Shown here: one piece after another, positions 1-64,000 of the stretch
Layout of the letters: each line of letters starts with the position of its first letter
Position numbering within the stretch: position 1 is the first letter of the stretch
DNA from: Campylobacterales bacterium
GTDB lineage: Bacteria > Campylobacterota > Campylobacteria > Campylobacterales > Hydrogenimonadaceae
Direction: 5' to 3'
NCBI GenBank assembly: GCA_027081015.1
Contig: JALWMA010000082.1
Coordinates: 40,737 to 104,736 of the forward strand
Length of the DNA: 64,000 nt
The notes under the pieces: generated by a model
What the model was told of the DNA's origin: nothing
The model's database searches: none
Seen by the model: the letters and a program-made list of their open reading frames with translations, nothing else
Program-made: the position numbers and the translations under genes

Positions 1-493
1 GCCCTGCTCCGCCGATCAGGATGGAGTAGCACTCTTTTGCGTGGGAGGCGCTTTCGAGCCTCTTGTAGAGCTCCTGCTCGAAAAACTCTTTCAGCTTGAG
101 CGCACCCCTCAGACTCTTGACCCCGTAGGAGTAGTCACGAAGCCCCTCTATCGATTCGAAAAAACGGGTCACCGCCCCGGCAGCTATTATCAGGTAGTCG
201 TAGGAGAGCGGCTCCCCCTCTTCGAAAAGGACCATCTTCTTATCGAAGTCGACATCTTTCGCGACGGCGTGAAGAAACTCCACATTGTCCGCAAACCCTG
301 CACACAGCGATCGCAGGCCTATTATCGTCGAGTCGAAAGGGACCTTGCCCGCTATAAGGTCGTACCCCTCGGTCTGAAGGAAGTGATACGGGTGGCGATC
401 CACAAGGGTCACCTTTATCCCTTTTCTGCCCGCAAGCACCCCCAGGGCCTTCAGCCCGCCGTAGCCTCCTCCTATGATTACCACATGGTGCAT
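1..493 (-). CDS. NAD(P)/FAD-dependent oxidoreductase (NDH-2/SQR-like), 3' end truncated by window edge
   Basis: Reverse-strand translation from ATG at 493: MHHVVIIGGGYGGLKALGVLAGRKGIKVTLVDRHPYHF..., a Rossmann GxGxxG FAD-binding N-terminus; reading frame open to position 1. Confidence 0.8.
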   Translation of the reverse strand, partial: MHHVVIIGGGYGGLKALGVLAGRKGIKVTLVDRHPYHFLQTEGYDLIAGKVPFDSTIIGLRSLCAGFADNVEFLHAVAKDVDFDKKMVLFEEGEPLSYDYLIIAAGAVTRFFESIEGLRDYSYGVKSLRGALKLKEFFEQELYKRLESASHAKECYSILIGGAG

Positions 494-616
494 GGCGTCC
501 CCTTTCTGCTTTCTGTTGGTATGATAGAGCACTATCCGATATAGAACATTATAACAAAACTGTATGGACAATATGGCCGGAAGCTTCAAGAGGGCGGGCC
601 CGAAGGCCCGGAAGGA

Positions 617-1249
617 TCACTGCGGCTTGTGGCAGAACCACCAGTCGAAGCACTCATATTTGGCGCTTCGCTCCTTGGCGGTGTCGCAGTCGGTCGCCGG
701 CGGCACGATGACCCTGTCGCCGATCAGCCCGTTGTCGGGCCAGTCGGCCGGCGTGGCCACACCCTCGCTATCACTCTTTTGCAGGGCTTTTACCGCACGG
801 ACTATCTCGTCTATGTTTCGTCCGATCTCCTGCGGATAGTAGAGAATCGTACGCACCGCCCCTTCCGGATCGATTATGAAGACCGCCCTTACCGTGTTTG
901 TCCCTTTGGCGGGGTGGAGCATTCCGATCTTTTCGGCGAGGGTATCGGTACCGGCAATTATCGGAAACTCTATATCCACATCGAGCTTCTCTTTTATCCA
1001 CTCCACCCACTTGATATGGCTGAAGACCTGGTCTATCGAGAAGCCTATCAGCTCCGCGCCGAGTTCGTCGAACTGCTTCTTATGATTCTGAAACGAGACG
1101 AACTCGGTGGTGCAGACCGGTGTGAAGTCGGCCGGATGACTGAAGAGCACGACCCAGCTTCCCCTTTTGTCTTCGGGAAACCTCATCGGACCGTGCGTGG
1201 TCTGAACCTCTATGGATGGAAACTTCTCTCCCAGCATAGGCATACTCAT
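617..1249 (-). CDS. Peroxiredoxin (1-Cys/Prx6-type)
   Basis: 210 aa; [13 protein letters not shown] peroxidatic motif and Prx6-like C-terminal region. Confidence 0.92.
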
Positions 1250-1321
1250 GGCAAACCTCCTTATATGTTTGATATAGACTATTCTATAACTATTTGGTTA
1301 ACCAAAGCTGCCAAAAAACCG

Positions 1322-1774
1322 TCAAACGGTCATATCGAGAACCCTGAAAGCCCTTTTTATCTCATCTTCGGACGCTATGCTGTCTTTGGGTGAAAACTCT
1401 GCCGTTATCCTCGCCAAAATATAGATTAGCGTCCCTACGATTTCGGGCAGCCTCTTTTCGAGCGCCACCTCCATCTCGTACCTTAGCGGCGGGTGGATGG
1501 CCAGCCTCTGCAAAACAGGCTTGAGCTCGAGCTCCTCCTCTATCTTTTCGAACTCCGAAACCGACCTTTTTATGGCGTTGGTAAGCGGCATATCGCTCAG
1601 CCAGATCACATCCCTGCCGTTGTAGCCCGTATTCTCCTGGGCTACCAGAAGCATATCGTAGAGTTTGGCGTCGATCTTCTCTTCGACCTCCTTTACCCTG
1701 TTTTTCGGCAGCCTAAGACCCGCCGCCTTTTTGAATATCTGCTCTATTTTATAGGCACCTTCAACTTTCATCAC
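1322..1774 (-). CDS. DUF1931 family bacterial histone-fold protein
   Basis: 150 aa; EQIFKKAAGL...KLYDMLLVAQ...NGRDVIWLSDMPLT...LPEIVGTLIYILAR...RAFRVLD matches my recollection of the DUF1931/Aq_328 doublet histone-fold family. Confidence 0.82.
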   Translation of the reverse strand: MMKVEGAYKIEQIFKKAAGLRLPKNRVKEVEEKIDAKLYDMLLVAQENTGYNGRDVIWLSDMPLTNAIKRSVSEFEKIEEELELKPVLQRLAIHPPLRYEMEVALEKRLPEIVGTLIYILARITAEFSPKDSIASEDEIKRAFRVLDMTV

Positions 1775-2369
1775 TCTTCTCCTTTTTTGTATCTTCCGAA
1801 CTATCCGAACCGGCCGCCTTTTTGGCGCCTATTCCCAGCGCCACGAGGGCTACACCGTCGAAAAAGAGGCTTATGCCCACGAACAGACCCACCAGCACCA
1901 GCGAACCGAGCGGCCAGGAGGCCAGAAGTATAGCGGCCAGCGCAACCGACAAAAGCCCGTTCAAGATCATGACCCACCAGCCTCTGTTGGGCCTGTACTG
2001 CCATCCGAACGTTACGCTCGAATAGGCGTCCACAAGCAGGTATACCGCCAGCAGCATACCTACCGCGGCCACCCCCTCCAAGGGAAAGAGCAGCAGCAAA
2101 ACGGATGCTATCAGAGATAGGACCGGCTTCAGCCACGCGCTGAAGGAGCCGCGGTAGCTTTTGTACGTAGCATAACCCTGCACTATGGCGCTAAAGAGAA
2201 AGAGCCACGCCAAAAAGGTGACTACGGCAAGCGAAAAGATCGCGGGGGCCACCATCCCGGCGACCCCTATGAGCGCCGTTACGACACCCAGGCCGATTAC
2301 AAGGCCGCTCTGCTTTTTGAGCGTCTCTTTGTCGAACAGGAGTCCGACCACCCTTATTTCTGGCTCCAT
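1761..2369 (-). CDS. HdeD/DUF308-family membrane protein
   Basis: 202 aa, about six hydrophobic helices, HdeD-like repeat pattern (GVVTALIGVAGMVAPAIFSLAVVTFLAWLFLFSAIVQ). Confidence 0.8.
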   Translation of the reverse strand: MEPEIRVVGLLFDKETLKKQSGLVIGLGVVTALIGVAGMVAPAIFSLAVVTFLAWLFLFSAIVQGYATYKSYRGSFSAWLKPVLSLIASVLLLLFPLEGVAAVGMLLAVYLLVDAYSSVTFGWQYRPNRGWWVMILNGLLSVALAAILLASWPLGSLVLVGLFVGISLFFDGVALVALGIGAKKAAGSDSSEDTKKEKSDES

Positions 2370-3265
2370 CAGCTACTCTTTTTGCTCTCTACGGTCTTCA
2401 GGGCCTTCTCTTTGAACTCTTTGAGCTTCTCCATCAGCTCTTCAAATAGCTTTTCGGCCCTGTTTTTGCCGCGAATCTCCTTCTCTACCGCCTCTATCGC
2501 ATCATCCAGCATCTTGTACGTGGTGTCGCTGCCGCTCGTATAGCCGAGCGCTTCGGCGATTTTGAGCTCCTTTTTGGCCGCATCCAGGTGTTTTAAGGCC
2601 TGCTGCTTGTCGCTTTTTGCAACCTTCTGGGCAGCCCCTATCAGCGCCTGAGCCTTCAAAAGGGGCAGAGGAATGATCGTTTCGCTCCTAACAAGCGTAT
2701 CGAGCGCCATCTTCAGAACATCTCCGGCCTCTTTTATCTTCCCTTCGTTGAGATACCTTGCAGAGAGCCTCAACGCCTGCGGGTAGGATATGAGGGGAAG
2801 GCTCACCGTCACAATGTCTATCTCGCTCTGGAGCGTATCGAGCAGCCTTCTGGCCTCCTGCACCTTTTTGGTCGCAAGGAGCTTTTTGACCGCGGAGAGG
2901 GTCTCTTTTATGCTCTTTAGATCACCCATATACTCGGTAGCGGTAATAACCGAATCTATGGGCAAAAGCGCGGGCGCATCCTTGTGCGCGAGTACGATCT
3001 CGAGCTTGCCTATCGCCTTCTCGAGCTCCCTTTTTGCCTTTTCGACATCGTTTTTATCGAGTGCATCGAGCACATTCTGCGTAAGCACAACGGCGCTCAC
3101 CGCCTCCTCTATAACCTTCAGTTTGCCGCTTTCGGCTTTCGCCTTGGCGCTCTTTACGGCTTTGGACGTAACGTTTGCGGACGTTTCCGCCATCAATCCT
3201 GTAGAGCCGAGCAGTGCCGCCGCTACGACCGATACAATCACCTTTCTCATTTCGATCTCCTTCAT
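2369..3265 (-). CDS. YfdX-family stress protein with signal peptide
   Basis: 298 aa; Sec signal MRKVIVSVVAAALLGSTGLMAETSA, YfdX-like helical pattern (ALLPIDSVITATEYMGDLKSIKETLSAVKKLL). Confidence 0.8.
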   Translation of the reverse strand: MKEIEMRKVIVSVVAAALLGSTGLMAETSANVTSKAVKSAKAKAESGKLKVIEEAVSAVVLTQNVLDALDKNDVEKAKRELEKAIGKLEIVLAHKDAPALLPIDSVITATEYMGDLKSIKETLSAVKKLLATKKVQEARRLLDTLQSEIDIVTVSLPLISYPQALRLSARYLNEGKIKEAGDVLKMALDTLVRSETIIPLPLLKAQALIGAAQKVAKSDKQQALKHLDAAKKELKIAEALGYTSGSDTTYKMLDDAIEAVEKEIRGKNRAEKLFEELMEKLKEFKEKALKTVESKKSS

Positions 3266-3447
3266 CTTTTTTCTATTTCAGCTTCGCTGCGTTCGAAGCA
3301 CCTAAGTTTTGTCGGATAATGAAATTTTAGCCCTTTGGGCTCAAGCTGTTCTGCTACCTGGGTATCAAAACGGTGAAAGTGGAGGGTTCAAAAAGAGAAA
3401 GCTCTGTTTGGGTTGTCTGAAAACGCGGTATCGGCCGCAGGAGCTTC

Positions 3448-4125
3448 TCAGTACTCCCGTTCGACCTTTTCGAGAAGTTTCTTTACATTGTTCACTGCCA
3501 GCTTTTTGCGCTCTATGTTCAAGATTCCCTCTTTTTTGAGCTGCTGGAGGTGGCGGTTCACCACATGCCTTACCGTTCCTATCATAGAAGCTATCTCTTC
3601 GTGGGGGAGGTTGTGCAGCAGGCCCAGGTGCTTTACCGGTTTGGATATATCGAGGTTTTTCAGAATCAGCTTCATAAGCCTCGTGGAGGTGTCGTAGAGC
3701 GAAAGATCGCTCGCAAGCTCCTCCACCTGCCGCATCTGACTGGCCAGGTACGGCAAAAAAGCGCGGTTGAAGGCGGGGTTGGCTTCGAGCCACTCCCTCA
3801 CCTTCTCTATAGGAAGCTCCAGCACCTTCGCATCGTCGATCGCTTCGGTCATAACCTCGTGCCTCCTGCCGTCAAGAACTGTCAGAACGTCGAACATATC
3901 TTTCGGTCCGAGCAGATAGAGCGTCTGCTCGCGGTTGTTTTGCGGGTTGTACCTGTATACCTTTATGCGCCCTTCGAGGATTATGTAGAAGTTTCTCATA
4001 GTGTCGTCGGGGTCCATCGCCGGAGAGCCCTTCGGGTAGTTCCTGATTCTGCCTACTCTGTTTATCTCCTCTATGAGCTGCTCGCCTATCCCTTCGAACG
4101 GTTCTATTTTCGTAAGGTGCAGCAT
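3448..4125 (-). CDS. Crp/Fnr-family transcriptional regulator
   Basis: Start MLHLTKIEPFEGIG at 4125 inside the longer ORF; cyclic-nucleotide-binding-like domain and C-terminal HTH (HEEIASMIGTVRHVVNRHLQQLKKEGIL); TGATG overlap with upstream gene. Confidence 0.88.
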   Translation of the reverse strand: MLHLTKIEPFEGIGEQLIEEINRVGRIRNYPKGSPAMDPDDTMRNFYIILEGRIKVYRYNPQNNREQTLYLLGPKDMFDVLTVLDGRRHEVMTEAIDDAKVLELPIEKVREWLEANPAFNRAFLPYLASQMRQVEELASDLSLYDTSTRLMKLILKNLDISKPVKHLGLLHNLPHEEIASMIGTVRHVVNRHLQQLKKEGILNIERKKLAVNNVKKLLEKVEREY

Positions 4126-4835
4126 CAGAAATCCAGACCGAAACTGCCGAAGCTTCCCATATTTGGGTCCACATGGCCCATCTGCGTGCTTTTGGTGCGC
4201 AGCATCAGAATGTCCGATTTGGGGTCTATCCCCTGCGGGCATACCGCCGTACACTCTCCACATAGCGTGCAGTCCCATACGCCGTTTTGCTGGATCGTAT
4301 CGATCTTGCCCTTTATGTCGCCCTCTCTCGGGTCGGCTACGTAGCGCCAGTCGCGCGTGAGAGCGAACGGACCCAGAAAGGCGGGGTTGGTCTCCAGTAC
4401 AGGGCATGCACTGTAGCACGAGCTGCAGAGTATGCAGTCGCTCTGGCGCTCGGTACGCTTCTCGTCTTCCGGCGTCACTACCGCATCCTCTTTCGGCTCC
4501 CCGAGCCACGCCTTCGCCGATTTCAGGGTCTTGAAGGCTTCGCTCTCGTCCACCGCAAGATCCTTTATAACCTTCGCGAACCTCCTGGGCTCCACCAGGT
4601 CGCCCTCCTTGGGCTTGTAGGCGCACGCCAGCACCTCTTTGCCGTTTACGCGCACGGCGCAGCTGCCGCATACGCTGCTTCTGCAGCCGGAGCGGAAGGT
4701 CAGGGTGGGATCTTTTTCGCATTTTATGGAAGTGAGCGCCTCAAGAAGCGTCGACCCCTCTTTAACCTCCCACTCCTGCACAAGCTCCTGCGGCTCTCTT
4801 CGGGCATGAAAACGCCTTATCTTTATCCGTATCAC
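4125..4835 (-). CDS. sdhB: Succinate dehydrogenase/fumarate reductase iron-sulfur subunit
   Basis: 236 aa; 2Fe-2S motif CRSSVCGSCAVRVNG and ferredoxin motifs CILCSSCYSACP and CTLCGECTAVCP. Confidence 0.88.
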   Translation of the reverse strand: MIRIKIRRFHARREPQELVQEWEVKEGSTLLEALTSIKCEKDPTLTFRSGCRSSVCGSCAVRVNGKEVLACAYKPKEGDLVEPRRFAKVIKDLAVDESEAFKTLKSAKAWLGEPKEDAVVTPEDEKRTERQSDCILCSSCYSACPVLETNPAFLGPFALTRDWRYVADPREGDIKGKIDTIQQNGVWDCTLCGECTAVCPQGIDPKSDILMLRTKSTQMGHVDPNMGSFGSFGLDF

Positions 4836-4984
4836 TTCTCTCTCTCCCCGCTCTCTTCGCCGCTCTTTTTAAAATCTTCGAGCTCTTTTTTCACAGCCTC
4901 TATGATCCGCTCGGTCTCTTTGAGCCTCTTCTCCGCCTCTTCCAGCTCCCTTTCGAGCCTCTTCGCATCAAGCTCTTCACTCAT
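4832..4984 (-). CDS. Small coiled-coil protein between the SDH/FRD subunits
   Basis: 50 aa MSEELDAKRLERELEEAEKRLKETERIIEAVKKELEDFKKSGEESGEREK; ATGA-type overlaps with both neighbours. Confidence 0.6.
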   Translation of the reverse strand: MSEELDAKRLERELEEAEKRLKETERIIEAVKKELEDFKKSGEESGEREK

Positions 4985-6594
4985 CTCATCCCCTCGAATT
5001 CGTTGCAGAGCACTCCCTGCTCTTTCCATGAAAGCGAATGTACGCCGCCGAACTTCTCGTCGTCTTCAGCCGGAAAATCCTCTCTTTGGTGGGCGCCCCT
5101 CGATTCGTTGCGCCCTATTGCACTCACCAGGACTATCTCGGCAAGCTCCACCATGTTGCCGAACTCTATGAACTCGAGCAGGTTGGTGTTGAACTCCCTG
5201 CTCTTGTCGGCAATCCCCATGAACGGAAGCTCCTTCTGCATCTGCCTTATCGCGGCCAGCACGCCTTTAAGACCCATCTCGCCTCTGACTATGCCGACGT
5301 TTCGGTAGAAGATCTTGCCCATGAAGTCGCGCTTCTCATAAAAATCTATCTGGTTCGTAAACTGCGGTATGGCCGCCACGAAGTCCCTGTCTTTTTCAAA
5401 CTGGGCGCTCGAAGCCGGGCTCACGCTTCCGTATTCGCGCGCAAACAGTGCCGCGCCCTCTCCCGCTTCGCGCCCGAACACGACGGTCTCGAGAAGAGAG
5501 TTGCCGCCCAGCCTATTGGCTCCGTGCACATAGGCGTTCGCGCACTCTCCGGCCGCGAAGAGCCCCTTTACCTTCGTCATATGGTTCGGGTCCACCTCGA
5601 TTCCGCCCATCGTATAGTGGGCTACCGGTTTTATCGGAATGAGGTCGGTTGCCGGATCGACCCCCTCGTAGAGTTTGGCGAGCTTCCGCTCCTGCGGCAG
5701 GTTCTCCTCTATAAAGGCTTCACCGAGGTGCCTTATGTCCAGATAGACATCCTCGCCGCTCTCTATCTGCTCCCAGATCGCTTTGGCCACTACATCCCTC
5801 GGTTTCAGCTCGTCTATGAAGCGCTCGCCTCTGGAGTTGAGCAGATATCCTCCCGCCCCTCGCGCGCTCTCGCTTATGAGTATGCCGCTCCTTTTGAGGG
5901 CGGTCGGGTGGAACTGCACGAACTCCATATCGCTCAAAACGCATCCGGCCCTCACAGCGGCCGCCACACCGTCGCCGGTGGTAGCCGAAGAGTTGGTGGT
6001 GAAACCGCGATAGAGGCCGCTGTATCCTCCGGTCGCGACGACTACGCTTTTCGCCCCAATAGCCCTCACTTCACCGCTTCCAATATCGATGGCGGTCACA
6101 CCCAGAACCCGCCCCTCTTCGACAATGAAGTTGAGCATAAAGAGTTCGTCCAGAAACTCCACCCCCATACCCAGCGCCCTGTCGTAGAGGGTGTGGAGTA
6201 TCTTCAGGCCTGTATAGTCCTGTGCGTAGCAGGCTCTCTCCGAGCCTGCACCGCCGAGCCTTCTTTGGGCCACCCTGCCGCCTTCGAGCCTGCTGAACGG
6301 CACCCCTATGGAGTCGAGCCACCCGATCGCCTCGGGGGCCTTTTCGCAGAGCCTGCGTATCATGTTTTCGTCTCCGAGCGTATGGGCCGACCTCAGCGTA
6401 TCGGCTATATGCGCCTCTATGCTGTCCTCTCCAACATTGCCCAAAGCGGCGTTTATGCCCCCCTGGGCCATCGATGTCTGAGATCTGGTAGGGTATGTCT
6501 TGCCCAGAACGCTCACGCTCGCCCCCGTCTCTTTGGCCGCTATAGCGGCACAAAGGCCGGCTCCGCCTCCACCTATTACAAGTATATCACTCAT
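4981..6594 (-). CDS. sdhA: Succinate dehydrogenase/fumarate reductase flavoprotein subunit
   Basis: 537 aa; GGGGAGLCAAIAAKE, SQTSMAQGGINAALGN, HPTAL, HYTMGGIEVD, GANRLGGNSLLETVVFGR. Confidence 0.92.
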   Translation of the reverse strand: MSDILVIGGGGAGLCAAIAAKETGASVSVLGKTYPTRSQTSMAQGGINAALGNVGEDSIEAHIADTLRSAHTLGDENMIRRLCEKAPEAIGWLDSIGVPFSRLEGGRVAQRRLGGAGSERACYAQDYTGLKILHTLYDRALGMGVEFLDELFMLNFIVEEGRVLGVTAIDIGSGEVRAIGAKSVVVATGGYSGLYRGFTTNSSATTGDGVAAAVRAGCVLSDMEFVQFHPTALKRSGILISESARGAGGYLLNSRGERFIDELKPRDVVAKAIWEQIESGEDVYLDIRHLGEAFIEENLPQERKLAKLYEGVDPATDLIPIKPVAHYTMGGIEVDPNHMTKVKGLFAAGECANAYVHGANRLGGNSLLETVVFGREAGEGAALFAREYGSVSPASSAQFEKDRDFVAAIPQFTNQIDFYEKRDFMGKIFYRNVGIVRGEMGLKGVLAAIRQMQKELPFMGIADKSREFNTNLLEFIEFGNMVELAEIVLVSAIGRNESRGAHQREDFPAEDDEKFGGVHSLSWKEQGVLCNEFEGMR

Positions 6595-6687
6595 GCTGCT
6601 TCGCCTTTTTCATACACCCGGTACTCTTTTTAGGGCAATTATAACAAGCCTCTATGTTATACTATATAAAAAAACGGATAAAGGCGT

Positions 6688-7344
6688 ATGGGCAGATTTT
6701 TTTTATCTCTCGTTCTGGCCCTGCTCGTAGCCGGCTGTACTACCGACAACGGCGGAAGCGGCGGTTTCGAGCCCAAAGAGGCGACAGGGCAGGAGAGAAC
6801 GAAGTACCGCACATTCATAAGCGACGAGGAGCTGAAAACCCAAAAAGAGCTCGCGCTCATCGAGGCGAACAAGAGCGTGGAGCTCGAAAAGATAAGCAGC
6901 GCCGCGAAGCTTAAGCAGCTGGAGCTTCAGAAGCGGGCGGAGCTGGAGCTCATGCGCGAAAAGGAGAGGCTGCTTAAAATTGAGCATGAGCAGGCGCTCG
7001 AACGCTACACCCTTTTGGGCGCCATCTTGCTGCTGCTTCTTGCCGGCGGAGCGCTTCTGTGGTACTTCGACAGAAGGCGAAAAGACAAACTGCGAGCCTA
7101 CGAAGACAACCTGAAGAAGTATTTCCACCAGAAAGAGAACGAGTCGCGCGTAAAGATAGCCGAAAAGATCCTCGATACCGTTGCCTCGAAAGATCTAAGC
7201 AGCGAGCAGCGGGCGAAGCTGATAGAGGCGCTTCACGGCACTGCCCCGAAAGCCGCGACTCCCCCGCCTGAGAGCGAAGAGAACGATACCGAAGATGCGA
7301 TTTTGATAGAGACCAGAGAGGAGAATCCGGATGAAAAGAAGTGA
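6688..7344 (+). CDS. Lipoprotein with coiled-coil plus internal TM helix (unknown function)
   Basis: 218 aa; lipobox LVAGC, charged coiled coil, TM YTLLGAILLLLLAGGALLWYF, cytosolic-like tail. Confidence 0.75.
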   Translation: MGRFFLSLVLALLVAGCTTDNGGSGGFEPKEATGQERTKYRTFISDEELKTQKELALIEANKSVELEKISSAAKLKQLELQKRAELELMREKERLLKIEHEQALERYTLLGAILLLLLAGGALLWYFDRRRKDKLRAYEDNLKKYFHQKENESRVKIAEKILDTVASKDLSSEQRAKLIEALHGTAPKAATPPPESEENDTEDAILIETREENPDEKK

Positions 7345-8152
7345 CGAGATATACTCGGAAGGGGCGCTGCTCTCCAGAAGCCTTGCGGACTTTCTCACCA
7401 CGAAGTTTCTGGCCCTCAGCACGGCACCTTTTTTCATAACACTGCTTATTTCCATAATATTTCTTTACTACCTATCGGGCGAGTTTTTCGACATGCTCAA
7501 CGTAGCGGCGCAGGTATCGCAGAACCCTGATGCGGTAGATACGCAGAACGAATTGGCACAGTTTGCGAAGGAGTACCCGATCATCTCCGCCATTTTGGGC
7601 AGCTTCATCTTCAAGGCGATCGCGGGAACGCTCTTCTATCTCATAGGGGGAGGCTTCGCCGTTTTGGTTTCGGTCATCCTGGCCGTTATCATCATAGGCT
7701 TCTTCACCCCCTACATAGTTGCCGAAGTGCAGAAGCGCCACTACCCGAACATCGAGCGCAGAGCCACCGTTTCAATAGTCGACTACCTGATCTTTCTGCT
7801 CAAGCAGTTCGGCCTATTCCTCCTCTTTTTCTTCGCATCTTTGCCCTTTTACTTCATCCCCGTGCTGAACATCGTGGCGATGAACGCCCCCTTCTACTTT
7901 CTCTTTCACACGCTGCTTACAAAGGATGTGGCGGGGGAGATTCTCGACTCCCGGGAGCAGAGAGAGGTATTTAAAAAGGCGAAGTGGCGCATTGCGACGA
8001 CCACCTTCATACTCTACCTCCTGTCGCTGATTCCGGCTGTCGGTATACTGGGGCAGGTCTACTTCGTCATAGTGCTCTCACACCAGTTTTTCCAGGAGGC
8101 TGCCAGGCTGAGGGGTGCGCAGATCGAGGGGACGGCGGCCCTTGAGCGGTAG
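7331..8152 (+). CDS. EI24 domain-like multi-pass membrane protein
   Basis: 273 aa, several TM helices, EI24/CysZ-like pattern; overlaps upstream stop. Confidence 0.7.
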   Translation: MKRSDEIYSEGALLSRSLADFLTTKFLALSTAPFFITLLISIIFLYYLSGEFFDMLNVAAQVSQNPDAVDTQNELAQFAKEYPIISAILGSFIFKAIAGTLFYLIGGGFAVLVSVILAVIIIGFFTPYIVAEVQKRHYPNIERRATVSIVDYLIFLLKQFGLFLLFFFASLPFYFIPVLNIVAMNAPFYFLFHTLLTKDVAGEILDSREQREVFKKAKWRIATTTFILYLLSLIPAVGILGQVYFVIVLSHQFFQEAARLRGAQIEGTAALER

Positions 8153-8166
8153 GCTCGAGCAGTCCG

Positions 8167-8547
8167 CTACCACCTGATGCCGATGCGTCCGCCGCCGATA
8201 AGCGCGATCGCCAAAGCCCCTACAAGATAGAGGAGGGGTGTCTCGATACTCCAGCCGCCGAACTTTCCGAGCGAAAAAAGGTTTCCGCCGTAGGCGAGTG
8301 CGATCGCTACGGCCATGTTGAAAGCCACAACAGCCGCCGCGATACGGGTACGGAAACCGACTATAAGCGCAACCGGCGCCAGCACCTCGCCTATGTAGAC
8401 CCCGTAGCCGATCCACTGCGGGAGCGAGTGTGCGGCGAGCATCCCCTTGATCGGATCTATGCCGTATAAAACCTTATGGATACCGTGGAAAAGAAGCAGA
8501 CCTCCCACGCCCAGACGCAGAAGAAACTTTCCCCACTCCGCCGTCAT
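8167..8547 (-). CDS. DoxX family membrane protein
   Basis: 126 aa; LLRLGVGGLLLFHGIHKVLYG...IGEVLAPVALIVGFRTRIAA. Confidence 0.85.
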   Translation of the reverse strand: MTAEWGKFLLRLGVGGLLLFHGIHKVLYGIDPIKGMLAAHSLPQWIGYGVYIGEVLAPVALIVGFRTRIAAAVVAFNMAVAIALAYGGNLFSLGKFGGWSIETPLLYLVGALAIALIGGGRIGIRW

Positions 8548-11144
8548 TTTCCGCCTCCTTTCGGGGTATACTCCAGTACTACCGGTTCGCTGAAGTTTGG
8601 CACGTCGTCATATGTGAAAACGGCATAATACTTCTTTACGTCCAGCGCTCCGAAGTCGTCGTATGTCCAGCTGTCCTGTCCGCCATAGAGCTTGTCGCCG
8701 TCATACGGCGAGATGGGAACCCTGAAGGGGTTCTTTATAACGAAAACACCTCTGAAATCCCGATCGTCGGGATTTCTCCATTCGAGCCTTATCTTGTCGT
8801 TTTCGACTCTGTAGCGCAGGTTTTCGACGGCGGCTACAGGGCGGCGGCGCTTGTGCAGATACTCCACGACCAGCCGGGGCGTATACTCGGGGTGCGAACT
8901 GTGCCACTCGACAACCGAATTTTTCACCAGCTTCTTCGCACTGCTCGGACGCAGCAAAAAGGCGATGCCCTTTCCGCCTCTGAGCATATTTCCGAACTCC
9001 TGTATCGCATATGTATCGAAAACGAAGACCTGCTCTCCGTTTTTGAGATCGCCGGCGCTCACATCGTAACCTATGTTCTCTATGATGCGCCGCTCTTTTA
9101 TGGCCTCATAATCCCTCTCGGAGGCGGCATCTATCATCTCGAGATGGAACCGGATGTTCTCTTTGGCATAGACCTTCACGGGCTTGAGAACCACATATGC
9201 CCGTGTTATCTGCATAAAGTCCAGATCCGGCAGAGATCCGAGCTCGAAATCGAAAGTGGAGTAGATCTTTTTTCCATCACCGTCGAACCCGGCCGCAATT
9301 TTACCCTCTTCTACGCCGCCTGCCATTACGGTAAAGCTCCGCTTGGGAAAGAGTTCGAGCTTTTTTGGCGCAAGCGTATAGGTTATCTCCAGGTGCGGCC
9401 TGAAAGCGAGGCCTCCGCCGAACTTTCCGTAGCCTATATCCCACTGCATCATCTGTGAGCTTCTGCCTACATTTAGGGTTTTCGGCCCCTCCATTCTGAA
9501 GACCGCCTCTTTTTTCGCTATCTGCTCCTGCAAAACGGCACACTCTATCTCACTGAACTCCCAGCTCCTCCAGATACCCTGGGTCAGGTGGTTCGAGGGC
9601 GTAGGGCGCCCCACGTACGTAAGAGGCTTCATGCTCTCCACACTCTTGAAGTCGGTTATCTCTTCTATGCTCTCCCGGTCCACTATGGCTACACTCCACT
9701 CACCGAATTTCTCTACAGTGACACCTACGCGGTTCATAGGGTAGATACGGAGGCGGGCACGTTTTATAACGGCGTTTTCGGGAACCGTTTTGAGAGGTAC
9801 GGTTATTACGGCGTAGCTTACTCCCTTCGCTTCACTTACGCCTACAAAGAGCGAATTCAGACCGAAATGCGAAGCGTTATCTTTCGCTTTCTCGGCCACA
9901 TACCCCGTTTTGGACGGGATCGGAAAGTATGTACGGTGAAACTCGTCGTCGGCCACATGTGTGCGAATCGCCAACACGGGTGCAAACGGCGACTTGCGGC
10001 CGCTGCTCTTGTTTACGGCGCGTATATGGTAGAAGTAGAGAGTATCGCTTCTAAGGTTGTTGTCGCAGAAGCGGTTCGCCTGCGTGATGCCCATGAGGTT
10101 GAAGCGGCGGCAGTACGACTTTTCACGCCTGCTTCTGTATATCTCGAAATATATCTCGTCTCCGTCCTGCTCGTAAGGCTCCCACTCAAGTGTCACATTC
10201 TCCGTGCCCACATAGGTGGCCCTGAAGTTTTCCGGTCTCTCCATACGCCGCTCTTTGGCGTAGTTGGGGGCCTCCATGATAGCGGCGATAAGGGCCGGGA
10301 TATGCTCCCTGATATGCTCTATCATATCGTCGAGATAGTCGGAGATGTTTCGCGTTCCGACCTCCACGACACTCGCTATTATCCCTCTGGAGTAGTAGAA
10401 CTCCCTGCCGCTGCCGCTAATGAGCTTCGCCGGCGGTTTGCCCTGGTGTATTCCGTATTCTCGGTCGCTAATTTTTCTGATCTCTTCTGCCATATTGGCG
10501 CACAACACGTTCATGTCGGTCGTATCTATCGTATCTTCGTGTCTGAAGTCGTGTGCGGGGAAAAAAACGTTGCCCTGCGAGTGGTAATCGAGCGCTACGG
10601 CAATGTTCGGATGCGACTCCACGAAATCCCTGAGCGCCCTCGTTTCGGGTTCGCTGAAAGGTTCCGGACCGCCGTATATGTTGGATGTGGGCTTGTTCGA
10701 CTTCACGAAGCCGACCGGGAAGTTTCTGTTTAGGTCGACACCGTAGCTGCCGTCGGCATTCTGTCTCCTGTTTTTGCGCCAGAACGAGAAGTGGTTGCGC
10801 GAATACTCGAAGCCGTCCGGGTTCGCGCACGGCACCATGTATATAGCGGCGTTTTCGAGTGCCGTCTGCACATCGTGGTCGTACTCTATGTTTCTGTCGA
10901 CATACTGGGCGAAGCCGATGGCCAGCTCCAGCCCTATCCACTCTCTTGCGTGTATCGTTCCGGTAAAAAAGAGTGCCGGCTTTTGCGCGGCCTTTTGAAC
11001 AGATTTCGAAATGGTTACCGCGACAATGTCGCGCTTCTCCCATGTCTGCCCTATGACTTCGACGGCAAACAGGTCCGGTCGTCTTTCGGCCAGCTCTTTA
11101 AATAGCGCGACCGCCTCATCGTACGAGTGGTAAAGCTGCTTCAA
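8544..11144 (-). CDS. M14 zinc carboxypeptidase with fibronectin III-like and DNRLRE-like beta modules
   Basis: 866 aa; HAREW zinc motif, NPDGFEYS, DLNRNFPVGF, VVEVGT; ATGA overlap with doxX. Confidence 0.88.
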   Translation of the reverse strand: MKQLYHSYDEAVALFKELAERRPDLFAVEVIGQTWEKRDIVAVTISKSVQKAAQKPALFFTGTIHAREWIGLELAIGFAQYVDRNIEYDHDVQTALENAAIYMVPCANPDGFEYSRNHFSFWRKNRRQNADGSYGVDLNRNFPVGFVKSNKPTSNIYGGPEPFSEPETRALRDFVESHPNIAVALDYHSQGNVFFPAHDFRHEDTIDTTDMNVLCANMAEEIRKISDREYGIHQGKPPAKLISGSGREFYYSRGIIASVVEVGTRNISDYLDDMIEHIREHIPALIAAIMEAPNYAKERRMERPENFRATYVGTENVTLEWEPYEQDGDEIYFEIYRSRREKSYCRRFNLMGITQANRFCDNNLRSDTLYFYHIRAVNKSSGRKSPFAPVLAIRTHVADDEFHRTYFPIPSKTGYVAEKAKDNASHFGLNSLFVGVSEAKGVSYAVITVPLKTVPENAVIKRARLRIYPMNRVGVTVEKFGEWSVAIVDRESIEEITDFKSVESMKPLTYVGRPTPSNHLTQGIWRSWEFSEIECAVLQEQIAKKEAVFRMEGPKTLNVGRSSQMMQWDIGYGKFGGGLAFRPHLEITYTLAPKKLELFPKRSFTVMAGGVEEGKIAAGFDGDGKKIYSTFDFELGSLPDLDFMQITRAYVVLKPVKVYAKENIRFHLEMIDAASERDYEAIKERRIIENIGYDVSAGDLKNGEQVFVFDTYAIQEFGNMLRGGKGIAFLLRPSSAKKLVKNSVVEWHSSHPEYTPRLVVEYLHKRRRPVAAVENLRYRVENDKIRLEWRNPDDRDFRGVFVIKNPFRVPISPYDGDKLYGGQDSWTYDDFGALDVKKYYAVFTYDDVPNFSEPVVLEYTPKGGGK

Positions 11145-12673
11145 TAATCTTCCTGCTTTATGGCGATATGGTCGCGGATTTTAGCCAATTTCTTTTTACC
11201 CAGACCTTTTATTTTCAACATATCTTCGATCTTTTCGAAAGGCCCGTGCTTCTTTCTGAACTCCACGATCTTCCCGGCCAGTTTTTTGCCTATCGCTTTT
11301 ATCCCGCTCAGGCTCTTTGCATCGGCTTTGTTGATATCGACCCTGCCGTGAAGCTTCTCTGCCCACACTTTCAGCGTCTGTTTCTCTATCCCCTCGAGTT
11401 CGAGCAGCTCTTCTATGCTCTTTATGTCACGGCTCCTTATGTAGCGGATAACCTCCACGGCTATCTCCTCCTCCATGCCGTGAAGGGTCATCAGCTCAGT
11501 AAGCGTCACTCCCTCCAGTGAGATTTCGCTATCTTCGAGCCCATCGTGCCGCGCTTGTGACTTTTTCGACTCCTCCAGTATCTCTTCGGGCAGATCCTCT
11601 TCCCTCTCTATATGTCTGTGCAGATGGCTGTCGTCGGGAATATCTTCGGGAACGCTCTCTTCGGCAAGCTCCATATCCCATCTGCCCTCTTTGTCGTTAA
11701 CGTAGTAGGCTCCGTCACTCGAGGGGATATATCTGCTGAACTCGATATGGCGCATGGTTCTAAGAAGCGAAGAGTCGATCTTGCCGAGCTCCTCCCAGTT
11801 ATACAGCGGTATATGCGGCTTCGGAAAGCGCCCCTCGGAGAAGTCCCACATCAGATACCGGCCTATCCAGTCCCTGAAGTACGGAAAGGCCGCAAATGCC
11901 GTAGCGCACTCCAGTATGTAGTACTTACCGTCATATTCGGCGATGTCGCAGGCCCAGTACTCCGCTTTTGCCGCCTTCGAAGCCTCCACCGCAAGCTCGA
12001 GCGCTCCCATCGGCACCCCTTCGTAGGTCATGTAGCCGCCCTGGGAAGTGTTGGTCAGGTCCATATCTTCACCCGCCACACGCCAGAAGGCGCATGCGGG
12101 CTTGTGGCCTATCAGCATCACTCTTATGTCGGCTTTCAGCGGGATGCACTCCTGAATATACATAGGCATATACTTTTTTTCGTCGAAAAGCTTTTTCGCT
12201 TCCTCTTTGCTTTTGACCTTGTGCACATAGTAGCCTCCATAATTCGAGGGGCCGTAGCTTCGCTTTATTATGACGGGGTAGTCGCACTTCTCGAGATAGC
12301 GGTACCCCTCATCTCTGTCGTAGAATATCTCCGTTTTGGGATGCGAGAGGTTGTGCTTTTCGCAAAATAGCGTCACATTCTCCTTGCTTTTGTTCGAAAA
12401 CTGGGTCTCGAGCGAAGGGACAAACCTCACATGCGGAAGCTCCTTGGCTATCTCCCTGAAGGTTTCATAGGCTGTTGCGGGTATGTTGCCGATGAGGATA
12501 TCGATCTTCTTCTTTTTCACCTCTTCTATGAACCTCTCTTTGTCGTTGCCCCAATGGTAGACGACATGCTCTATCTTGTCGGGCCAGCCTTTGAAGTTGG
12601 ATCTGTCGAAAAACCTCAAAACGTAGTCGAGGTAGAGGAGTCCCAGTTTAGGAAGTTTTCTCTTTTTGGCCAT
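11141..12673 (-). CDS. ATP-grasp domain protein fused to ComEA-like helix-hairpin-helix repeats
   Basis: 510 aa; ATP-grasp-like YPVIIKRSYGPSNYGGYYVHKV...YIQECIPLKADIRVMLIG...YYILECATAF; C-terminal VDINKADAKSLSGIKAIGKKLAGKIVEFRKKHGPFEKIEDMLKIKGLGKKKL. Confidence 0.8.
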   Translation of the reverse strand: MAKKRKLPKLGLLYLDYVLRFFDRSNFKGWPDKIEHVVYHWGNDKERFIEEVKKKKIDILIGNIPATAYETFREIAKELPHVRFVPSLETQFSNKSKENVTLFCEKHNLSHPKTEIFYDRDEGYRYLEKCDYPVIIKRSYGPSNYGGYYVHKVKSKEEAKKLFDEKKYMPMYIQECIPLKADIRVMLIGHKPACAFWRVAGEDMDLTNTSQGGYMTYEGVPMGALELAVEASKAAKAEYWACDIAEYDGKYYILECATAFAAFPYFRDWIGRYLMWDFSEGRFPKPHIPLYNWEELGKIDSSLLRTMRHIEFSRYIPSSDGAYYVNDKEGRWDMELAEESVPEDIPDDSHLHRHIEREEDLPEEILEESKKSQARHDGLEDSEISLEGVTLTELMTLHGMEEEIAVEVIRYIRSRDIKSIEELLELEGIEKQTLKVWAEKLHGRVDINKADAKSLSGIKAIGKKLAGKIVEFRKKHGPFEKIEDMLKIKGLGKKKLAKIRDHIAIKQEDY

Positions 12674-12723
12674 CTTTTTCTATCCTTTTGATTTATGTTA
12701 TGCGAATACCGGACCGGACCGTA

Positions 12724-13635
12724 TTACCGTTTGGCCGCACTCTTCCTGTCGATCATATCGACGATCATCTCAATCTTTCTGTCGTTGAAATCGAGCCCGA
12801 GCCTCTCCTGCTCCGGTGTGGCGAATGCGGGTATTCCGTTTATCTCCAGCACCAGGTACTCTCTCTTTTTTCTGTCATATATGATGTCGACACCTGCGAT
12901 CTCCAGCCCCACGATCTCGACCGCTCTTTTCGCCAGATCCACTACCTCCTCCTCCGGTTCACGCAAAAAGACGCTCCCGCCGCTGGTTACGTTGGTGCGC
13001 CAGTCGGTACCTCCCGCCTTGCGCCCATAGCAGCCGACATATTTGCCGTCTACGATATCGACGCGGTAGTCCGTACGGTCGTAGTCTATGAACTTCTCCA
13101 CATAGAAAAAGCGCAGGTCCATCTGGTTCAAAAAAGGGAGCAGCGTATCGAGCGTGGCTTCGCTGTCGATTTTCGTCAATCCGACTCCGCCCCATCCGTC
13201 CGTCGGCTTGTATACCATCTGCTTCCAACTACGGATGAACTTCTTCAAACGCTTCGAGTCGTCACGGTGGCAGAGCCTGAAGTCGGGTGTGCTTACGCCG
13301 TTGTTTCTCAGCAGGTAACTTGTCTGGAACTTGTCTTCGGTAAGTTCGAAAGAGTCATAGTTGTTTATGCAGGGAACCATCCGGTTTAGCGCCTTGTACA
13401 GATACATCTGATACTGCGTCTGCTCGCCGGCATTGTAGCTGAAAAAGAGATCGAGCTTCTCCATATTGATGCCGTGGCAGCGAATATGGCCCCCTTTTAC
13501 ATAGGCGTCACGCAGATTCAGCCCCGTAATCGGCTCGATACCCCGATCTTTGAGCATCTTTACGATTCTTTTTTCTATCCTGTCGCCGCCCCCGTTTTGG
13601 TACATCCAGATACCTACACGCCTCTTCTTACCCAC
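12724..13635 (-). CDS. RimK-like ATP-grasp ligase
   Basis: 303 aa; QMVYKPTDGWGGVGLTKI, FVEKFIDYDRTDYRVDIVDGKYVGCYGRKA, DIIYDRKKREYLVLEINGIPAF. Confidence 0.85.
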   Translation of the reverse strand: MGKKRRVGIWMYQNGGGDRIEKRIVKMLKDRGIEPITGLNLRDAYVKGGHIRCHGINMEKLDLFFSYNAGEQTQYQMYLYKALNRMVPCINNYDSFELTEDKFQTSYLLRNNGVSTPDFRLCHRDDSKRLKKFIRSWKQMVYKPTDGWGGVGLTKIDSEATLDTLLPFLNQMDLRFFYVEKFIDYDRTDYRVDIVDGKYVGCYGRKAGGTDWRTNVTSGGSVFLREPEEEVVDLAKRAVEIVGLEIAGVDIIYDRKKREYLVLEINGIPAFATPEQERLGLDFNDRKIEMIVDMIDRKSAAKR

Positions 13636-14740
13636 AGATCGCTCCTCTCTCCTGGTGATGGGCCAGGACCCTGGTCATAAGCTCTATACGCTCTTCGAAA
13701 CTCCTTTTCAGCGCTCTCTCCCTTACGGTATGGTCGCCGTCTCCGTAAGGGCCCAGACCGTCGAGCGTAACCACTCCGGCGGCGGCTACTATATTGGCAT
13801 CGCTTACACCCCCGCGCATCTCGGTTCCGATCTTCATGCCGGCAATCTCGCCCATCGCTTCGACCAGCTCCTTCTGCCATGCGTTGGGCTCCATCACATC
13901 ACGCTGGATGGAGCCGCCGAGTCTCGATGAGGTACCCTTCACAAAAGATTCTGCCGCAATATCTTCCAGTCCGCACAGAAGCCTCTCACGCTCCCTGTTG
14001 TCGGCATACCTGAGCTCCAGCAGCAGTTTTGCGTGGGGGCTTACCGTATTTGCACCCACACCTCCTTCGATCCTGCCCACATTTACCGTCGACCCCTTTT
14101 GAAGGTCCGTCAGGGCCGTAAGTTTTTGAAGCTTCAGCGCCGCTTCGAGGTTAGCATCGCACCCTTTGTCGTAAGAGGTACCGGCATGAGCGCCCTTTCC
14201 CTCTATCGCAATCTCGAAGGTTCCTATCCCTTTTCGCCCCACGACCACCTCCATATCGGGACCGGCGGCTTCGAATACGAAACATTTGTCGTAGCCGGCG
14301 GCAAGTTCGCGGGTGAGCTGTCTGGAGTCGTCGCTTCCCGTCTCTTCGTCGCTGACAAGAAGAAAGTCGATGTCCTCGATTTTCGAAAACTTCTCATAAA
14401 TCGCGCGAAGCGCCTCCAGAGCAACTATGTTGCCCCCCTTCATGTCGCACACACCCGGACCGTACACCCACTCCTCGTCCTCTTCGAAACCCTCAAACGA
14501 ACCGGGGTGGAATACGGTATCGAGATGACCGAGAAGAAGGATCTTCTCACGCTTTTCGGTTTTCGGCGAAGCGAACAGAAGATGGTCGCCTATGAGCTCC
14601 CTCTCGTATCTTTTTACTCCAAAGCCGATCTCTCCGAGCCATTCGGCGAAGAGATCCCCCACTCTGTCCACCCCATTTTTATTGTGCGTATGGGAGTTGA
14701 TCAGAACGGTTTTCTCAAGATCGTTTTTCCATTTTTGCAT
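13628..14740 (-). CDS. M20-family metallopeptidase (carboxypeptidase G2-like)
   Basis: LLGHLDTVFHPG, YGPGVCDMKGG, LLVSDEETGSDDS; ATG start MQKWKNDLEK at 14740 preferred over the TTG extension to 14809. Confidence 0.85.
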   Translation of the reverse strand: MQKWKNDLEKTVLINSHTHNKNGVDRVGDLFAEWLGEIGFGVKRYERELIGDHLLFASPKTEKREKILLLGHLDTVFHPGSFEGFEEDEEWVYGPGVCDMKGGNIVALEALRAIYEKFSKIEDIDFLLVSDEETGSDDSRQLTRELAAGYDKCFVFEAAGPDMEVVVGRKGIGTFEIAIEGKGAHAGTSYDKGCDANLEAALKLQKLTALTDLQKGSTVNVGRIEGGVGANTVSPHAKLLLELRYADNRERERLLCGLEDIAAESFVKGTSSRLGGSIQRDVMEPNAWQKELVEAMGEIAGMKIGTEMRGGVSDANIVAAAGVVTLDGLGPYGDGDHTVRERALKRSFEERIELMTRVLAHHQERGAICG

Positions 14741-14826
14741 AGTATCCGCTTCCGGTTTTTCGATATTTTTAGAGATAATACCATTTTTGAGGTATAAGCT
14801 CTCTTTCAAACCCTCAGGATGCAGCG

Positions 14827-15516
14827 CTATGGTGCCGTTACAGCCCTAACCACCTCAAATTCGAGATAGGCAAGGGTGTACTCCTGCAGAATCTTTTTCG
14901 TCCGGGCAAAGGAGAGCTGCCGCTTCCCGCCGCTCACCCCGCTGCGCTTGATATAGCGGAGCATCGAGAGCCTGTCGCTGAAATATAGTTCATATCTTAA
15001 AATATCGATTTCCGCATCGAAGTTTCTCTCTATCGCGGCTACCGTCTCCTCCCTGCTTCTTATGGGGGAGATCGTTCCGGCCGTACGGTGCAAAGATTCG
15101 AACGTCCCGGAGGTGAAGATGGCCAGCGCTACCGGCAGATCGAGCGAGGCTATGCGGCCAAGCGTCAGGTCGAGATCCCTGCTCCACTGCAGTGCCGACG
15201 AAGAGACAAGAAGGTCGAAACCCCCTTTCCTCAGCCTGTCATAGAGGCACGGATCGTCGAAGTCCGCCTCGAGTTTCTCCACCCCCTCGCCTCCGGGGTG
15301 GAGAGAGAGCATCTGCGGGGCGAGATCGACCGCACAATACTTTGTGAACGGATGTTCATAGGCCCTGAAGAAGCCGCCGCTGCCGCACCCGAGATCTACG
15401 ATCCTCCCATACGGTCTTGCAATTTTTGAAGCGAGCGCCTTCGCGACACGCTCCTGTATGAGGCTGTAGCGTCCGTAACCGGATGCAAATCGCCGAAACT
15501 CTCTTTGTGGTTGCAT
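14827..15516 (-). CDS. SAM-dependent methyltransferase (BioC-like)
   Basis: GRIVDLGCGSGGFFRAY motif I; DLLVSSSALQWSRDLDLTLGRI BioC-like; start MQPQREFRRFASGYG at 15516 preferred. Confidence 0.75.
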   Translation of the reverse strand: MQPQREFRRFASGYGRYSLIQERVAKALASKIARPYGRIVDLGCGSGGFFRAYEHPFTKYCAVDLAPQMLSLHPGGEGVEKLEADFDDPCLYDRLRKGGFDLLVSSSALQWSRDLDLTLGRIASLDLPVALAIFTSGTFESLHRTAGTISPIRSREETVAAIERNFDAEIDILRYELYFSDRLSMLRYIKRSGVSGGKRQLSFARTKKILQEYTLAYLEFEVVRAVTAP

Positions 15517-15647
15517 ATTGACTTTCAATTTGGATATAATATCGCGCTAATTATCCCCAAACTTCCAATAGAGTTTGCTGAACATAAGTCGCCGCACATC
15601 GCAAAAACCGTTTTTCGGCGCATCGATACAAAGAAGGATTTCATAAA

Positions 15648-15998
15648 ATGGTAACCGTACTATTCGTTACACAGATCGTTTTGACACTCATTTTGACTGT
15701 TCTCGTACTGCTTCAGAAGAGCTCCTCCATAGGGCTGGGGGCCTACAGCGGCTCCAACGAGTCGGTTTTCGGGGCCAAAGGGCCGGCCGGCTTCCTGGTA
15801 AAGGCCACCTTTACCGTCGGCATCATCTTTGTTCTAAACACCATCTTTCTCGGGTATCTCTATAACAAAACCCACAACGAGTCGGTCGTAGACACCATCG
15901 AGACAGGGGCCAAAACCGTTCCCTCCGCACCGGCACTGCCGGTAACTCCGGCCGCACCTTCCGCCCCGGCCGTACCGCAGGCTCCAGCCGAAAAGTGA
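15648..15998 (+). CDS. secG: Preprotein translocase subunit SecG with Pro/Ala-rich tail
   Basis: 116 aa; LILTVLVLLQKSSSIGLGAYSGSNESVFGAKGPAGFL. Confidence 0.92.
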   Translation: MVTVLFVTQIVLTLILTVLVLLQKSSSIGLGAYSGSNESVFGAKGPAGFLVKATFTVGIIFVLNTIFLGYLYNKTHNESVVDTIETGAKTVPSAPALPVTPAAPSAPAVPQAPAEK

Positions 15999-16945
15999 TG
16001 CGTCCGCTTCTGGGGCTGTGGCTTCTGGCCCTGACCCTGCTGGCCGACGCCCATATCTTCGTCTACCACCGCTTCGGCGACACCCGCTACCCCTCCACCG
16101 ACACATCCATAGAGGTTCTGAGAAAACAGTTCGACTATTTCAGAAAAAACGGCTACGAGGTCATTCCCCTCAGCCGGCTCGTCGAAGCGCTCCAAAAGGG
16201 TAAAAACATACCGGACAGCTGGGTAGTGCTTACGATAGACGACAGCTACAAGAGCTTCTATGACAACGCTCTCGCGCTCTTCAAAGAGTACAGATACCCG
16301 TTCACACTCTTCGTCTACACCGGCGCCACGGAAGCGGGATATAGAGACTACATGAGCTGGAAGCAGATAGAAGAGGCGATGAAACATGGCGAGATCGGCT
16401 TCCACTCCCACACCCATCCGCATATGGTATCAAAGAGCGGCGACTACCTTAGAGAGGATTTCAGAAAAGGTCTCGAGCTTATGAAAAGAAGGCTCGGCAT
16501 AGAGCCGCGCTACTTCGCCTACCCCTACGGGGAGTACGACGAGCGGGTCAAGAGCATCGCGAAGAGCTTCGGTTTCGATGCCGTATGCAACCAGAATGTC
16601 GGAGCCGTCTCGAAAGAGTCGGACCCGATGGATCTCGACAGGATAGCGCTGACCGGAGATCCAAACCTTAAAAGCAAGCTGAAGATAAAGTATCTTCCGG
16701 CACAGTGGCTGGAGCCGAAAGGGTGGCCCGAGGATGGCGTGGTACGAAGGGTTCACGTCAAAACTTCGGACCCAAACGCCGCCCGGGGGCGGCTCTACCT
16801 TACCGGCTACGGATGGAGAAGAGTGGCTCTTAAGAAGGGAGAGCTCGATACTACCCTGAACCTTCCTCTGAAAAATCGCAGGAGCCGTCTCATTTTAAAG
16901 CTTGAAAAAGATAGAATATCTACGAAAATAGTTGTGAAACCATAA
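15995..16945 (+). CDS. Polysaccharide deacetylase family protein
   Basis: 316 aa; WVVLTIDDSYKSFYDNALALFKEYRYPFTLFVYT, IGFHSHTHPHM, YFAYPYGEYDERV. Confidence 0.9.
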   Translation: MMRPLLGLWLLALTLLADAHIFVYHRFGDTRYPSTDTSIEVLRKQFDYFRKNGYEVIPLSRLVEALQKGKNIPDSWVVLTIDDSYKSFYDNALALFKEYRYPFTLFVYTGATEAGYRDYMSWKQIEEAMKHGEIGFHSHTHPHMVSKSGDYLREDFRKGLELMKRRLGIEPRYFAYPYGEYDERVKSIAKSFGFDAVCNQNVGAVSKESDPMDLDRIALTGDPNLKSKLKIKYLPAQWLEPKGWPEDGVVRRVHVKTSDPNAARGRLYLTGYGWRRVALKKGELDTTLNLPLKNRRSRLILKLEKDRISTKIVVKP

Positions 16946-16957
16946 GGAGATTTGAGA

Positions 16958-17521
16958 ATGGAAGAGCTTAACGAAGTCTACGACTACGCCAAAGAGCATA
17001 TGGAGAAGAGCCTGGAGGTGCTTAAAAAGGAGTTCACCACGATCAGGACGGGAAGGGTATCTACCCACATCGTCGACAACATAAAGGTGGACTACTACGG
17101 AACACCGACACCCCTGAACCAGGTGGGAAGCGTCATCGCCACCGATGCGCAGACCATCACTATAAGCCCGTGGGAGAAGAACCTGCTGCCGGAAATAGAG
17201 CATGCGATACAGCAGGCGAACATCGGTGTGAACCCCAACAACGACGGAGAGACGATAAAGCTCTTCTTCCCGCCGATGACCGTGGAGCAGCGCCAAGAGA
17301 GCGCAAAACAGGCCAAGGCGATGGGCGAAAAGGCGAAAGTTGCCATAAGAAACATCCGAAGGGATGCCAACGACAAGATAAAAAGGCTGGCCAAAGAGAA
17401 GGTCATCACCGAAGACGAGGAGAAGAGAGGCCACGACCAGGTGCAGAAGATAACCGACGAATTCGTCAAGAAGGTCGACGAACTGGTCAAGAAGAAGGAA
17501 GAAGAGGTGCTCAAAGTTTAG
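16958..17521 (+). CDS. frr: Ribosome recycling factor
   Basis: [36 protein letters not shown]...[18 protein letters not shown] at 16958 after AAGGAG. Confidence 0.97.
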
Positions 17522-17653
17522 CGAATAACGGGTAACGAAAAAGAGGATAGTCGCTTCGCTCCCTTCATATTTTAAATATTGTCCGCGAAGCGGCTCACCC
17601 TCACTATTCGTTTTTCACTCTTCTCTTTTCACTAACCAATTATAAGGTACACG

Positions 17654-18262
17654 ATGGATATAAAAAAGATATACATGGAGGCCGATGCGCTTCTGCACGG
17701 CCACTTCAAGCTGAGCAGCGGGAACCACTCCGAATACTACCTTCAGTCTGCGAAGGTGCTCGAAGATCCCAAAACTGCGGCCCTGCTCGCGGGTGAATTG
17801 GCGAAACAGATAAGAGAGTACGGGCTCGAGGTCGAGACCGTGTGCTCTCCGGCGATCGGCGGTCTGATCGCCGGGTTCGCCCTGGCCTCCGCACTCGGGT
17901 GCAGATATATCTTCACCGAGAGGGTAGAGGGGAAGATGACGCTCCGCAGGGGTTTTGAGGTCAAAAAGGGCGAAAAGGTCCTGATATGCGAAGATATAAT
18001 AACCACGGGCGGCTCGGCCATGGAGGCGGCTGCCGAGATCGAGCGGCTCGGCGGTGAAGTGGTCGGTTTCGCCGCACTCGCCAACCGCGGCTTCTGCCGC
18101 CGCGAAGGGAGCGGCCTCGAGCGCAAGCCGAACTGCAAACTTCCCGAAAAGATACCCTTTTTCGCACTTGCGGACTTCGACTTTCCGATGTACCCGCCGC
18201 AGGAGTGCCCGATGTGCAAAGCCGGCAGCGAAGCGGTAAAGCCGGGCAGCCGCGGCAACTAA
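17654..18262 (+). CDS. pyrE: Orotate phosphoribosyltransferase
   Basis: 202 aa; [36 protein letters not shown]-binding motif. Confidence 0.95.
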
Positions 18263-18272
18263 GGAAAAAGAG

Positions 18273-18764
18273 TTGGGCCGCTGGAGAAAAGTAAAACAGG
18301 GAAAAGCCGAAAAAGAGAGTGCCCGAAAAGGGGAACCGCGGGCCGAAGAGGTTCAGCCGGCCTGCGCCCCGGTTTCACTGCGCCTGAAGGCTTTCCTGAC
18401 CGATACCTTCATGATCACTATGCCTATTCTCTATATCGTCATCTACCTGGTCATGGGAGACAGGGAGGGGTTCAGGGAGCATATGGGCGAAGGATGGCTC
18501 TATATCGTTGCCATACACATGGCGATCGTCGTACTGCTGTGGCGGCTCAAAGCCCAGACTCCGGGAATGAAGGCTTATGACCTCTACATCGTGGATCCGC
18601 AAAACGGGGGCGAAAAGCCGGGCTGGATCAAGTGCGTTTTGCGCTACGTGATGATGCAGACGGCGATACTCTCTGTCATAGGGCTCACACTTCCCTTTAT
18701 CATGAAAGGCAAAGAGGGGCTACAGGACCTCGTATCCGGAACATGCATCGTCCATAAGCCCTGA
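18273..18764 (+). CDS. RDD family membrane protein
   Basis: 163 aa; RLKAFLTDTFMITMPILYIVIY...QTPGMKAYDLYIVD...CVLRYVMM. Confidence 0.85.
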   Translation: MGRWRKVKQGKAEKESARKGEPRAEEVQPACAPVSLRLKAFLTDTFMITMPILYIVIYLVMGDREGFREHMGEGWLYIVAIHMAIVVLLWRLKAQTPGMKAYDLYIVDPQNGGEKPGWIKCVLRYVMMQTAILSVIGLTLPFIMKGKEGLQDLVSGTCIVHKP

Positions 18765-18778
18765 GCGGAGCGTAGAGA

Positions 18779-19888
18779 GTGTTTCTGCGAATCTCCGCCT
18801 TCTACCTCTTCTACTTCGCCATAATCGGCGTATATGTCATCTTCTTTCCCAAAGCTCTGCAGATGGCGGGCTACAGCAGCGCGCAGATCGGCATACTTCT
18901 TTCGGCGGCACCCCTTATGAGGTTCATAGTACCGTTCCTCTTTCTGAAACATGTAAAACTTAACGAAAAAACTTTCACGATATCGCTGGCGGTACTTTCG
19001 CTTTCGGTTCTGCTGTTCTATCCGGCACTCGATAGCTTCTGGCCGCTTCTGGCGGTAAACCTGCTTTTCGGAGCCGCAATAAGCGTATCTCTCCCCTTCG
19101 TGGAGGCGAGCGCACTCGAGATTCTGAGCAGGCGCATATACGGACGCTCCAGGCTCTTCGGCTCCATCGGCTTCATGCTTATAGCGCTCTGGCTCGGCAA
19201 GATGCTCGAAGGACCTCTCGATGCGCTCAACTACCTCGCGGCGACCACCATCCTTACGGCCCTCAGCGGTGCGGCGGTCGTCTACGGCTCCCGCAAACGG
19301 AGCGAAAAAGAGGCGCCTTCGGGCGGTGAAAACTTCTCCGTTCTGCGCTACTGGCCGCTATGGCTCAGCTTTTTTCTGATGCAGGTGAGCTTCGGCGGCT
19401 TCTACAACTTTTTCACCATCTACGAAACCGCCCACGGCATAAGCCTCGAGACGACCAGCTGGCTCTGGAGTTTCGGCGTGCTGTGCGAGATAGCGATGCT
19501 CTACTTTCAGGGGCCCCTGCTTCACAAAAACCTGCTTACGGTCTTGAGGGTCACGGTACTTGCCACATCTATACGATGGCTCATTCTGTGGCTCTTTCCC
19601 GACTCTTTGGCCTTTACATTTTTTGCACAGAGTCTCCACGCGCTCAGCTTCGCCCTCTACCACAGTGCGGCCATTACGCTGCTCTATACGCTCTACCGCC
19701 AAAAGGCGCTGGCCCAGCAGTTCTTTCTGGGCATATCGTACGGACTTGGCGGATTCGTAGGTGCGATTCTCGCCGGCCAGTTCTACGGCGAAAACCTCTT
19801 TCTGGCGGAGTTTTTCATAGCATTCGCCGCTTTTGCGATCCTGTTAACAGAGCGTTCATCCAGGTTTAGCGGTAAAAAAGTATACTGA
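18779..19888 (+). CDS. MFS transporter
   Basis: 369 aa, about 12 TM helices, GTG start; HcaT/MFS_1-like. Confidence 0.8.
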   Translation: MFLRISAFYLFYFAIIGVYVIFFPKALQMAGYSSAQIGILLSAAPLMRFIVPFLFLKHVKLNEKTFTISLAVLSLSVLLFYPALDSFWPLLAVNLLFGAAISVSLPFVEASALEILSRRIYGRSRLFGSIGFMLIALWLGKMLEGPLDALNYLAATTILTALSGAAVVYGSRKRSEKEAPSGGENFSVLRYWPLWLSFFLMQVSFGGFYNFFTIYETAHGISLETTSWLWSFGVLCEIAMLYFQGPLLHKNLLTVLRVTVLATSIRWLILWLFPDSLAFTFFAQSLHALSFALYHSAAITLLYTLYRQKALAQQFFLGISYGLGGFVGAILAGQFYGENLFLAEFFIAFAAFAILLTERSSRFSGKKVY

Positions 19889-20105
19889 TTTTATGAAAAT
19901 CGTCTCGAAATCTTGGATTTCGAAGCTTCATGGGGTTGCAGGGCCGCTCACCGCCTGCCAAATTGCGGGCTCGGCACTGAGTTTGCGTAGCATCAAAGTA
20001 TAATACAAAGGCGGTTTTTGCCGATATTTCCATAATACCTCTGAAATCCGGTTCAAAAGCTCCGGGGGCAGAGGCGTCATCAAACTACAAGATAGAAGGA
20101 TATAG

Positions 20106-20864
20106 ATGAAAAGATTCTCCATCGCAGCTTCCGCACTGCTTCTCTTTAGTGCGGCAACGGCAAATGCGGACACCATAGGCGGTGAGGTCGCTGTAGGCGG
20201 CTGGAACCATGACCCCAGCGGCTGGGTACAGTACCCGACAGGTTCGGACAAGATCGATCTGGACAGCGATCTCAACCTCGATACAAGAACCGAACTATAC
20301 CTCAGGGCCAAGATAGAGCATCCGCTTCCCCTGCTTCCCAATATCAGGCTCGGTTTCACCCAGAACCGAAGCAGCGGCGACGGGGCCATTACAAAGAGTT
20401 TCAGTTTCGGCGGCATTACGGTAACCGGCGGAGAGAAGGTGCATACGGAGACGCAGCTTGACACATACGACGCCACCTTCTACTACGAAATCGTCGACGT
20501 CGGAATGGATCTGGACCTGGGGATCACGGCACGCTACCTCGACGGGTATGTAGATATCAAAAGCCTCACGACCGGCCGCCAAGACAGCACGGACGTTTCG
20601 GCGGTTTTCCCGATGGTTTATGCAAACGCACGGGTTCCGATGCCTTTTCTGAGCGAACTGTCTGTCGGAGCCGAAGGGAGCTACATCACATATGACGGAA
20701 GCACCCTTTACGACCTGCAGGCCGACGTACGCTACGAATTTGCGATGGGTCTCGGCGTAGAGGCCGGATACCGCGCCCAAAAGATCAAGCTCGACGATGT
20801 CGAAAACACCAGCAGCGACGTAGACATAAAAGGTTTCTTCATCGGTGCCGTCTGGGACTTCTAG
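20106..20864 (+). CDS. Outer-membrane beta-barrel protein (TIGR04219-like)
   Basis: 252 aa; signal peptide, alternating amphipathic strands, C-terminal aromatic (GAVWDF). Confidence 0.75.
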   Translation: MKRFSIAASALLLFSAATANADTIGGEVAVGGWNHDPSGWVQYPTGSDKIDLDSDLNLDTRTELYLRAKIEHPLPLLPNIRLGFTQNRSSGDGAITKSFSFGGITVTGGEKVHTETQLDTYDATFYYEIVDVGMDLDLGITARYLDGYVDIKSLTTGRQDSTDVSAVFPMVYANARVPMPFLSELSVGAEGSYITYDGSTLYDLQADVRYEFAMGLGVEAGYRAQKIKLDDVENTSSDVDIKGFFIGAVWDF

Positions 20865-21484
20865 CGGTACTCCGTTATCTGATCGAGAGGCAGCCTTATC
20901 TTTTCGGGCGCCTCGTTTACCCTGTAGCCGAAAGCGACTATAAGGGCCAGCTCCTCGCGGGCCGGGTCCATATCCAACAGCGCCTCTATCTTCTCTTTTT
21001 CGAAACCTTCTATCGGGCAGCTGTCTATCCCCATCATCGCCGCACCCGTCATCATGTTGGCCGCCGCTATGTAGCACTGGCGTGATGCCCAGCAAAAGAG
21101 CCCCTCGGTCGCAAGTTTATGTGCGGCGAAATCGTCGTAGATCTTGAAATATGCCTCTATCTTCTCTTGGGGCAGATCGCGCCTCGAGAGCATACTCCTG
21201 CTATATTCGCTGCCGGGCGCCAGCGGAGCCACTATCGACTTTATCAGCACCAGATCGCTACAGGTGGTTATCTGGGGCTGATTCCAGCATAACGGCCGGA
21301 GGCTCTCTTTGAGCTTCTGATCTCTTACGACAAGAAACCTCCACGGCTCCATCCCGAAAGAGGAGGGGCTCAGGCGCCCAAACTCCAAAACGGCATCCAT
21401 CTCGCTCTCTCTTATGCGTCTGCTCTCGTCGAAGAGCTTGCAGGCATGGCGATAGTGCATCGCCCTGATAAAGGCATTTTTCAT
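20861..21484 (-). CDS. Nitroreductase family protein
   Basis: 207 aa; RHACKLFDESRRI, RLSPSSFGMEPWRFLVV, GIDSCPIEGFEKEKIEALLDM. Confidence 0.9.
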   Translation of the reverse strand: MKNAFIRAMHYRHACKLFDESRRIRESEMDAVLEFGRLSPSSFGMEPWRFLVVRDQKLKESLRPLCWNQPQITTCSDLVLIKSIVAPLAPGSEYSRSMLSRRDLPQEKIEAYFKIYDDFAAHKLATEGLFCWASRQCYIAAANMMTGAAMMGIDSCPIEGFEKEKIEALLDMDPAREELALIVAFGYRVNEAPEKIRLPLDQITEYR

Positions 21485-21487
21485 CTC

Positions 21488-22438
21488 TCACTCCTTGCTC
21501 CATATTCTGCGGTTGAGATTCAACTCCTCTACGATACTAAGAATTAGATTAAGATTTTCTATATAACTCTTGAAAACGTCGATGCTGAGAAGAGATTTGA
21601 AGAGCGTCGGCTCGAACCAGTTGCCGCCGTTTTCGATCGCTATGAAGAGTCTGTCGAACCTGAAAGAGAGGTATACGGGAGTGTCCGCCTTTTTTCTCAG
21701 TGCGACCAGCTTCTCCATGATTACGGGCGTCAGAAGGTAGTGCGCCTCTACCGGGTCTTCCGAATAGACTTTGAACTCCCTCTCGAAAGCGGGGCTGTCC
21801 ATACGCACCAGCTTGCCGCTCACCGCACCCTGAAACCAGCTGCCGACCAGGCCGAAATACTTTTCGGCTACATCCGGGTATACCAGCAGAGGTTTGTGAA
21901 ACCGCTTATGAAACTCGGTCACGATGAACGTTCCGGCGAAAACGGTGCTGCGGTGCTTTCGCCCTTTTGAGTCCCTCACCTCTTTCTCGACTTTCAGATC
22001 GCTGAACTCAATTGGCGTAGCGCCTATTTTCCCCTTTATCAGGTCGTTGCCCTCATAGTAGTCGATATCGGTATCGAAGAGGCCGCTCATCGTAAATAGG
22101 GTGCGCGGTATCGTGCCGGCCGGGTTGTAGAGCAGAGAGGGGTCGATCTTTGCGACCAGCTCTTTGAATATCCTCTTTTTGAACTCTCTGCGATACCCCG
22201 TCATGAACCAGTTTGCGGCAAAAGCCGTGGCCGCAAATGCCGCGATGGAGATCTCGATCGCCCCGTCGCCGCTGGAGCTGAAAAATATCAAGAGAAGCGC
22301 AAGAGCGGTAATCCCTATAACGACAGAGGCGGCAACCACCTTTTTAAGCACCCTTTTGCGCTCGACCTCCAACTCCTGCAGCTTTGGGTAGAGCTCACTG
22401 TAGTAGAAGTCGAGCAAACCGGAGGCTTTGATACTCAT
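21488..22438 (-). CDS. DUF3137-like membrane protein
   Basis: 316 aa; two N-terminal TM helices, FDTDIDYYEGNDLIKGKIG...FAGTFIV; next to lemA. Confidence 0.75.
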   Translation of the reverse strand: MSIKASGLLDFYYSELYPKLQELEVERKRVLKKVVAASVVIGITALALLLIFFSSSGDGAIEISIAAFAATAFAANWFMTGYRREFKKRIFKELVAKIDPSLLYNPAGTIPRTLFTMSGLFDTDIDYYEGNDLIKGKIGATPIEFSDLKVEKEVRDSKGRKHRSTVFAGTFIVTEFHKRFHKPLLVYPDVAEKYFGLVGSWFQGAVSGKLVRMDSPAFEREFKVYSEDPVEAHYLLTPVIMEKLVALRKKADTPVYLSFRFDRLFIAIENGGNWFEPTLFKSLLSIDVFKSYIENLNLILSIVEELNLNRRIWSKE

Positions 22439-22445
22439 CTGCCGT

Positions 22446-23000
22446 TCAAGAGTTCAAAAGCTCTTTGATATCTATATTTTTTCGCTCCGTTTCGGGAATC
22501 TCAAAGAGAGGCCTCGATTCGAATCTGAACCATCCGGCTATAAGCGATGATGGGAACATCTCGCGCACATTGTTGTAGTCTGTAACCGCCTGGTTGTAGG
22601 CCCGTCTCGCCGCCGCTATCTGCTCCTCAATCTCGTTGAGAGAGCGCATAAGCTGCACGATATTTTCGTTGGCCTTCAGATCTGGGTAGTTCTCCACGGC
22701 CACCATGAGGCCGTGCAGAGGCTTCGCCAGCTCGTCCGCGACGGCGATCTTCTCTTCGGGAGTCAGCCCCGGCCGCATCGCCTTCGCCCTGAGCTCCGTA
22801 ACCTTCTCGAGAAGCCCTCTCTCGTAATTCATCGACTCTTTCAAAAGGGTAACGAGGTTCGGGATGAGGTTGTAGCGCTTCTTCAAAAGCGCATCTATGG
22901 TTGCGAAAATATTGTCACACTGGTTTCTTCTGGATATGAGGGTATTGTATATAAGTACAACCGCAAGCGCCGGAATGGCTATAGCAACGAGAAGCTCCAT
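22446..23000 (-). CDS. lemA: LemA family protein
   Basis: N-terminal TM then YNTLISRRNQCDNIFATIDALLKKRYNLIPNLV...RRAYNQAVTDYNNVREMFPSSLIAGWF. Confidence 0.93.
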   Translation of the reverse strand: MELLVAIAIPALAVVLIYNTLISRRNQCDNIFATIDALLKKRYNLIPNLVTLLKESMNYERGLLEKVTELRAKAMRPGLTPEEKIAVADELAKPLHGLMVAVENYPDLKANENIVQLMRSLNEIEEQIAAARRAYNQAVTDYNNVREMFPSSLIAGWFRFESRPLFEIPETERKNIDIKELLNS

Positions 23001-23156
23001 ATTCGGTTCCTTTGCAAATCTTAAATTGAGTATACCCAAAAATGGATGGAGACATCATTACAAATAGTCTGTATGAATTTTGGCTCAATTCGATATTTAC
23101 AATTTCCTCATATTGTCGATAATCTATTAGCTTATATTATACAATAAGGACCCGAT

Positions 23157-25025
23157 ATGTTTAGTTCTCTTTCAATAGTGGCACGCTCTATCATTCTGGC
23201 TATCGCTGTAATGCTCGGTATAGCCGCTATAACATTTTATTCCGACAGGATTCAAAACATTCAGAATGAGATATCGGAAATAAAAGATCAGTTACTAATG
23301 TCAAAGATCGAAATACTTCAAGAGAGACGGAACGAGAAAGATTTTCTTGCCAGAAGAGATATGAAATATAAAAAGAAGTTCGATAAAACAATGCTAGAAC
23401 TTCAAAACAGGCTCGAAAAGATCGAAAAGCTCTTCAAAGAGAACTCTATTCATACGCAAGAGCTAAGCTCCCTCAAAAAGATGCTCTCACTCTATAAAGA
23501 GAAATTCGGATTCATCGCATCCCAGATAGAGACGATCGGGCTGGATGAAAAGAGCGGACTCAGGGGGGCGCTCAGAAGTGCGGTGCACGAGGCCGAGAGA
23601 GCGGTCAGAAAACTTGAAAACTATCGGATATTGAGCGATATTTTGATGCTGAGACGAAACGAAAAGGATTTCCTTATAAGAAAAAAAGAGAAGTATCTGA
23701 AAAAGTTCGAGAAAAACTTCAAAAAAATCTCAGACTCGCTCAAGACCATTCCGGACTCACCGGAAAAAGAGCTCATAAGAGAGAAACTGAATATCTATGC
23801 GCAAAAGTTTGAGGATCTGGCAAAAGCGTACAAAACCCTTGGATTGACCCATAACACCGGCTTGCACGGTGAGCTGAGAGATGCGGTTCACAAAACCGAA
23901 GATCAGCTCGACGAGCTTCTTAAAAAATCGAACTCGGAGATGACAAAAAAACTCGACTCTGCATATCTGACCTACTATATATCTATCTCGATTATGATAA
24001 TTTTCATAGCTCTCATTCTGGCTGCAAATCTCATCTCCATCACAAAACCGATTCTGCGACTCTCGAAAGAGATTGAGTCGAACGAAAACGACCTTACCAA
24101 GAGATACAGCCACACCGCCAAAGATGAACTCAATACCATGGTCAACGCAATAAACAAGTTTACGGCGAAGCTGAGGAGTGTAATCGAAAATGCGAAACAT
24201 ATAAGCAGAGAGAATGTAGCCGTTTCAAACAGGCTTACCGCCGCAACAGCAGGAATAGACCGCCGCACAAAAGAGTCTACGGCCATAGTATCCGATACAA
24301 CGGAAATGGCAACCGAAATAAAAAGTGAAATGAACAAGACCCTGAGTGAAACCGAAGAGGCGGAACGGGAAATGCAGGAGACCGCGGAGTCCATCGGGGC
24401 AATAGCGGTCGAATTCAAAAAACTTATCGGAGATATTCAGCACAGCGCACAAATAGAAGAGGATCTGGCTCAGAAACTGGGTCAGCTCTCTGTAAACGCA
24501 GAGGAGATCAAAGGGGTTTTAACCATAATAGGCGATATTGCCGATCAAACCAATCTGCTCGCCCTGAACGCAGCAATAGAGGCCGCCAGGGCAGGAGAGC
24601 ATGGGCGTGGATTTGCGGTAGTTGCGGATGAAGTAAGAAAACTGGCGGAAAGAACACAAAAAAGTCTGAGCGAAATTCAGGCTTCGGTCAATGTAATCGT
24701 GCAGAATATTCTCGAAGCCGGGAATCAAATTTCACGAAACTCCGAGACTTTCTCAAATCTCGTAGAGTTCTCCGGAACGGTTGAGCAAAGAGTCAACCAT
24801 AGTTCCGAAAGAATAATGGATACACTCGCGAAAGTAGAGATGGCGTCAAGCTTTACCAAAACGACATCTGACTATATCAACGAGATCATTCATAGGATCG
24901 ACGAGATCAACGAGATATCGCGTGAAAATGCCAAGGGAGTCGAAGAGATAACGGTAGCCACCCGCCGCCTCTCCGAAATGACTGCCAAACTCAACAAACA
25001 GCTCGACTATTTTCAGACAGGCTGA
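23157..25025 (+). CDS. Methyl-accepting chemotaxis protein
   Basis: 622 aa; two TM helices, HAMP, signalling tip [40 protein letters not shown]. Confidence 0.96.
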
Positions 25026-25044
25026 TAGCACAAAAGCCGGGCGG

Positions 25045-26853
25045 CTACTTCTTCTGCTTCTCCATCCGCTTTCTTACATGCGGATCGAGGTATCTCTTGC
25101 GGACACGGATATTTTCGGGAGTCACCTCCACCAGCTCATCCTCCTCTATCCACTCCATCGCACGCTCCAGGTTCATGTCGCGCGGCGGGACCAGGACGAT
25201 GGCGTCGTCGGCGCCCGAAGATCTGACGTTCGAGAGCTTCTTCCCCTTTATCGGGTTGACCTCCAGATCGTTCGGTCTGGCGTGCTCGCCGATGATCATG
25301 CCTACATATACTTCGGTCTGCGGCTTGATGAAGAGGGTGCCGCGCTCCTGCAGGTTAAAAAGCGAATAGCCGAGCGCTTTGCCGTTCTCCATCGAGATCA
25401 GGGCGCCGTTGGCCCTGTGCTCCACATTTCCTACAAACGGCCTGTAGGCCAGAAAAGAGTGGTTCATTATGCCCTCTCCCTTGGTATCGGTCAGAAACTG
25501 GGTCCTGAAGCCGATCAGCCCGCGCGCGGGTATCTCGAACTCTATTCTTGTCGTTCCGTCGGGCATCGGGTTCATCGAGGTCATCTCCGCTTTGCGGCGG
25601 CCGAGCTTCTCTATGACCGCACCGCTGAACTCTTCCGGAACGTCGATAACCAGATGCTCATAGGGCTCCAGGCGCACGCCGTTCTCCTCTTTTATGACCA
25701 CCTCCGGCCGCGAAATGAGAAACTCGAAACCCTCCCTTCTCATATTCTCAGCCAGAATCGATATCTGAAGCTCGCCCCGGCCGGAGACTTTGAAGCTCCC
25801 CTCTCCAAGCTGCTCGAGGCGCATCGCGATGTTGGTCTCCATCTCCTTCTCCAGACGCTCCTTGAGCTTGTTGGCGGTGACGAACTTTCCTTCACGCCCA
25901 GCGAACGGACCGTCGTTTACGCTGAATATTACGGAGAGAGTAGGCTCTTCGATATGAAGAGGATCGAGCGGCTGGGGATCGTTCGGATCGGTCACGGTAT
26001 CGCCCACATCTATCTCGTTGAAACCGGCGATCGCCACGATGTCGCCCGCTTCCGCCTCGTCTATCTCGATGCGCTCGAGCCCCAGAAAACCGATGAGCTT
26101 GCTTATTCGTCCCTTCTTCTGTTCGCCGTCGCTCTTCGCCAGCAGCACCTGTTCGCCCGCTCTGATGCGGCCGTTGAATATACGTGCTATCCCTATGCGC
26201 CCTACGTAGTTGTCGTAGTCGAGTGTAAAGACCTGCGTCTGCAGAGTGTTGTCGGCGCTCCCTTCGGGGGAGGGGACATATTCGAGTATCGCCTCGAATA
26301 GCGGCGTGAGGTCTCTGTTTTCGTCCTCCATGTTCCACTTGGCGTAACCGTCTCTCGCCGCCGCGTATAGAACCGGAAAGTCGAGCTGCGTCTCATCGGC
26401 CTCCAGTGCGACAAGCAGGTCGAAAACCTCGTCTACCACGCGCTCTGGCTCCGCCGCGGGTTTGTCTATCTTGTTTACGACCACTATCGGGCGCAGACCC
26501 AGCTCGATAGCCTTTTTCAGAACGAATTTGGTCTGGGGCATGACACCCTCTTGCGCATCGACGAGAAGCAGAACACCGTCTACCATCTTGAGCACGCGCT
26601 CCACTTCACCGCCGAAATCGGCGTGGCCGGGGGTATCAATGATGTTGATTTTGTAGTCATTGTAGCGGATGGCGGTATTCTTGGAGAGAATCGTTATGCC
26701 GCGCTCTTTTTCGATATCGTTGCTGTCCATGACACGCTCGGCGACCTCTTTATGGGCCTCGAATGTTCCCGACTGCTGCAAAAGGCCGTCGACGAGCGTA
26801 GTCTTGCCGTGGTCGACATGCGCGATTACGGCGATGTTTCTGATGTTTTGCAT
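25045..26853 (-). CDS. typA: Ribosome-associated GTPase TypA/BipA
   Basis: 602 aa; [55 protein letters not shown]. Confidence 0.97.
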
Positions 26854-27067
26854 ATCTGTGTAGTCCTAGTAGGTGTGAAGTATTTTGCGCATTATATCCA
26901 AAATCTCTTCAGATGGGTCCGGTATTTATGTACACCTGATCATTGCACGATTGGATTGCGAACTATAATCGAGTGCCTTTTCAGCAAAAGGAACGTTTAT
27001 TGCTTATAAATGGTTTTAAGATTGCGAATCATACAAAAGCGAAAACTTTTCCAGGAAAAGGCCGAGC

Positions 27068-28537
27068 ATGACATACATATCCAAACTACCGCTCTCATCA
27101 AAAATTGAAGATATTGAACCTCATTCCGGCAACCATTCCCTATCTAAAAAAGAGGTCGGTCTTTTCCAGGAACTTATTCAACTTATTCAGAGTGACAATA
27201 TCGATCCTGAAACTATTCAATCCATTTCAAAAAATACCGTTGAAACCGATCAGGATAAGATAGATAAAAAAAAATATATGAATCTAAAAACTGAACTCCA
27301 TTTCGATCAGATAATAGCTCTTAATGAAAATAGACCTAAAACCGAAAATGGAATCATAAAATCGGAAACCGGCAAAGCCATGAAAGCAGAGTCTGCCACC
27401 CAGACAATATTCAGACAAAAGTATACCGATATACCGCCAATAGACTTATCAACCATCGATAACGAATCACTGGCACTTGAAAACAACAGAGTACACCATG
27501 CCAATATCCTCTCCAGAGCTTTTTTGAAGCAGAGTGCTACAGAATTGGAGATCATTCATGACTTCAAGAACTCAAAAGATCTCAAAGATCTTATAAACAA
27601 AGCGGAACGTTATGGCCTAAAACCTATTAGTATCGAAATAGAAACAGTAAAACCTGCAAAAGAAAAGATAATAAGTGGACCTGAAACATATAGCATACAA
27701 CCTCAGTCTTCCCATCTTGCCAAGCAGACGGAGAGTATTTCTAAAGGTGCTGCTACGGCACTACAGCAGATTAAAGACCCTGAACAAGAGCTACAATTAC
27801 AGTTATATACTAAAGTACAATCAAAATCTGAATTTGACAAAGCTGACAGCTACAAAGAAAATATTCTATCGCTTCGGGAACTACTTAAGAAACCTGAAGA
27901 CAATAGTACCCGTACCGAAAAAAGCGGGATAGCCAAAGACGAAACTGGAGAGGTCAGACTCTTTAAATTACTTTCCGGACTTGAAAAATCCGGAAATTCA
28001 AACGGCGAAAGCCACTCAATAGACGATTTTGATATTTCTACAATTCAGCCGTCTAAAATCGATATATTACCGGATAGAACCGATGCTGAGAAATTTATCG
28101 CAGATAACATTAAATCTAAAAACAGTGAAATTCTGAACCAAAAGATATCCGATGCGAAAGTGACAATACGGAATTTTGCCCAGAGTCTCCAGGAGCAGAT
28201 AGAGAGCTATAAACCTCCGTTTACACGCATGCAGATTTCTCTAGATCCGAAAGATCTAGGCAATGTAGATGTAACACTTATAAGCCGGGGAAACAACCTT
28301 CATATACAGGTAAACTCTAATCCTACCGCCATAGGAGTAATGGCTACCCATGGAAGCGAACTGAAAAACCAACTCGTCTCTATGGGTTTTACAGACGTCC
28401 AGATGCAGTTTAACATGAACCAGCAGCAGCAAGAGCGACAGCATGGGCAAAAAAACAGTAACGGAAATTATGCTGAAAACGAAGAGATTCCAGATTTTTA
28501 CGACTCACTGGAAATAGTAATACCACAATACGTTTAA
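27068..28537 (+). CDS. fliK: Flagellar hook-length control protein FliK-like
   Basis: 489 aa low-complexity N-terminal region; C-terminal LDPKDLGNVDVTLISRGNNLHIQVNSNPTAIGVMATHGSELKNQLVSMG. Confidence 0.85.
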   Translation: MTYISKLPLSSKIEDIEPHSGNHSLSKKEVGLFQELIQLIQSDNIDPETIQSISKNTVETDQDKIDKKKYMNLKTELHFDQIIALNENRPKTENGIIKSETGKAMKAESATQTIFRQKYTDIPPIDLSTIDNESLALENNRVHHANILSRAFLKQSATELEIIHDFKNSKDLKDLINKAERYGLKPISIEIETVKPAKEKIISGPETYSIQPQSSHLAKQTESISKGAATALQQIKDPEQELQLQLYTKVQSKSEFDKADSYKENILSLRELLKKPEDNSTRTEKSGIAKDETGEVRLFKLLSGLEKSGNSNGESHSIDDFDISTIQPSKIDILPDRTDAEKFIADNIKSKNSEILNQKISDAKVTIRNFAQSLQEQIESYKPPFTRMQISLDPKDLGNVDVTLISRGNNLHIQVNSNPTAIGVMATHGSELKNQLVSMGFTDVQMQFNMNQQQQERQHGQKNSNGNYAENEEIPDFYDSLEIVIPQYV

Positions 28538-28548
28538 GGAGAAATGAA

Positions 28549-29214
28549 ATGGACGTAACAAATACACTCACACCTATGCCGACAACAGAAGCGACAGATC
28601 AGGTTTACAACCCTGACGGTATTCTTGGAAAAGATGACTTTCTGCAACTTCTTATTACAGAACTCAAATATCAGGACCCTACTGATCCTATGGATTCAGA
28701 ACAGATTCTGACTCAGACCTCACAACTGGCGACACTAGAAGCGCAAACCAATACCAATGAAACCATGAAGCAGATCTCTGAAGCCTACCAGAGTTCATCC
28801 CAATACAATGCCATAGGTGCCATTGGAAAGATTGCTGATATAGGTAATAACGATATAAGACTTGATGAGAGCGGAAATGTCTTTTTCGAAATCTATTTTC
28901 CAGAAGAGGTTACATCCGGAACTCTGGAGATTACAGATTCGTCAGGAAATATTGTCAAGAGTGTCGATCTGCCATCAATTTCATCTGGCGTGCATCCTTT
29001 TGAGTGGGATGGTACCGACTCATCCGGAAGTCGTTTAGAGGCGGGAGTATACCATGTCGATGTATCTTATACCACTCCTTCGGGAGAAGATCTTTATACG
29101 AGGGTCGGTATTTATCCTGTAGAATCTGTCAGATTCGACAGTGATGAGGCACTTTTGAAGCTTGGATCAAACTATGTACCTTTCGAACAGATAAAAGAGA
29201 TCTACGGAGAGTAA
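28549..29214 (+). CDS. flgD: Flagellar hook assembly protein FlgD
   Basis: LGKDDFLQLLITELKYQDPTDPMDSEQILTQTSQLATLEAQT. Confidence 0.95.
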   Translation: MDVTNTLTPMPTTEATDQVYNPDGILGKDDFLQLLITELKYQDPTDPMDSEQILTQTSQLATLEAQTNTNETMKQISEAYQSSSQYNAIGAIGKIADIGNNDIRLDESGNVFFEIYFPEEVTSGTLEITDSSGNIVKSVDLPSISSGVHPFEWDGTDSSGSRLEAGVYHVDVSYTTPSGEDLYTRVGIYPVESVRFDSDEALLKLGSNYVPFEQIKEIYGE

Positions 29215-29215
29215 A

Positions 29216-30514
29216 ATGAATAGATCTTTTTATAACGGATTGTCTGGCACAAAGACACAACAGAGCGGTATAGACATCTGGGGATACAACATCGCTAATG
29301 TAAATACTGTTGGCTACAAAACCAATCTTCCTGAGTTCAGTTCAATATTCGCACAGACTCTTGCAGAAGGTAGTGGTTCGACAACAAGTGATCAGATTGG
29401 CCTTGGTTCCAAACTGAACTCTACTGCCATTAGCATGAGCCAGGGTGCACTTCAACAAAGTGACAATCCGCTTGACATGGCCATACAAGGTGATGGCTGG
29501 TTTGGCGTAAGCGGTATCAACAATAAGCAGTTTTTTACAAGAAATGGACTCTTCACTACAAATGCCGATGGTTATATTATAGATGGTTACGGCAATTTCT
29601 TACTCGGAACGAGTGCAAATAATATTGATTATATAACCGATCCGGAAGATCCTGCCAAATCTATAGCCGTTTTAAACAAATCTGTACCATCTGTAGAACT
29701 CTCATTACCGCAAGCACAGAGCAAACTTCAGCTTCCGGAACGTATGTATTACCCTCCTGAAGCATCTACAAAAGCCGAGTTCAAAGCAAACCTCCCAGTC
29801 GATTACCAACCGGGACAAACATTTAATACCAAATCAGAACTTATCGCACCGGATGGATCTAAACACACGTTAACTATCTCGTTTACCAAGAGCGAGACCC
29901 AACCGACATTAGGAAGTGCCTGGGATTACAAAGCATATATAGATAACGAAACAGAACCATTTTCCGAAGTTACCGGTAAACTTGAGTTTGATGAACACGG
30001 GGGATTAAAAACAGTACCTGCGAAATTCACGATCGACAACCATGGAGGAGCTGTAGAGGTTACTTTAGGAACTTCGGCCTATGACGGCCTGGTATCAATT
30101 GCAGGAGCCGACATAGCAACCTCATCAATTGCAGATGGATTTCCGGAAGGTTATCTGAATGGCTATCGAATAGACCAGGATGCCAATATCATAGCATCAT
30201 TCAATAATGGTCGTCAGAGTGCAATAGGTAAAGTTGCAGTTTTTCATTTCCAGAATGATCAAGGCCTTGAAAAGGCCGGTTCTAACCTATACACGACATC
30301 ATCCAATAGCGGAGAGCCGCTCTTTTTCAAAGATGATGAAGGTAATTCGGTACTTGGTGCACAAGTGATAAACAATGCACTTGAAAATAGCAATGTGAAC
30401 CTTAATACCGCACTGACAGAGTTAATAGTTCTGCAAAAAGCATTCGATGCAAGTGCTAAAAGTATTACAACATCCGATCAAATGTTGCAGAAAGCGATAA
30501 ATATGAAAAAATAG
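29216..30514 (+). CDS. Flagellar hook-basal body protein, FlgE-like (432 aa paralogue)
   Basis: MNRSFYNGLSGTKTQQSGIDIWGYNIANVNTVGYK, QGDGWFGV, C-terminal NVNLNTALTELIVLQKAFDASAKSITTSDQMLQ. Confidence 0.88.
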   Translation: MNRSFYNGLSGTKTQQSGIDIWGYNIANVNTVGYKTNLPEFSSIFAQTLAEGSGSTTSDQIGLGSKLNSTAISMSQGALQQSDNPLDMAIQGDGWFGVSGINNKQFFTRNGLFTTNADGYIIDGYGNFLLGTSANNIDYITDPEDPAKSIAVLNKSVPSVELSLPQAQSKLQLPERMYYPPEASTKAEFKANLPVDYQPGQTFNTKSELIAPDGSKHTLTISFTKSETQPTLGSAWDYKAYIDNETEPFSEVTGKLEFDEHGGLKTVPAKFTIDNHGGAVEVTLGTSAYDGLVSIAGADIATSSIADGFPEGYLNGYRIDQDANIIASFNNGRQSAIGKVAVFHFQNDQGLEKAGSNLYTTSSNSGEPLFFKDDEGNSVLGAQVINNALENSNVNLNTALTELIVLQKAFDASAKSITTSDQMLQKAINMKK

Positions 30515-30651
30515 GAACGATATTTGCTTACTTATACTTTAGCACCGTTTATGAAAACATTTGTAGGCTGAATCGATATTTGTCAAGCAAATTTCCGAAT
30601 CACTTCGGAGAAGTTCAATGTTAAGCATAAAACTATAATAAAGGATACATC

Positions 30652-32457
30652 ATGATGCGATCACTCTGGGCCGGCGTATCCGGACTGCAATCCCACCAGA
30701 TTGCTATGGACGTAGAGAGTAATAACATTGCCAATGTCAATACAAACGGCTTCAAATATTCACGTGCCAACTTTGGCGATCTATTGAGCCAGACAAGTAA
30801 AATCGCCACAGCCCCGCAGGGAGGTCTTGGTGGAAAAAACCCGATGCAGATTGGACTTGGGACATCGATTCAAAATGTCAGCCATATATTTTCACAAGGG
30901 TCGGTACAAAACACGGATAAAAATACTGATGTGGCGATACAGGGTGACGGTTTCTTCATAGTGAGTGGAGACGGTGGCAAGACACAAAAATTTACAAGAG
31001 CAGGGGATTTCAAGTTTGATGCAAATGGAAATTTTGTTGATAACAACGGCTATATAGTCCAAGGCTGGGTAAGAGATCCTGATACCAACCAGATTGATTC
31101 TACAGCCCCGATTCAGGATATCAATATACCTCCGGGGCTCACTACACCGGCAAATGCCACAACTTTTATACAGCTGAAGGCCAACCTAAACTCGGGTGAC
31201 ACTATCGTAAACAAAGCACCTACTTATCCACTTGACTCAACAAACGGGTTGGGTGCGAATGAAAAGACAGACGATATGGGCGTACTTTTCAACGGTAATG
31301 GAGAAGCGTTCAACCTGCAACCACCTGTAGGCGGAGTAGGCGGACAAGGTGTGAAAGTCTCATTTGACAACGGTGCAAATACAGTTCTTTTCAGATATAC
31401 AGACGATCCGGCACAAGTAACCGACCCTACAAATACAACTGACGGCTCTACAAACTATTTCAGAACCACAGAAGATTTAAGACGTCAACTTCAGGATCTG
31501 GCACAAGTACAGTCGAGTACTGCAGAGGTCACTGTAAACGAAGAGGGGAAATTTCAATTAAGCAACAGCGGAGCCGGAGGCAACGATCTTACCATATCGG
31601 TTGAGAGTATTGTTGATGATAACACACAGGAGAATCCTCTATTTACCCAAGCAATCGGATCTCTATCAGGACTTCTTCCTGCAGATACTACAAGCGTTAA
31701 ACTGTCTCAACCGATAACAGCGGCAGTCCACTCTTCGAGTATAGACGTCTTCGATTCCCTTGGAACCAAACATACAGTACGATTTGATTTTAGGAAAACA
31801 GGCTTCACCGCAACCGGAGGTACATCTTGGACATATACCGTATCTGTGCCCCAGCCAGGAACAATAGCAGGAGCCATAGCTCCAAACGAAAACATACTTG
31901 AGGGTGGCACCATCGACTTCAACTCGGACGGTTCACTGGCGCAATACAACCCTCCGGGCATAACCTATACCGCAAACAACGGCTCGGCCCCGAACCAGCA
32001 GATCGACTTCAAGTTTGGAACGATCAACGGTTTCGACGGAATCACAAGCTACGATTCGGAATCTTCGACGGCCGGAATAAGCCAGGACGGTTTTCCGGGC
32101 GGAGATCTGGTCGGGATCAGGATCGACCAGAGCGGTACGCTGATCGGCTCTTTCAGCAACGGCCGTTCGTTCGGTCTGGCGCAGATAGCGATGGCCAAAT
32201 TCGCCAACAACGAGGGTCTAATGAGCGACGGCGGAAACATATTCATCCAGTCAGCGAACTCTGGAGATCCGATTATAGGAAAAGCCAACAGCGGCGGACG
32301 AGGATTTATAAACTCTTCATCGCTCGAGATGTCGAACGTCGACCTGAGCCGCTCTCTTACACAGCTGATTGTCGTACAAAGAGGTTACCAGGCCAACTCC
32401 AAAACGATCACTACATCCGACCAGATGCTACAGACGCTGCTGCAGTTGAAGCAGTAA
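30652..32457 (+). CDS. flgE: Flagellar hook protein FlgE (601 aa)
   Basis: MMRSLWAGVSGLQSHQIAMDVESNNIANVNTNGFKYSRANF; C-terminal MSNVDLSRSLTQLIVVQRGYQANSKTITTSDQMLQTLLQLKQ. Confidence 0.92.
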   Translation: MMRSLWAGVSGLQSHQIAMDVESNNIANVNTNGFKYSRANFGDLLSQTSKIATAPQGGLGGKNPMQIGLGTSIQNVSHIFSQGSVQNTDKNTDVAIQGDGFFIVSGDGGKTQKFTRAGDFKFDANGNFVDNNGYIVQGWVRDPDTNQIDSTAPIQDINIPPGLTTPANATTFIQLKANLNSGDTIVNKAPTYPLDSTNGLGANEKTDDMGVLFNGNGEAFNLQPPVGGVGGQGVKVSFDNGANTVLFRYTDDPAQVTDPTNTTDGSTNYFRTTEDLRRQLQDLAQVQSSTAEVTVNEEGKFQLSNSGAGGNDLTISVESIVDDNTQENPLFTQAIGSLSGLLPADTTSVKLSQPITAAVHSSSIDVFDSLGTKHTVRFDFRKTGFTATGGTSWTYTVSVPQPGTIAGAIAPNENILEGGTIDFNSDGSLAQYNPPGITYTANNGSAPNQQIDFKFGTINGFDGITSYDSESSTAGISQDGFPGGDLVGIRIDQSGTLIGSFSNGRSFGLAQIAMAKFANNEGLMSDGGNIFIQSANSGDPIIGKANSGGRGFINSSSLEMSNVDLSRSLTQLIVVQRGYQANSKTITTSDQMLQTLLQLKQ

Positions 32458-32491
32458 GTTTAAGGAGCGACAGGGCCGCACAGACAATACT

Positions 32492-32517
32492 CGTTTCCGG
32501 GCTTTTGCCCGGAAACG
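32492..32517 (+). terminator. Perfect 11-bp hairpin with TTTT loop, terminator-like, downstream of flgE
   Basis: CGTTTCCGGGC-TTTT-GCCCGGAAACG; no strong T-tract follows. Confidence 0.5.
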
Positions 32518-32602
32518 ACATTACTTCAATATATGGAAGGCTGCAAAGCGGCCATCCTTCACTTTTCTCTATTCACTATTCGTTATTCGTTATTCACCAA
32601 TA

Positions 32603-33697
32603 TCAAAGCCCATAGATCTCACGATACCTCTGCAGAGCGTACCTGTCACTCATTCCGGCTATGAAATCGGCTATTACTCGGCTGCTCTTTTCGCTATCGA
32701 GCCTCTCTTTGTACTCTTTCGGCAGAAGGTCGCTATCTTCACTCATAGCCGCATAGAGCTTTCTTATGCACTCCTTTCCCGCATGCATCTTGCTCACTAT
32801 CCTCTCGTGGCGGTATAGCTTTTTGAACATTATCTTTTTCAGCTCTTTGATCTGTGTGGCGAGTTCTCTCTCGAAAGCTATGGGGGCCGGCTCCTTCGCC
32901 GGTATCGTCTTGCAGAGAATCTTTCGGGTATCGGGCAGCTCTTTTCTGCTCGACTCTATGAGCTCGGTGACGAGGTGGCTTATGAGCATCCCCACAAAAC
33001 GGTAGCGGTGCAGTTTTGTACCCCTTTCGAGCCCCTCTTCGCGCACCTTCTCGTCGATCATTGCGGCAAGGGGGTTCTCGAGTATATCTTCGAACGATAT
33101 GAGGCCGAACTGTATGCCGTCGTCGATGTCGTGGCTTATGTAGGCTATCTCGTCCGCATGGTCGACTATCATCGCCTCCAGGGAGGGGTGGTAATCGAGC
33201 CCGAAGGTCTCGTCGTACCATCCGCTCAAAAAAGGTTTTCTGTATGGGTAGGAGTGTTTCAAGATCCCCTCCAGCGTCGCGAAGGTGAGATTGAGCCCGT
33301 CGAACTGCGCATACCTCTTCTCGAGTTTCGTCACCACCCTGAAAGATTGGAAGTTGTGGTCGAACCCGTTTTCGTTTCCGCTCTCTTTCAGACACTCGTC
33401 GAGCGTATCGCCGCCTACGTGACCGAACGGGGTATGCCCCAGATCGTGAGCCAGTGCGATGGTTTCGGCAAGGGTCTCATGACACCCGAGCGCATTAGAG
33501 ACGGCCCTGGCGATCTGGCTCACCTCCAGTGAGTGGGTGAGCCTCGTTCTGAAGTAGTCCCCTTCGTGGTTTATAAAAACCTGAGTCTTGTACTCCAGCC
33601 TCCTAAACGAACTGGTATGGATGACACGGTCGCGGTCTCTTGCGAACGGGTCCCTGAAGTCGGCTATCGCCGGGTTGAAACGGTCGGTACATCTCAT
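32603..33697 (-). CDS. dgt: dGTP triphosphohydrolase (dGTPase-like, HD domain)
   Basis: 364 aa; RDRVIHTSSFRRLEYKTQVF, RTRLTHSLEVSQIAR, ALAHDLGHTPFGHVGGDTLDE. Confidence 0.93.
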   Translation of the reverse strand: MRCTDRFNPAIADFRDPFARDRDRVIHTSSFRRLEYKTQVFINHEGDYFRTRLTHSLEVSQIARAVSNALGCHETLAETIALAHDLGHTPFGHVGGDTLDECLKESGNENGFDHNFQSFRVVTKLEKRYAQFDGLNLTFATLEGILKHSYPYRKPFLSGWYDETFGLDYHPSLEAMIVDHADEIAYISHDIDDGIQFGLISFEDILENPLAAMIDEKVREEGLERGTKLHRYRFVGMLISHLVTELIESSRKELPDTRKILCKTIPAKEPAPIAFERELATQIKELKKIMFKKLYRHERIVSKMHAGKECIRKLYAAMSEDSDLLPKEYKERLDSEKSSRVIADFIAGMSDRYALQRYREIYGL

Positions 33698-33782
33698 ATA
33701 TCTATCCCTTAAAAATTTCCGAATGGGCTTTTTATTTTTTTTCGATTATAATATCTCAAATTCGATTCAAAAAAGGATGCGC

Positions 33783-34406
33783 ATGAAAATAACTCTGCTA
33801 CACCACACGCCGCTGGAAGTGTGCGCACATGCCATCCGCACATGCTGGCAGAGTTTCGACAAAAGCGACGGCGGCGGAGAGAGGGACAGAGAGCTTATCG
33901 ACCGCGTAGGCAACAAGTTCAAGCACGCCAGCACGCTCGAACACCTCGTCTACACCTTCTACATACAGGGCATAAGCCGCGCGGTACTGCAGGAGCTTGC
34001 ACGCCACCGAATGGCTTCGCTCAGCGTAAAGAGCACCCGCTACACACTAAAAGAGCTCAAAGAGGAGACCCCATTTTCGACGGCGGATATAGAGCGTGCC
34101 CAAAAGTACATCGTCATGACCGACAGCGCCCTGGTAAACGAGATGAGCATAAAGGCGCTCGAAAACCTGCGGCTGCTGCTCGTAGAGGGGATCTCGAACG
34201 ACAAAGCAAAATATGCGCTTCCGGAGTGTTACAAAACCGAGCTCACATGGACGATAAACGCCAGAAGCCTTCAGAACTTCCTGGAGCTAAGAAGCGACAA
34301 GGCGGCACTCTGGGAGATAAGAGACCTGGCGCACGCAATCTACGAGAAACTCCCCGACGAGCACAAATATCTTTTTCATATCAAGAACTACGAAGAGAGC
34401 GAATAG
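33783..34406 (+). CDS. thyX: FAD-dependent thymidylate synthase
   Basis: ELARHRMASLSVKSTRYTL ThyX motif; ATG at 33783. Confidence 0.95.
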   Translation: MKITLLHHTPLEVCAHAIRTCWQSFDKSDGGGERDRELIDRVGNKFKHASTLEHLVYTFYIQGISRAVLQELARHRMASLSVKSTRYTLKELKEETPFSTADIERAQKYIVMTDSALVNEMSIKALENLRLLLVEGISNDKAKYALPECYKTELTWTINARSLQNFLELRSDKAALWEIRDLAHAIYEKLPDEHKYLFHIKNYEESE

Positions 34407-34503
34407 CGAAAAGTTAAAAATTGATGTTGCTCAAATCGACTATTTCAGATAGATTTCGCGCCGAAGGCGCGGCATACCTAAACTTTTAACTTTTAGTTTT
34501 TAG

Positions 34504-34968
34504 TTAAACTCTCTGCGCATGCGTTATCGCCACGGCCATCGCATCTGTTATGTCCAGCGGTTTTATCTCCCTCTTTATCTTCAAGATACGTTTTACCATG
34601 AATGCCACCTGCTCCTTGGCCGCTTTTCCGTTGCCGGTCAGTGCCTTTTTTACCTGAAGCGGCGTATACTCCGAAAAGTTTCCGATCTCCTGCAGTATCT
34701 TCAGGCTCAGGGCGCCGCGAAACTGCGCCAGCTTCAGGACCGTCTTGGGGTTGTATGCGTAGAAGATATCCTCTATCGCCACCTCGTCTACGCTGTTGGC
34801 TTTCAAGACAAGGTCAAGCCCCTCGACCAGCTCCACTATCTGGTGCTGAAGAATCTTCTGCTTTATTTTGATAAGGCCCGCCTCCACCAGTACGACCGAC
34901 CGGCCCTCTTTTTTAACTATCGCATACCCGCAGTTTCTGCTGCCGGGGTCAATTCCGAGTATATTCAA
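34504..34968 (-). CDS. ruvC: Crossover junction endodeoxyribonuclease RuvC
   Basis: 154 aa; [43 protein letters not shown]. Confidence 0.96.
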
Positions 34969-34980
34969 CTTTTCACCCTC

Positions 34981-35069
34981 TTATTCACAGTGTGAATAGT
35001 CCACTTTTCACACTTTCGTAACCTTATTTTAACGAAGATGAGATAAAATATTCACACACTTTATTCACA
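34981..35069. promoter_or_regulatory. Candidate oriC (DnaA-box cluster) between ruvC and dnaA
   Basis: TTATTCACA at 34981-34989 and 35061-35069, CTATTCACA (minus) at 34991-34999, ATATTCACA at 35048-35056, CTTTTCACA at 35004-35012. Confidence 0.75.
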
Positions 35070-35078
35070 GGTTGAAAA

Positions 35079-36413
35079 ATGTTGGGAAACCAGATTTTGG
35101 AACTTCTGAAGCAGGAGATTCCGCAGATCGAGTTTGAGCGCTACATAAAGCAGCTTCAGTACGACGAAGAGGCCTCGAGGTCCGATATAGCGGTGTTTTA
35201 CGCACCCAACCCCATCATAGCCAAATGGGTCGGCACCCGCTACGCCCAGAAGCTCTCTCACCTTTTCGAGCTTAAAACCGGAGTCAAGCCCGACGTCGTC
35301 GTAGAGGTAAAAAACAGGAAAAAATCGGCCGCGGCGCAGAAGAGGGGTGAATTGTCCGAAACCGCGACCACGAAGAGCTCCGCAAAGAGCACGATTTTGA
35401 ATCCTTCGTATACGTTCGAAAGCTTCGTAGTCGGAAGCTCGAACCAGTTTGCATATACCGCGGCGCTTAGAGTGGCCGAAAAGCCGGGCGAACAGTATAA
35501 TCCGCTATTCATATACGGCGGGGCCGGCCTTGGAAAGACGCACCTTCTTCACGCCATCGGGAACTTCAATCTCCAAAGGGGCAGACAGGTCATTTTCACC
35601 TCTCTGGAGCAGTTCATGAACCAGTTCACCCACCACCTCAGAAACCATACGATGGACCGCTTTAGGGATAAATACAGAAGCTGCGACATACTGCTGCTCG
35701 ACGACATACAGTTTCTGAGCCGCAAAGAGGAGACCCAAAAGGAGCTTTTCCATACATTCAACGAGCTCCACGGCGCCGGCAAGCAGATAGTGATGACATC
35801 CGACCAGCACCCCAAGAAGATCGCCGGGCTCGAAGAGAGGCTCAGGAGCAGGTTCGAGTGGGGTCTAATAGTCGACATACAGCCTCCTGAGCTCGAGACC
35901 AAAATCGCCATCATAAAAAAGAAGTGCGAGCTCAACGGAATACATCTGGATAACGACATCGTTAACTACATAGCGGCCAACATGGGCAACAATATCCGCG
36001 AGATCGAGGGGATAATCATCCAGCTGAACGCTTTCGCGAATATGATGAACCAGAACATCACACTCGAGTTCGCGAAAAACGTGGTGAAAAACCAGCTAAA
36101 AGAGCGAACCGAAAATATAACGATAGACGACATAGTGAAGGTGGTCTCCAAAGAGTTGAACGTAAAACCGAGCGAGATAAAGAGCAAGAGCAGAAGCAAA
36201 AATATAGTCGCCGCAAGGCGCATAGTGATCTACCTCGCCAGATCCCTCACACCTAACTCGATGCCGAGCCTGGCCCAATATTTCGGCATGAGGGACCATA
36301 CTGCCGTAAGCCACGCGATGAAGAAGATAAACCAGCTCATCGACAAAGACGAGACATTCAAGGCGAAAATAGAGGAGCTTAACCACAAAATAACGTCGGC
36401 CACATCCCAATAG
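35079..36413 (+). CDS. dnaA: Chromosomal replication initiator DnaA
   Basis: YTFESFVVGSSNQFAYTAALRVAEKPGEQYNPLFIYGGAGLGKTHLLHAIGN; domain IV RDHTAVSHAMKKI. Confidence 0.99.
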   Translation: MLGNQILELLKQEIPQIEFERYIKQLQYDEEASRSDIAVFYAPNPIIAKWVGTRYAQKLSHLFELKTGVKPDVVVEVKNRKKSAAAQKRGELSETATTKSSAKSTILNPSYTFESFVVGSSNQFAYTAALRVAEKPGEQYNPLFIYGGAGLGKTHLLHAIGNFNLQRGRQVIFTSLEQFMNQFTHHLRNHTMDRFRDKYRSCDILLLDDIQFLSRKEETQKELFHTFNELHGAGKQIVMTSDQHPKKIAGLEERLRSRFEWGLIVDIQPPELETKIAIIKKKCELNGIHLDNDIVNYIAANMGNNIREIEGIIIQLNAFANMMNQNITLEFAKNVVKNQLKERTENITIDDIVKVVSKELNVKPSEIKSKSRSKNIVAARRIVIYLARSLTPNSMPSLAQYFGMRDHTAVSHAMKKINQLIDKDETFKAKIEELNHKITSATSQ

Positions 36414-36618
36414 CGGCTCAAACGCCCCTTTGACGGACCATTCTATTTATTTTGAGGAGAAAAAAAGATATAATAGATCCCAGTGAAAAAAGGTGAACAG
36501 ATTTGTTTCTCTGCCCTATTTTCAATCGCCGCATTCTCGCAGTGCGAATCAGCTTTTTCACAAAAACACGGCAAACGACTACTGCTACTAAAACTATTAA
36601 AAATATAAAGGAGTTCCG

Positions 36619-37686
36619 ATGAGACTTGCTGTAGCCAAAAGCACGCTCGAGTCACTGCTTATCAATCTCCAGCCATTCCTGGAGAAGAAAGATACGTCGC
36701 AGATTACGTCGCACATTCTGCTGACGGCGAAAGATAACGGATTGACGGCAAAAGCTACCGATCAGGAGATCGGACTTACGATAGATACCGAGCATGTGAG
36801 CATACAGCTCGAAGGAAAGGCTACGGCAAACGGAAAGAAGCTCCTCGACATCGTCCGCATACTAAAAGAGGGCGACATTATACTCGAAACTATTGAAGAT
36901 ACGCTCCACATAAAGCAGGAGAACTCGAGATTCAAACTCCCTATGTTCAACGCCGACGAGTTCCCCTCGTTCCCCGATGTTGACGACCTGCCCTCCATAG
37001 AGCTCGACTCGATGAAGCTGATACAGATGTTCAAGAAGGTCTCGCCCGCCATAGATACCAACAACCCCAAGTATGAACTAAACGGAGCCCTTCTGAATAT
37101 AAAAGAGAACGAGATAGACATAGTCGGAACCGATACGAGAAGACTCGCGATAGGAAAGATAGAGAACAGCAGCGGAACCACCCTCTCCATGATCATTCCC
37201 AAAAAAGCGATCATAGAGATCCAGAAACTCTTCTTCGACCAGATAGAGATACACTACGACGAGACGAACCTCATCATTACCGCTCCCGGATACTACTTCT
37301 TTACACGTCTTATAAACGGCAAGTACCCCGACTACGAGCGGATCATTCCAAAGAGCGTAAAGTACTCGATTACACTCCCCAAAAGCAAAATCATCGAAGC
37401 GATCAAGCAGATAACGACGATCTCGCAGGAGATCAAGATGACGTTCGAACCAGACTCCATAGTCTTCAAGAGTCTCGGCGACGAAAACTCGGAAGCCCAG
37501 ACAGAAATAGCCGTAGAAACCGGTTTCGAAAACAAATTTGTCCTTGCGGTAAACAGCAGGTATCTTCTCGATTTCCTGAGCAACATAGATACCGAAACCT
37601 TCACGATGGGTCTGAACGAACCCAACCTTCCGTTCATAGTGGAGAGCGGAAACTTCTCTACGGTCATAATGCCTATCATAATCTAA
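36619..37686 (+). CDS. dnaN: DNA polymerase III subunit beta
   Basis: 355 aa sliding clamp; downstream of dnaA. Confidence 0.97.
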   Translation: MRLAVAKSTLESLLINLQPFLEKKDTSQITSHILLTAKDNGLTAKATDQEIGLTIDTEHVSIQLEGKATANGKKLLDIVRILKEGDIILETIEDTLHIKQENSRFKLPMFNADEFPSFPDVDDLPSIELDSMKLIQMFKKVSPAIDTNNPKYELNGALLNIKENEIDIVGTDTRRLAIGKIENSSGTTLSMIIPKKAIIEIQKLFFDQIEIHYDETNLIITAPGYYFFTRLINGKYPDYERIIPKSVKYSITLPKSKIIEAIKQITTISQEIKMTFEPDSIVFKSLGDENSEAQTEIAVETGFENKFVLAVNSRYLLDFLSNIDTETFTMGLNEPNLPFIVESGNFSTVIMPIII

Positions 37687-40017
<2,331 letters not shown>

Positions 40018-40020
40018 CTG

Positions 40021-41463
40021 ATGCTCTACTCAGAATCTCAAGAGAGGGCCAGACGTTTCCGCCTTGCCCTGCGGATGGGTATTCCCATCCTGCTGCTCAT
40101 AGGTGTCGTAATCACCTACATGGCGGTTCAGAACAGGTTCGAACTCTCCCGGTTCGACATAATACTCGTAATCGCGGTTCTTTTCATCTCTACATATTTT
40201 CTATTTTTCCTTATAAACCTCGGACAGGCCGAAACATATATAGACCGTATGACCGGTGCCTTCAACAGGGCCTCGCTTCTGAAGAACCTGAACTCCAAAA
40301 TAGGCTCTTATAGAGACTACAGCATAATCTTGCTGCGGCTCGACAACCTCCCGTTCATAAACGACCACTACGGAATCGACCGCGGAGACAAACTGCTAAG
40401 GCTGTTCGTGCACCTTTTGGACGACTTTTTGAAACTGCACGAAGTCAAAGAGGCGGTTATCGGCCGTTATCACGGAGGCGACTTCATAATCGGGGTGCCG
40501 CTGCCCCTTCAAAAGAGCATGGAGCTTCTCGAAGAGTTCGAATCGACCTATCAGGAGATAGGCCAGATAGCGGTCGAGTACAAATATACCGGCATAGACA
40601 AAGAGGAGTCTGCCGCTCAAACCCCGACCCTGATAAACCACCTATACGATACGATTTCGCAGCAGAAGAGCTCCTCTTTGACTAAGCGAAACGGAGAGAA
40701 AAAGATAAACCCCGGCACTCTGGAGCGTGAGATCGTAGATGCCGTAAAGGGAGAGAGGCTCCTGCTCCACTACATCCCCACTCTCAACACCCATACGAAG
40801 AGAATAGACCTATTCGAAGTGGGCGTAAGGCTCAAAACGGAACACAGCGGCATACTGCCGCCCAAGAAGTTCATACCGGTAGTCAACAGGCTCGGGCTCG
40901 AAAGGGATTTCGACGAGGCTCTCTTCAGGTCCATCTGCAAAGATGCGAAGATGGTAGAAAGCAAAATCGGATTCAGCTTCAACATATCGCCCTTTTCGCT
41001 CCGAAACGAATCGTTCGTAGACGACATAAAGAAGATCGCCGCCGAAGAGGGGGTCTCTTATGACCGTATGATCATAGAGCTTTTCGAAAACAGACCGTTC
41101 AAAGACCTTAAACGCTACAGGGTCATACTCGATGAACTCAGAGAGCTCGGCATGGAGTTCGCGCTCGACAATTTCGGAGCCCAGAATGCAAGTTTCGAGT
41201 ACATAAAAAAGCTTCCCGTAGATATGGTGCAGTTCGACAGAGAGTTCACCATATCGTACAGCAACCCCAAAATCGCCGCCCTTCTTTACGCCTACATAAA
41301 CGCCTGTAAAAACATGGAGATTAAGACATTGGTCAAATGGGTCGATAATGAAGAGAGTCTTCAGCGGTTCAGCGCCCTTGGAGTCGACTACATACAGGGC
41401 TTTGCGGTATCGAACCGACCATTGGAGAGCGAAACACTGATAAAAAAATATGGAGGAGAGTAG
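40021..41463 (+). CDS. Membrane protein with degenerate GGDEF and EAL domains
   Basis: 480 aa; two TM helices; GRYHGGDFIIG in place of GGDEF; EVGVR in place of EALxR; ALDNFGAQNASFEYIKKLPVDMVQFD. Confidence 0.85.
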   Translation: MLYSESQERARRFRLALRMGIPILLLIGVVITYMAVQNRFELSRFDIILVIAVLFISTYFLFFLINLGQAETYIDRMTGAFNRASLLKNLNSKIGSYRDYSIILLRLDNLPFINDHYGIDRGDKLLRLFVHLLDDFLKLHEVKEAVIGRYHGGDFIIGVPLPLQKSMELLEEFESTYQEIGQIAVEYKYTGIDKEESAAQTPTLINHLYDTISQQKSSSLTKRNGEKKINPGTLEREIVDAVKGERLLLHYIPTLNTHTKRIDLFEVGVRLKTEHSGILPPKKFIPVVNRLGLERDFDEALFRSICKDAKMVESKIGFSFNISPFSLRNESFVDDIKKIAAEEGVSYDRMIIELFENRPFKDLKRYRVILDELRELGMEFALDNFGAQNASFEYIKKLPVDMVQFDREFTISYSNPKIAALLYAYINACKNMEIKTLVKWVDNEESLQRFSALGVDYIQGFAVSNRPLESETLIKKYGGE

Positions 41464-41466
41464 AAG

Positions 41467-41856
41467 ATGCGCTACGGAGAGGAGATAGTAGCCGGTTTCG
41501 ATGTGGACAAAGATCTGGAGATTTGGCCCAACAAGTTTCAGAAAAACTACAAAATAACTATAACACTGCCCGAGTTCAGCTGCCTATGCCCGAGAAGCGG
41601 CTACCCCGACTACGCCACTTTCAAGCTCGAATATATCCCGGATATGTGGGTCGTGGAGCTCAAAGCGATAAAGCTCTACATAAACTCGTTCAGAAACAGG
41701 CACATAAGCCACGAAGAGAGCGCAAACGAAGTCTTTGACGTACTCTACAGCAAGCTCGAGCCGAAATGGATGAGACTGACGGCCGACTTCAACCCGCGCG
41801 GGAATGTCCATACACTCATAGAGATAGACAGCGATCGGTTCGAAAAGGAGAGGTGA
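41467..41856 (+). CDS. queF: preQ1 synthase (NADPH-dependent 7-cyano-7-deazaguanine reductase)
   Basis: 129 aa; EFSCLCPRSGYPDYATFKLEYIPDMWVVELKAIKLYINSFRNRHISHEE. Confidence 0.96.
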   Translation: MRYGEEIVAGFDVDKDLEIWPNKFQKNYKITITLPEFSCLCPRSGYPDYATFKLEYIPDMWVVELKAIKLYINSFRNRHISHEESANEVFDVLYSKLEPKWMRLTADFNPRGNVHTLIEIDSDRFEKER

Positions 41857-41860
41857 GAGC

Positions 41861-42466
41861 ATGGCGAAAATGCACCTTTTCTCCCTTTTGGCGGCAGCCC
41901 TTTTGATCTTTACAGGCTGTGAAACGACCCAGCAGAAATCGAGAATCATCGACAGGGAGCAGCATAAAATAAGCTACGCCAAATCGATACTCGGGCAAAA
42001 GAGCGAACCGGACCCGAAAGAGCTCAAAAAGATGGAGCTCGAGTCGCAAAAAGAGATAGCCGAAATCCAGATGCGAAAAGCGATAGAGGTAGAGAAAGTA
42101 AAAGCCGAGGTAAAAAAGGCTGAACTTCAAAGCCGAAAAGAGATAGCGCTAAAAGAGGCCGAGATAAAAAAGAGCAGAATCGAAAACGAAAAGAGCAGCG
42201 ACAACTGGTTCATCATACTCTCCATACTCTTCTTCTCCATCCTGACTATACTGCTCTACAGACTCTTCAGAGAGCACCAGAGAACGAAACTACAGCTCCA
42301 CAAAGAGAGAATGGCACACGAAGCGAACATGAAAGAGAAAGAGCTGCAGGCGCAGATAGTACAGAAGCTCATAGACGCCGCCGGCAGCGGAAAACTGACC
42401 CCCGAACAGCACGAACGCCTTCTCGACTCCCTGAACAGCTCCAGACGCCTCCCCTACGGCAGGTAG
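41861..42466 (+). CDS. Lipoprotein with coiled-coil plus TM helix, paralogue of 6688..7344
   Basis: 201 aa; lipobox IFTGC, coiled coil, TM NWFIILSILFFSILTILLYRLF, tail QIVQKLIDAAGSGKLTPEQHERLLDSL. Confidence 0.75.
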   Translation: MAKMHLFSLLAAALLIFTGCETTQQKSRIIDREQHKISYAKSILGQKSEPDPKELKKMELESQKEIAEIQMRKAIEVEKVKAEVKKAELQSRKEIALKEAEIKKSRIENEKSSDNWFIILSILFFSILTILLYRLFREHQRTKLQLHKERMAHEANMKEKELQAQIVQKLIDAAGSGKLTPEQHERLLDSLNSSRRLPYGR

Positions 42467-42664
42467 GGGTGTGTCGGTTTTATAATATTGTATATATGAC
42501 ATTTTCCATTACAACCAGTGACTCAAACATTGAGTTATATTGACAAAAAATTCTCACTTTTACCTTTAATTAGAAAACAAAAATCATTAAAAATAAGTTA
42601 CAATTATATAAATAGAAGATGGCATTGATAGAAATTTGGAATCATAATTGAATTTGGAGAAGAG

Positions 42665-45499
42665 ATGAGCGCATTACCCTATGCTCCAGGCCAACGCATC
42701 ATCATACGTGATACCGAATGGGTGGTCCGACGAGTCGATCTTTTGGCCGATGGCGGTTATAAATTGACCTGCGAAGGTATCTCACCTTTCGTCAAAGGTA
42801 AAGAGTCGATCTTTTTGACCGGTTATGAAAAAGGTATTCAAATCATCGATCCGGCGCAGACGAGGTTGGTGGCGGATGATTCATCAGGCTATCATCGCTC
42901 GATGCTCTATATCGAGAGTTTGCTTCGGGAGTTGGTGCCCACGGACGATCGCATCTACAGGGCCCACAAAGCGGCGATGGATCTGGTGCCCTATCAGTTC
43001 GATCCGGCATTGCAGGCGTTAAATCAACCCAGACAACGCATTCTCATGGGCGATGCCGTGGGCCTTGGAAAAACCTTGGAGGCGGGCATCCTCGTCAGCG
43101 AATTGATCAAACGGGGACGCGGCAAACGCATTCTGGTATTGGCGGTCAAAAGTATGCTGACCCAGTTTCAAAAGGAGTTCTGGAACCGCTTCTCCATTCC
43201 CCTCATGCGCCTCGATTCGCAAGGAATCCAGCGGGTGCGCAGCCGCATTCCCGCCAATATGAACCCCTTCTACTACTACGACAAATCGATTATCTCCATC
43301 GATACGCTCAAACAAGAAGCCCTCTACCGCACCTACATCGAGCAGGCCTATTGGGATATCATCATCATCGACGAAGCCCACAATGTCGCCGACCGCAACA
43401 GCGGATCGCTTAAAGCCAAACTGGCCAAGCTTGTCGCCTCTCGCTGTGATTCACTCATTATGCTCTCGGCCACACCCCACGATGGAAGTGCAAAAAGTTT
43501 CGCCTCGCTGCTTAATCTTTTAGACCCCACAGCCATCCCCGACCCACAAGACTATACTGTAGACGATTTCAAAGACAAAGGTCTTGTGATACGTCGTTTC
43601 AAAAAGGATATCGCCGACCAGGTCAAAGAGGAGTTCAAACCTCGAAAGATTTTCATCGAAGAGGGCAGGGCGATCGCCACCGACGTGGAAGAGGCAGCCT
43701 TCGACCTTCTCTCCAAAATAGAACTCCACACCATCGACGCCCGCAAACGAAGGGGCAGCGAACTCTTTCGCACCACCCTCATCAAGTCGCTGATGTCTTC
43801 GCCCGTCGCCTGCATCGCCACCATCGAAGAGCGGCTCAAAAAACTTGAAAAGGCCGAGGGGGATTACGAAGAGGATATCGCCTCGCTGCAGCGTCTTAAA
43901 GATCTACTGGAGCGTATTGACGCAGACAACTTCTCCAAATACCAAAAACTGGTGGAGCTGATAAAAAAACGGATCAAATGGAAAAAGAGCGCTACCGACG
44001 ACCGTTTGGTCATCTTCACCGAACGCCTGCCGACGATGCACTTTTTAGCCCAGCACCTCAAAGCCGATCTTTCGCTCAATGACCAACAGCTCGTCACTCT
44101 CCACGGCGCGATGCCCGATGTGGAGATCAACCGCATCGTCGAGGATTTCGGTCAGGAGAACTCAAAAGTCCGTGTGCTGGTGGCCACCGACGTGGCCAGC
44201 GAGGGGATCAACCTCCACTACCTATCCCACCGGCTCTTCCATTTCGACATCCCCTGGTCGTTGATGGTCTTTCAGCAGCGAAACGGCCGGATCGACCGCT
44301 ACGGTCAGGAGAAGGAGCCAGAGATCTACTACATGCAAACCGCCAGCCAAAACCCAGAATTCAAAGGGGACAACCGCATTCTGGAAATCCTGATCGAAAA
44401 GGATCGCCAAGCCGCCGAGAACATCGGGGACCCTTCGGCCTTCATGAATGTCTACGATCCGGAAAAAGAGGAGGCGATCACTGCCGACGCCATAGCTTCA
44501 CATAAAGATCCCGAAGCCTTCTCCAAAGAGCTGGACGAGAATCTACAGCATTCGGAGTTCGACTTTCTCTCGCTGCTCGAAGAGGCCCAGGAGCATCGCA
44601 CCGAGGAATCGCCCGATTCGGTCTTCGTCGATCTGCCCACCATCTACAAAGACGATCATCACTACGCCACGACGGCCCTGAAGTTTCTCCAAAACCACGG
44701 CGGCGAAAAGCTCGAGGTTCTCTACGAGGAGGACCGCATCCGTCTCGTGCCGCCCGAAGATCTCAAATACCGCTTCAAGATGCTCCCCAAAGAGGTATGG
44801 CCAAAAGAGGGCTATTTTCTGCTGACCCAAAACCGCGACATCATCGACAAAGAGATCAAAGATTCCCGCAAAAACGAAGCCGCCTGGCCGCAGGTTCACT
44901 ACCTGTGGGAACAGCACCCTGTCATGGAGTGGCTGCGCGACAAGCTGCTGAGCAACTTCGACCGTCTCGAAGCCCCCATCCTGCACCTGCCCACCCTGAA
45001 ACCTTCGGAGACGATCTACCTCGTTTCGGGGCTTATCCCCAACAAAAAGGCTCAACCCCTCATCCATCACTGGATCGGGCTCTCTTTCGATAACGGCCAA
45101 TACCGTGAAACCCTGGGTTGGGAAGAGGTGGTGCGGCGGACCCGCCTGGGCAAAGAGGCTTTCTCCAACCCTGCCAAAGCTTTCGACACCGCCGCCTACG
45201 AAGCGATGCTCCCCCGGGCCATCGACGCGGCCAGAGAGTATATGCGGCGCCAATACGAAATCTTCGACAAAGAGATAACCGAGAAACTGCAACACCATTA
45301 CGACGAACTGGAAAAGCTCAAAAAGCGCCACATGAAGCGCTACAGCCTCTTTCACGACGAGGAGCTGGAGCAGAGCAGGGAAGGGCGCCGAATCAAAAAG
45401 ATTTTCGATGACTATTGGGAGTGGATGGAGGAGACGATGATTTTGGAAAAAGAGCCCTACATACAGGTCATCGCGGCCCTGGCAGGAGATGCGTCATGA
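42665..45499 (+). CDS. SNF2-family helicase, DrmD/DpdE/BrxHII-like (defence-associated)
   Basis: 944 aa; GDAVGLGKTLEAGIL Walker A, IIIDEAHNV Walker B, LSATPHDG, ATDVASEGINLHYLSHRLFHFDIPWSLMVFQQRNGRIDRYGQ. Confidence 0.88.
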   Translation: MSALPYAPGQRIIIRDTEWVVRRVDLLADGGYKLTCEGISPFVKGKESIFLTGYEKGIQIIDPAQTRLVADDSSGYHRSMLYIESLLRELVPTDDRIYRAHKAAMDLVPYQFDPALQALNQPRQRILMGDAVGLGKTLEAGILVSELIKRGRGKRILVLAVKSMLTQFQKEFWNRFSIPLMRLDSQGIQRVRSRIPANMNPFYYYDKSIISIDTLKQEALYRTYIEQAYWDIIIIDEAHNVADRNSGSLKAKLAKLVASRCDSLIMLSATPHDGSAKSFASLLNLLDPTAIPDPQDYTVDDFKDKGLVIRRFKKDIADQVKEEFKPRKIFIEEGRAIATDVEEAAFDLLSKIELHTIDARKRRGSELFRTTLIKSLMSSPVACIATIEERLKKLEKAEGDYEEDIASLQRLKDLLERIDADNFSKYQKLVELIKKRIKWKKSATDDRLVIFTERLPTMHFLAQHLKADLSLNDQQLVTLHGAMPDVEINRIVEDFGQENSKVRVLVATDVASEGINLHYLSHRLFHFDIPWSLMVFQQRNGRIDRYGQEKEPEIYYMQTASQNPEFKGDNRILEILIEKDRQAAENIGDPSAFMNVYDPEKEEAITADAIASHKDPEAFSKELDENLQHSEFDFLSLLEEAQEHRTEESPDSVFVDLPTIYKDDHHYATTALKFLQNHGGEKLEVLYEEDRIRLVPPEDLKYRFKMLPKEVWPKEGYFLLTQNRDIIDKEIKDSRKNEAAWPQVHYLWEQHPVMEWLRDKLLSNFDRLEAPILHLPTLKPSETIYLVSGLIPNKKAQPLIHHWIGLSFDNGQYRETLGWEEVVRRTRLGKEAFSNPAKAFDTAAYEAMLPRAIDAAREYMRRQYEIFDKEITEKLQHHYDELEKLKKRHMKRYSLFHDEELEQSREGRRIKKIFDDYWEWMEETMILEKEPYIQVIAALAGDAS

Positions 45500-48400
45500 A
45501 TCTGGTCGGCATCGTCAACGAAAACGAATTCTACACCTCCCACTATCTCAGTGAGATCTTCGAAAACGATATCAAAGAGCAAATCGACGCCTGGAATGCC
45601 GGAGCCGAAGAGGAGGAAGCTTTCACCCCACCCCATCGCCGTCTGCGGGGGATGTCGGGCGACTACTTCTCCATGCTCGACACGTTCCAAAAACGCCATA
45701 CCGCGACATTGGAGAAACTGGAGCTTTCGCGAAATTTCCTTCGACGATTGCTGGAGACATTGGGTTACGACTACGCTCCCAGAAGCGAAGAGCTCGAAAA
45801 CGGCGCCGTGCCGCTTCTGGGCAGCGTGGAGCGTGCCGACGGGTCGCCTCTGTTGTGGATGCTGGAGGGCTACTGCACCGAACCGTGCGACGTGCTGCAG
45901 ACCGCACCCATCACCGAACAGGTGGAAGAACTGCTCGACCCCATCGATGCGGAAAACTACGACGAAATCATCACCACCCACATCTTCAGCCTCGAAGAGC
46001 CGCCCCGCTGGGTGATGCTCCTCTCTCCCTGGCAGATCGTACTGATCGACCGCGCCAAATGGGCGCAGAAGCGCTATCTTCGCTTCGAACTCACCGAAAT
46101 CTTCGGCCGCAGGGAGGAGCCCACCCTCAAGGCGACGGCGGCACTGCTGCATGCCGACTCCCTCGTGCCCAAAGATGGCATGAGCCTGCTCGACACGCTG
46201 GATGAAAACTCCCACAAACACGCCTTCGGCGTCACAGAAGATCTCAAATACGCCCTGCGCGAAGCGATCGAACTGCTGGCCAACGAAGCCCTCCGCTACG
46301 CGCGGAGCCAACGCCCCGAACTGCTGGAAACCGAAGGACTTGACGAACGGCTCAGCCGCGAGAGCCTGCGTTACATGTACCGCCTGCTCTTTCTTTTCTA
46401 CATCGAGTCGCGGCCGGAGCTGGGTTACGTCCCCCTGGAGTCGGATGCCTATCTCAAGGGCTACTCCCTGGAAAACCTCCGGGACCTGGAGCTGATGCCG
46501 CTAACAACCGACCACGACAAAAACGGCTACTTCTTCGACGAATCGATCCGGCTGCTCTTCGCCATGATCTTCGAGGGCCGTCACTACGAAAGGCTGGGCA
46601 ACGGCCAGGAGCTTTTCGAAATCACGCCGTTGCGCTCTCACCTCTTCGATCCGCAGCACACGCCGTTTCTCAACAACGTGCGCATCCGCAACCATGTCTG
46701 GCAATCGATCATCCGCAGCCTCTCCCTGAGCCGCCCCCAAAAGGGTAAAAAAGGACGCGGGCGTATCAGCTACGCCAATCTGGGCATCAACCAACTGGGC
46801 GCAGTCTACGAAGCGCTGCTGAGCTACAAGGGTTTCATCGCCAAAGAGACGCTCTACGAAGTCAAAAAAGCGGGCACCGACCCCAACCCCCTGGAACACG
46901 CCTACTTTGTCACCGAGTCGCAGCTTTCGGAGTACAAAGAGAGCGAGCGGGTCTTCGACAAAGAGGGGAGACTGGTGCGCTACGAGCCGGGCACCTTCAT
47001 CTACCGCCTGGCGGGGCGCGACCGGGAAAAGTCCGCCTCCTACTATACCCCCGAAGTGCTCACCAAAAGCCTGGTCAAATACGCCCTCAAAGAGCTGCTA
47101 AAAGACAAAAGCGCCGACGAAATACTGGGCATCACCGTCTGCGAACCGGCCATGGGAAGCGCCGCATTCCTCAACGAAGCGATCAACCAGCTCGCCGAAG
47201 CCTACCTGCAGCGCAAGCAGATCGAAAGCGGTGAACGCATCTCCCACGACCGCTACATCCTCGAGCGCCAAAAGGTCAAGATGTTCATTGCCGACAACAA
47301 TGTCTTCGGCGTCGACCTGAACCCCACCGCAGTGGAGCTGGCGGAGATTTCGCTTTGGCTCAACGCGCTCTTTGCCGACGAGCACGAAACCTTCATCCCC
47401 TGGTTCGGTCTGCAGCTGGTCAACGGCAACTCCCTCATCGGCGCCCGCCGTCAGGTTTACGAAACCGCGCAACTTACCGCCAAAAGCAAAGATCTACTCT
47501 GGTACCGTGACGCCCCCAGGCGCCTGAACCCCAAAACACTCTGGCCGGTCAAAAAGAGAAAGAGCATACCGGTCCATCACGAAGCAGGCTCCCTCTTCGC
47601 CGATGAAACGCAACTTCCTCTCGAAACGGTGGAGGAGAAAGAGGAAAAGAGCGCAGGCCGCCGCACCCAAAGCGAAATCTACCACTTCCTCGTGGGCGAC
47701 AAGGCGATGGCCGACTACAGCGACAAGGTGGTCAAAAAGCTCAAAAAAGCGCAGATCGACACCATCAAAAGTTGGCGCAAAAAGTTCATCGAGCCCTATA
47801 CCCAAGAGGAGATCCAAACCCTCCTGCGTCTTAGCCGCGCCATCGACAAGCTCTGGCAGGAGCACACCCGCCACCAGCACGAGATGCGCCGCAAGACCAC
47901 CGACCCCCTAAAGGTCTGGGGCCAGCCCCCCAGCGGTCGCAAACTGACAAATCTAAAGTTCAAAGACACGGTATTGCATCAAGAGCGCAACTGCCAAGCG
48001 GTCAAAAACGCCTCCCCCTACCGCCGGCTCAAGATGGTCATGGACTACTGGTGCGCCCTGTGGTTCTGGCCCATCGACGAAGCCGAGCTCCTGCCCTCCC
48101 GCGCCGAGTATCTCGAAGAGATCTCCCGCATCGTCGAAAAGCGCGATGACATCCTGGTCAACCTGGAAAAGAACAAAACCCTCTTCGCCGAAACGATGGA
48201 CGAAGAGGAGATGAAGCTGCAGTTGGATGAATTGGGCTTCATAGACATCGAAGAGCTGGTGCAAAACAACCCCCGCCTACAGATCGTAGAGCGCGTCGCC
48301 AAAGCCCAGAAGTTTCTGCACTGGGAGCTAGAGTTTGCAGACATCTTCGCCAAACGGGGAGGCTTCGATCTGATTTTGGGGAATCCGCCGTGGCTACAAG

Positions 48401-50322
48401 TAGCGTGGGAAGAAACTGAAATTATATCTGATACATATCCAATATATGGTTTTAGAAAAAATTTGAAAAAAAACAAAGCGTCAATTATAGAATATCTATT
48501 CAATAAAAATATAAAATTTTCTAAATATTATATATCAGAATATATTGAAACTGCATCTACTCAAAATTTTCTCAGCGCAATTCAAAATTACCCCATTCTG
48601 GAGGGAATGAAGACAAATTTATATAAATGTTTTATGCCAGTCGGGTGGGAAATTTCAAACAAAAAAGGAGTTATTGGATTTTTGAATCCAGAAGGAGCAT
48701 ATGAAGACAAGTTTGGAGGTAAATTAAGAGTCGAAATATATAAAAGGTTAATTTATCATTTTCAGTTTCAGAATCAAAAGATGTTTTTCCCAATTGCACA
48801 TAGAAAGAGATATAGCATAAATATATTCAAAAATAATAAGAATTTAAATTATTTTATTTCTATATCAAACTTATTTGTTCCTAAAACAATTGATGATTCA
48901 TTTGAATTTTTTGGAGAGGATGATGTTGATGGGATAAAAAATTATAAAAATGAATGGAATACTAAAGGACATTCAAGTAGAATTATTAAAATTGATAACG
49001 AAATTTTAAAACTCTTTTCTAGTGTATTTGATGAAACAAATACTCCCTGTAATGAAGCTAGATTGCCAGCTATACATTCTATAGAATTGATTAATGTTTT
49101 AAAAAAGATAGATGAGTACCCTGTTAAATTAATATCGAAAAAAGAATCGTTTTTCACTACTTCAATGTTTGATGAAAATGGTGCACAAAATGAAGGTATT
49201 ATCAGAAAAGAAACATCTTTTAGAACAAATCTTGATGAGTTAATTATTTCAGGGCCTCATATATATATAGGTTCATTTTACTACAAAACGCCTAGAAAAA
49301 CATGTAACGAGAAAGCAGATTATGATGTTTTAGATTTATCAAACATTAGCAATGATTATATACAAAGAAGTAATTTTATTCCTATTAAGCCAAAATATTT
49401 TAATAAAATACCAAAATTTAACTATAAGAAAGTAACTGAGTTTTATAGACTTGCATATAGAGGAATGCTCCCGCCAGCAAATGAAAGGACTTTAATTGGC
49501 GCTATTATTCCTATGAAAATTGGACATACTCACGCAATAAGATCAATAGCTTTTAAAGATACCGAACTATTAATTCAACAAACTTTATACGGTATATCTT
49601 TAATAGGTGATTTTTTTATCAAGACAATAGGTATAAGTAATTTCAGTAGTAGTTTATTTGAAAAATTTCCAAATATAACAATTAATGATAAACTCCAAAT
49701 TAGGGTGTTATCTTTGTCCTCACTTACAATTTATTTCAAAAGTTTTTACGAAGAACAATTTAATAAATCCTTCAAAACAGACAGTTGGACCAAACCGAAT
49801 GACCCCCGCCTCAACCACGACTTTTTCAAAAACCTCACCCCCCACTGGCAGCGAAATGTCGCATTGCGCACCGATTACGAAAGACGCCAGGCACTGGTGG
49901 AGATCGATGTACTCGTAGCCCAGGAGCTTGGCTTGACTCTGGATGAGCTAAAAACGATTTATCGCATCCAGTTCCCCGTCCTGCGTCAAAACGAAAACGA
50001 AACCTACTACGACATCAACGGCCGCATCGTCTTCACCGTCTCCAAAGGCCTCACCGGTATAGGCCTCCCCCGCCGAGCCCGCCGAGACGACCGACCATGC
50101 AAAATCGTCATCGACGGCGAAGCGGTAGCAGAAAAACCCCTCGGCTGGGAAGATATAGCCGAGATGCAAGAGGGCGAAATCCACCGCACCATCACCGACG
50201 ACACCCTACCCGGCGGCCCGATAGAGCGCACCATCGTCTATAAAGCACCTTTTGCAAAATGCGACAGAGAAGAGGATTACGAGGTCGCGTGGAGAGAATT
50301 TGAGAGGAGGAAGCAGAAATGA
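45496..50322 (+). CDS. Eco57I/DrmMI-like DNA N6-adenine methyltransferase, possibly with restriction activity
   Basis: About 1608 aa from MNLVGIVNENEFYTSHYLSEIFE; motif I VCEPAMGSAAFLNEAINQLAEAYL, motif IV LILGNPPWLQVAWEE; ATGA overlap with upstream helicase. Confidence 0.87.
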   Translation: MNLVGIVNENEFYTSHYLSEIFENDIKEQIDAWNAGAEEEEAFTPPHRRLRGMSGDYFSMLDTFQKRHTATLEKLELSRNFLRRLLETLGYDYAPRSEELENGAVPLLGSVERADGSPLLWMLEGYCTEPCDVLQTAPITEQVEELLDPIDAENYDEIITTHIFSLEEPPRWVMLLSPWQIVLIDRAKWAQKRYLRFELTEIFGRREEPTLKATAALLHADSLVPKDGMSLLDTLDENSHKHAFGVTEDLKYALREAIELLANEALRYARSQRPELLETEGLDERLSRESLRYMYRLLFLFYIESRPELGYVPLESDAYLKGYSLENLRDLELMPLTTDHDKNGYFFDESIRLLFAMIFEGRHYERLGNGQELFEITPLRSHLFDPQHTPFLNNVRIRNHVWQSIIRSLSLSRPQKGKKGRGRISYANLGINQLGAVYEALLSYKGFIAKETLYEVKKAGTDPNPLEHAYFVTESQLSEYKESERVFDKEGRLVRYEPGTFIYRLAGRDREKSASYYTPEVLTKSLVKYALKELLKDKSADEILGITVCEPAMGSAAFLNEAINQLAEAYLQRKQIESGERISHDRYILERQKVKMFIADNNVFGVDLNPTAVELAEISLWLNALFADEHETFIPWFGLQLVNGNSLIGARRQVYETAQLTAKSKDLLWYRDAPRRLNPKTLWPVKKRKSIPVHHEAGSLFADETQLPLETVEEKEEKSAGRRTQSEIYHFLVGDKAMADYSDKVVKKLKKAQIDTIKSWRKKFIEPYTQEEIQTLLRLSRAIDKLWQEHTRHQHEMRRKTTDPLKVWGQPPSGRKLTNLKFKDTVLHQERNCQAVKNASPYRRLKMVMDYWCALWFWPIDEAELLPSRAEYLEEISRIVEKRDDILVNLEKNKTLFAETMDEEEMKLQLDELGFIDIEELVQNNPRLQIVERVAKAQKFLHWELEFADIFAKRGGFDLILGNPPWLQVAWEETEIISDTYPIYGFRKNLKKNKASIIEYLFNKNIKFSKYYISEYIETASTQNFLSAIQNYPILEGMKTNLYKCFMPVGWEISNKKGVIGFLNPEGAYEDKFGGKLRVEIYKRLIYHFQFQNQKMFFPIAHRKRYSINIFKNNKNLNYFISISNLFVPKTIDDSFEFFGEDDVDGIKNYKNEWNTKGHSSRIIKIDNEILKLFSSVFDETNTPCNEARLPAIHSIELINVLKKIDEYPVKLISKKESFFTTSMFDENGAQNEGIIRKETSFRTNLDELIISGPHIYIGSFYYKTPRKTCNEKADYDVLDLSNISNDYIQRSNFIPIKPKYFNKIPKFNYKKVTEFYRLAYRGMLPPANERTLIGAIIPMKIGHTHAIRSIAFKDTELLIQQTLYGISLIGDFFIKTIGISNFSSSLFEKFPNITINDKLQIRVLSLSSLTIYFKSFYEEQFNKSFKTDSWTKPNDPRLNHDFFKNLTPHWQRNVALRTDYERRQALVEIDVLVAQELGLTLDELKTIYRIQFPVLRQNENETYYDINGRIVFTVSKGLTGIGLPRRARRDDRPCKIVIDGEAVAEKPLGWEDIAEMQEGEIHRTITDDTLPGGPIERTIVYKAPFAKCDREEDYEVAWREFERRKQK

Positions 50323-53300
50323 GAATTACTCTGCCTCCATTAGAAAAAGTGTATTATAAAAAAGTTGGTCACAAGAATATAGTTAGACAATTACTCTCTC
50401 CAGAAATAATTGGGGAATATAGATTTATCTCTTCTAATCGAGGTTATTCGACCATAGAGGTTGATTCAAAACAGATATATTTAGCTAAAGAGTTAGATTT
50501 TTGTCCTAGTGAAGCAGAATATGTCATAAAAGTAAATAAAAAAGCTAGAGATGAAGCTATAGTCAATAGTGAAATTAAATTCTTAAAATGGCTAAAGCAT
50601 CCACTAGATAATGAATTTAGCACCGATGAGATTTTAGATTCATGGGAAAATAATTTTAACTTTATAGAGGAAAATACTGACAGACATATAAAAGGTCTCA
50701 GAGAACCACAGATAGCAGCTCTTTACTCTATTTTGAGTCATATCAAAGTTTCAGAAGAAATGGGAATTGTTGTCATGCCCACAGGAACAGGGAAAACCGA
50801 GACGATGTTGTCAACTTTGGTTTCTAATCAATGTAAAAAGATTTTAATAACTGTTCCTTCAGATGCGTTAAGAGAACAAATTTTCAATAAATTTCTGACA
50901 CTTGGATTGTTAAAACAATTTCATATAGTCGATAATAGTGCACTATATCCAAGAGTGGGAATGATTAAAGATAAATTTTCTTCTATCCAAGAATTGAATA
51001 GTTTTTTAGATGAAAGTAATGTTGTGGTTACAACAATGAGCATGCTATCGAACTTTTCTTCCGATATGCTCTCATCAATGGCGGAGTCCTTTGAATATAT
51101 CTTTATAGATGAGGCGCATCATAGTGAAGCAAGTTCATGGTCTAAAGTAAGAAGTTCTTTTCTCAAAAAACAAATTATACAGTTTACGGCAACACCATTT
51201 AGAAATGATGGGAAAAGATTAGATGGAAAAATAATTTTCAATTTTTCGCTAAAGAAAGCGCAAGAGCAAGGGTATTTTAAACCGATAAAATTTATTTCTA
51301 TTCGAGAATACGACTTAGAAAAGGGTGATAAATTAATTGCTCAAAAAGCAGTTGAACGATTAAGAAAAGATATCGCAAATGGGCACAATCACATCCTCAT
51401 GGCAAGGTGTGAAAATAAAAAAAGAGCTGCAGAAATCTTCCAGTTATATGAAGAACATGAAGATCTATCCCCTGTACTTATACATTCATCCATAGCAAAC
51501 AAAAAAGAAATAATGGCTTCTATTGTTAATGGCGAACATAAAATTATAGTTGCAGTAGATATGCTTGGAGAAGGCTTTGATCTACCACAATTAAAGATAG
51601 CGGCTTTTCACGATATACGAAAAAGTTTACCTGTTACCCTACAGGTTGCTGGTCGTTTCACAAGAACATCTCTAGACAATGACCTTGGTGAAGCAACATT
51701 TATCGCAAATTTGGCTGATGCAAAAGTAGAAGAAGAGTTGGCGGAGCTATATGCCAGAGATGCTGACTGGAATATATTATTGTCAGATTTAAGTGCTGGT
51801 CGAACAGAAGACAAGATTGAATTAGATGAGTTTATAAGAGGCTTTAACGGTTTAGATGAATCCAAAATACCTTTTCAGAATATTCGTATGGCAATGAGTG
51901 CTGTAGTTTATAAAAATAATTCTACCTCTTATAATCTTTCAAATTTCAAATATGGGCTCAATGGATATGATAAGTTTGAGTATAAATATGAATATTATAA
52001 TCATGAAAACAATACATTGGTTGTCATTTATGCTGATACTAATAATCTAGAGTGGGTTAACTACAAAGAAATATATGAGCTTCATTGGGAATTGATGGTT
52101 TTATATTATGATGAAGCAACTAAGCTACTGTACATCCACAGCTCTGATAAATCAAGTCTTTACAAAGATGTGGCCACTAGTATTTTAAACAAAGATGCTC
52201 GTCTATTAAATGAGCTAAATGTATTTAAAGTTTTTCATGACATCTCAAGAGTTACTCTACAAAATGTTGGCTTGAAAGAATTTTTGAGCAAACATATTCG
52301 TTTTACAATGAGAACAGGGACCGATGTTGCAGAGGCATTATCTGCTTCAATGCAAGCTAAGGCACAAAAAGCATTTCTTTTTGGAACCGGTTATAAAAAT
52401 GGAGAAAAAATAACTCTAGGATGCTCTTATAAAGGTAGGATTTGGAGCTACTCCAGAGGCAATTTAAAAGACTATGTTAAATGGTGTAATACAATAGGTA
52501 CTAAAATAATTGATCCAAGCATAGATGCAAACCTGATTTTAAAAGATACTCTTATTCCTGTTTTTGTCAATGCTATACCAGATAAGTATCCTATTTCGAT
52601 TGATTGGGATGAAGGTTATTATGAGTTCAGCGATTCAAAAACATATATCAATATCAACGGCAACAAAATTAGCATAATAGACTTGGGATTGGAAATCGAT
52701 AGTTCAAGAAAGGGTGAAATTATATTTTCACTTAGAACTCCATTTCATGCAATTAATTTTAGACAAGAAATAATTCAAGAGACTGACTCATCAACAAGTG
52801 AAACATTTTATGATTATAAATATGAACAACTCTCATCAGAAACCATAGATATTACCATCGGCACTAAGACATTACCTTTTCTTGATTATCTTAAAGAGAA
52901 TCCTATTACAGTTTGGTTCGCAGATGGTTCTTCTTTACAAGGTAATAAATTTGTAGAGTTAAAACAATTGATACAACCATACCCTAATGAAAAATTAATT
53001 GCATGGAATTGGGAAGGTGTTGACATAAAAAAAGAAGCACAAGGGGTTGAGCTTTTAGTCACTGATTCTATCCAGTATAGGATGATCGAAACTTTAAAAG
53101 AGGATGATCTTGATATTATTTATGATGATGACGGGCCTGGTGAAATTGCAGATATTGTCACAGTCAAGGAAACAGATGATGAAATATATATTCGATTTTA
53201 TCATTTAAAATATGCTCATGGAGAAGCTGTTGGAAAAAGAGTTGCAGATTTTTATGAAGTTTGTGGACAAGCACAAAAATCAATTCATTGGAAACATAAA

Positions 53301-53576
53301 AGTGGGGATTATTTTTTTGAGCGGCTTTTAAAGCGAGAGGTTAAGAAAAAAGATGGATGTGAAAGAAGCAGGATCGAAAAAGGTTCAAAAGATGATCTGG
53401 AAAGACTACTTCTAATAGCAAAAAATAAAAAACCTATGAAGTTTGAAGTATTTATCGTTCAACCTGGCATGTCAAAAAAAGATACAAGTCCAGAGATTAT
53501 GACATTAATTGGTGTTACTGAAAACTATTTAAAAGATGTTGGCGGGGTTGATTTGAAGGTAATTGTAAATGAGTAA
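50319..53576 (+). CDS. SSL2/Res-type DEAD/DEAH helicase with C-terminal domain of unknown role (possible nuclease)
   Basis: 1085 aa; VMPTGTGKTETML, FIDEAHHSEA, FTATPFRNDG, DMLGEGFDLPQLKIAAFHD, QVAGRFTR; ATGA overlap with methyltransferase. Confidence 0.85.
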   Translation: MRITLPPLEKVYYKKVGHKNIVRQLLSPEIIGEYRFISSNRGYSTIEVDSKQIYLAKELDFCPSEAEYVIKVNKKARDEAIVNSEIKFLKWLKHPLDNEFSTDEILDSWENNFNFIEENTDRHIKGLREPQIAALYSILSHIKVSEEMGIVVMPTGTGKTETMLSTLVSNQCKKILITVPSDALREQIFNKFLTLGLLKQFHIVDNSALYPRVGMIKDKFSSIQELNSFLDESNVVVTTMSMLSNFSSDMLSSMAESFEYIFIDEAHHSEASSWSKVRSSFLKKQIIQFTATPFRNDGKRLDGKIIFNFSLKKAQEQGYFKPIKFISIREYDLEKGDKLIAQKAVERLRKDIANGHNHILMARCENKKRAAEIFQLYEEHEDLSPVLIHSSIANKKEIMASIVNGEHKIIVAVDMLGEGFDLPQLKIAAFHDIRKSLPVTLQVAGRFTRTSLDNDLGEATFIANLADAKVEEELAELYARDADWNILLSDLSAGRTEDKIELDEFIRGFNGLDESKIPFQNIRMAMSAVVYKNNSTSYNLSNFKYGLNGYDKFEYKYEYYNHENNTLVVIYADTNNLEWVNYKEIYELHWELMVLYYDEATKLLYIHSSDKSSLYKDVATSILNKDARLLNELNVFKVFHDISRVTLQNVGLKEFLSKHIRFTMRTGTDVAEALSASMQAKAQKAFLFGTGYKNGEKITLGCSYKGRIWSYSRGNLKDYVKWCNTIGTKIIDPSIDANLILKDTLIPVFVNAIPDKYPISIDWDEGYYEFSDSKTYININGNKISIIDLGLEIDSSRKGEIIFSLRTPFHAINFRQEIIQETDSSTSETFYDYKYEQLSSETIDITIGTKTLPFLDYLKENPITVWFADGSSLQGNKFVELKQLIQPYPNEKLIAWNWEGVDIKKEAQGVELLVTDSIQYRMIETLKEDDLDIIYDDDGPGEIADIVTVKETDDEIYIRFYHLKYAHGEAVGKRVADFYEVCGQAQKSIHWKHKSGDYFFERLLKREVKKKDGCERSRIEKGSKDDLERLLLIAKNKKPMKFEVFIVQPGMSKKDTSPEIMTLIGVTENYLKDVGGVDLKVIVNE

Positions 53577-53587
53577 AGGAAAATGAT

Positions 53588-53919
53588 ATGCCACTAACAA
53601 GAGAAAAAGCCCTCCAATACCTTCGAGACTCGTTTCAAAACCCCAGCGTTGATTTCCGTGAAGACCAATGGGAGTCCATCGACGCGGTAGTGAATCAAAA
53701 CAAAAAAGTTCTCGTCGAACTAAAAAGCAGGTGCCGGTCAATACACCCATTTTGGCGACAACGGCAATGGCAAATAACCGCACCATCCTCGACGACACCC
53801 TACCCGGCGATCCGATAGAACGGACTATTGTATATAAAGCACCTTTTGCCAAGTGTGACAGAGAAGAGGATTATGAGGTGGCTTGGGCGGAGTTTGAGAA
53901 GAGGAGGCGTGCAAATTAG
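53588..53919 (+). pseudogene. Chimeric relic: RecQ-like helicase N-terminus, RecQ motif III fragment, then methyltransferase C-terminus
   Basis: MPLTREKALQYLRDSFQNPSVDFREDQWESIDAVVNQNKKVLV, frame change, VNTPILATTAMANNR, then TILDDTLPGDPIERTIVYKAPFAKCDREEDYEVAWAEFEKRRRAN (near-identical to the end of 45496..50322). Confidence 0.75.
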
Positions 53920-53929
53920 ATCGATAGTG

Positions 53930-53958
53930 TTGGAAAAATAGAGAAATAGTTGTATAAT
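53930..53958 (+). promoter_or_regulatory. Sigma70-like promoter for the abiE-led operon
   Basis: TTGGAA (53930-53935), 17 nt spacer, TATAAT (53953-53958). Confidence 0.6.
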
Positions 53959-53969
53959 CATGCATGGAT

Positions 53970-53988
53970 AATAGAAAATATTTCTATT
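53970..53988. promoter_or_regulatory. Inverted repeat, candidate AbiEi operator
   Basis: AATAGAAA-ATA-TTTCTATT immediately upstream of the AbiEi start. Confidence 0.45.
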
Positions 53989-53991
53989 TAG

Positions 53992-54654
53992 ATGTCACAA
54001 AGGACAAAAGTGAGCGATTTGGTTGAAAAATCTCTTCAGCGATACCCCGTCGTCGATTACGCCACCGTCAAAACCATTCTTGCCCAAAGCGGTTACAAAT
54101 ACATCAACGACAAAATCAAATATATGAAGAAGCAGGGGCTTTTAATACCGCTAAAGCGGGGGCTTTATGTCTATCGTTCGCCCTATGTTGATTCGACCAT
54201 TTCCAAAGAGATCATCGCCAACAACCTGCTGGGGCCTTCGTATATCTCTTTTGAATATGCGCTCAGCTATTATGGCCTCATACCCGAACGGGTCGAGGAG
54301 GTTACCTCCGCCACGACAAAAAGGGCCAAAAGTTTCTCCACGCCCTATGGCGTCTTTAGTTATCGGCATATCGATCCGGCTCTCTTTGCCTTGGGCGTCA
54401 GGATCGAATCCTCAAGACGGGGGAATTTCATGATCGCTTCCAAAGAGAAGGCGCTGTGTGATCAGGTTTTGATAACCAGAGGCGTCAAGATCGCTTCCAA
54501 AAAGGCGATGCGGATCCTGCTGGAGAAGGATTTGCGAATAGATATGGATGAGCTGCCCGGTTTCGATCTGGAGATCGTAAAACGTTATGCTGACATTTCG
54601 AAGTCTAAAAGGGCGGAGTTTTTGCATAGAGTGCTGGAGGATATGGTCGAATGA
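53992..54654 (+). CDS. abiEi: AbiEi-type antitoxin/transcriptional regulator (type IV TA)
   Basis: 220 aa; wHTH N-terminus, LKRGLYVYRSPYVD, LLGPSYISFEYALSYYGLIPERVEEVTSATTKRAKSFSTPYG; alternative GTG start at 54010 with better RBS. Confidence 0.88.
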   Translation: MSQRTKVSDLVEKSLQRYPVVDYATVKTILAQSGYKYINDKIKYMKKQGLLIPLKRGLYVYRSPYVDSTISKEIIANNLLGPSYISFEYALSYYGLIPERVEEVTSATTKRAKSFSTPYGVFSYRHIDPALFALGVRIESSRRGNFMIASKEKALCDQVLITRGVKIASKKAMRILLEKDLRIDMDELPGFDLEIVKRYADISKSKRAEFLHRVLEDMVE

Positions 54655-55517
54655 ACATCGTCGAGCAGATGCTTTTGAAATATGAGATAGAGAGCGAAGA
54701 CGATCTCATCAACGCTCTCAAAGAGGTCTACCAGGAGATAGCCCTTTTGGGGTTGTATCGTGGCGGGTTCTTTCAAAAAGCCGCATTTTACGGCGGAACC
54801 GCACTACGGATACTCTATGGCCTGGAGAGATTTTCGGAGGATTTGGATTTTTCACTGCTGAACAAGGATCGAAGTTTTGACATTGAGGCATATTTTCCGC
54901 ATATCATCGATGAGTTTGACGCCTTGGGCATCCAAATGACCCTGAGCAAAAAGAGAAAATCTGGGGATAACGACATAGAATCGGCCTTTTTGAAAAACGG
55001 TACCTCCATCCACACACTGAACATCGAGACAGGTAGCTTACCGAATATTTTAAACGGTATTCACGGCGGCAAGAAGATAAAGATCAAGCTTGAAGTAGAT
55101 AAAAACCCGCCAATGAAATTCAAAACCGAAGTGCATACGCTGCTGATGCCGACGACTTTCAATATCGTGGCCATGACACTTCCCGATCTTTATGCCGGAA
55201 AGTTGCATGCTCTTTTGTTCAGAGGATGGAAGAACAGGGTGAAGGGAAGAGACTGGTACGATTTCGAGTGGTATGTGAAACGGGGCGTGAAGGTCAATCT
55301 CGAACATCTTCAGGAGAGGATGATCGAAAGCGGAAACTTGGATAGAGGTGATAAACTTACCAAAGAGAAGCTTCAAACGTTGCTGAAAGAGAAGATCGAA
55401 ACCCTTGACGTGGAAAAGGCGAAGCAGGAGGTGCAGGTGTTCGTCAAAGATCGCTCAAGTCTCGATTTTTGGTCCAGAGACTATTTCAGGCTTTTGGCCA
55501 AGAGGGTTGTCGCATGA
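54651..55517 (+). CDS. abiEii: AbiEii-type nucleotidyltransferase toxin
   Basis: 288 aa; FYGGTALRILYGLERFSEDLDFSL; ATGA overlap with abiEi. Confidence 0.9.
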   Translation: MNIVEQMLLKYEIESEDDLINALKEVYQEIALLGLYRGGFFQKAAFYGGTALRILYGLERFSEDLDFSLLNKDRSFDIEAYFPHIIDEFDALGIQMTLSKKRKSGDNDIESAFLKNGTSIHTLNIETGSLPNILNGIHGGKKIKIKLEVDKNPPMKFKTEVHTLLMPTTFNIVAMTLPDLYAGKLHALLFRGWKNRVKGRDWYDFEWYVKRGVKVNLEHLQERMIESGNLDRGDKLTKEKLQTLLKEKIETLDVEKAKQEVQVFVKDRSSLDFWSRDYFRLLAKRVVA

Positions 55518-58500
55518 TCCCCTCCATCCTCTCCACCCAAACGATTCAAGGGCTCAAAACCTTCCTCTCTACGACTTTTCACAGCACCACACCCGCCTTT
55601 TCCGGCGCGATCGAGCGATTTGTGGAGGAGGAGGGCAACCTCTTCAAAGGGCCCTATATCTCCATTGCGCTCCCTTTTCAGAAAGGCAGGATAAATAAGC
55701 GATTTTTCCCTGAGATATTGAGCGAATCGTTCGTGCCCTACTATCATCAGGAGCTGGCTTTCGAACGACTGAGCGGCGAGCGTCCACAGCCTACGCTCGT
55801 GGCGACGGGGACGGGATCGGGCAAGACCGAATCGTTCATGTATCCCATTTTGGAGTATTGCCGACAAACCAAGGCGCAGCGGGGCATCAAGGCGATCGTC
55901 ATCTACCCCATGAACGCCTTGGCGACCGACCAGGCGAAACGTTTCGCCAAGGCGATTGCCTCTTCTGCGGCGCTGGATGGCGTGCGAGTGGGGCTCTTCG
56001 TCGGGGGTGACGAGGGAGAGAGACATAGCCGCATGAGCAGAGAGTACGTCATCACCGACAAGGATATTCTGCGCCGTGACCCGCCGGATGTTTTGCTTAC
56101 CAACTACAAGATGCTGGACTTCCTGCTGATGCGACCCAAAGATCAGCCGCTCTGGCGATACAACATCGGCACCGGTGTACTGAAGTATCTGGCGGTGGAC
56201 GAGATCCATACTTTCGACGGAGCCCAAGGGACCGACCTGGCGTCACTGCTGCGGCGGTTGCGGGCGAAGCTACAGATAGAAAAGGGTGTACTGGGGTGCA
56301 TCGGAACCTCCGCGACCCTGGGAACGGAGGGGAGCGAATCGATCCGAAAATTCGCCACGACCGTCTTTTCGGAGGTGTTCGACGAATCTTCGGTCATCAC
56401 CGAATATCGGATCGATGCGGAGGAGTTCCTGACGGACGTGGAGAACGACTACTACAACTTCCCAGGCGTAGAGAGCCTGGAGGCGCTTGCGTTCGAGAAT
56501 TACGACGGGATGGAGAGCTATCTGAAGGCGCAATGTCGCCTCTGGTTCATGGAGGAGCCGGAGGATATCGACGCAACGGCCTTCAGGGTGGATCTGGGTC
56601 GGCGCCTCAAGGAGCTTTCGCTTTTCAAGCTGCTGCTTCGTCATGCCGGAGGGGCGATCGTCTCCAAAAAGCGACTCATCGACATCTTTCGGCGCCATAT
56701 CCCCGCCCAGCGAGTGGGAGACCGTTACTACGAAGCGCTCATAGACTCTTTGCTGGCGCTGCTCTCTTGGGCGCGAGGTGAGCCTTTGGGGTCCTATCTG
56801 CCGCCCTTTTTGCATCTGAGACTGCAGCTCTGGGTGCGGGAGTTGACGCGGATGGTAGGAAGCCTGGAGGCGGAGCCGAAAATCCGCTTCTCCCATGATC
56901 TGAGCGGCAAAGAGACACAAAAGCACCATCCGCTGATCCATTGCCGTGAATGTCATGCCATGGGTTGGGGAGGCTACAAAAAAGAGAGTGACGACGAACT
57001 GCTGGGCGATCTGGATACCTTCTACAAAGTCTTCTTCGCGCGCGATCCGAGACTTCGGTTTATATTTCCCGTGGAGAAGGGGTTTAAACCGGAGCGCGGG
57101 CTTGTTTATTACATTGACATAGCCACGGGCCGAGAGGCACTGGATGATGCTCCCGCCGAAGAGAAGTTGCTGATATGGCAGAGCGACACCAGGGTGGAAG
57201 GGAAACCGCGAAGCCACAACGACTGCCCCTTTTGCGGCAACAAAAACGCGCTGACGATCCTGGGGGCGCGGGCGGCGAGTCTGAGTAGCGTGATGATCGG
57301 CGAGAGCTTCGCCAGTGCTTGGAACGACGACAAAAAGATGATCACCTTTTCCGACTCGGTGCAGGATGCGGCACATCGGGCGGGCTTTTTCGGGGCACGC
57401 AGCTGGCAGTTTACGATGCGGATGGTAATGCAGCAGGCGCTGGAGCAGAGAAAAGAGCCGGTCAAAATGTCTGAATTTTCGCGACAGGTAGCCGGGTATT
57501 GGCGTGCGAAGCTGGGAAGCGAGGAGCGCTATGTCGGCACGATGATAGCTCCAGATATGACATGGCTAAAAGACTACGATACGCTGCAGCAAAGCGGCAA
57601 GCTACCCCAGGGAAGCGATATCGTTCGTCTCGTAGATGAGCGTCTCGACTGGCATATCTGCAGCGAATACGGCTATCGAAGTCACATCGGGCGAACGCTG
57701 GAGCGTTCGGGAGCCTCGACGGTGCGCTTCGTGGGAATCGAGGCCCTTGTCGCGCGACTGCTGCCGAGGGTGCAAAATGATTTCGAAGCGCTACGGGATG
57801 TGGATGAAACAGCGCTGGGACGCTTTCTCTATGGATTGCTGCAACACATGCGCAAACAGGGTGCCATTGACAGTCATCATCTCGGCACCTACCTGAGCAC
57901 CGGCGGCAATCTGTATGCCTTCACAAAATATCAGCATCTCTATATGCCTTCATTTACCTTTCGTTCCCGATCTCCCGCCTTTTTGACGACGGGCAAATTT
58001 CAAAGCTTCGAACGGATTCACCACAAATCGGGAAGTGCATGGTGCGACGCATGGGCAATCGCCCATTTTCATGATAAAAATCTCCTGATCGGCGGATATG
58101 TCGAGGCGCTCTATCGGCGGGTGATGGAAGCGATGGTAGAAGAGCGAATCGCCGTGGAGAAAGAGGTTTTGGGTGCACCGGTCTGGGGGCTGAGCGCTGA
58201 AAAACTCTGGGTCGATCCGCACGTGGAGAGGTTCCTCTGCGATCGCTGCGGCGATGTGTTGATGGCGGCCAAAGCCGATGCCGGGTGGGCCGAAAGGCTC
58301 TGCTGCCTGCGCAAAGGGTGCGGCGGACATTATGAGCGTGATGAGATGGAGAGGGACTACTACCGCACCCTCTATCGCTATGGCGATGTGGAGCGAATCG
58401 TAGCCAAGGAGCATACGGGATTGTTGGAGCGCAAGGACCGTGAGCGGATCGAACGGGCCTTCATCGAAAGAACTTCCCGGGAGCCTTGGAAACCCAACCT

Positions 58501-61500
58501 GCTTTCGGCGACACCGACTCTGGAAATGGGGATCGACATCGGCGATCTGGGCAATGTACTGCTCTGCTCCACACCGCCGACCGGGGCAAGCTATCTGCAG
58601 CGCATCGGAAGGGCGGGGCGGAAAGACGGCAACGCCCTCAATGCCACGGTGGCCAATGCGCAGCCTCACGATCTCTATTTTTACAGCGAACCGATGGAGA
58701 TGATGCAAGGAAAGATCGAATCTCCCGGTGTCTTCATCGATGCGTCGGCTATCTTGCAACGGCAGTTTCTGGCCTATTGCCTGGATCGCTGGGTTTCGGA
58801 GAAAAAGGTGGAGCCGTCACAGATCCCAGGCAAACTCTCCGGCGTGCTGAATGCCGTCAAGTCCAGAAACATGGAGAAGTTTCCCATCAATCTGATTCGC
58901 TACATCGAAGAGCATGTCGAAAGACTCTTGGAGGATTTCTTTGGCCTCTACAAGGGTGAGCTTCATGTAAAAACGATCGAAGAGCTGAAACTCTTCGCCA
59001 TGGGCCATGCCGAGGAGGTGCGCACGAAGGATCTGCCCGACGAGCTCAAAGAATCGATGTCGCTGAGTTACAAGATCTTGCACAAGTTGGAGGTGATGAT
59101 CGCCGAGCAGAATGCGTTGGGGCAGAGAATCGACACGCTGCGAAAGAAGATCAAGGCACACATGAAACTGGAAGCGAGAGACAAAGATTGGGAAGAGCGG
59201 CTCAGAGAGTACGAAAGAGAGCTAAACGGGTTGCGGTCGGTCAGAATCGCCGTAAACCGAAAAGAGACGTTCGAATTCTTTACGAACGAGGGACTGCTGC
59301 CCAACTACGCTTTCCCCGAAAGCGGTGTGGTGCTCAAATCGATCATCTACCGGCGCAAAGAGAAGATCGAAGGGAGTGATGGCGCCGGATACGAGACCTT
59401 CACCTTCGAATACGAACGGCCAGGTAGCAGCGCCATCAGCGAACTGGCGCCCAACAACCGATTCTATGCCGGCGGGCGGAGAGTGCGCATCGACCAGATC
59501 GATATGAAGGTCAGCGAGATCGAGACGTGGCGCTTCTGTGATCGCTGCTCCTATAGCGAAAAGGAGTTGGGGGAACCCTCCCGTGAGTGTCCCCGTTGCG
59601 GCAGCAAAGGGTGGGCCGATATCGGACAAAAAAGGGAGTTGATTCGCCTGCGGCAGGTGATGGCGACGACCAACGACCGCCAAAGCCGCCTGACAGACGA
59701 TGCGGAGCAGAGAGAGCCGCTATTTTACACCAAACAGCTTTTGATCGACATCGATCGAGAACAGATCGAAGAGGCTTGGAGGACAAGGAGCGAGAGTGTC
59801 CCTTTCGGGTTCGAGTTTGTGCGCAAAGCCCATTTTAAAGAGATCAATTTCGGAGAGTTTTCGCTCCAGGGTGACGAAGTGACGATCGCGGGCAAACAGA
59901 TGCCGAGACAGGGCTTCGTGATCTGTCGATGTTGCGGCAAAGTGCAGGAACGTCGACCGGAGGATCCGAAATTCAAACCGGTACATACCTATTTTTGCGA
60001 ATGTACCGACCCGAAAGATCCGGACAATTTTGTCGAGTCGCTCTATCTTTATCGTGATTTCGACTCCGAGGCGATTCGTATGTTGCTACCTATGACCGAC
60101 ATGGCGATCGATGAAGAGAAGCTCTATTCGTTGATTGCGGCGTTTCAGATGGGATTGAAGATCTATTTCCACGGCGCGGTGGATCATCTGCGTGTCGGCT
60201 TGCACGAAGAGGGAGTGGCCGGGGAAGAGTACCGCAAACAGTTCCTGGTGCTCTACGACACTATTCCGGGAGGAACCGGCTATCTGCGGCAGCTGATGCG
60301 CCAGGAGCATCCGATTTTTGAAGTGTTGGAATTGGCGTTGGATCGACTGAACGGTTGCGTCTGTAACGAGGATCCGGAAAAAGACGGGTGCTACCGCTGC
60401 ATCTACGCCTATCGCAACAATTTCGATCGGCCTTTTGTTTCCAGGGAGGCGGCCAAAAAAATCATCAAAGAGATCCTGGTGTACCGAAACGAAGTCGAAA
60501 AAACGGGTACCCTCAGTGAAGTTTCGATCGGCGGGCTTTTCGACAGTGAGCTCGAAGCTATCTTTTTGAAAAAGCTTGCCGCCTATTCCCATGGGGAGAT
60601 CAGGGCGAAGTTGCGAAAACAGACGACACGAAATAAAAAGCCCGGCTATTTGCTGGAGTTGGGCGATCGGCGATACGAAATCGAACAGCAGGTAACTCTG
60701 GGAGAGAAGGAGGGTGTGGCAAGTCCTTCGAGGGCCGATTTCGTTCTCTATCCCGAGAAGGGACGGCTCATTGTCATCTTTATGGACGGATACGCGTATC
60801 ATCAGGAGCGCGTCGACGAGGACAGCGCCCAGCGCATGGCTATCGTAGCAAGTAAAAACTACCGCGTTTGGAGCTTGACCTGGGACGACCTTGAAAGTGA
60901 CGGGATTGAGGACGAGAAATGTCACAACTTCCTGGGGGATCGTTATCTCAATCCCATGCTGTTTAAAAACCTCTGTAGCGATACGGGATTTACACAACGC
61001 AACAGTTTCGAATGGCTGATGGAGCTGTTGCTGGAGGAGGATGAGGCGGTTTGGCGAAAGCGGGCATCGGCTGCCGCCCTTTCGATGATGCAGGGTGTCG
61101 TAAACAAAGGGGATGCCTTCTGGGAAAGCCTGCTTCGAAAGGTTCCGATACAGATACGGGAGATGCTGGAAGATCTCGACGGGAGATTTGTGGGTGGCAA
61201 AAAAGAGTTTTTGACCGTCGAAGTGGATACCTTGGCGGTATTGGAGGGGTCGGCTCCGAAAAACGATAGCGTAACGGGCCTCTTGTACCTGGATGATCGT
61301 GAAGGGGTGGGAAAGGCGACCTGGGCGGGTGTTTTGAGACTGTTCAATCTCTTTCAGTTCCTGCCCTTGTCGTTTTGGACGACAAAACGGGGCCTTCAGA
61401 ATGGCATGTATGACGCGCTGTTGTTATCGGCGGATAAAGAGGAGCGACCGCACGAGGAGTGGGCCATAGTTTACGAAGAGGCTCTGGACGATGCGAAACC

Positions 61501-61720
61501 GTTGGTGAAAAAGTTGATGGAAGCTGGTGTTCCCATCCCGGAGGTGGGGTATGAAATCGTGGATGAAAAAGGGGTGGTTCTCGCGGATGCGGAATTGGCG
61601 TGGCCGAATGTCAAAGTGGCGGTGGTATGGAACAAGGACGATGTTTCTCTCCCCGATTGGAAATTTTTTGCCATCGGTGAAAGTGATGAACTGATCAAAG
61701 CTTTGAAAGAGAGGGGTTGA
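55514..61720 (+). CDS. Giant DEAD/DEAH helicase with DUF1998-like module and Vsr/DUF559-like C-terminal domain (DruE/DrmA/DpdJ-like)
   Basis: About 2068 aa; VATGTGSGKTESFMYPILEY, AVDEIHTFDGAQGTDLASLLRRLR, SATPTLEMGIDIGDLGNVLLCSTPPTGASYLQRIGRAGRKDGNALN; multiple CxxC pairs; YDTIPGGTGYLRQL; FDSELEAIFLKKL...ADFVLYPEKGRLIVIFMDGYAYH. Confidence 0.87.
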   Translation: MIPSILSTQTIQGLKTFLSTTFHSTTPAFSGAIERFVEEEGNLFKGPYISIALPFQKGRINKRFFPEILSESFVPYYHQELAFERLSGERPQPTLVATGTGSGKTESFMYPILEYCRQTKAQRGIKAIVIYPMNALATDQAKRFAKAIASSAALDGVRVGLFVGGDEGERHSRMSREYVITDKDILRRDPPDVLLTNYKMLDFLLMRPKDQPLWRYNIGTGVLKYLAVDEIHTFDGAQGTDLASLLRRLRAKLQIEKGVLGCIGTSATLGTEGSESIRKFATTVFSEVFDESSVITEYRIDAEEFLTDVENDYYNFPGVESLEALAFENYDGMESYLKAQCRLWFMEEPEDIDATAFRVDLGRRLKELSLFKLLLRHAGGAIVSKKRLIDIFRRHIPAQRVGDRYYEALIDSLLALLSWARGEPLGSYLPPFLHLRLQLWVRELTRMVGSLEAEPKIRFSHDLSGKETQKHHPLIHCRECHAMGWGGYKKESDDELLGDLDTFYKVFFARDPRLRFIFPVEKGFKPERGLVYYIDIATGREALDDAPAEEKLLIWQSDTRVEGKPRSHNDCPFCGNKNALTILGARAASLSSVMIGESFASAWNDDKKMITFSDSVQDAAHRAGFFGARSWQFTMRMVMQQALEQRKEPVKMSEFSRQVAGYWRAKLGSEERYVGTMIAPDMTWLKDYDTLQQSGKLPQGSDIVRLVDERLDWHICSEYGYRSHIGRTLERSGASTVRFVGIEALVARLLPRVQNDFEALRDVDETALGRFLYGLLQHMRKQGAIDSHHLGTYLSTGGNLYAFTKYQHLYMPSFTFRSRSPAFLTTGKFQSFERIHHKSGSAWCDAWAIAHFHDKNLLIGGYVEALYRRVMEAMVEERIAVEKEVLGAPVWGLSAEKLWVDPHVERFLCDRCGDVLMAAKADAGWAERLCCLRKGCGGHYERDEMERDYYRTLYRYGDVERIVAKEHTGLLERKDRERIERAFIERTSREPWKPNLLSATPTLEMGIDIGDLGNVLLCSTPPTGASYLQRIGRAGRKDGNALNATVANAQPHDLYFYSEPMEMMQGKIESPGVFIDASAILQRQFLAYCLDRWVSEKKVEPSQIPGKLSGVLNAVKSRNMEKFPINLIRYIEEHVERLLEDFFGLYKGELHVKTIEELKLFAMGHAEEVRTKDLPDELKESMSLSYKILHKLEVMIAEQNALGQRIDTLRKKIKAHMKLEARDKDWEERLREYERELNGLRSVRIAVNRKETFEFFTNEGLLPNYAFPESGVVLKSIIYRRKEKIEGSDGAGYETFTFEYERPGSSAISELAPNNRFYAGGRRVRIDQIDMKVSEIETWRFCDRCSYSEKELGEPSRECPRCGSKGWADIGQKRELIRLRQVMATTNDRQSRLTDDAEQREPLFYTKQLLIDIDREQIEEAWRTRSESVPFGFEFVRKAHFKEINFGEFSLQGDEVTIAGKQMPRQGFVICRCCGKVQERRPEDPKFKPVHTYFCECTDPKDPDNFVESLYLYRDFDSEAIRMLLPMTDMAIDEEKLYSLIAAFQMGLKIYFHGAVDHLRVGLHEEGVAGEEYRKQFLVLYDTIPGGTGYLRQLMRQEHPIFEVLELALDRLNGCVCNEDPEKDGCYRCIYAYRNNFDRPFVSREAAKKIIKEILVYRNEVEKTGTLSEVSIGGLFDSELEAIFLKKLAAYSHGEIRAKLRKQTTRNKKPGYLLELGDRRYEIEQQVTLGEKEGVASPSRADFVLYPEKGRLIVIFMDGYAYHQERVDEDSAQRMAIVASKNYRVWSLTWDDLESDGIEDEKCHNFLGDRYLNPMLFKNLCSDTGFTQRNSFEWLMELLLEEDEAVWRKRASAAALSMMQGVVNKGDAFWESLLRKVPIQIREMLEDLDGRFVGGKKEFLTVEVDTLAVLEGSAPKNDSVTGLLYLDDREGVGKATWAGVLRLFNLFQFLPLSFWTTKRGLQNGMYDALLLSADKEERPHEEWAIVYEEALDDAKPLVKKLMEAGVPIPEVGYEIVDEKGVVLADAELAWPNVKVAVVWNKDDVSLPDWKFFAIGESDELIKALKERG

Positions 61721-61721
61721 A

Positions 61722-63818
61722 ATGAAAGTGGCGATATCTTCCGATTTTTTTACGGCGCTGACGAAACTGCCGAAAACGCAGATGCAAAAGACGGTTCGGC
61801 TCGTAGAGAAGTTCAAACAGGATCCCGAATCTCCCGGACTCAACTATGAAAAATTGGGCAAGGGTGCCGACCAGAGGGTCTATTCGCTCAGGGTCGACGG
61901 GACCTATCGTGTTATTCTTTTCAAATCCCCACGGGAGGATGTCTATATTTTGCTTTGGGTGGATCATCACGACGAAGCCTACCGGTGGGCGCAAAGACAT
62001 CGATGCATGATTCATCCGGAGACGGGAAGTTTGCAGATCGTTCAAACCGAACATGCGAGCCAACCCCGGATAGAAAGCGAAAGCCATACTCTAAAGGAAG
62101 GGGTATTCGCCAAATATCGGGACAGGGAGCTTTTGCGGCTGGGCATACCGGTGGCAATGCTGGATAAAGTGAGAAACATACGCAGCGAATCGGAGCTCGA
62201 TGCACTGCAGGAACGACTGCCCGAAGAGGCGTACGAGGGGCTCTTTTATCTCATGGCAGGGGATGAGTATGAGGAGGTGCTCCGGTATCTGGCCCAGGAG
62301 ATGGAAGTACGTATCGATACCGAAGATTTCGCCAAAGCACTGGAAAATCCCAATTCGCTTCGCCGTTTCTATGTGGTGGACGAGGACGATGAAGAGCTGA
62401 TACGCATGCTCAACGCGCCGCTGGAAAAGTGGCGAGTCTTTTTGCATCCTTCCCAGCGGGCATTGGTGGATCGGGATTGGAACGGTCCGGTTCGGGTGCT
62501 AGGCGGTGCGGGGACCGGAAAGACGGTGGTCGCCATGCACCGGGCACGATGGTTGACGAAGCATCTGCCCGGCGACGGAAAGATCCTCTTTACGACATTT
62601 ACCAAAAACCTCGCCGTCGATATCGAAGAGAATCTCAAAACGATCTGCAACGAGGAGGAGATGAGACGGATCGAGGTGAAAAACCTGGATCAATGGGTCT
62701 CTGAATTTCTTCGAAAAAACGGTTATCAAGATCGAATCGTCTACGGGGAGGAGACCGAACCGCTATGGGAAGAGGCGCTGACTGTCGCTTCCCCGGGATG
62801 GGCTCTGCCTGATACCTTTTACAAAGAGGAGTGGGATCATGTGATCCAGCCCCAATCGATCATGAGCCTTCCGGAATACCTGAAAGCCAGCCGCGTAGGA
62901 CGGGGCGTGCGCCTGAGCCGTGCACAGCGCAAGGCGATCTGGGAGGTGATGGAAGAGTATCGAAAGTTGTTGCAAAAATATCGATTCAAAGAGCCGGACG
63001 ATGCGATGAGAGATGCGGAGATTCTCATCGAGGATCAGAAACTGCGCCCCCTCTACGATGCGATTGTCGTGGACGAAGCCCAGGATTTCAGTGCCCAGGC
63101 GTTCAGACTGTTACGCACCATGGTAAATGAAGGGAAAAACGACCTTTTCATTGTCGGGGATGCTCATCAGCGAATCTATGGCCACAAAGTAGTGCTTGGG
63201 CAGTGCGGTATTCGCATAGTAGGTCGAAGTAGGAAATTGAAACTAAATTATCGCACGACCGATGAGATTAGAAAATGGGCCGTCAAGATCTTTGAGGGTA
63301 AAACAGTGGATGACTTGGATAACGGTATCGATGAACAAAACGATTACAAATCCCTTTATCATGGGCCCGCACCGGAAATAAGACAACTTTCATCCTACGA
63401 AGAAGAGTTGAATACGATACATGAGTATATAAAGGAACTGCTACAAGCGGATCCAAATGCAAAGATTTGCCTGGTGTTGAGAACGACCAAGCTAAGGGAT
63501 CAATACGCCAAAGATTTGGAGAATATGGGGAACTCTGTTGTTGTTTTGGAAAAGAATTCAAAAGATAACTTGGAAAAAGAGGGTCTTAGAATCGCTACGA
63601 TGCATCGCGTCAAAGGGCTGGAATTTGATCACATGGTTATCGCTTCGGCGGTTAAGGGTGTGATTCCTTGGCCAAAAGCAATATTTTCGGACACTCAGAG
63701 CAAAGAAGAGTTTTTGCAAAAAGAGAGATCGCTGTTCTATGTGGCATCGACACGAGCAAAAAAGACTCTATTGATCACAGGTTTTGGCGAGTTATCCAGT
63801 TTTTTGGCTAAAGTATAA
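61722..63818 (+). CDS. RelE/ParE-fold N-terminal domain fused to UvrD/Rep-type superfamily 1 helicase
   Basis: 698 aa; N-terminus FFTALTKLPKTQMQKTVRLVEKFKQDPESPGLNYEKL...RVYSLRVDGTYRVILF...VDHHDEAYRWA; LGGAGTGKTVVAMHRARWL, IVVDEAQDFS, LNYRTTDEIR, MHRVKGLEFDHMVIASAVKG. Confidence 0.87.
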   Translation: MKVAISSDFFTALTKLPKTQMQKTVRLVEKFKQDPESPGLNYEKLGKGADQRVYSLRVDGTYRVILFKSPREDVYILLWVDHHDEAYRWAQRHRCMIHPETGSLQIVQTEHASQPRIESESHTLKEGVFAKYRDRELLRLGIPVAMLDKVRNIRSESELDALQERLPEEAYEGLFYLMAGDEYEEVLRYLAQEMEVRIDTEDFAKALENPNSLRRFYVVDEDDEELIRMLNAPLEKWRVFLHPSQRALVDRDWNGPVRVLGGAGTGKTVVAMHRARWLTKHLPGDGKILFTTFTKNLAVDIEENLKTICNEEEMRRIEVKNLDQWVSEFLRKNGYQDRIVYGEETEPLWEEALTVASPGWALPDTFYKEEWDHVIQPQSIMSLPEYLKASRVGRGVRLSRAQRKAIWEVMEEYRKLLQKYRFKEPDDAMRDAEILIEDQKLRPLYDAIVVDEAQDFSAQAFRLLRTMVNEGKNDLFIVGDAHQRIYGHKVVLGQCGIRIVGRSRKLKLNYRTTDEIRKWAVKIFEGKTVDDLDNGIDEQNDYKSLYHGPAPEIRQLSSYEEELNTIHEYIKELLQADPNAKICLVLRTTKLRDQYAKDLENMGNSVVVLEKNSKDNLEKEGLRIATMHRVKGLEFDHMVIASAVKGVIPWPKAIFSDTQSKEEFLQKERSLFYVASTRAKKTLLITGFGELSSFLAKV

Positions 63819-63874
63819 ATCTATTAACATTAGTTTATAGCAGAACCGAAGAGGTATCTACGATACAAATAATA

Positions 63875-63950
63875 TGGTGGAGCATAGCGGGCTCGAACCG
63901 CTGACCTCCTCGCTGCCAGCGAGGCGCTCTCCCAGCTGAGCTAATGCCCC
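63875..63950 (-). tRNA. tRNA-Ala (anticodon GGC), CCA encoded
   Basis: Reverse complement GGGGCATTAGCTCAGCTGGGAGAGCGCCTCGCTGGCAGCGAGGAGGTCAGCGGTTCGAGCCCGCTATGCTCCACCA folds as a cloverleaf; anticodon loop CTGGCAG. Confidence 0.96.
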
Positions 63951-64000
63951 ACACGCCTGTGAGAGTCGAATTTTAGTTCAACTCTGCTTAAGCATTGATA

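Follow-up and report, generated by a model that had tools for sequence, protein, structure and literature searches.

A four-gene module of ATP-grasp proteins and carboxypeptidases as a possible system for C-terminal tagging in bacteria

Introduction

A ligase that is paired with an opposing protease has a precedent in the RimK/RimB system (PMC11957791). In Pseudomonas this system (RimBK, also RimABK) is accessory, horizontally patchy and cytosolic. It combines one RimK-fold ligase, which targets the ribosomal protein S6 (RpsF), with the eraser RimB, a retropepsin-like aspartic endopeptidase. A RimK-fold ligase is found together with an M20 hydrolase, LysK, in the LysX/ArgX-LysW amino-group carrier pathway. 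In eukaryotes the TTLL/CCP glutamylation cycle of tubulin employs ATP-grasp-type writers and M14 erasers of glutamate chains. Relevant single enzymes are carboxypeptidase O and the further M14 peptidases of the A/B subfamily as well as carboxypeptidase G2 (CPG2), a folate-deglutamating enzyme.

Here we describe a locus in which two ATP-grasp proteins, called AG1 and AG2, are encoded next to an M20 and an M14 peptidase. It is located in a 64,000-nucleotide stretch of DNA from a Campylobacterales bacterium, referred to as the window. We propose that the four genes constitute an uncharacterised module for the (poly)glutamylation of C-termini, which would be reversible as with RimK/RimB but act through other erasers. 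Neither the open-licence PMC full text nor the family libraries contained a description of it. All evidence on the module is computational, and the structure models are those of single chains.

Results

Organisation of the locus

All five minus-strand genes that the initial annotation had placed between positions 8167 and 14740 were found, and their families were borne out by Pfam (Peptidase_M20 with M20_dimer, RimK, RimK with HHH_3, Peptidase_M14 with fn3, and DoxX; Table 1). The M20 and AG1 genes overlap by 8 nt and a gap of 50 nt separates AG1 from AG2, both as previously given. An ATGA overlap had been assigned to two further junctions. It is present between M14 and DoxX, while the AG2/M14 junction reads TTGA instead, because the start codon of M14 is TTG. 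Homologues of M14 share the same first residue.

Table 1. Positions of the genes and of selected features in the window.
Feature	Position	Strand	Remarks
M20 metallopeptidase (CPG2-like)	13628..14740	-	ATG at 14740; PF01546/PF07687; module gene 1
AG1, RimK/LysX/MptN-like ATP-grasp ligase	12724..13635	-	GTG start; RimK domain PF08443
AG2, RimK/LysX-fold ATP-grasp core with C-terminal helix-hairpin-helix (HhH) region	11141..12673	-	RimK + HHH_3
AG2 core, residues 1-330	11684..12673	-	best-conserved part of the module
AG2 Ala257 codon, metal-site Asn replaced	11903-11905	-	A257 in 48/48
AG2 C-terminal HhH region, residues 421-510	11144..11413	-	HHH_3
M14 (carboxypeptidase A/B subfamily) with fn3 and further beta-rich domains	8544..11144	-	TTG start at 11144
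M14 Arg247 codon, carboxypeptidase A (CPA) position-255 specificity site	10404..10406	-	CPA4 alignment; invariant in 49 sequences
DoxX-family membrane protein	8167..8547	-	PF07681

The source genome is Hydrogenimonas-like, and a Hydrogenimonas MAG is its closest relative, at 96% when the proteins are concatenated. DoxX adjoins the other genes only in the window, in a near-identical Hydrogenimonas MAG (L064) and in a congener (L032). It is a lineage-specific add-on that shares the transcription unit in the window and stands outside the conserved module. Of the proposed coupling of five genes, the unit of ligases and peptidases is thus upheld by neighbourhood and co-occurrence (see below), whereas DoxX, being adjacent in few genomes, drops out and would be a local passenger.

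Conservation of the four genes as a unit

In a sample of 298 genomes of the host's class, AG2 was found in 31 genomes, M14 in 32 and module-type AG1 in 31. Module-type AG1 refers here to matches of at least 58% identity, the remaining RimK-like matches having at most 30%. All three genes were present together in 30 genomes. Given a hypergeometric p < 1e-36, a value that ignores the relatedness of the genomes, and a patchy presence of AG2 across 15 genera, this grouping is far beyond chance. Exceptions were a contig that stops right after AG1 (G105), a genome without AG1 (G218) and one with M14 alone (G256, see Discussion). In two further genomes (G009, G129) AG2 is located about 0.8 Mb away, still within the genome, and M20-AG1-M14 are contiguous.

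A pattern search for relatives of AG2 across 84,980 species genomes provided 360 stretches, the best 80 of which were examined. Among these best 80 of the 360, the relatives belonged mostly to Campylobacterota; further carriers were Desulfuromonadales (Desulfuromusa, Geopsychrobacter) and Gammaproteobacteria (Thiomicrorhabdus, Pseudoalteromonas, Endozoicomonas, Sansalvadorimonas, Aestuariibacter). For the class of the Thiomicrorhabdus genome we sampled 369 genomes and obtained that genome itself as the sole match; the module is therefore rare in this class. Far from being rare neighbours elsewhere, all four genes M20-AG1-AG2-M14 were found in 43 of the 49 GTDB loci with enough flank. Full loci occurred in Campylobacterota, Desulfuromonadales and Gammaproteobacteria in differing contexts, with flanking genes that change lineage by lineage. 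M20-AG1-AG2-M14 is a real four-gene module, and almost no genome separates its writer-type from its eraser-type enzymes.

Apart from local housekeeping synteny and common response-regulator/GGDEF-type genes (names assigned by eye), no further neighbour gene was conserved. The absence of a precursor peptide and of a transporter, noticed initially in the window, extends to the relatives, as neither is conserved near the module. A hidden carrier or precursor peptide was also rejected, given that the gaps between the module genes contained no small ORF common to the loci (beyond the gaps, the survey covered ORFs of at least 60 aa).

The M20 gene lies upstream with the same reading direction in 44 loci, while another 46 have it divergent, i.e. 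it stays beside the module despite the inversion. A quick tree of the concatenated proteins from 48 complete sets is divided into two halves that match the M20 orientation. Gammaproteobacteria appear in both halves of this quick tree amid Campylobacterota (L074 and L117 on long branches). Such a scatter indicates that the module moved horizontally as a whole.

The two ATP-grasp proteins

AG1 matches the structures of RimK and LysX/ArgX and scores above the cut-off of PF08443. It possesses the complete RimK-type set of residues (catalytic Lys, Asp-x-Arg, Asp, Glu and Asn), of which K143, D189, R191, D250, E264 and N266 are invariant in 48 sequences. In an alignment R191 and N266 correspond to R189 and N262 of RimK, which contact the last resolved glutamate of the bound chain (PMC10092738).

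Neither of the two proteins could be assigned to a characterised, unrelated pathway, since both scored below cut-off for the characterised families. For the rimK_fam model TIGR00768 (cut-off 143.4 bits) AG1 scored 126 and AG2 61.7 bits. No NCBIfam model at all was at cut-off for AG1, and no NCBIfam ATP-grasp model for AG2. The best NCBIfam model for AG1 was MptN, a tetrahydromethanopterin:glutamate ligase, with 133.6 bits at a cut-off of 350.

AG2 passes PF08443 as well and has the RimK/LysX fold. Its AlphaFold model (pLDDT 82) had LysX, ArgX and RimK as top Foldseek matches, LysX/ArgX being the closest fold neighbours. Residues 1-325 have a mean pairwise identity of 74.6%, compared to 62% for AG1, 59% for M20 and 53% for M14. 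Lys137, Asp182, Arg184, Arg198, Asn208, Asp243 and Glu255 are retained in all 48 sequences. The Glu-x-Asn motif is, however, broken: Glu255 is kept, but the position of the metal-binding Asn is occupied by the invariant Ala257 of Table 1. Because of this replacement the claim of two active ligases is unproven. At the same time the strong conservation of AG2 argues against decay and leaves two options, an obligate partner or a ligase that binds metal in an altered way. The C-terminal part is far more variable (mean identity 25%). Many relatives have HHH-type matches there, but of differing classes and in tails of varying length.

The two peptidases

The model of M14 (pLDDT 86, pTM 0.86) matches carboxypeptidases A, B, O and T (CPA/CPB/CPO/CPT) in its catalytic domain. 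The protein follows the A/B pattern with the zinc-binding His-x-x-Glu and His, the catalytic Glu270, Arg127 and Asn144-Arg145; H65, E68, H188, E261, R123, N139 and R140 are invariant. As in carboxypeptidase O an Arg occupies CPA position 255 (Arg247 in M14), the residue that confers acidic C-terminal specificity on carboxypeptidase O (PMC9925722). Unlike carboxypeptidase O and the other A/B enzymes, whose CPA fold and catalytic residues it shares, M14 of the module has neither prodomain nor signal, does not keep Tyr248 of CPA, carries an fn3 domain and then further beta-rich stretches past the catalytic domain, and is genetically tied to ligases. Both M14 and M20 open directly at the catalytic domain, which leaves no room for an export signal. 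M14 is probably a cytosolic CPA-type enzyme.

The best PDB match and best solved relative of M20 is CPG2. The five metal ligands and the catalytic Glu of CPG2 are all invariant in M20, as are the equivalents of R288, R324, N275 and H229. In contrast to CPG2, M20 does not keep Lys208, has an invariant Arg169-Lys170 in its stead and is encoded in an operon with ligases.

A side observation concerns the C-terminal part of M14. Beta-rich domains of the DNRLRE/fn3 kind are commoner in extracellular proteins, and their occurrence in M14 counts against a cytosolic enzyme.

Discussion

The residue evidence of three separate enzymes, AG1, M14 and M20, converges on C-terminal acidic residues. The initial idea of a cycle that builds and removes a peptide tag or makes a small peptide is supported in part, and the chemistry is narrowed to C-terminal acidic residues, probably glutamate. 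We tentatively favour the reading that the four genes form an accessory module which extends the C-terminus of a cytosolic acceptor with acidic residues, likeliest glutamate, and can take them off again; in our estimate it comes close to being right as often as wrong. Points against it are the missing Asn of AG2, the lack of conservation at CPG2 Lys208 in M20 and at CPA Tyr248 in M14, and a genome in which M14 occurs by itself (G256). Glutamate as the residue, the direction of writing and erasing and the partner role of AG2 are points that we infer. AG1 would be the writer. Judged from its fold and residues, it would use ATP to activate the terminal carboxylate of the acceptor and join it to the amino group of glutamate, as in RimK/LysX chemistry. 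AG2 may be a regulatory or acceptor-binding subunit that works with AG1, with the variable HhH tail serving for targeting, or it may act as a ligase whose metal site is altered. M14 would be the main eraser that trims C-terminal Glu/Asp from alpha-peptide chains, and M20 would hydrolyse the last residue or small glutamate peptides, such that glutamate is recycled. The more specific version, a bacterial C-terminal tagging cycle in which a RimK-like ligase and a catalytically altered partner, whose HhH tail is of a nucleic-acid-binding type, write an acidic tag on a conserved target while two carboxypeptidases edit and recycle it, all on one mobile four-gene unit, is possible but rather doubtful.

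Like RimBK, the module pairs a RimK-fold ligase with opposing proteases and appears to be accessory, horizontally patchy and cytosolic. Its erasers are, however, M14 and M20 enzymes, and no retropepsin-like RimB gene is conserved in the module neighbourhoods. Ribosomal protein S6 was tried as common target and probably does not fit. Its C-terminus does not track the module, with on average 2.9 acidic residues among the last ten in 26 carriers versus 3.3 in 28 non-carriers; several carriers even have no acidic S6 tail. With RimB missing, two ATP-grasp proteins in place of one ligase and the S6 tail untracked, the module is not a member of the RimK/RimB system. The likeness to the LysW pathway, i.e. 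a RimK-fold ligase combined with an M20 hydrolase, is limited too: that pathway is devoid of M14, and near the module there are no conserved biosynthesis genes and no LysW-like carrier, as judged from conserved small gap ORFs and conserved extra genes.

AG1 and AG2 could instead build a small molecule, either a short peptide of acidic residues or a cofactor or compatible solute with a polyglutamate tail, and M14 and M20 would degrade the peptide or tail. The MptN match of AG1 and the similarity of M20 to folate-deglutamating CPG2 agree with this, as do the largely marine habitats by which the named carriers are known. A CPA-type M14 with fn3 and accessory domains would yet be unusual for a dipeptide substrate, and genes for cofactors, transport or amino-acid modification are not conserved nearby; we consider such a system unlikely, though worth keeping in mind. 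Less probable still is that AG2 acts as a second ligase, fully active and specific for another amino acid, which would yield a tag of two residue types with one peptidase for each. Its retained ATP-binding Lys, Asp-x-Arg and further ligase residues, the best-conserved core of the module, its LysX/ArgX-like fold and the equal number of ligases and peptidases fit this idea. The invariant Ala opposes it, as it replaces an Asn whose RimK equivalent touches the bound glutamate chain. A role against phages or in other conflicts appears highly improbable. The patchy, horizontally mobile distribution would suit it, and a defence island lies about 30 kb away in the window, but PADLOC matched none of the five genes and elsewhere no common defence genes adjoin the module. 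Phage and viral contigs held no relatives, the single match being on a 2.1-Mb Photobacterium replicon, and a phage or plasmid origin was rejected on the same grounds.

If the favoured reading of reversible C-terminal acidic tagging is right, marine bacteria would possess a compact, mobile cassette for glutamylation and deglutamylation. It would bring a logic akin to that of the tubulin code, an ATP-grasp writer and an M14 eraser, to bacteria, with a non-canonical ATP-grasp partner in addition. The tubulin cycle uses another M14 subfamily and TTL-type ligases and has no targets in common with the module, such that the comparison is an analogy only. Specific predictions are that M14 trims acidic C-termini by means of Arg247 and that AG1 and AG2 are partners. 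The module itself would provide a genetic handle on its target.

One sampled genome (G256) has an intact M14 gene and no module-type AG1, AG2 or nearby M20. It is flanked by an argG-like gene on one side and a gamma-carbonic-anhydrase-like gene on the other (names by eye). Since it stands alone there, M14 may also have a use of its own.

Variant loci of the module

Genome G037 carries a broken remnant of the second ATP-grasp protein (AG2) with four in-frame stops across residues 4-124, which suggests decay of the module. At L202 an intact M14 stands alone, adjoining an argG-like gene. Since related Arcobacteraceae seemingly possess the whole module in a like context, this suggests that the G256 lineage lost the ligases and retained M14.

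At L118 AG2 and M14 lie about 6 kb apart, the unrelated sequence between them including a large helicase-like ORF. Directly downstream of the complete module of an Arcobacter genome (L140) follows a second gene resembling the first ATP-grasp ligase (AG1), accompanied by a weak AG2-like ORF.

Defence-type island

The window also carries a defence-type island; over 48-54 kb the GC content falls to about 35%.

Coordinates of the module-related and defence-type features
Feature	Location	Coordinates	Strand	Length (aa)
AG2 remnant	L062 (G037:C1)	157104-157469		
M14, solitary	L202 (G256:C7)	7079-9676		
AG2	L118	end 5629		
M14	L118	start 11850		
Second AG1-like gene	L140	12235-13152		
AG2-like ORF	L140	13164-13601		
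Defence-type island	window	45415-61720	+	
Type IIG restriction-methyltransferase	island	within 45415-61720	+	1635
Helicase with PbeA-like match	island	within 45415-61720	+	1085
AbiEi/AbiEii pair	island	within 45415-61720	+	
DruE-like helicase	island	within 45415-61720	+	2083
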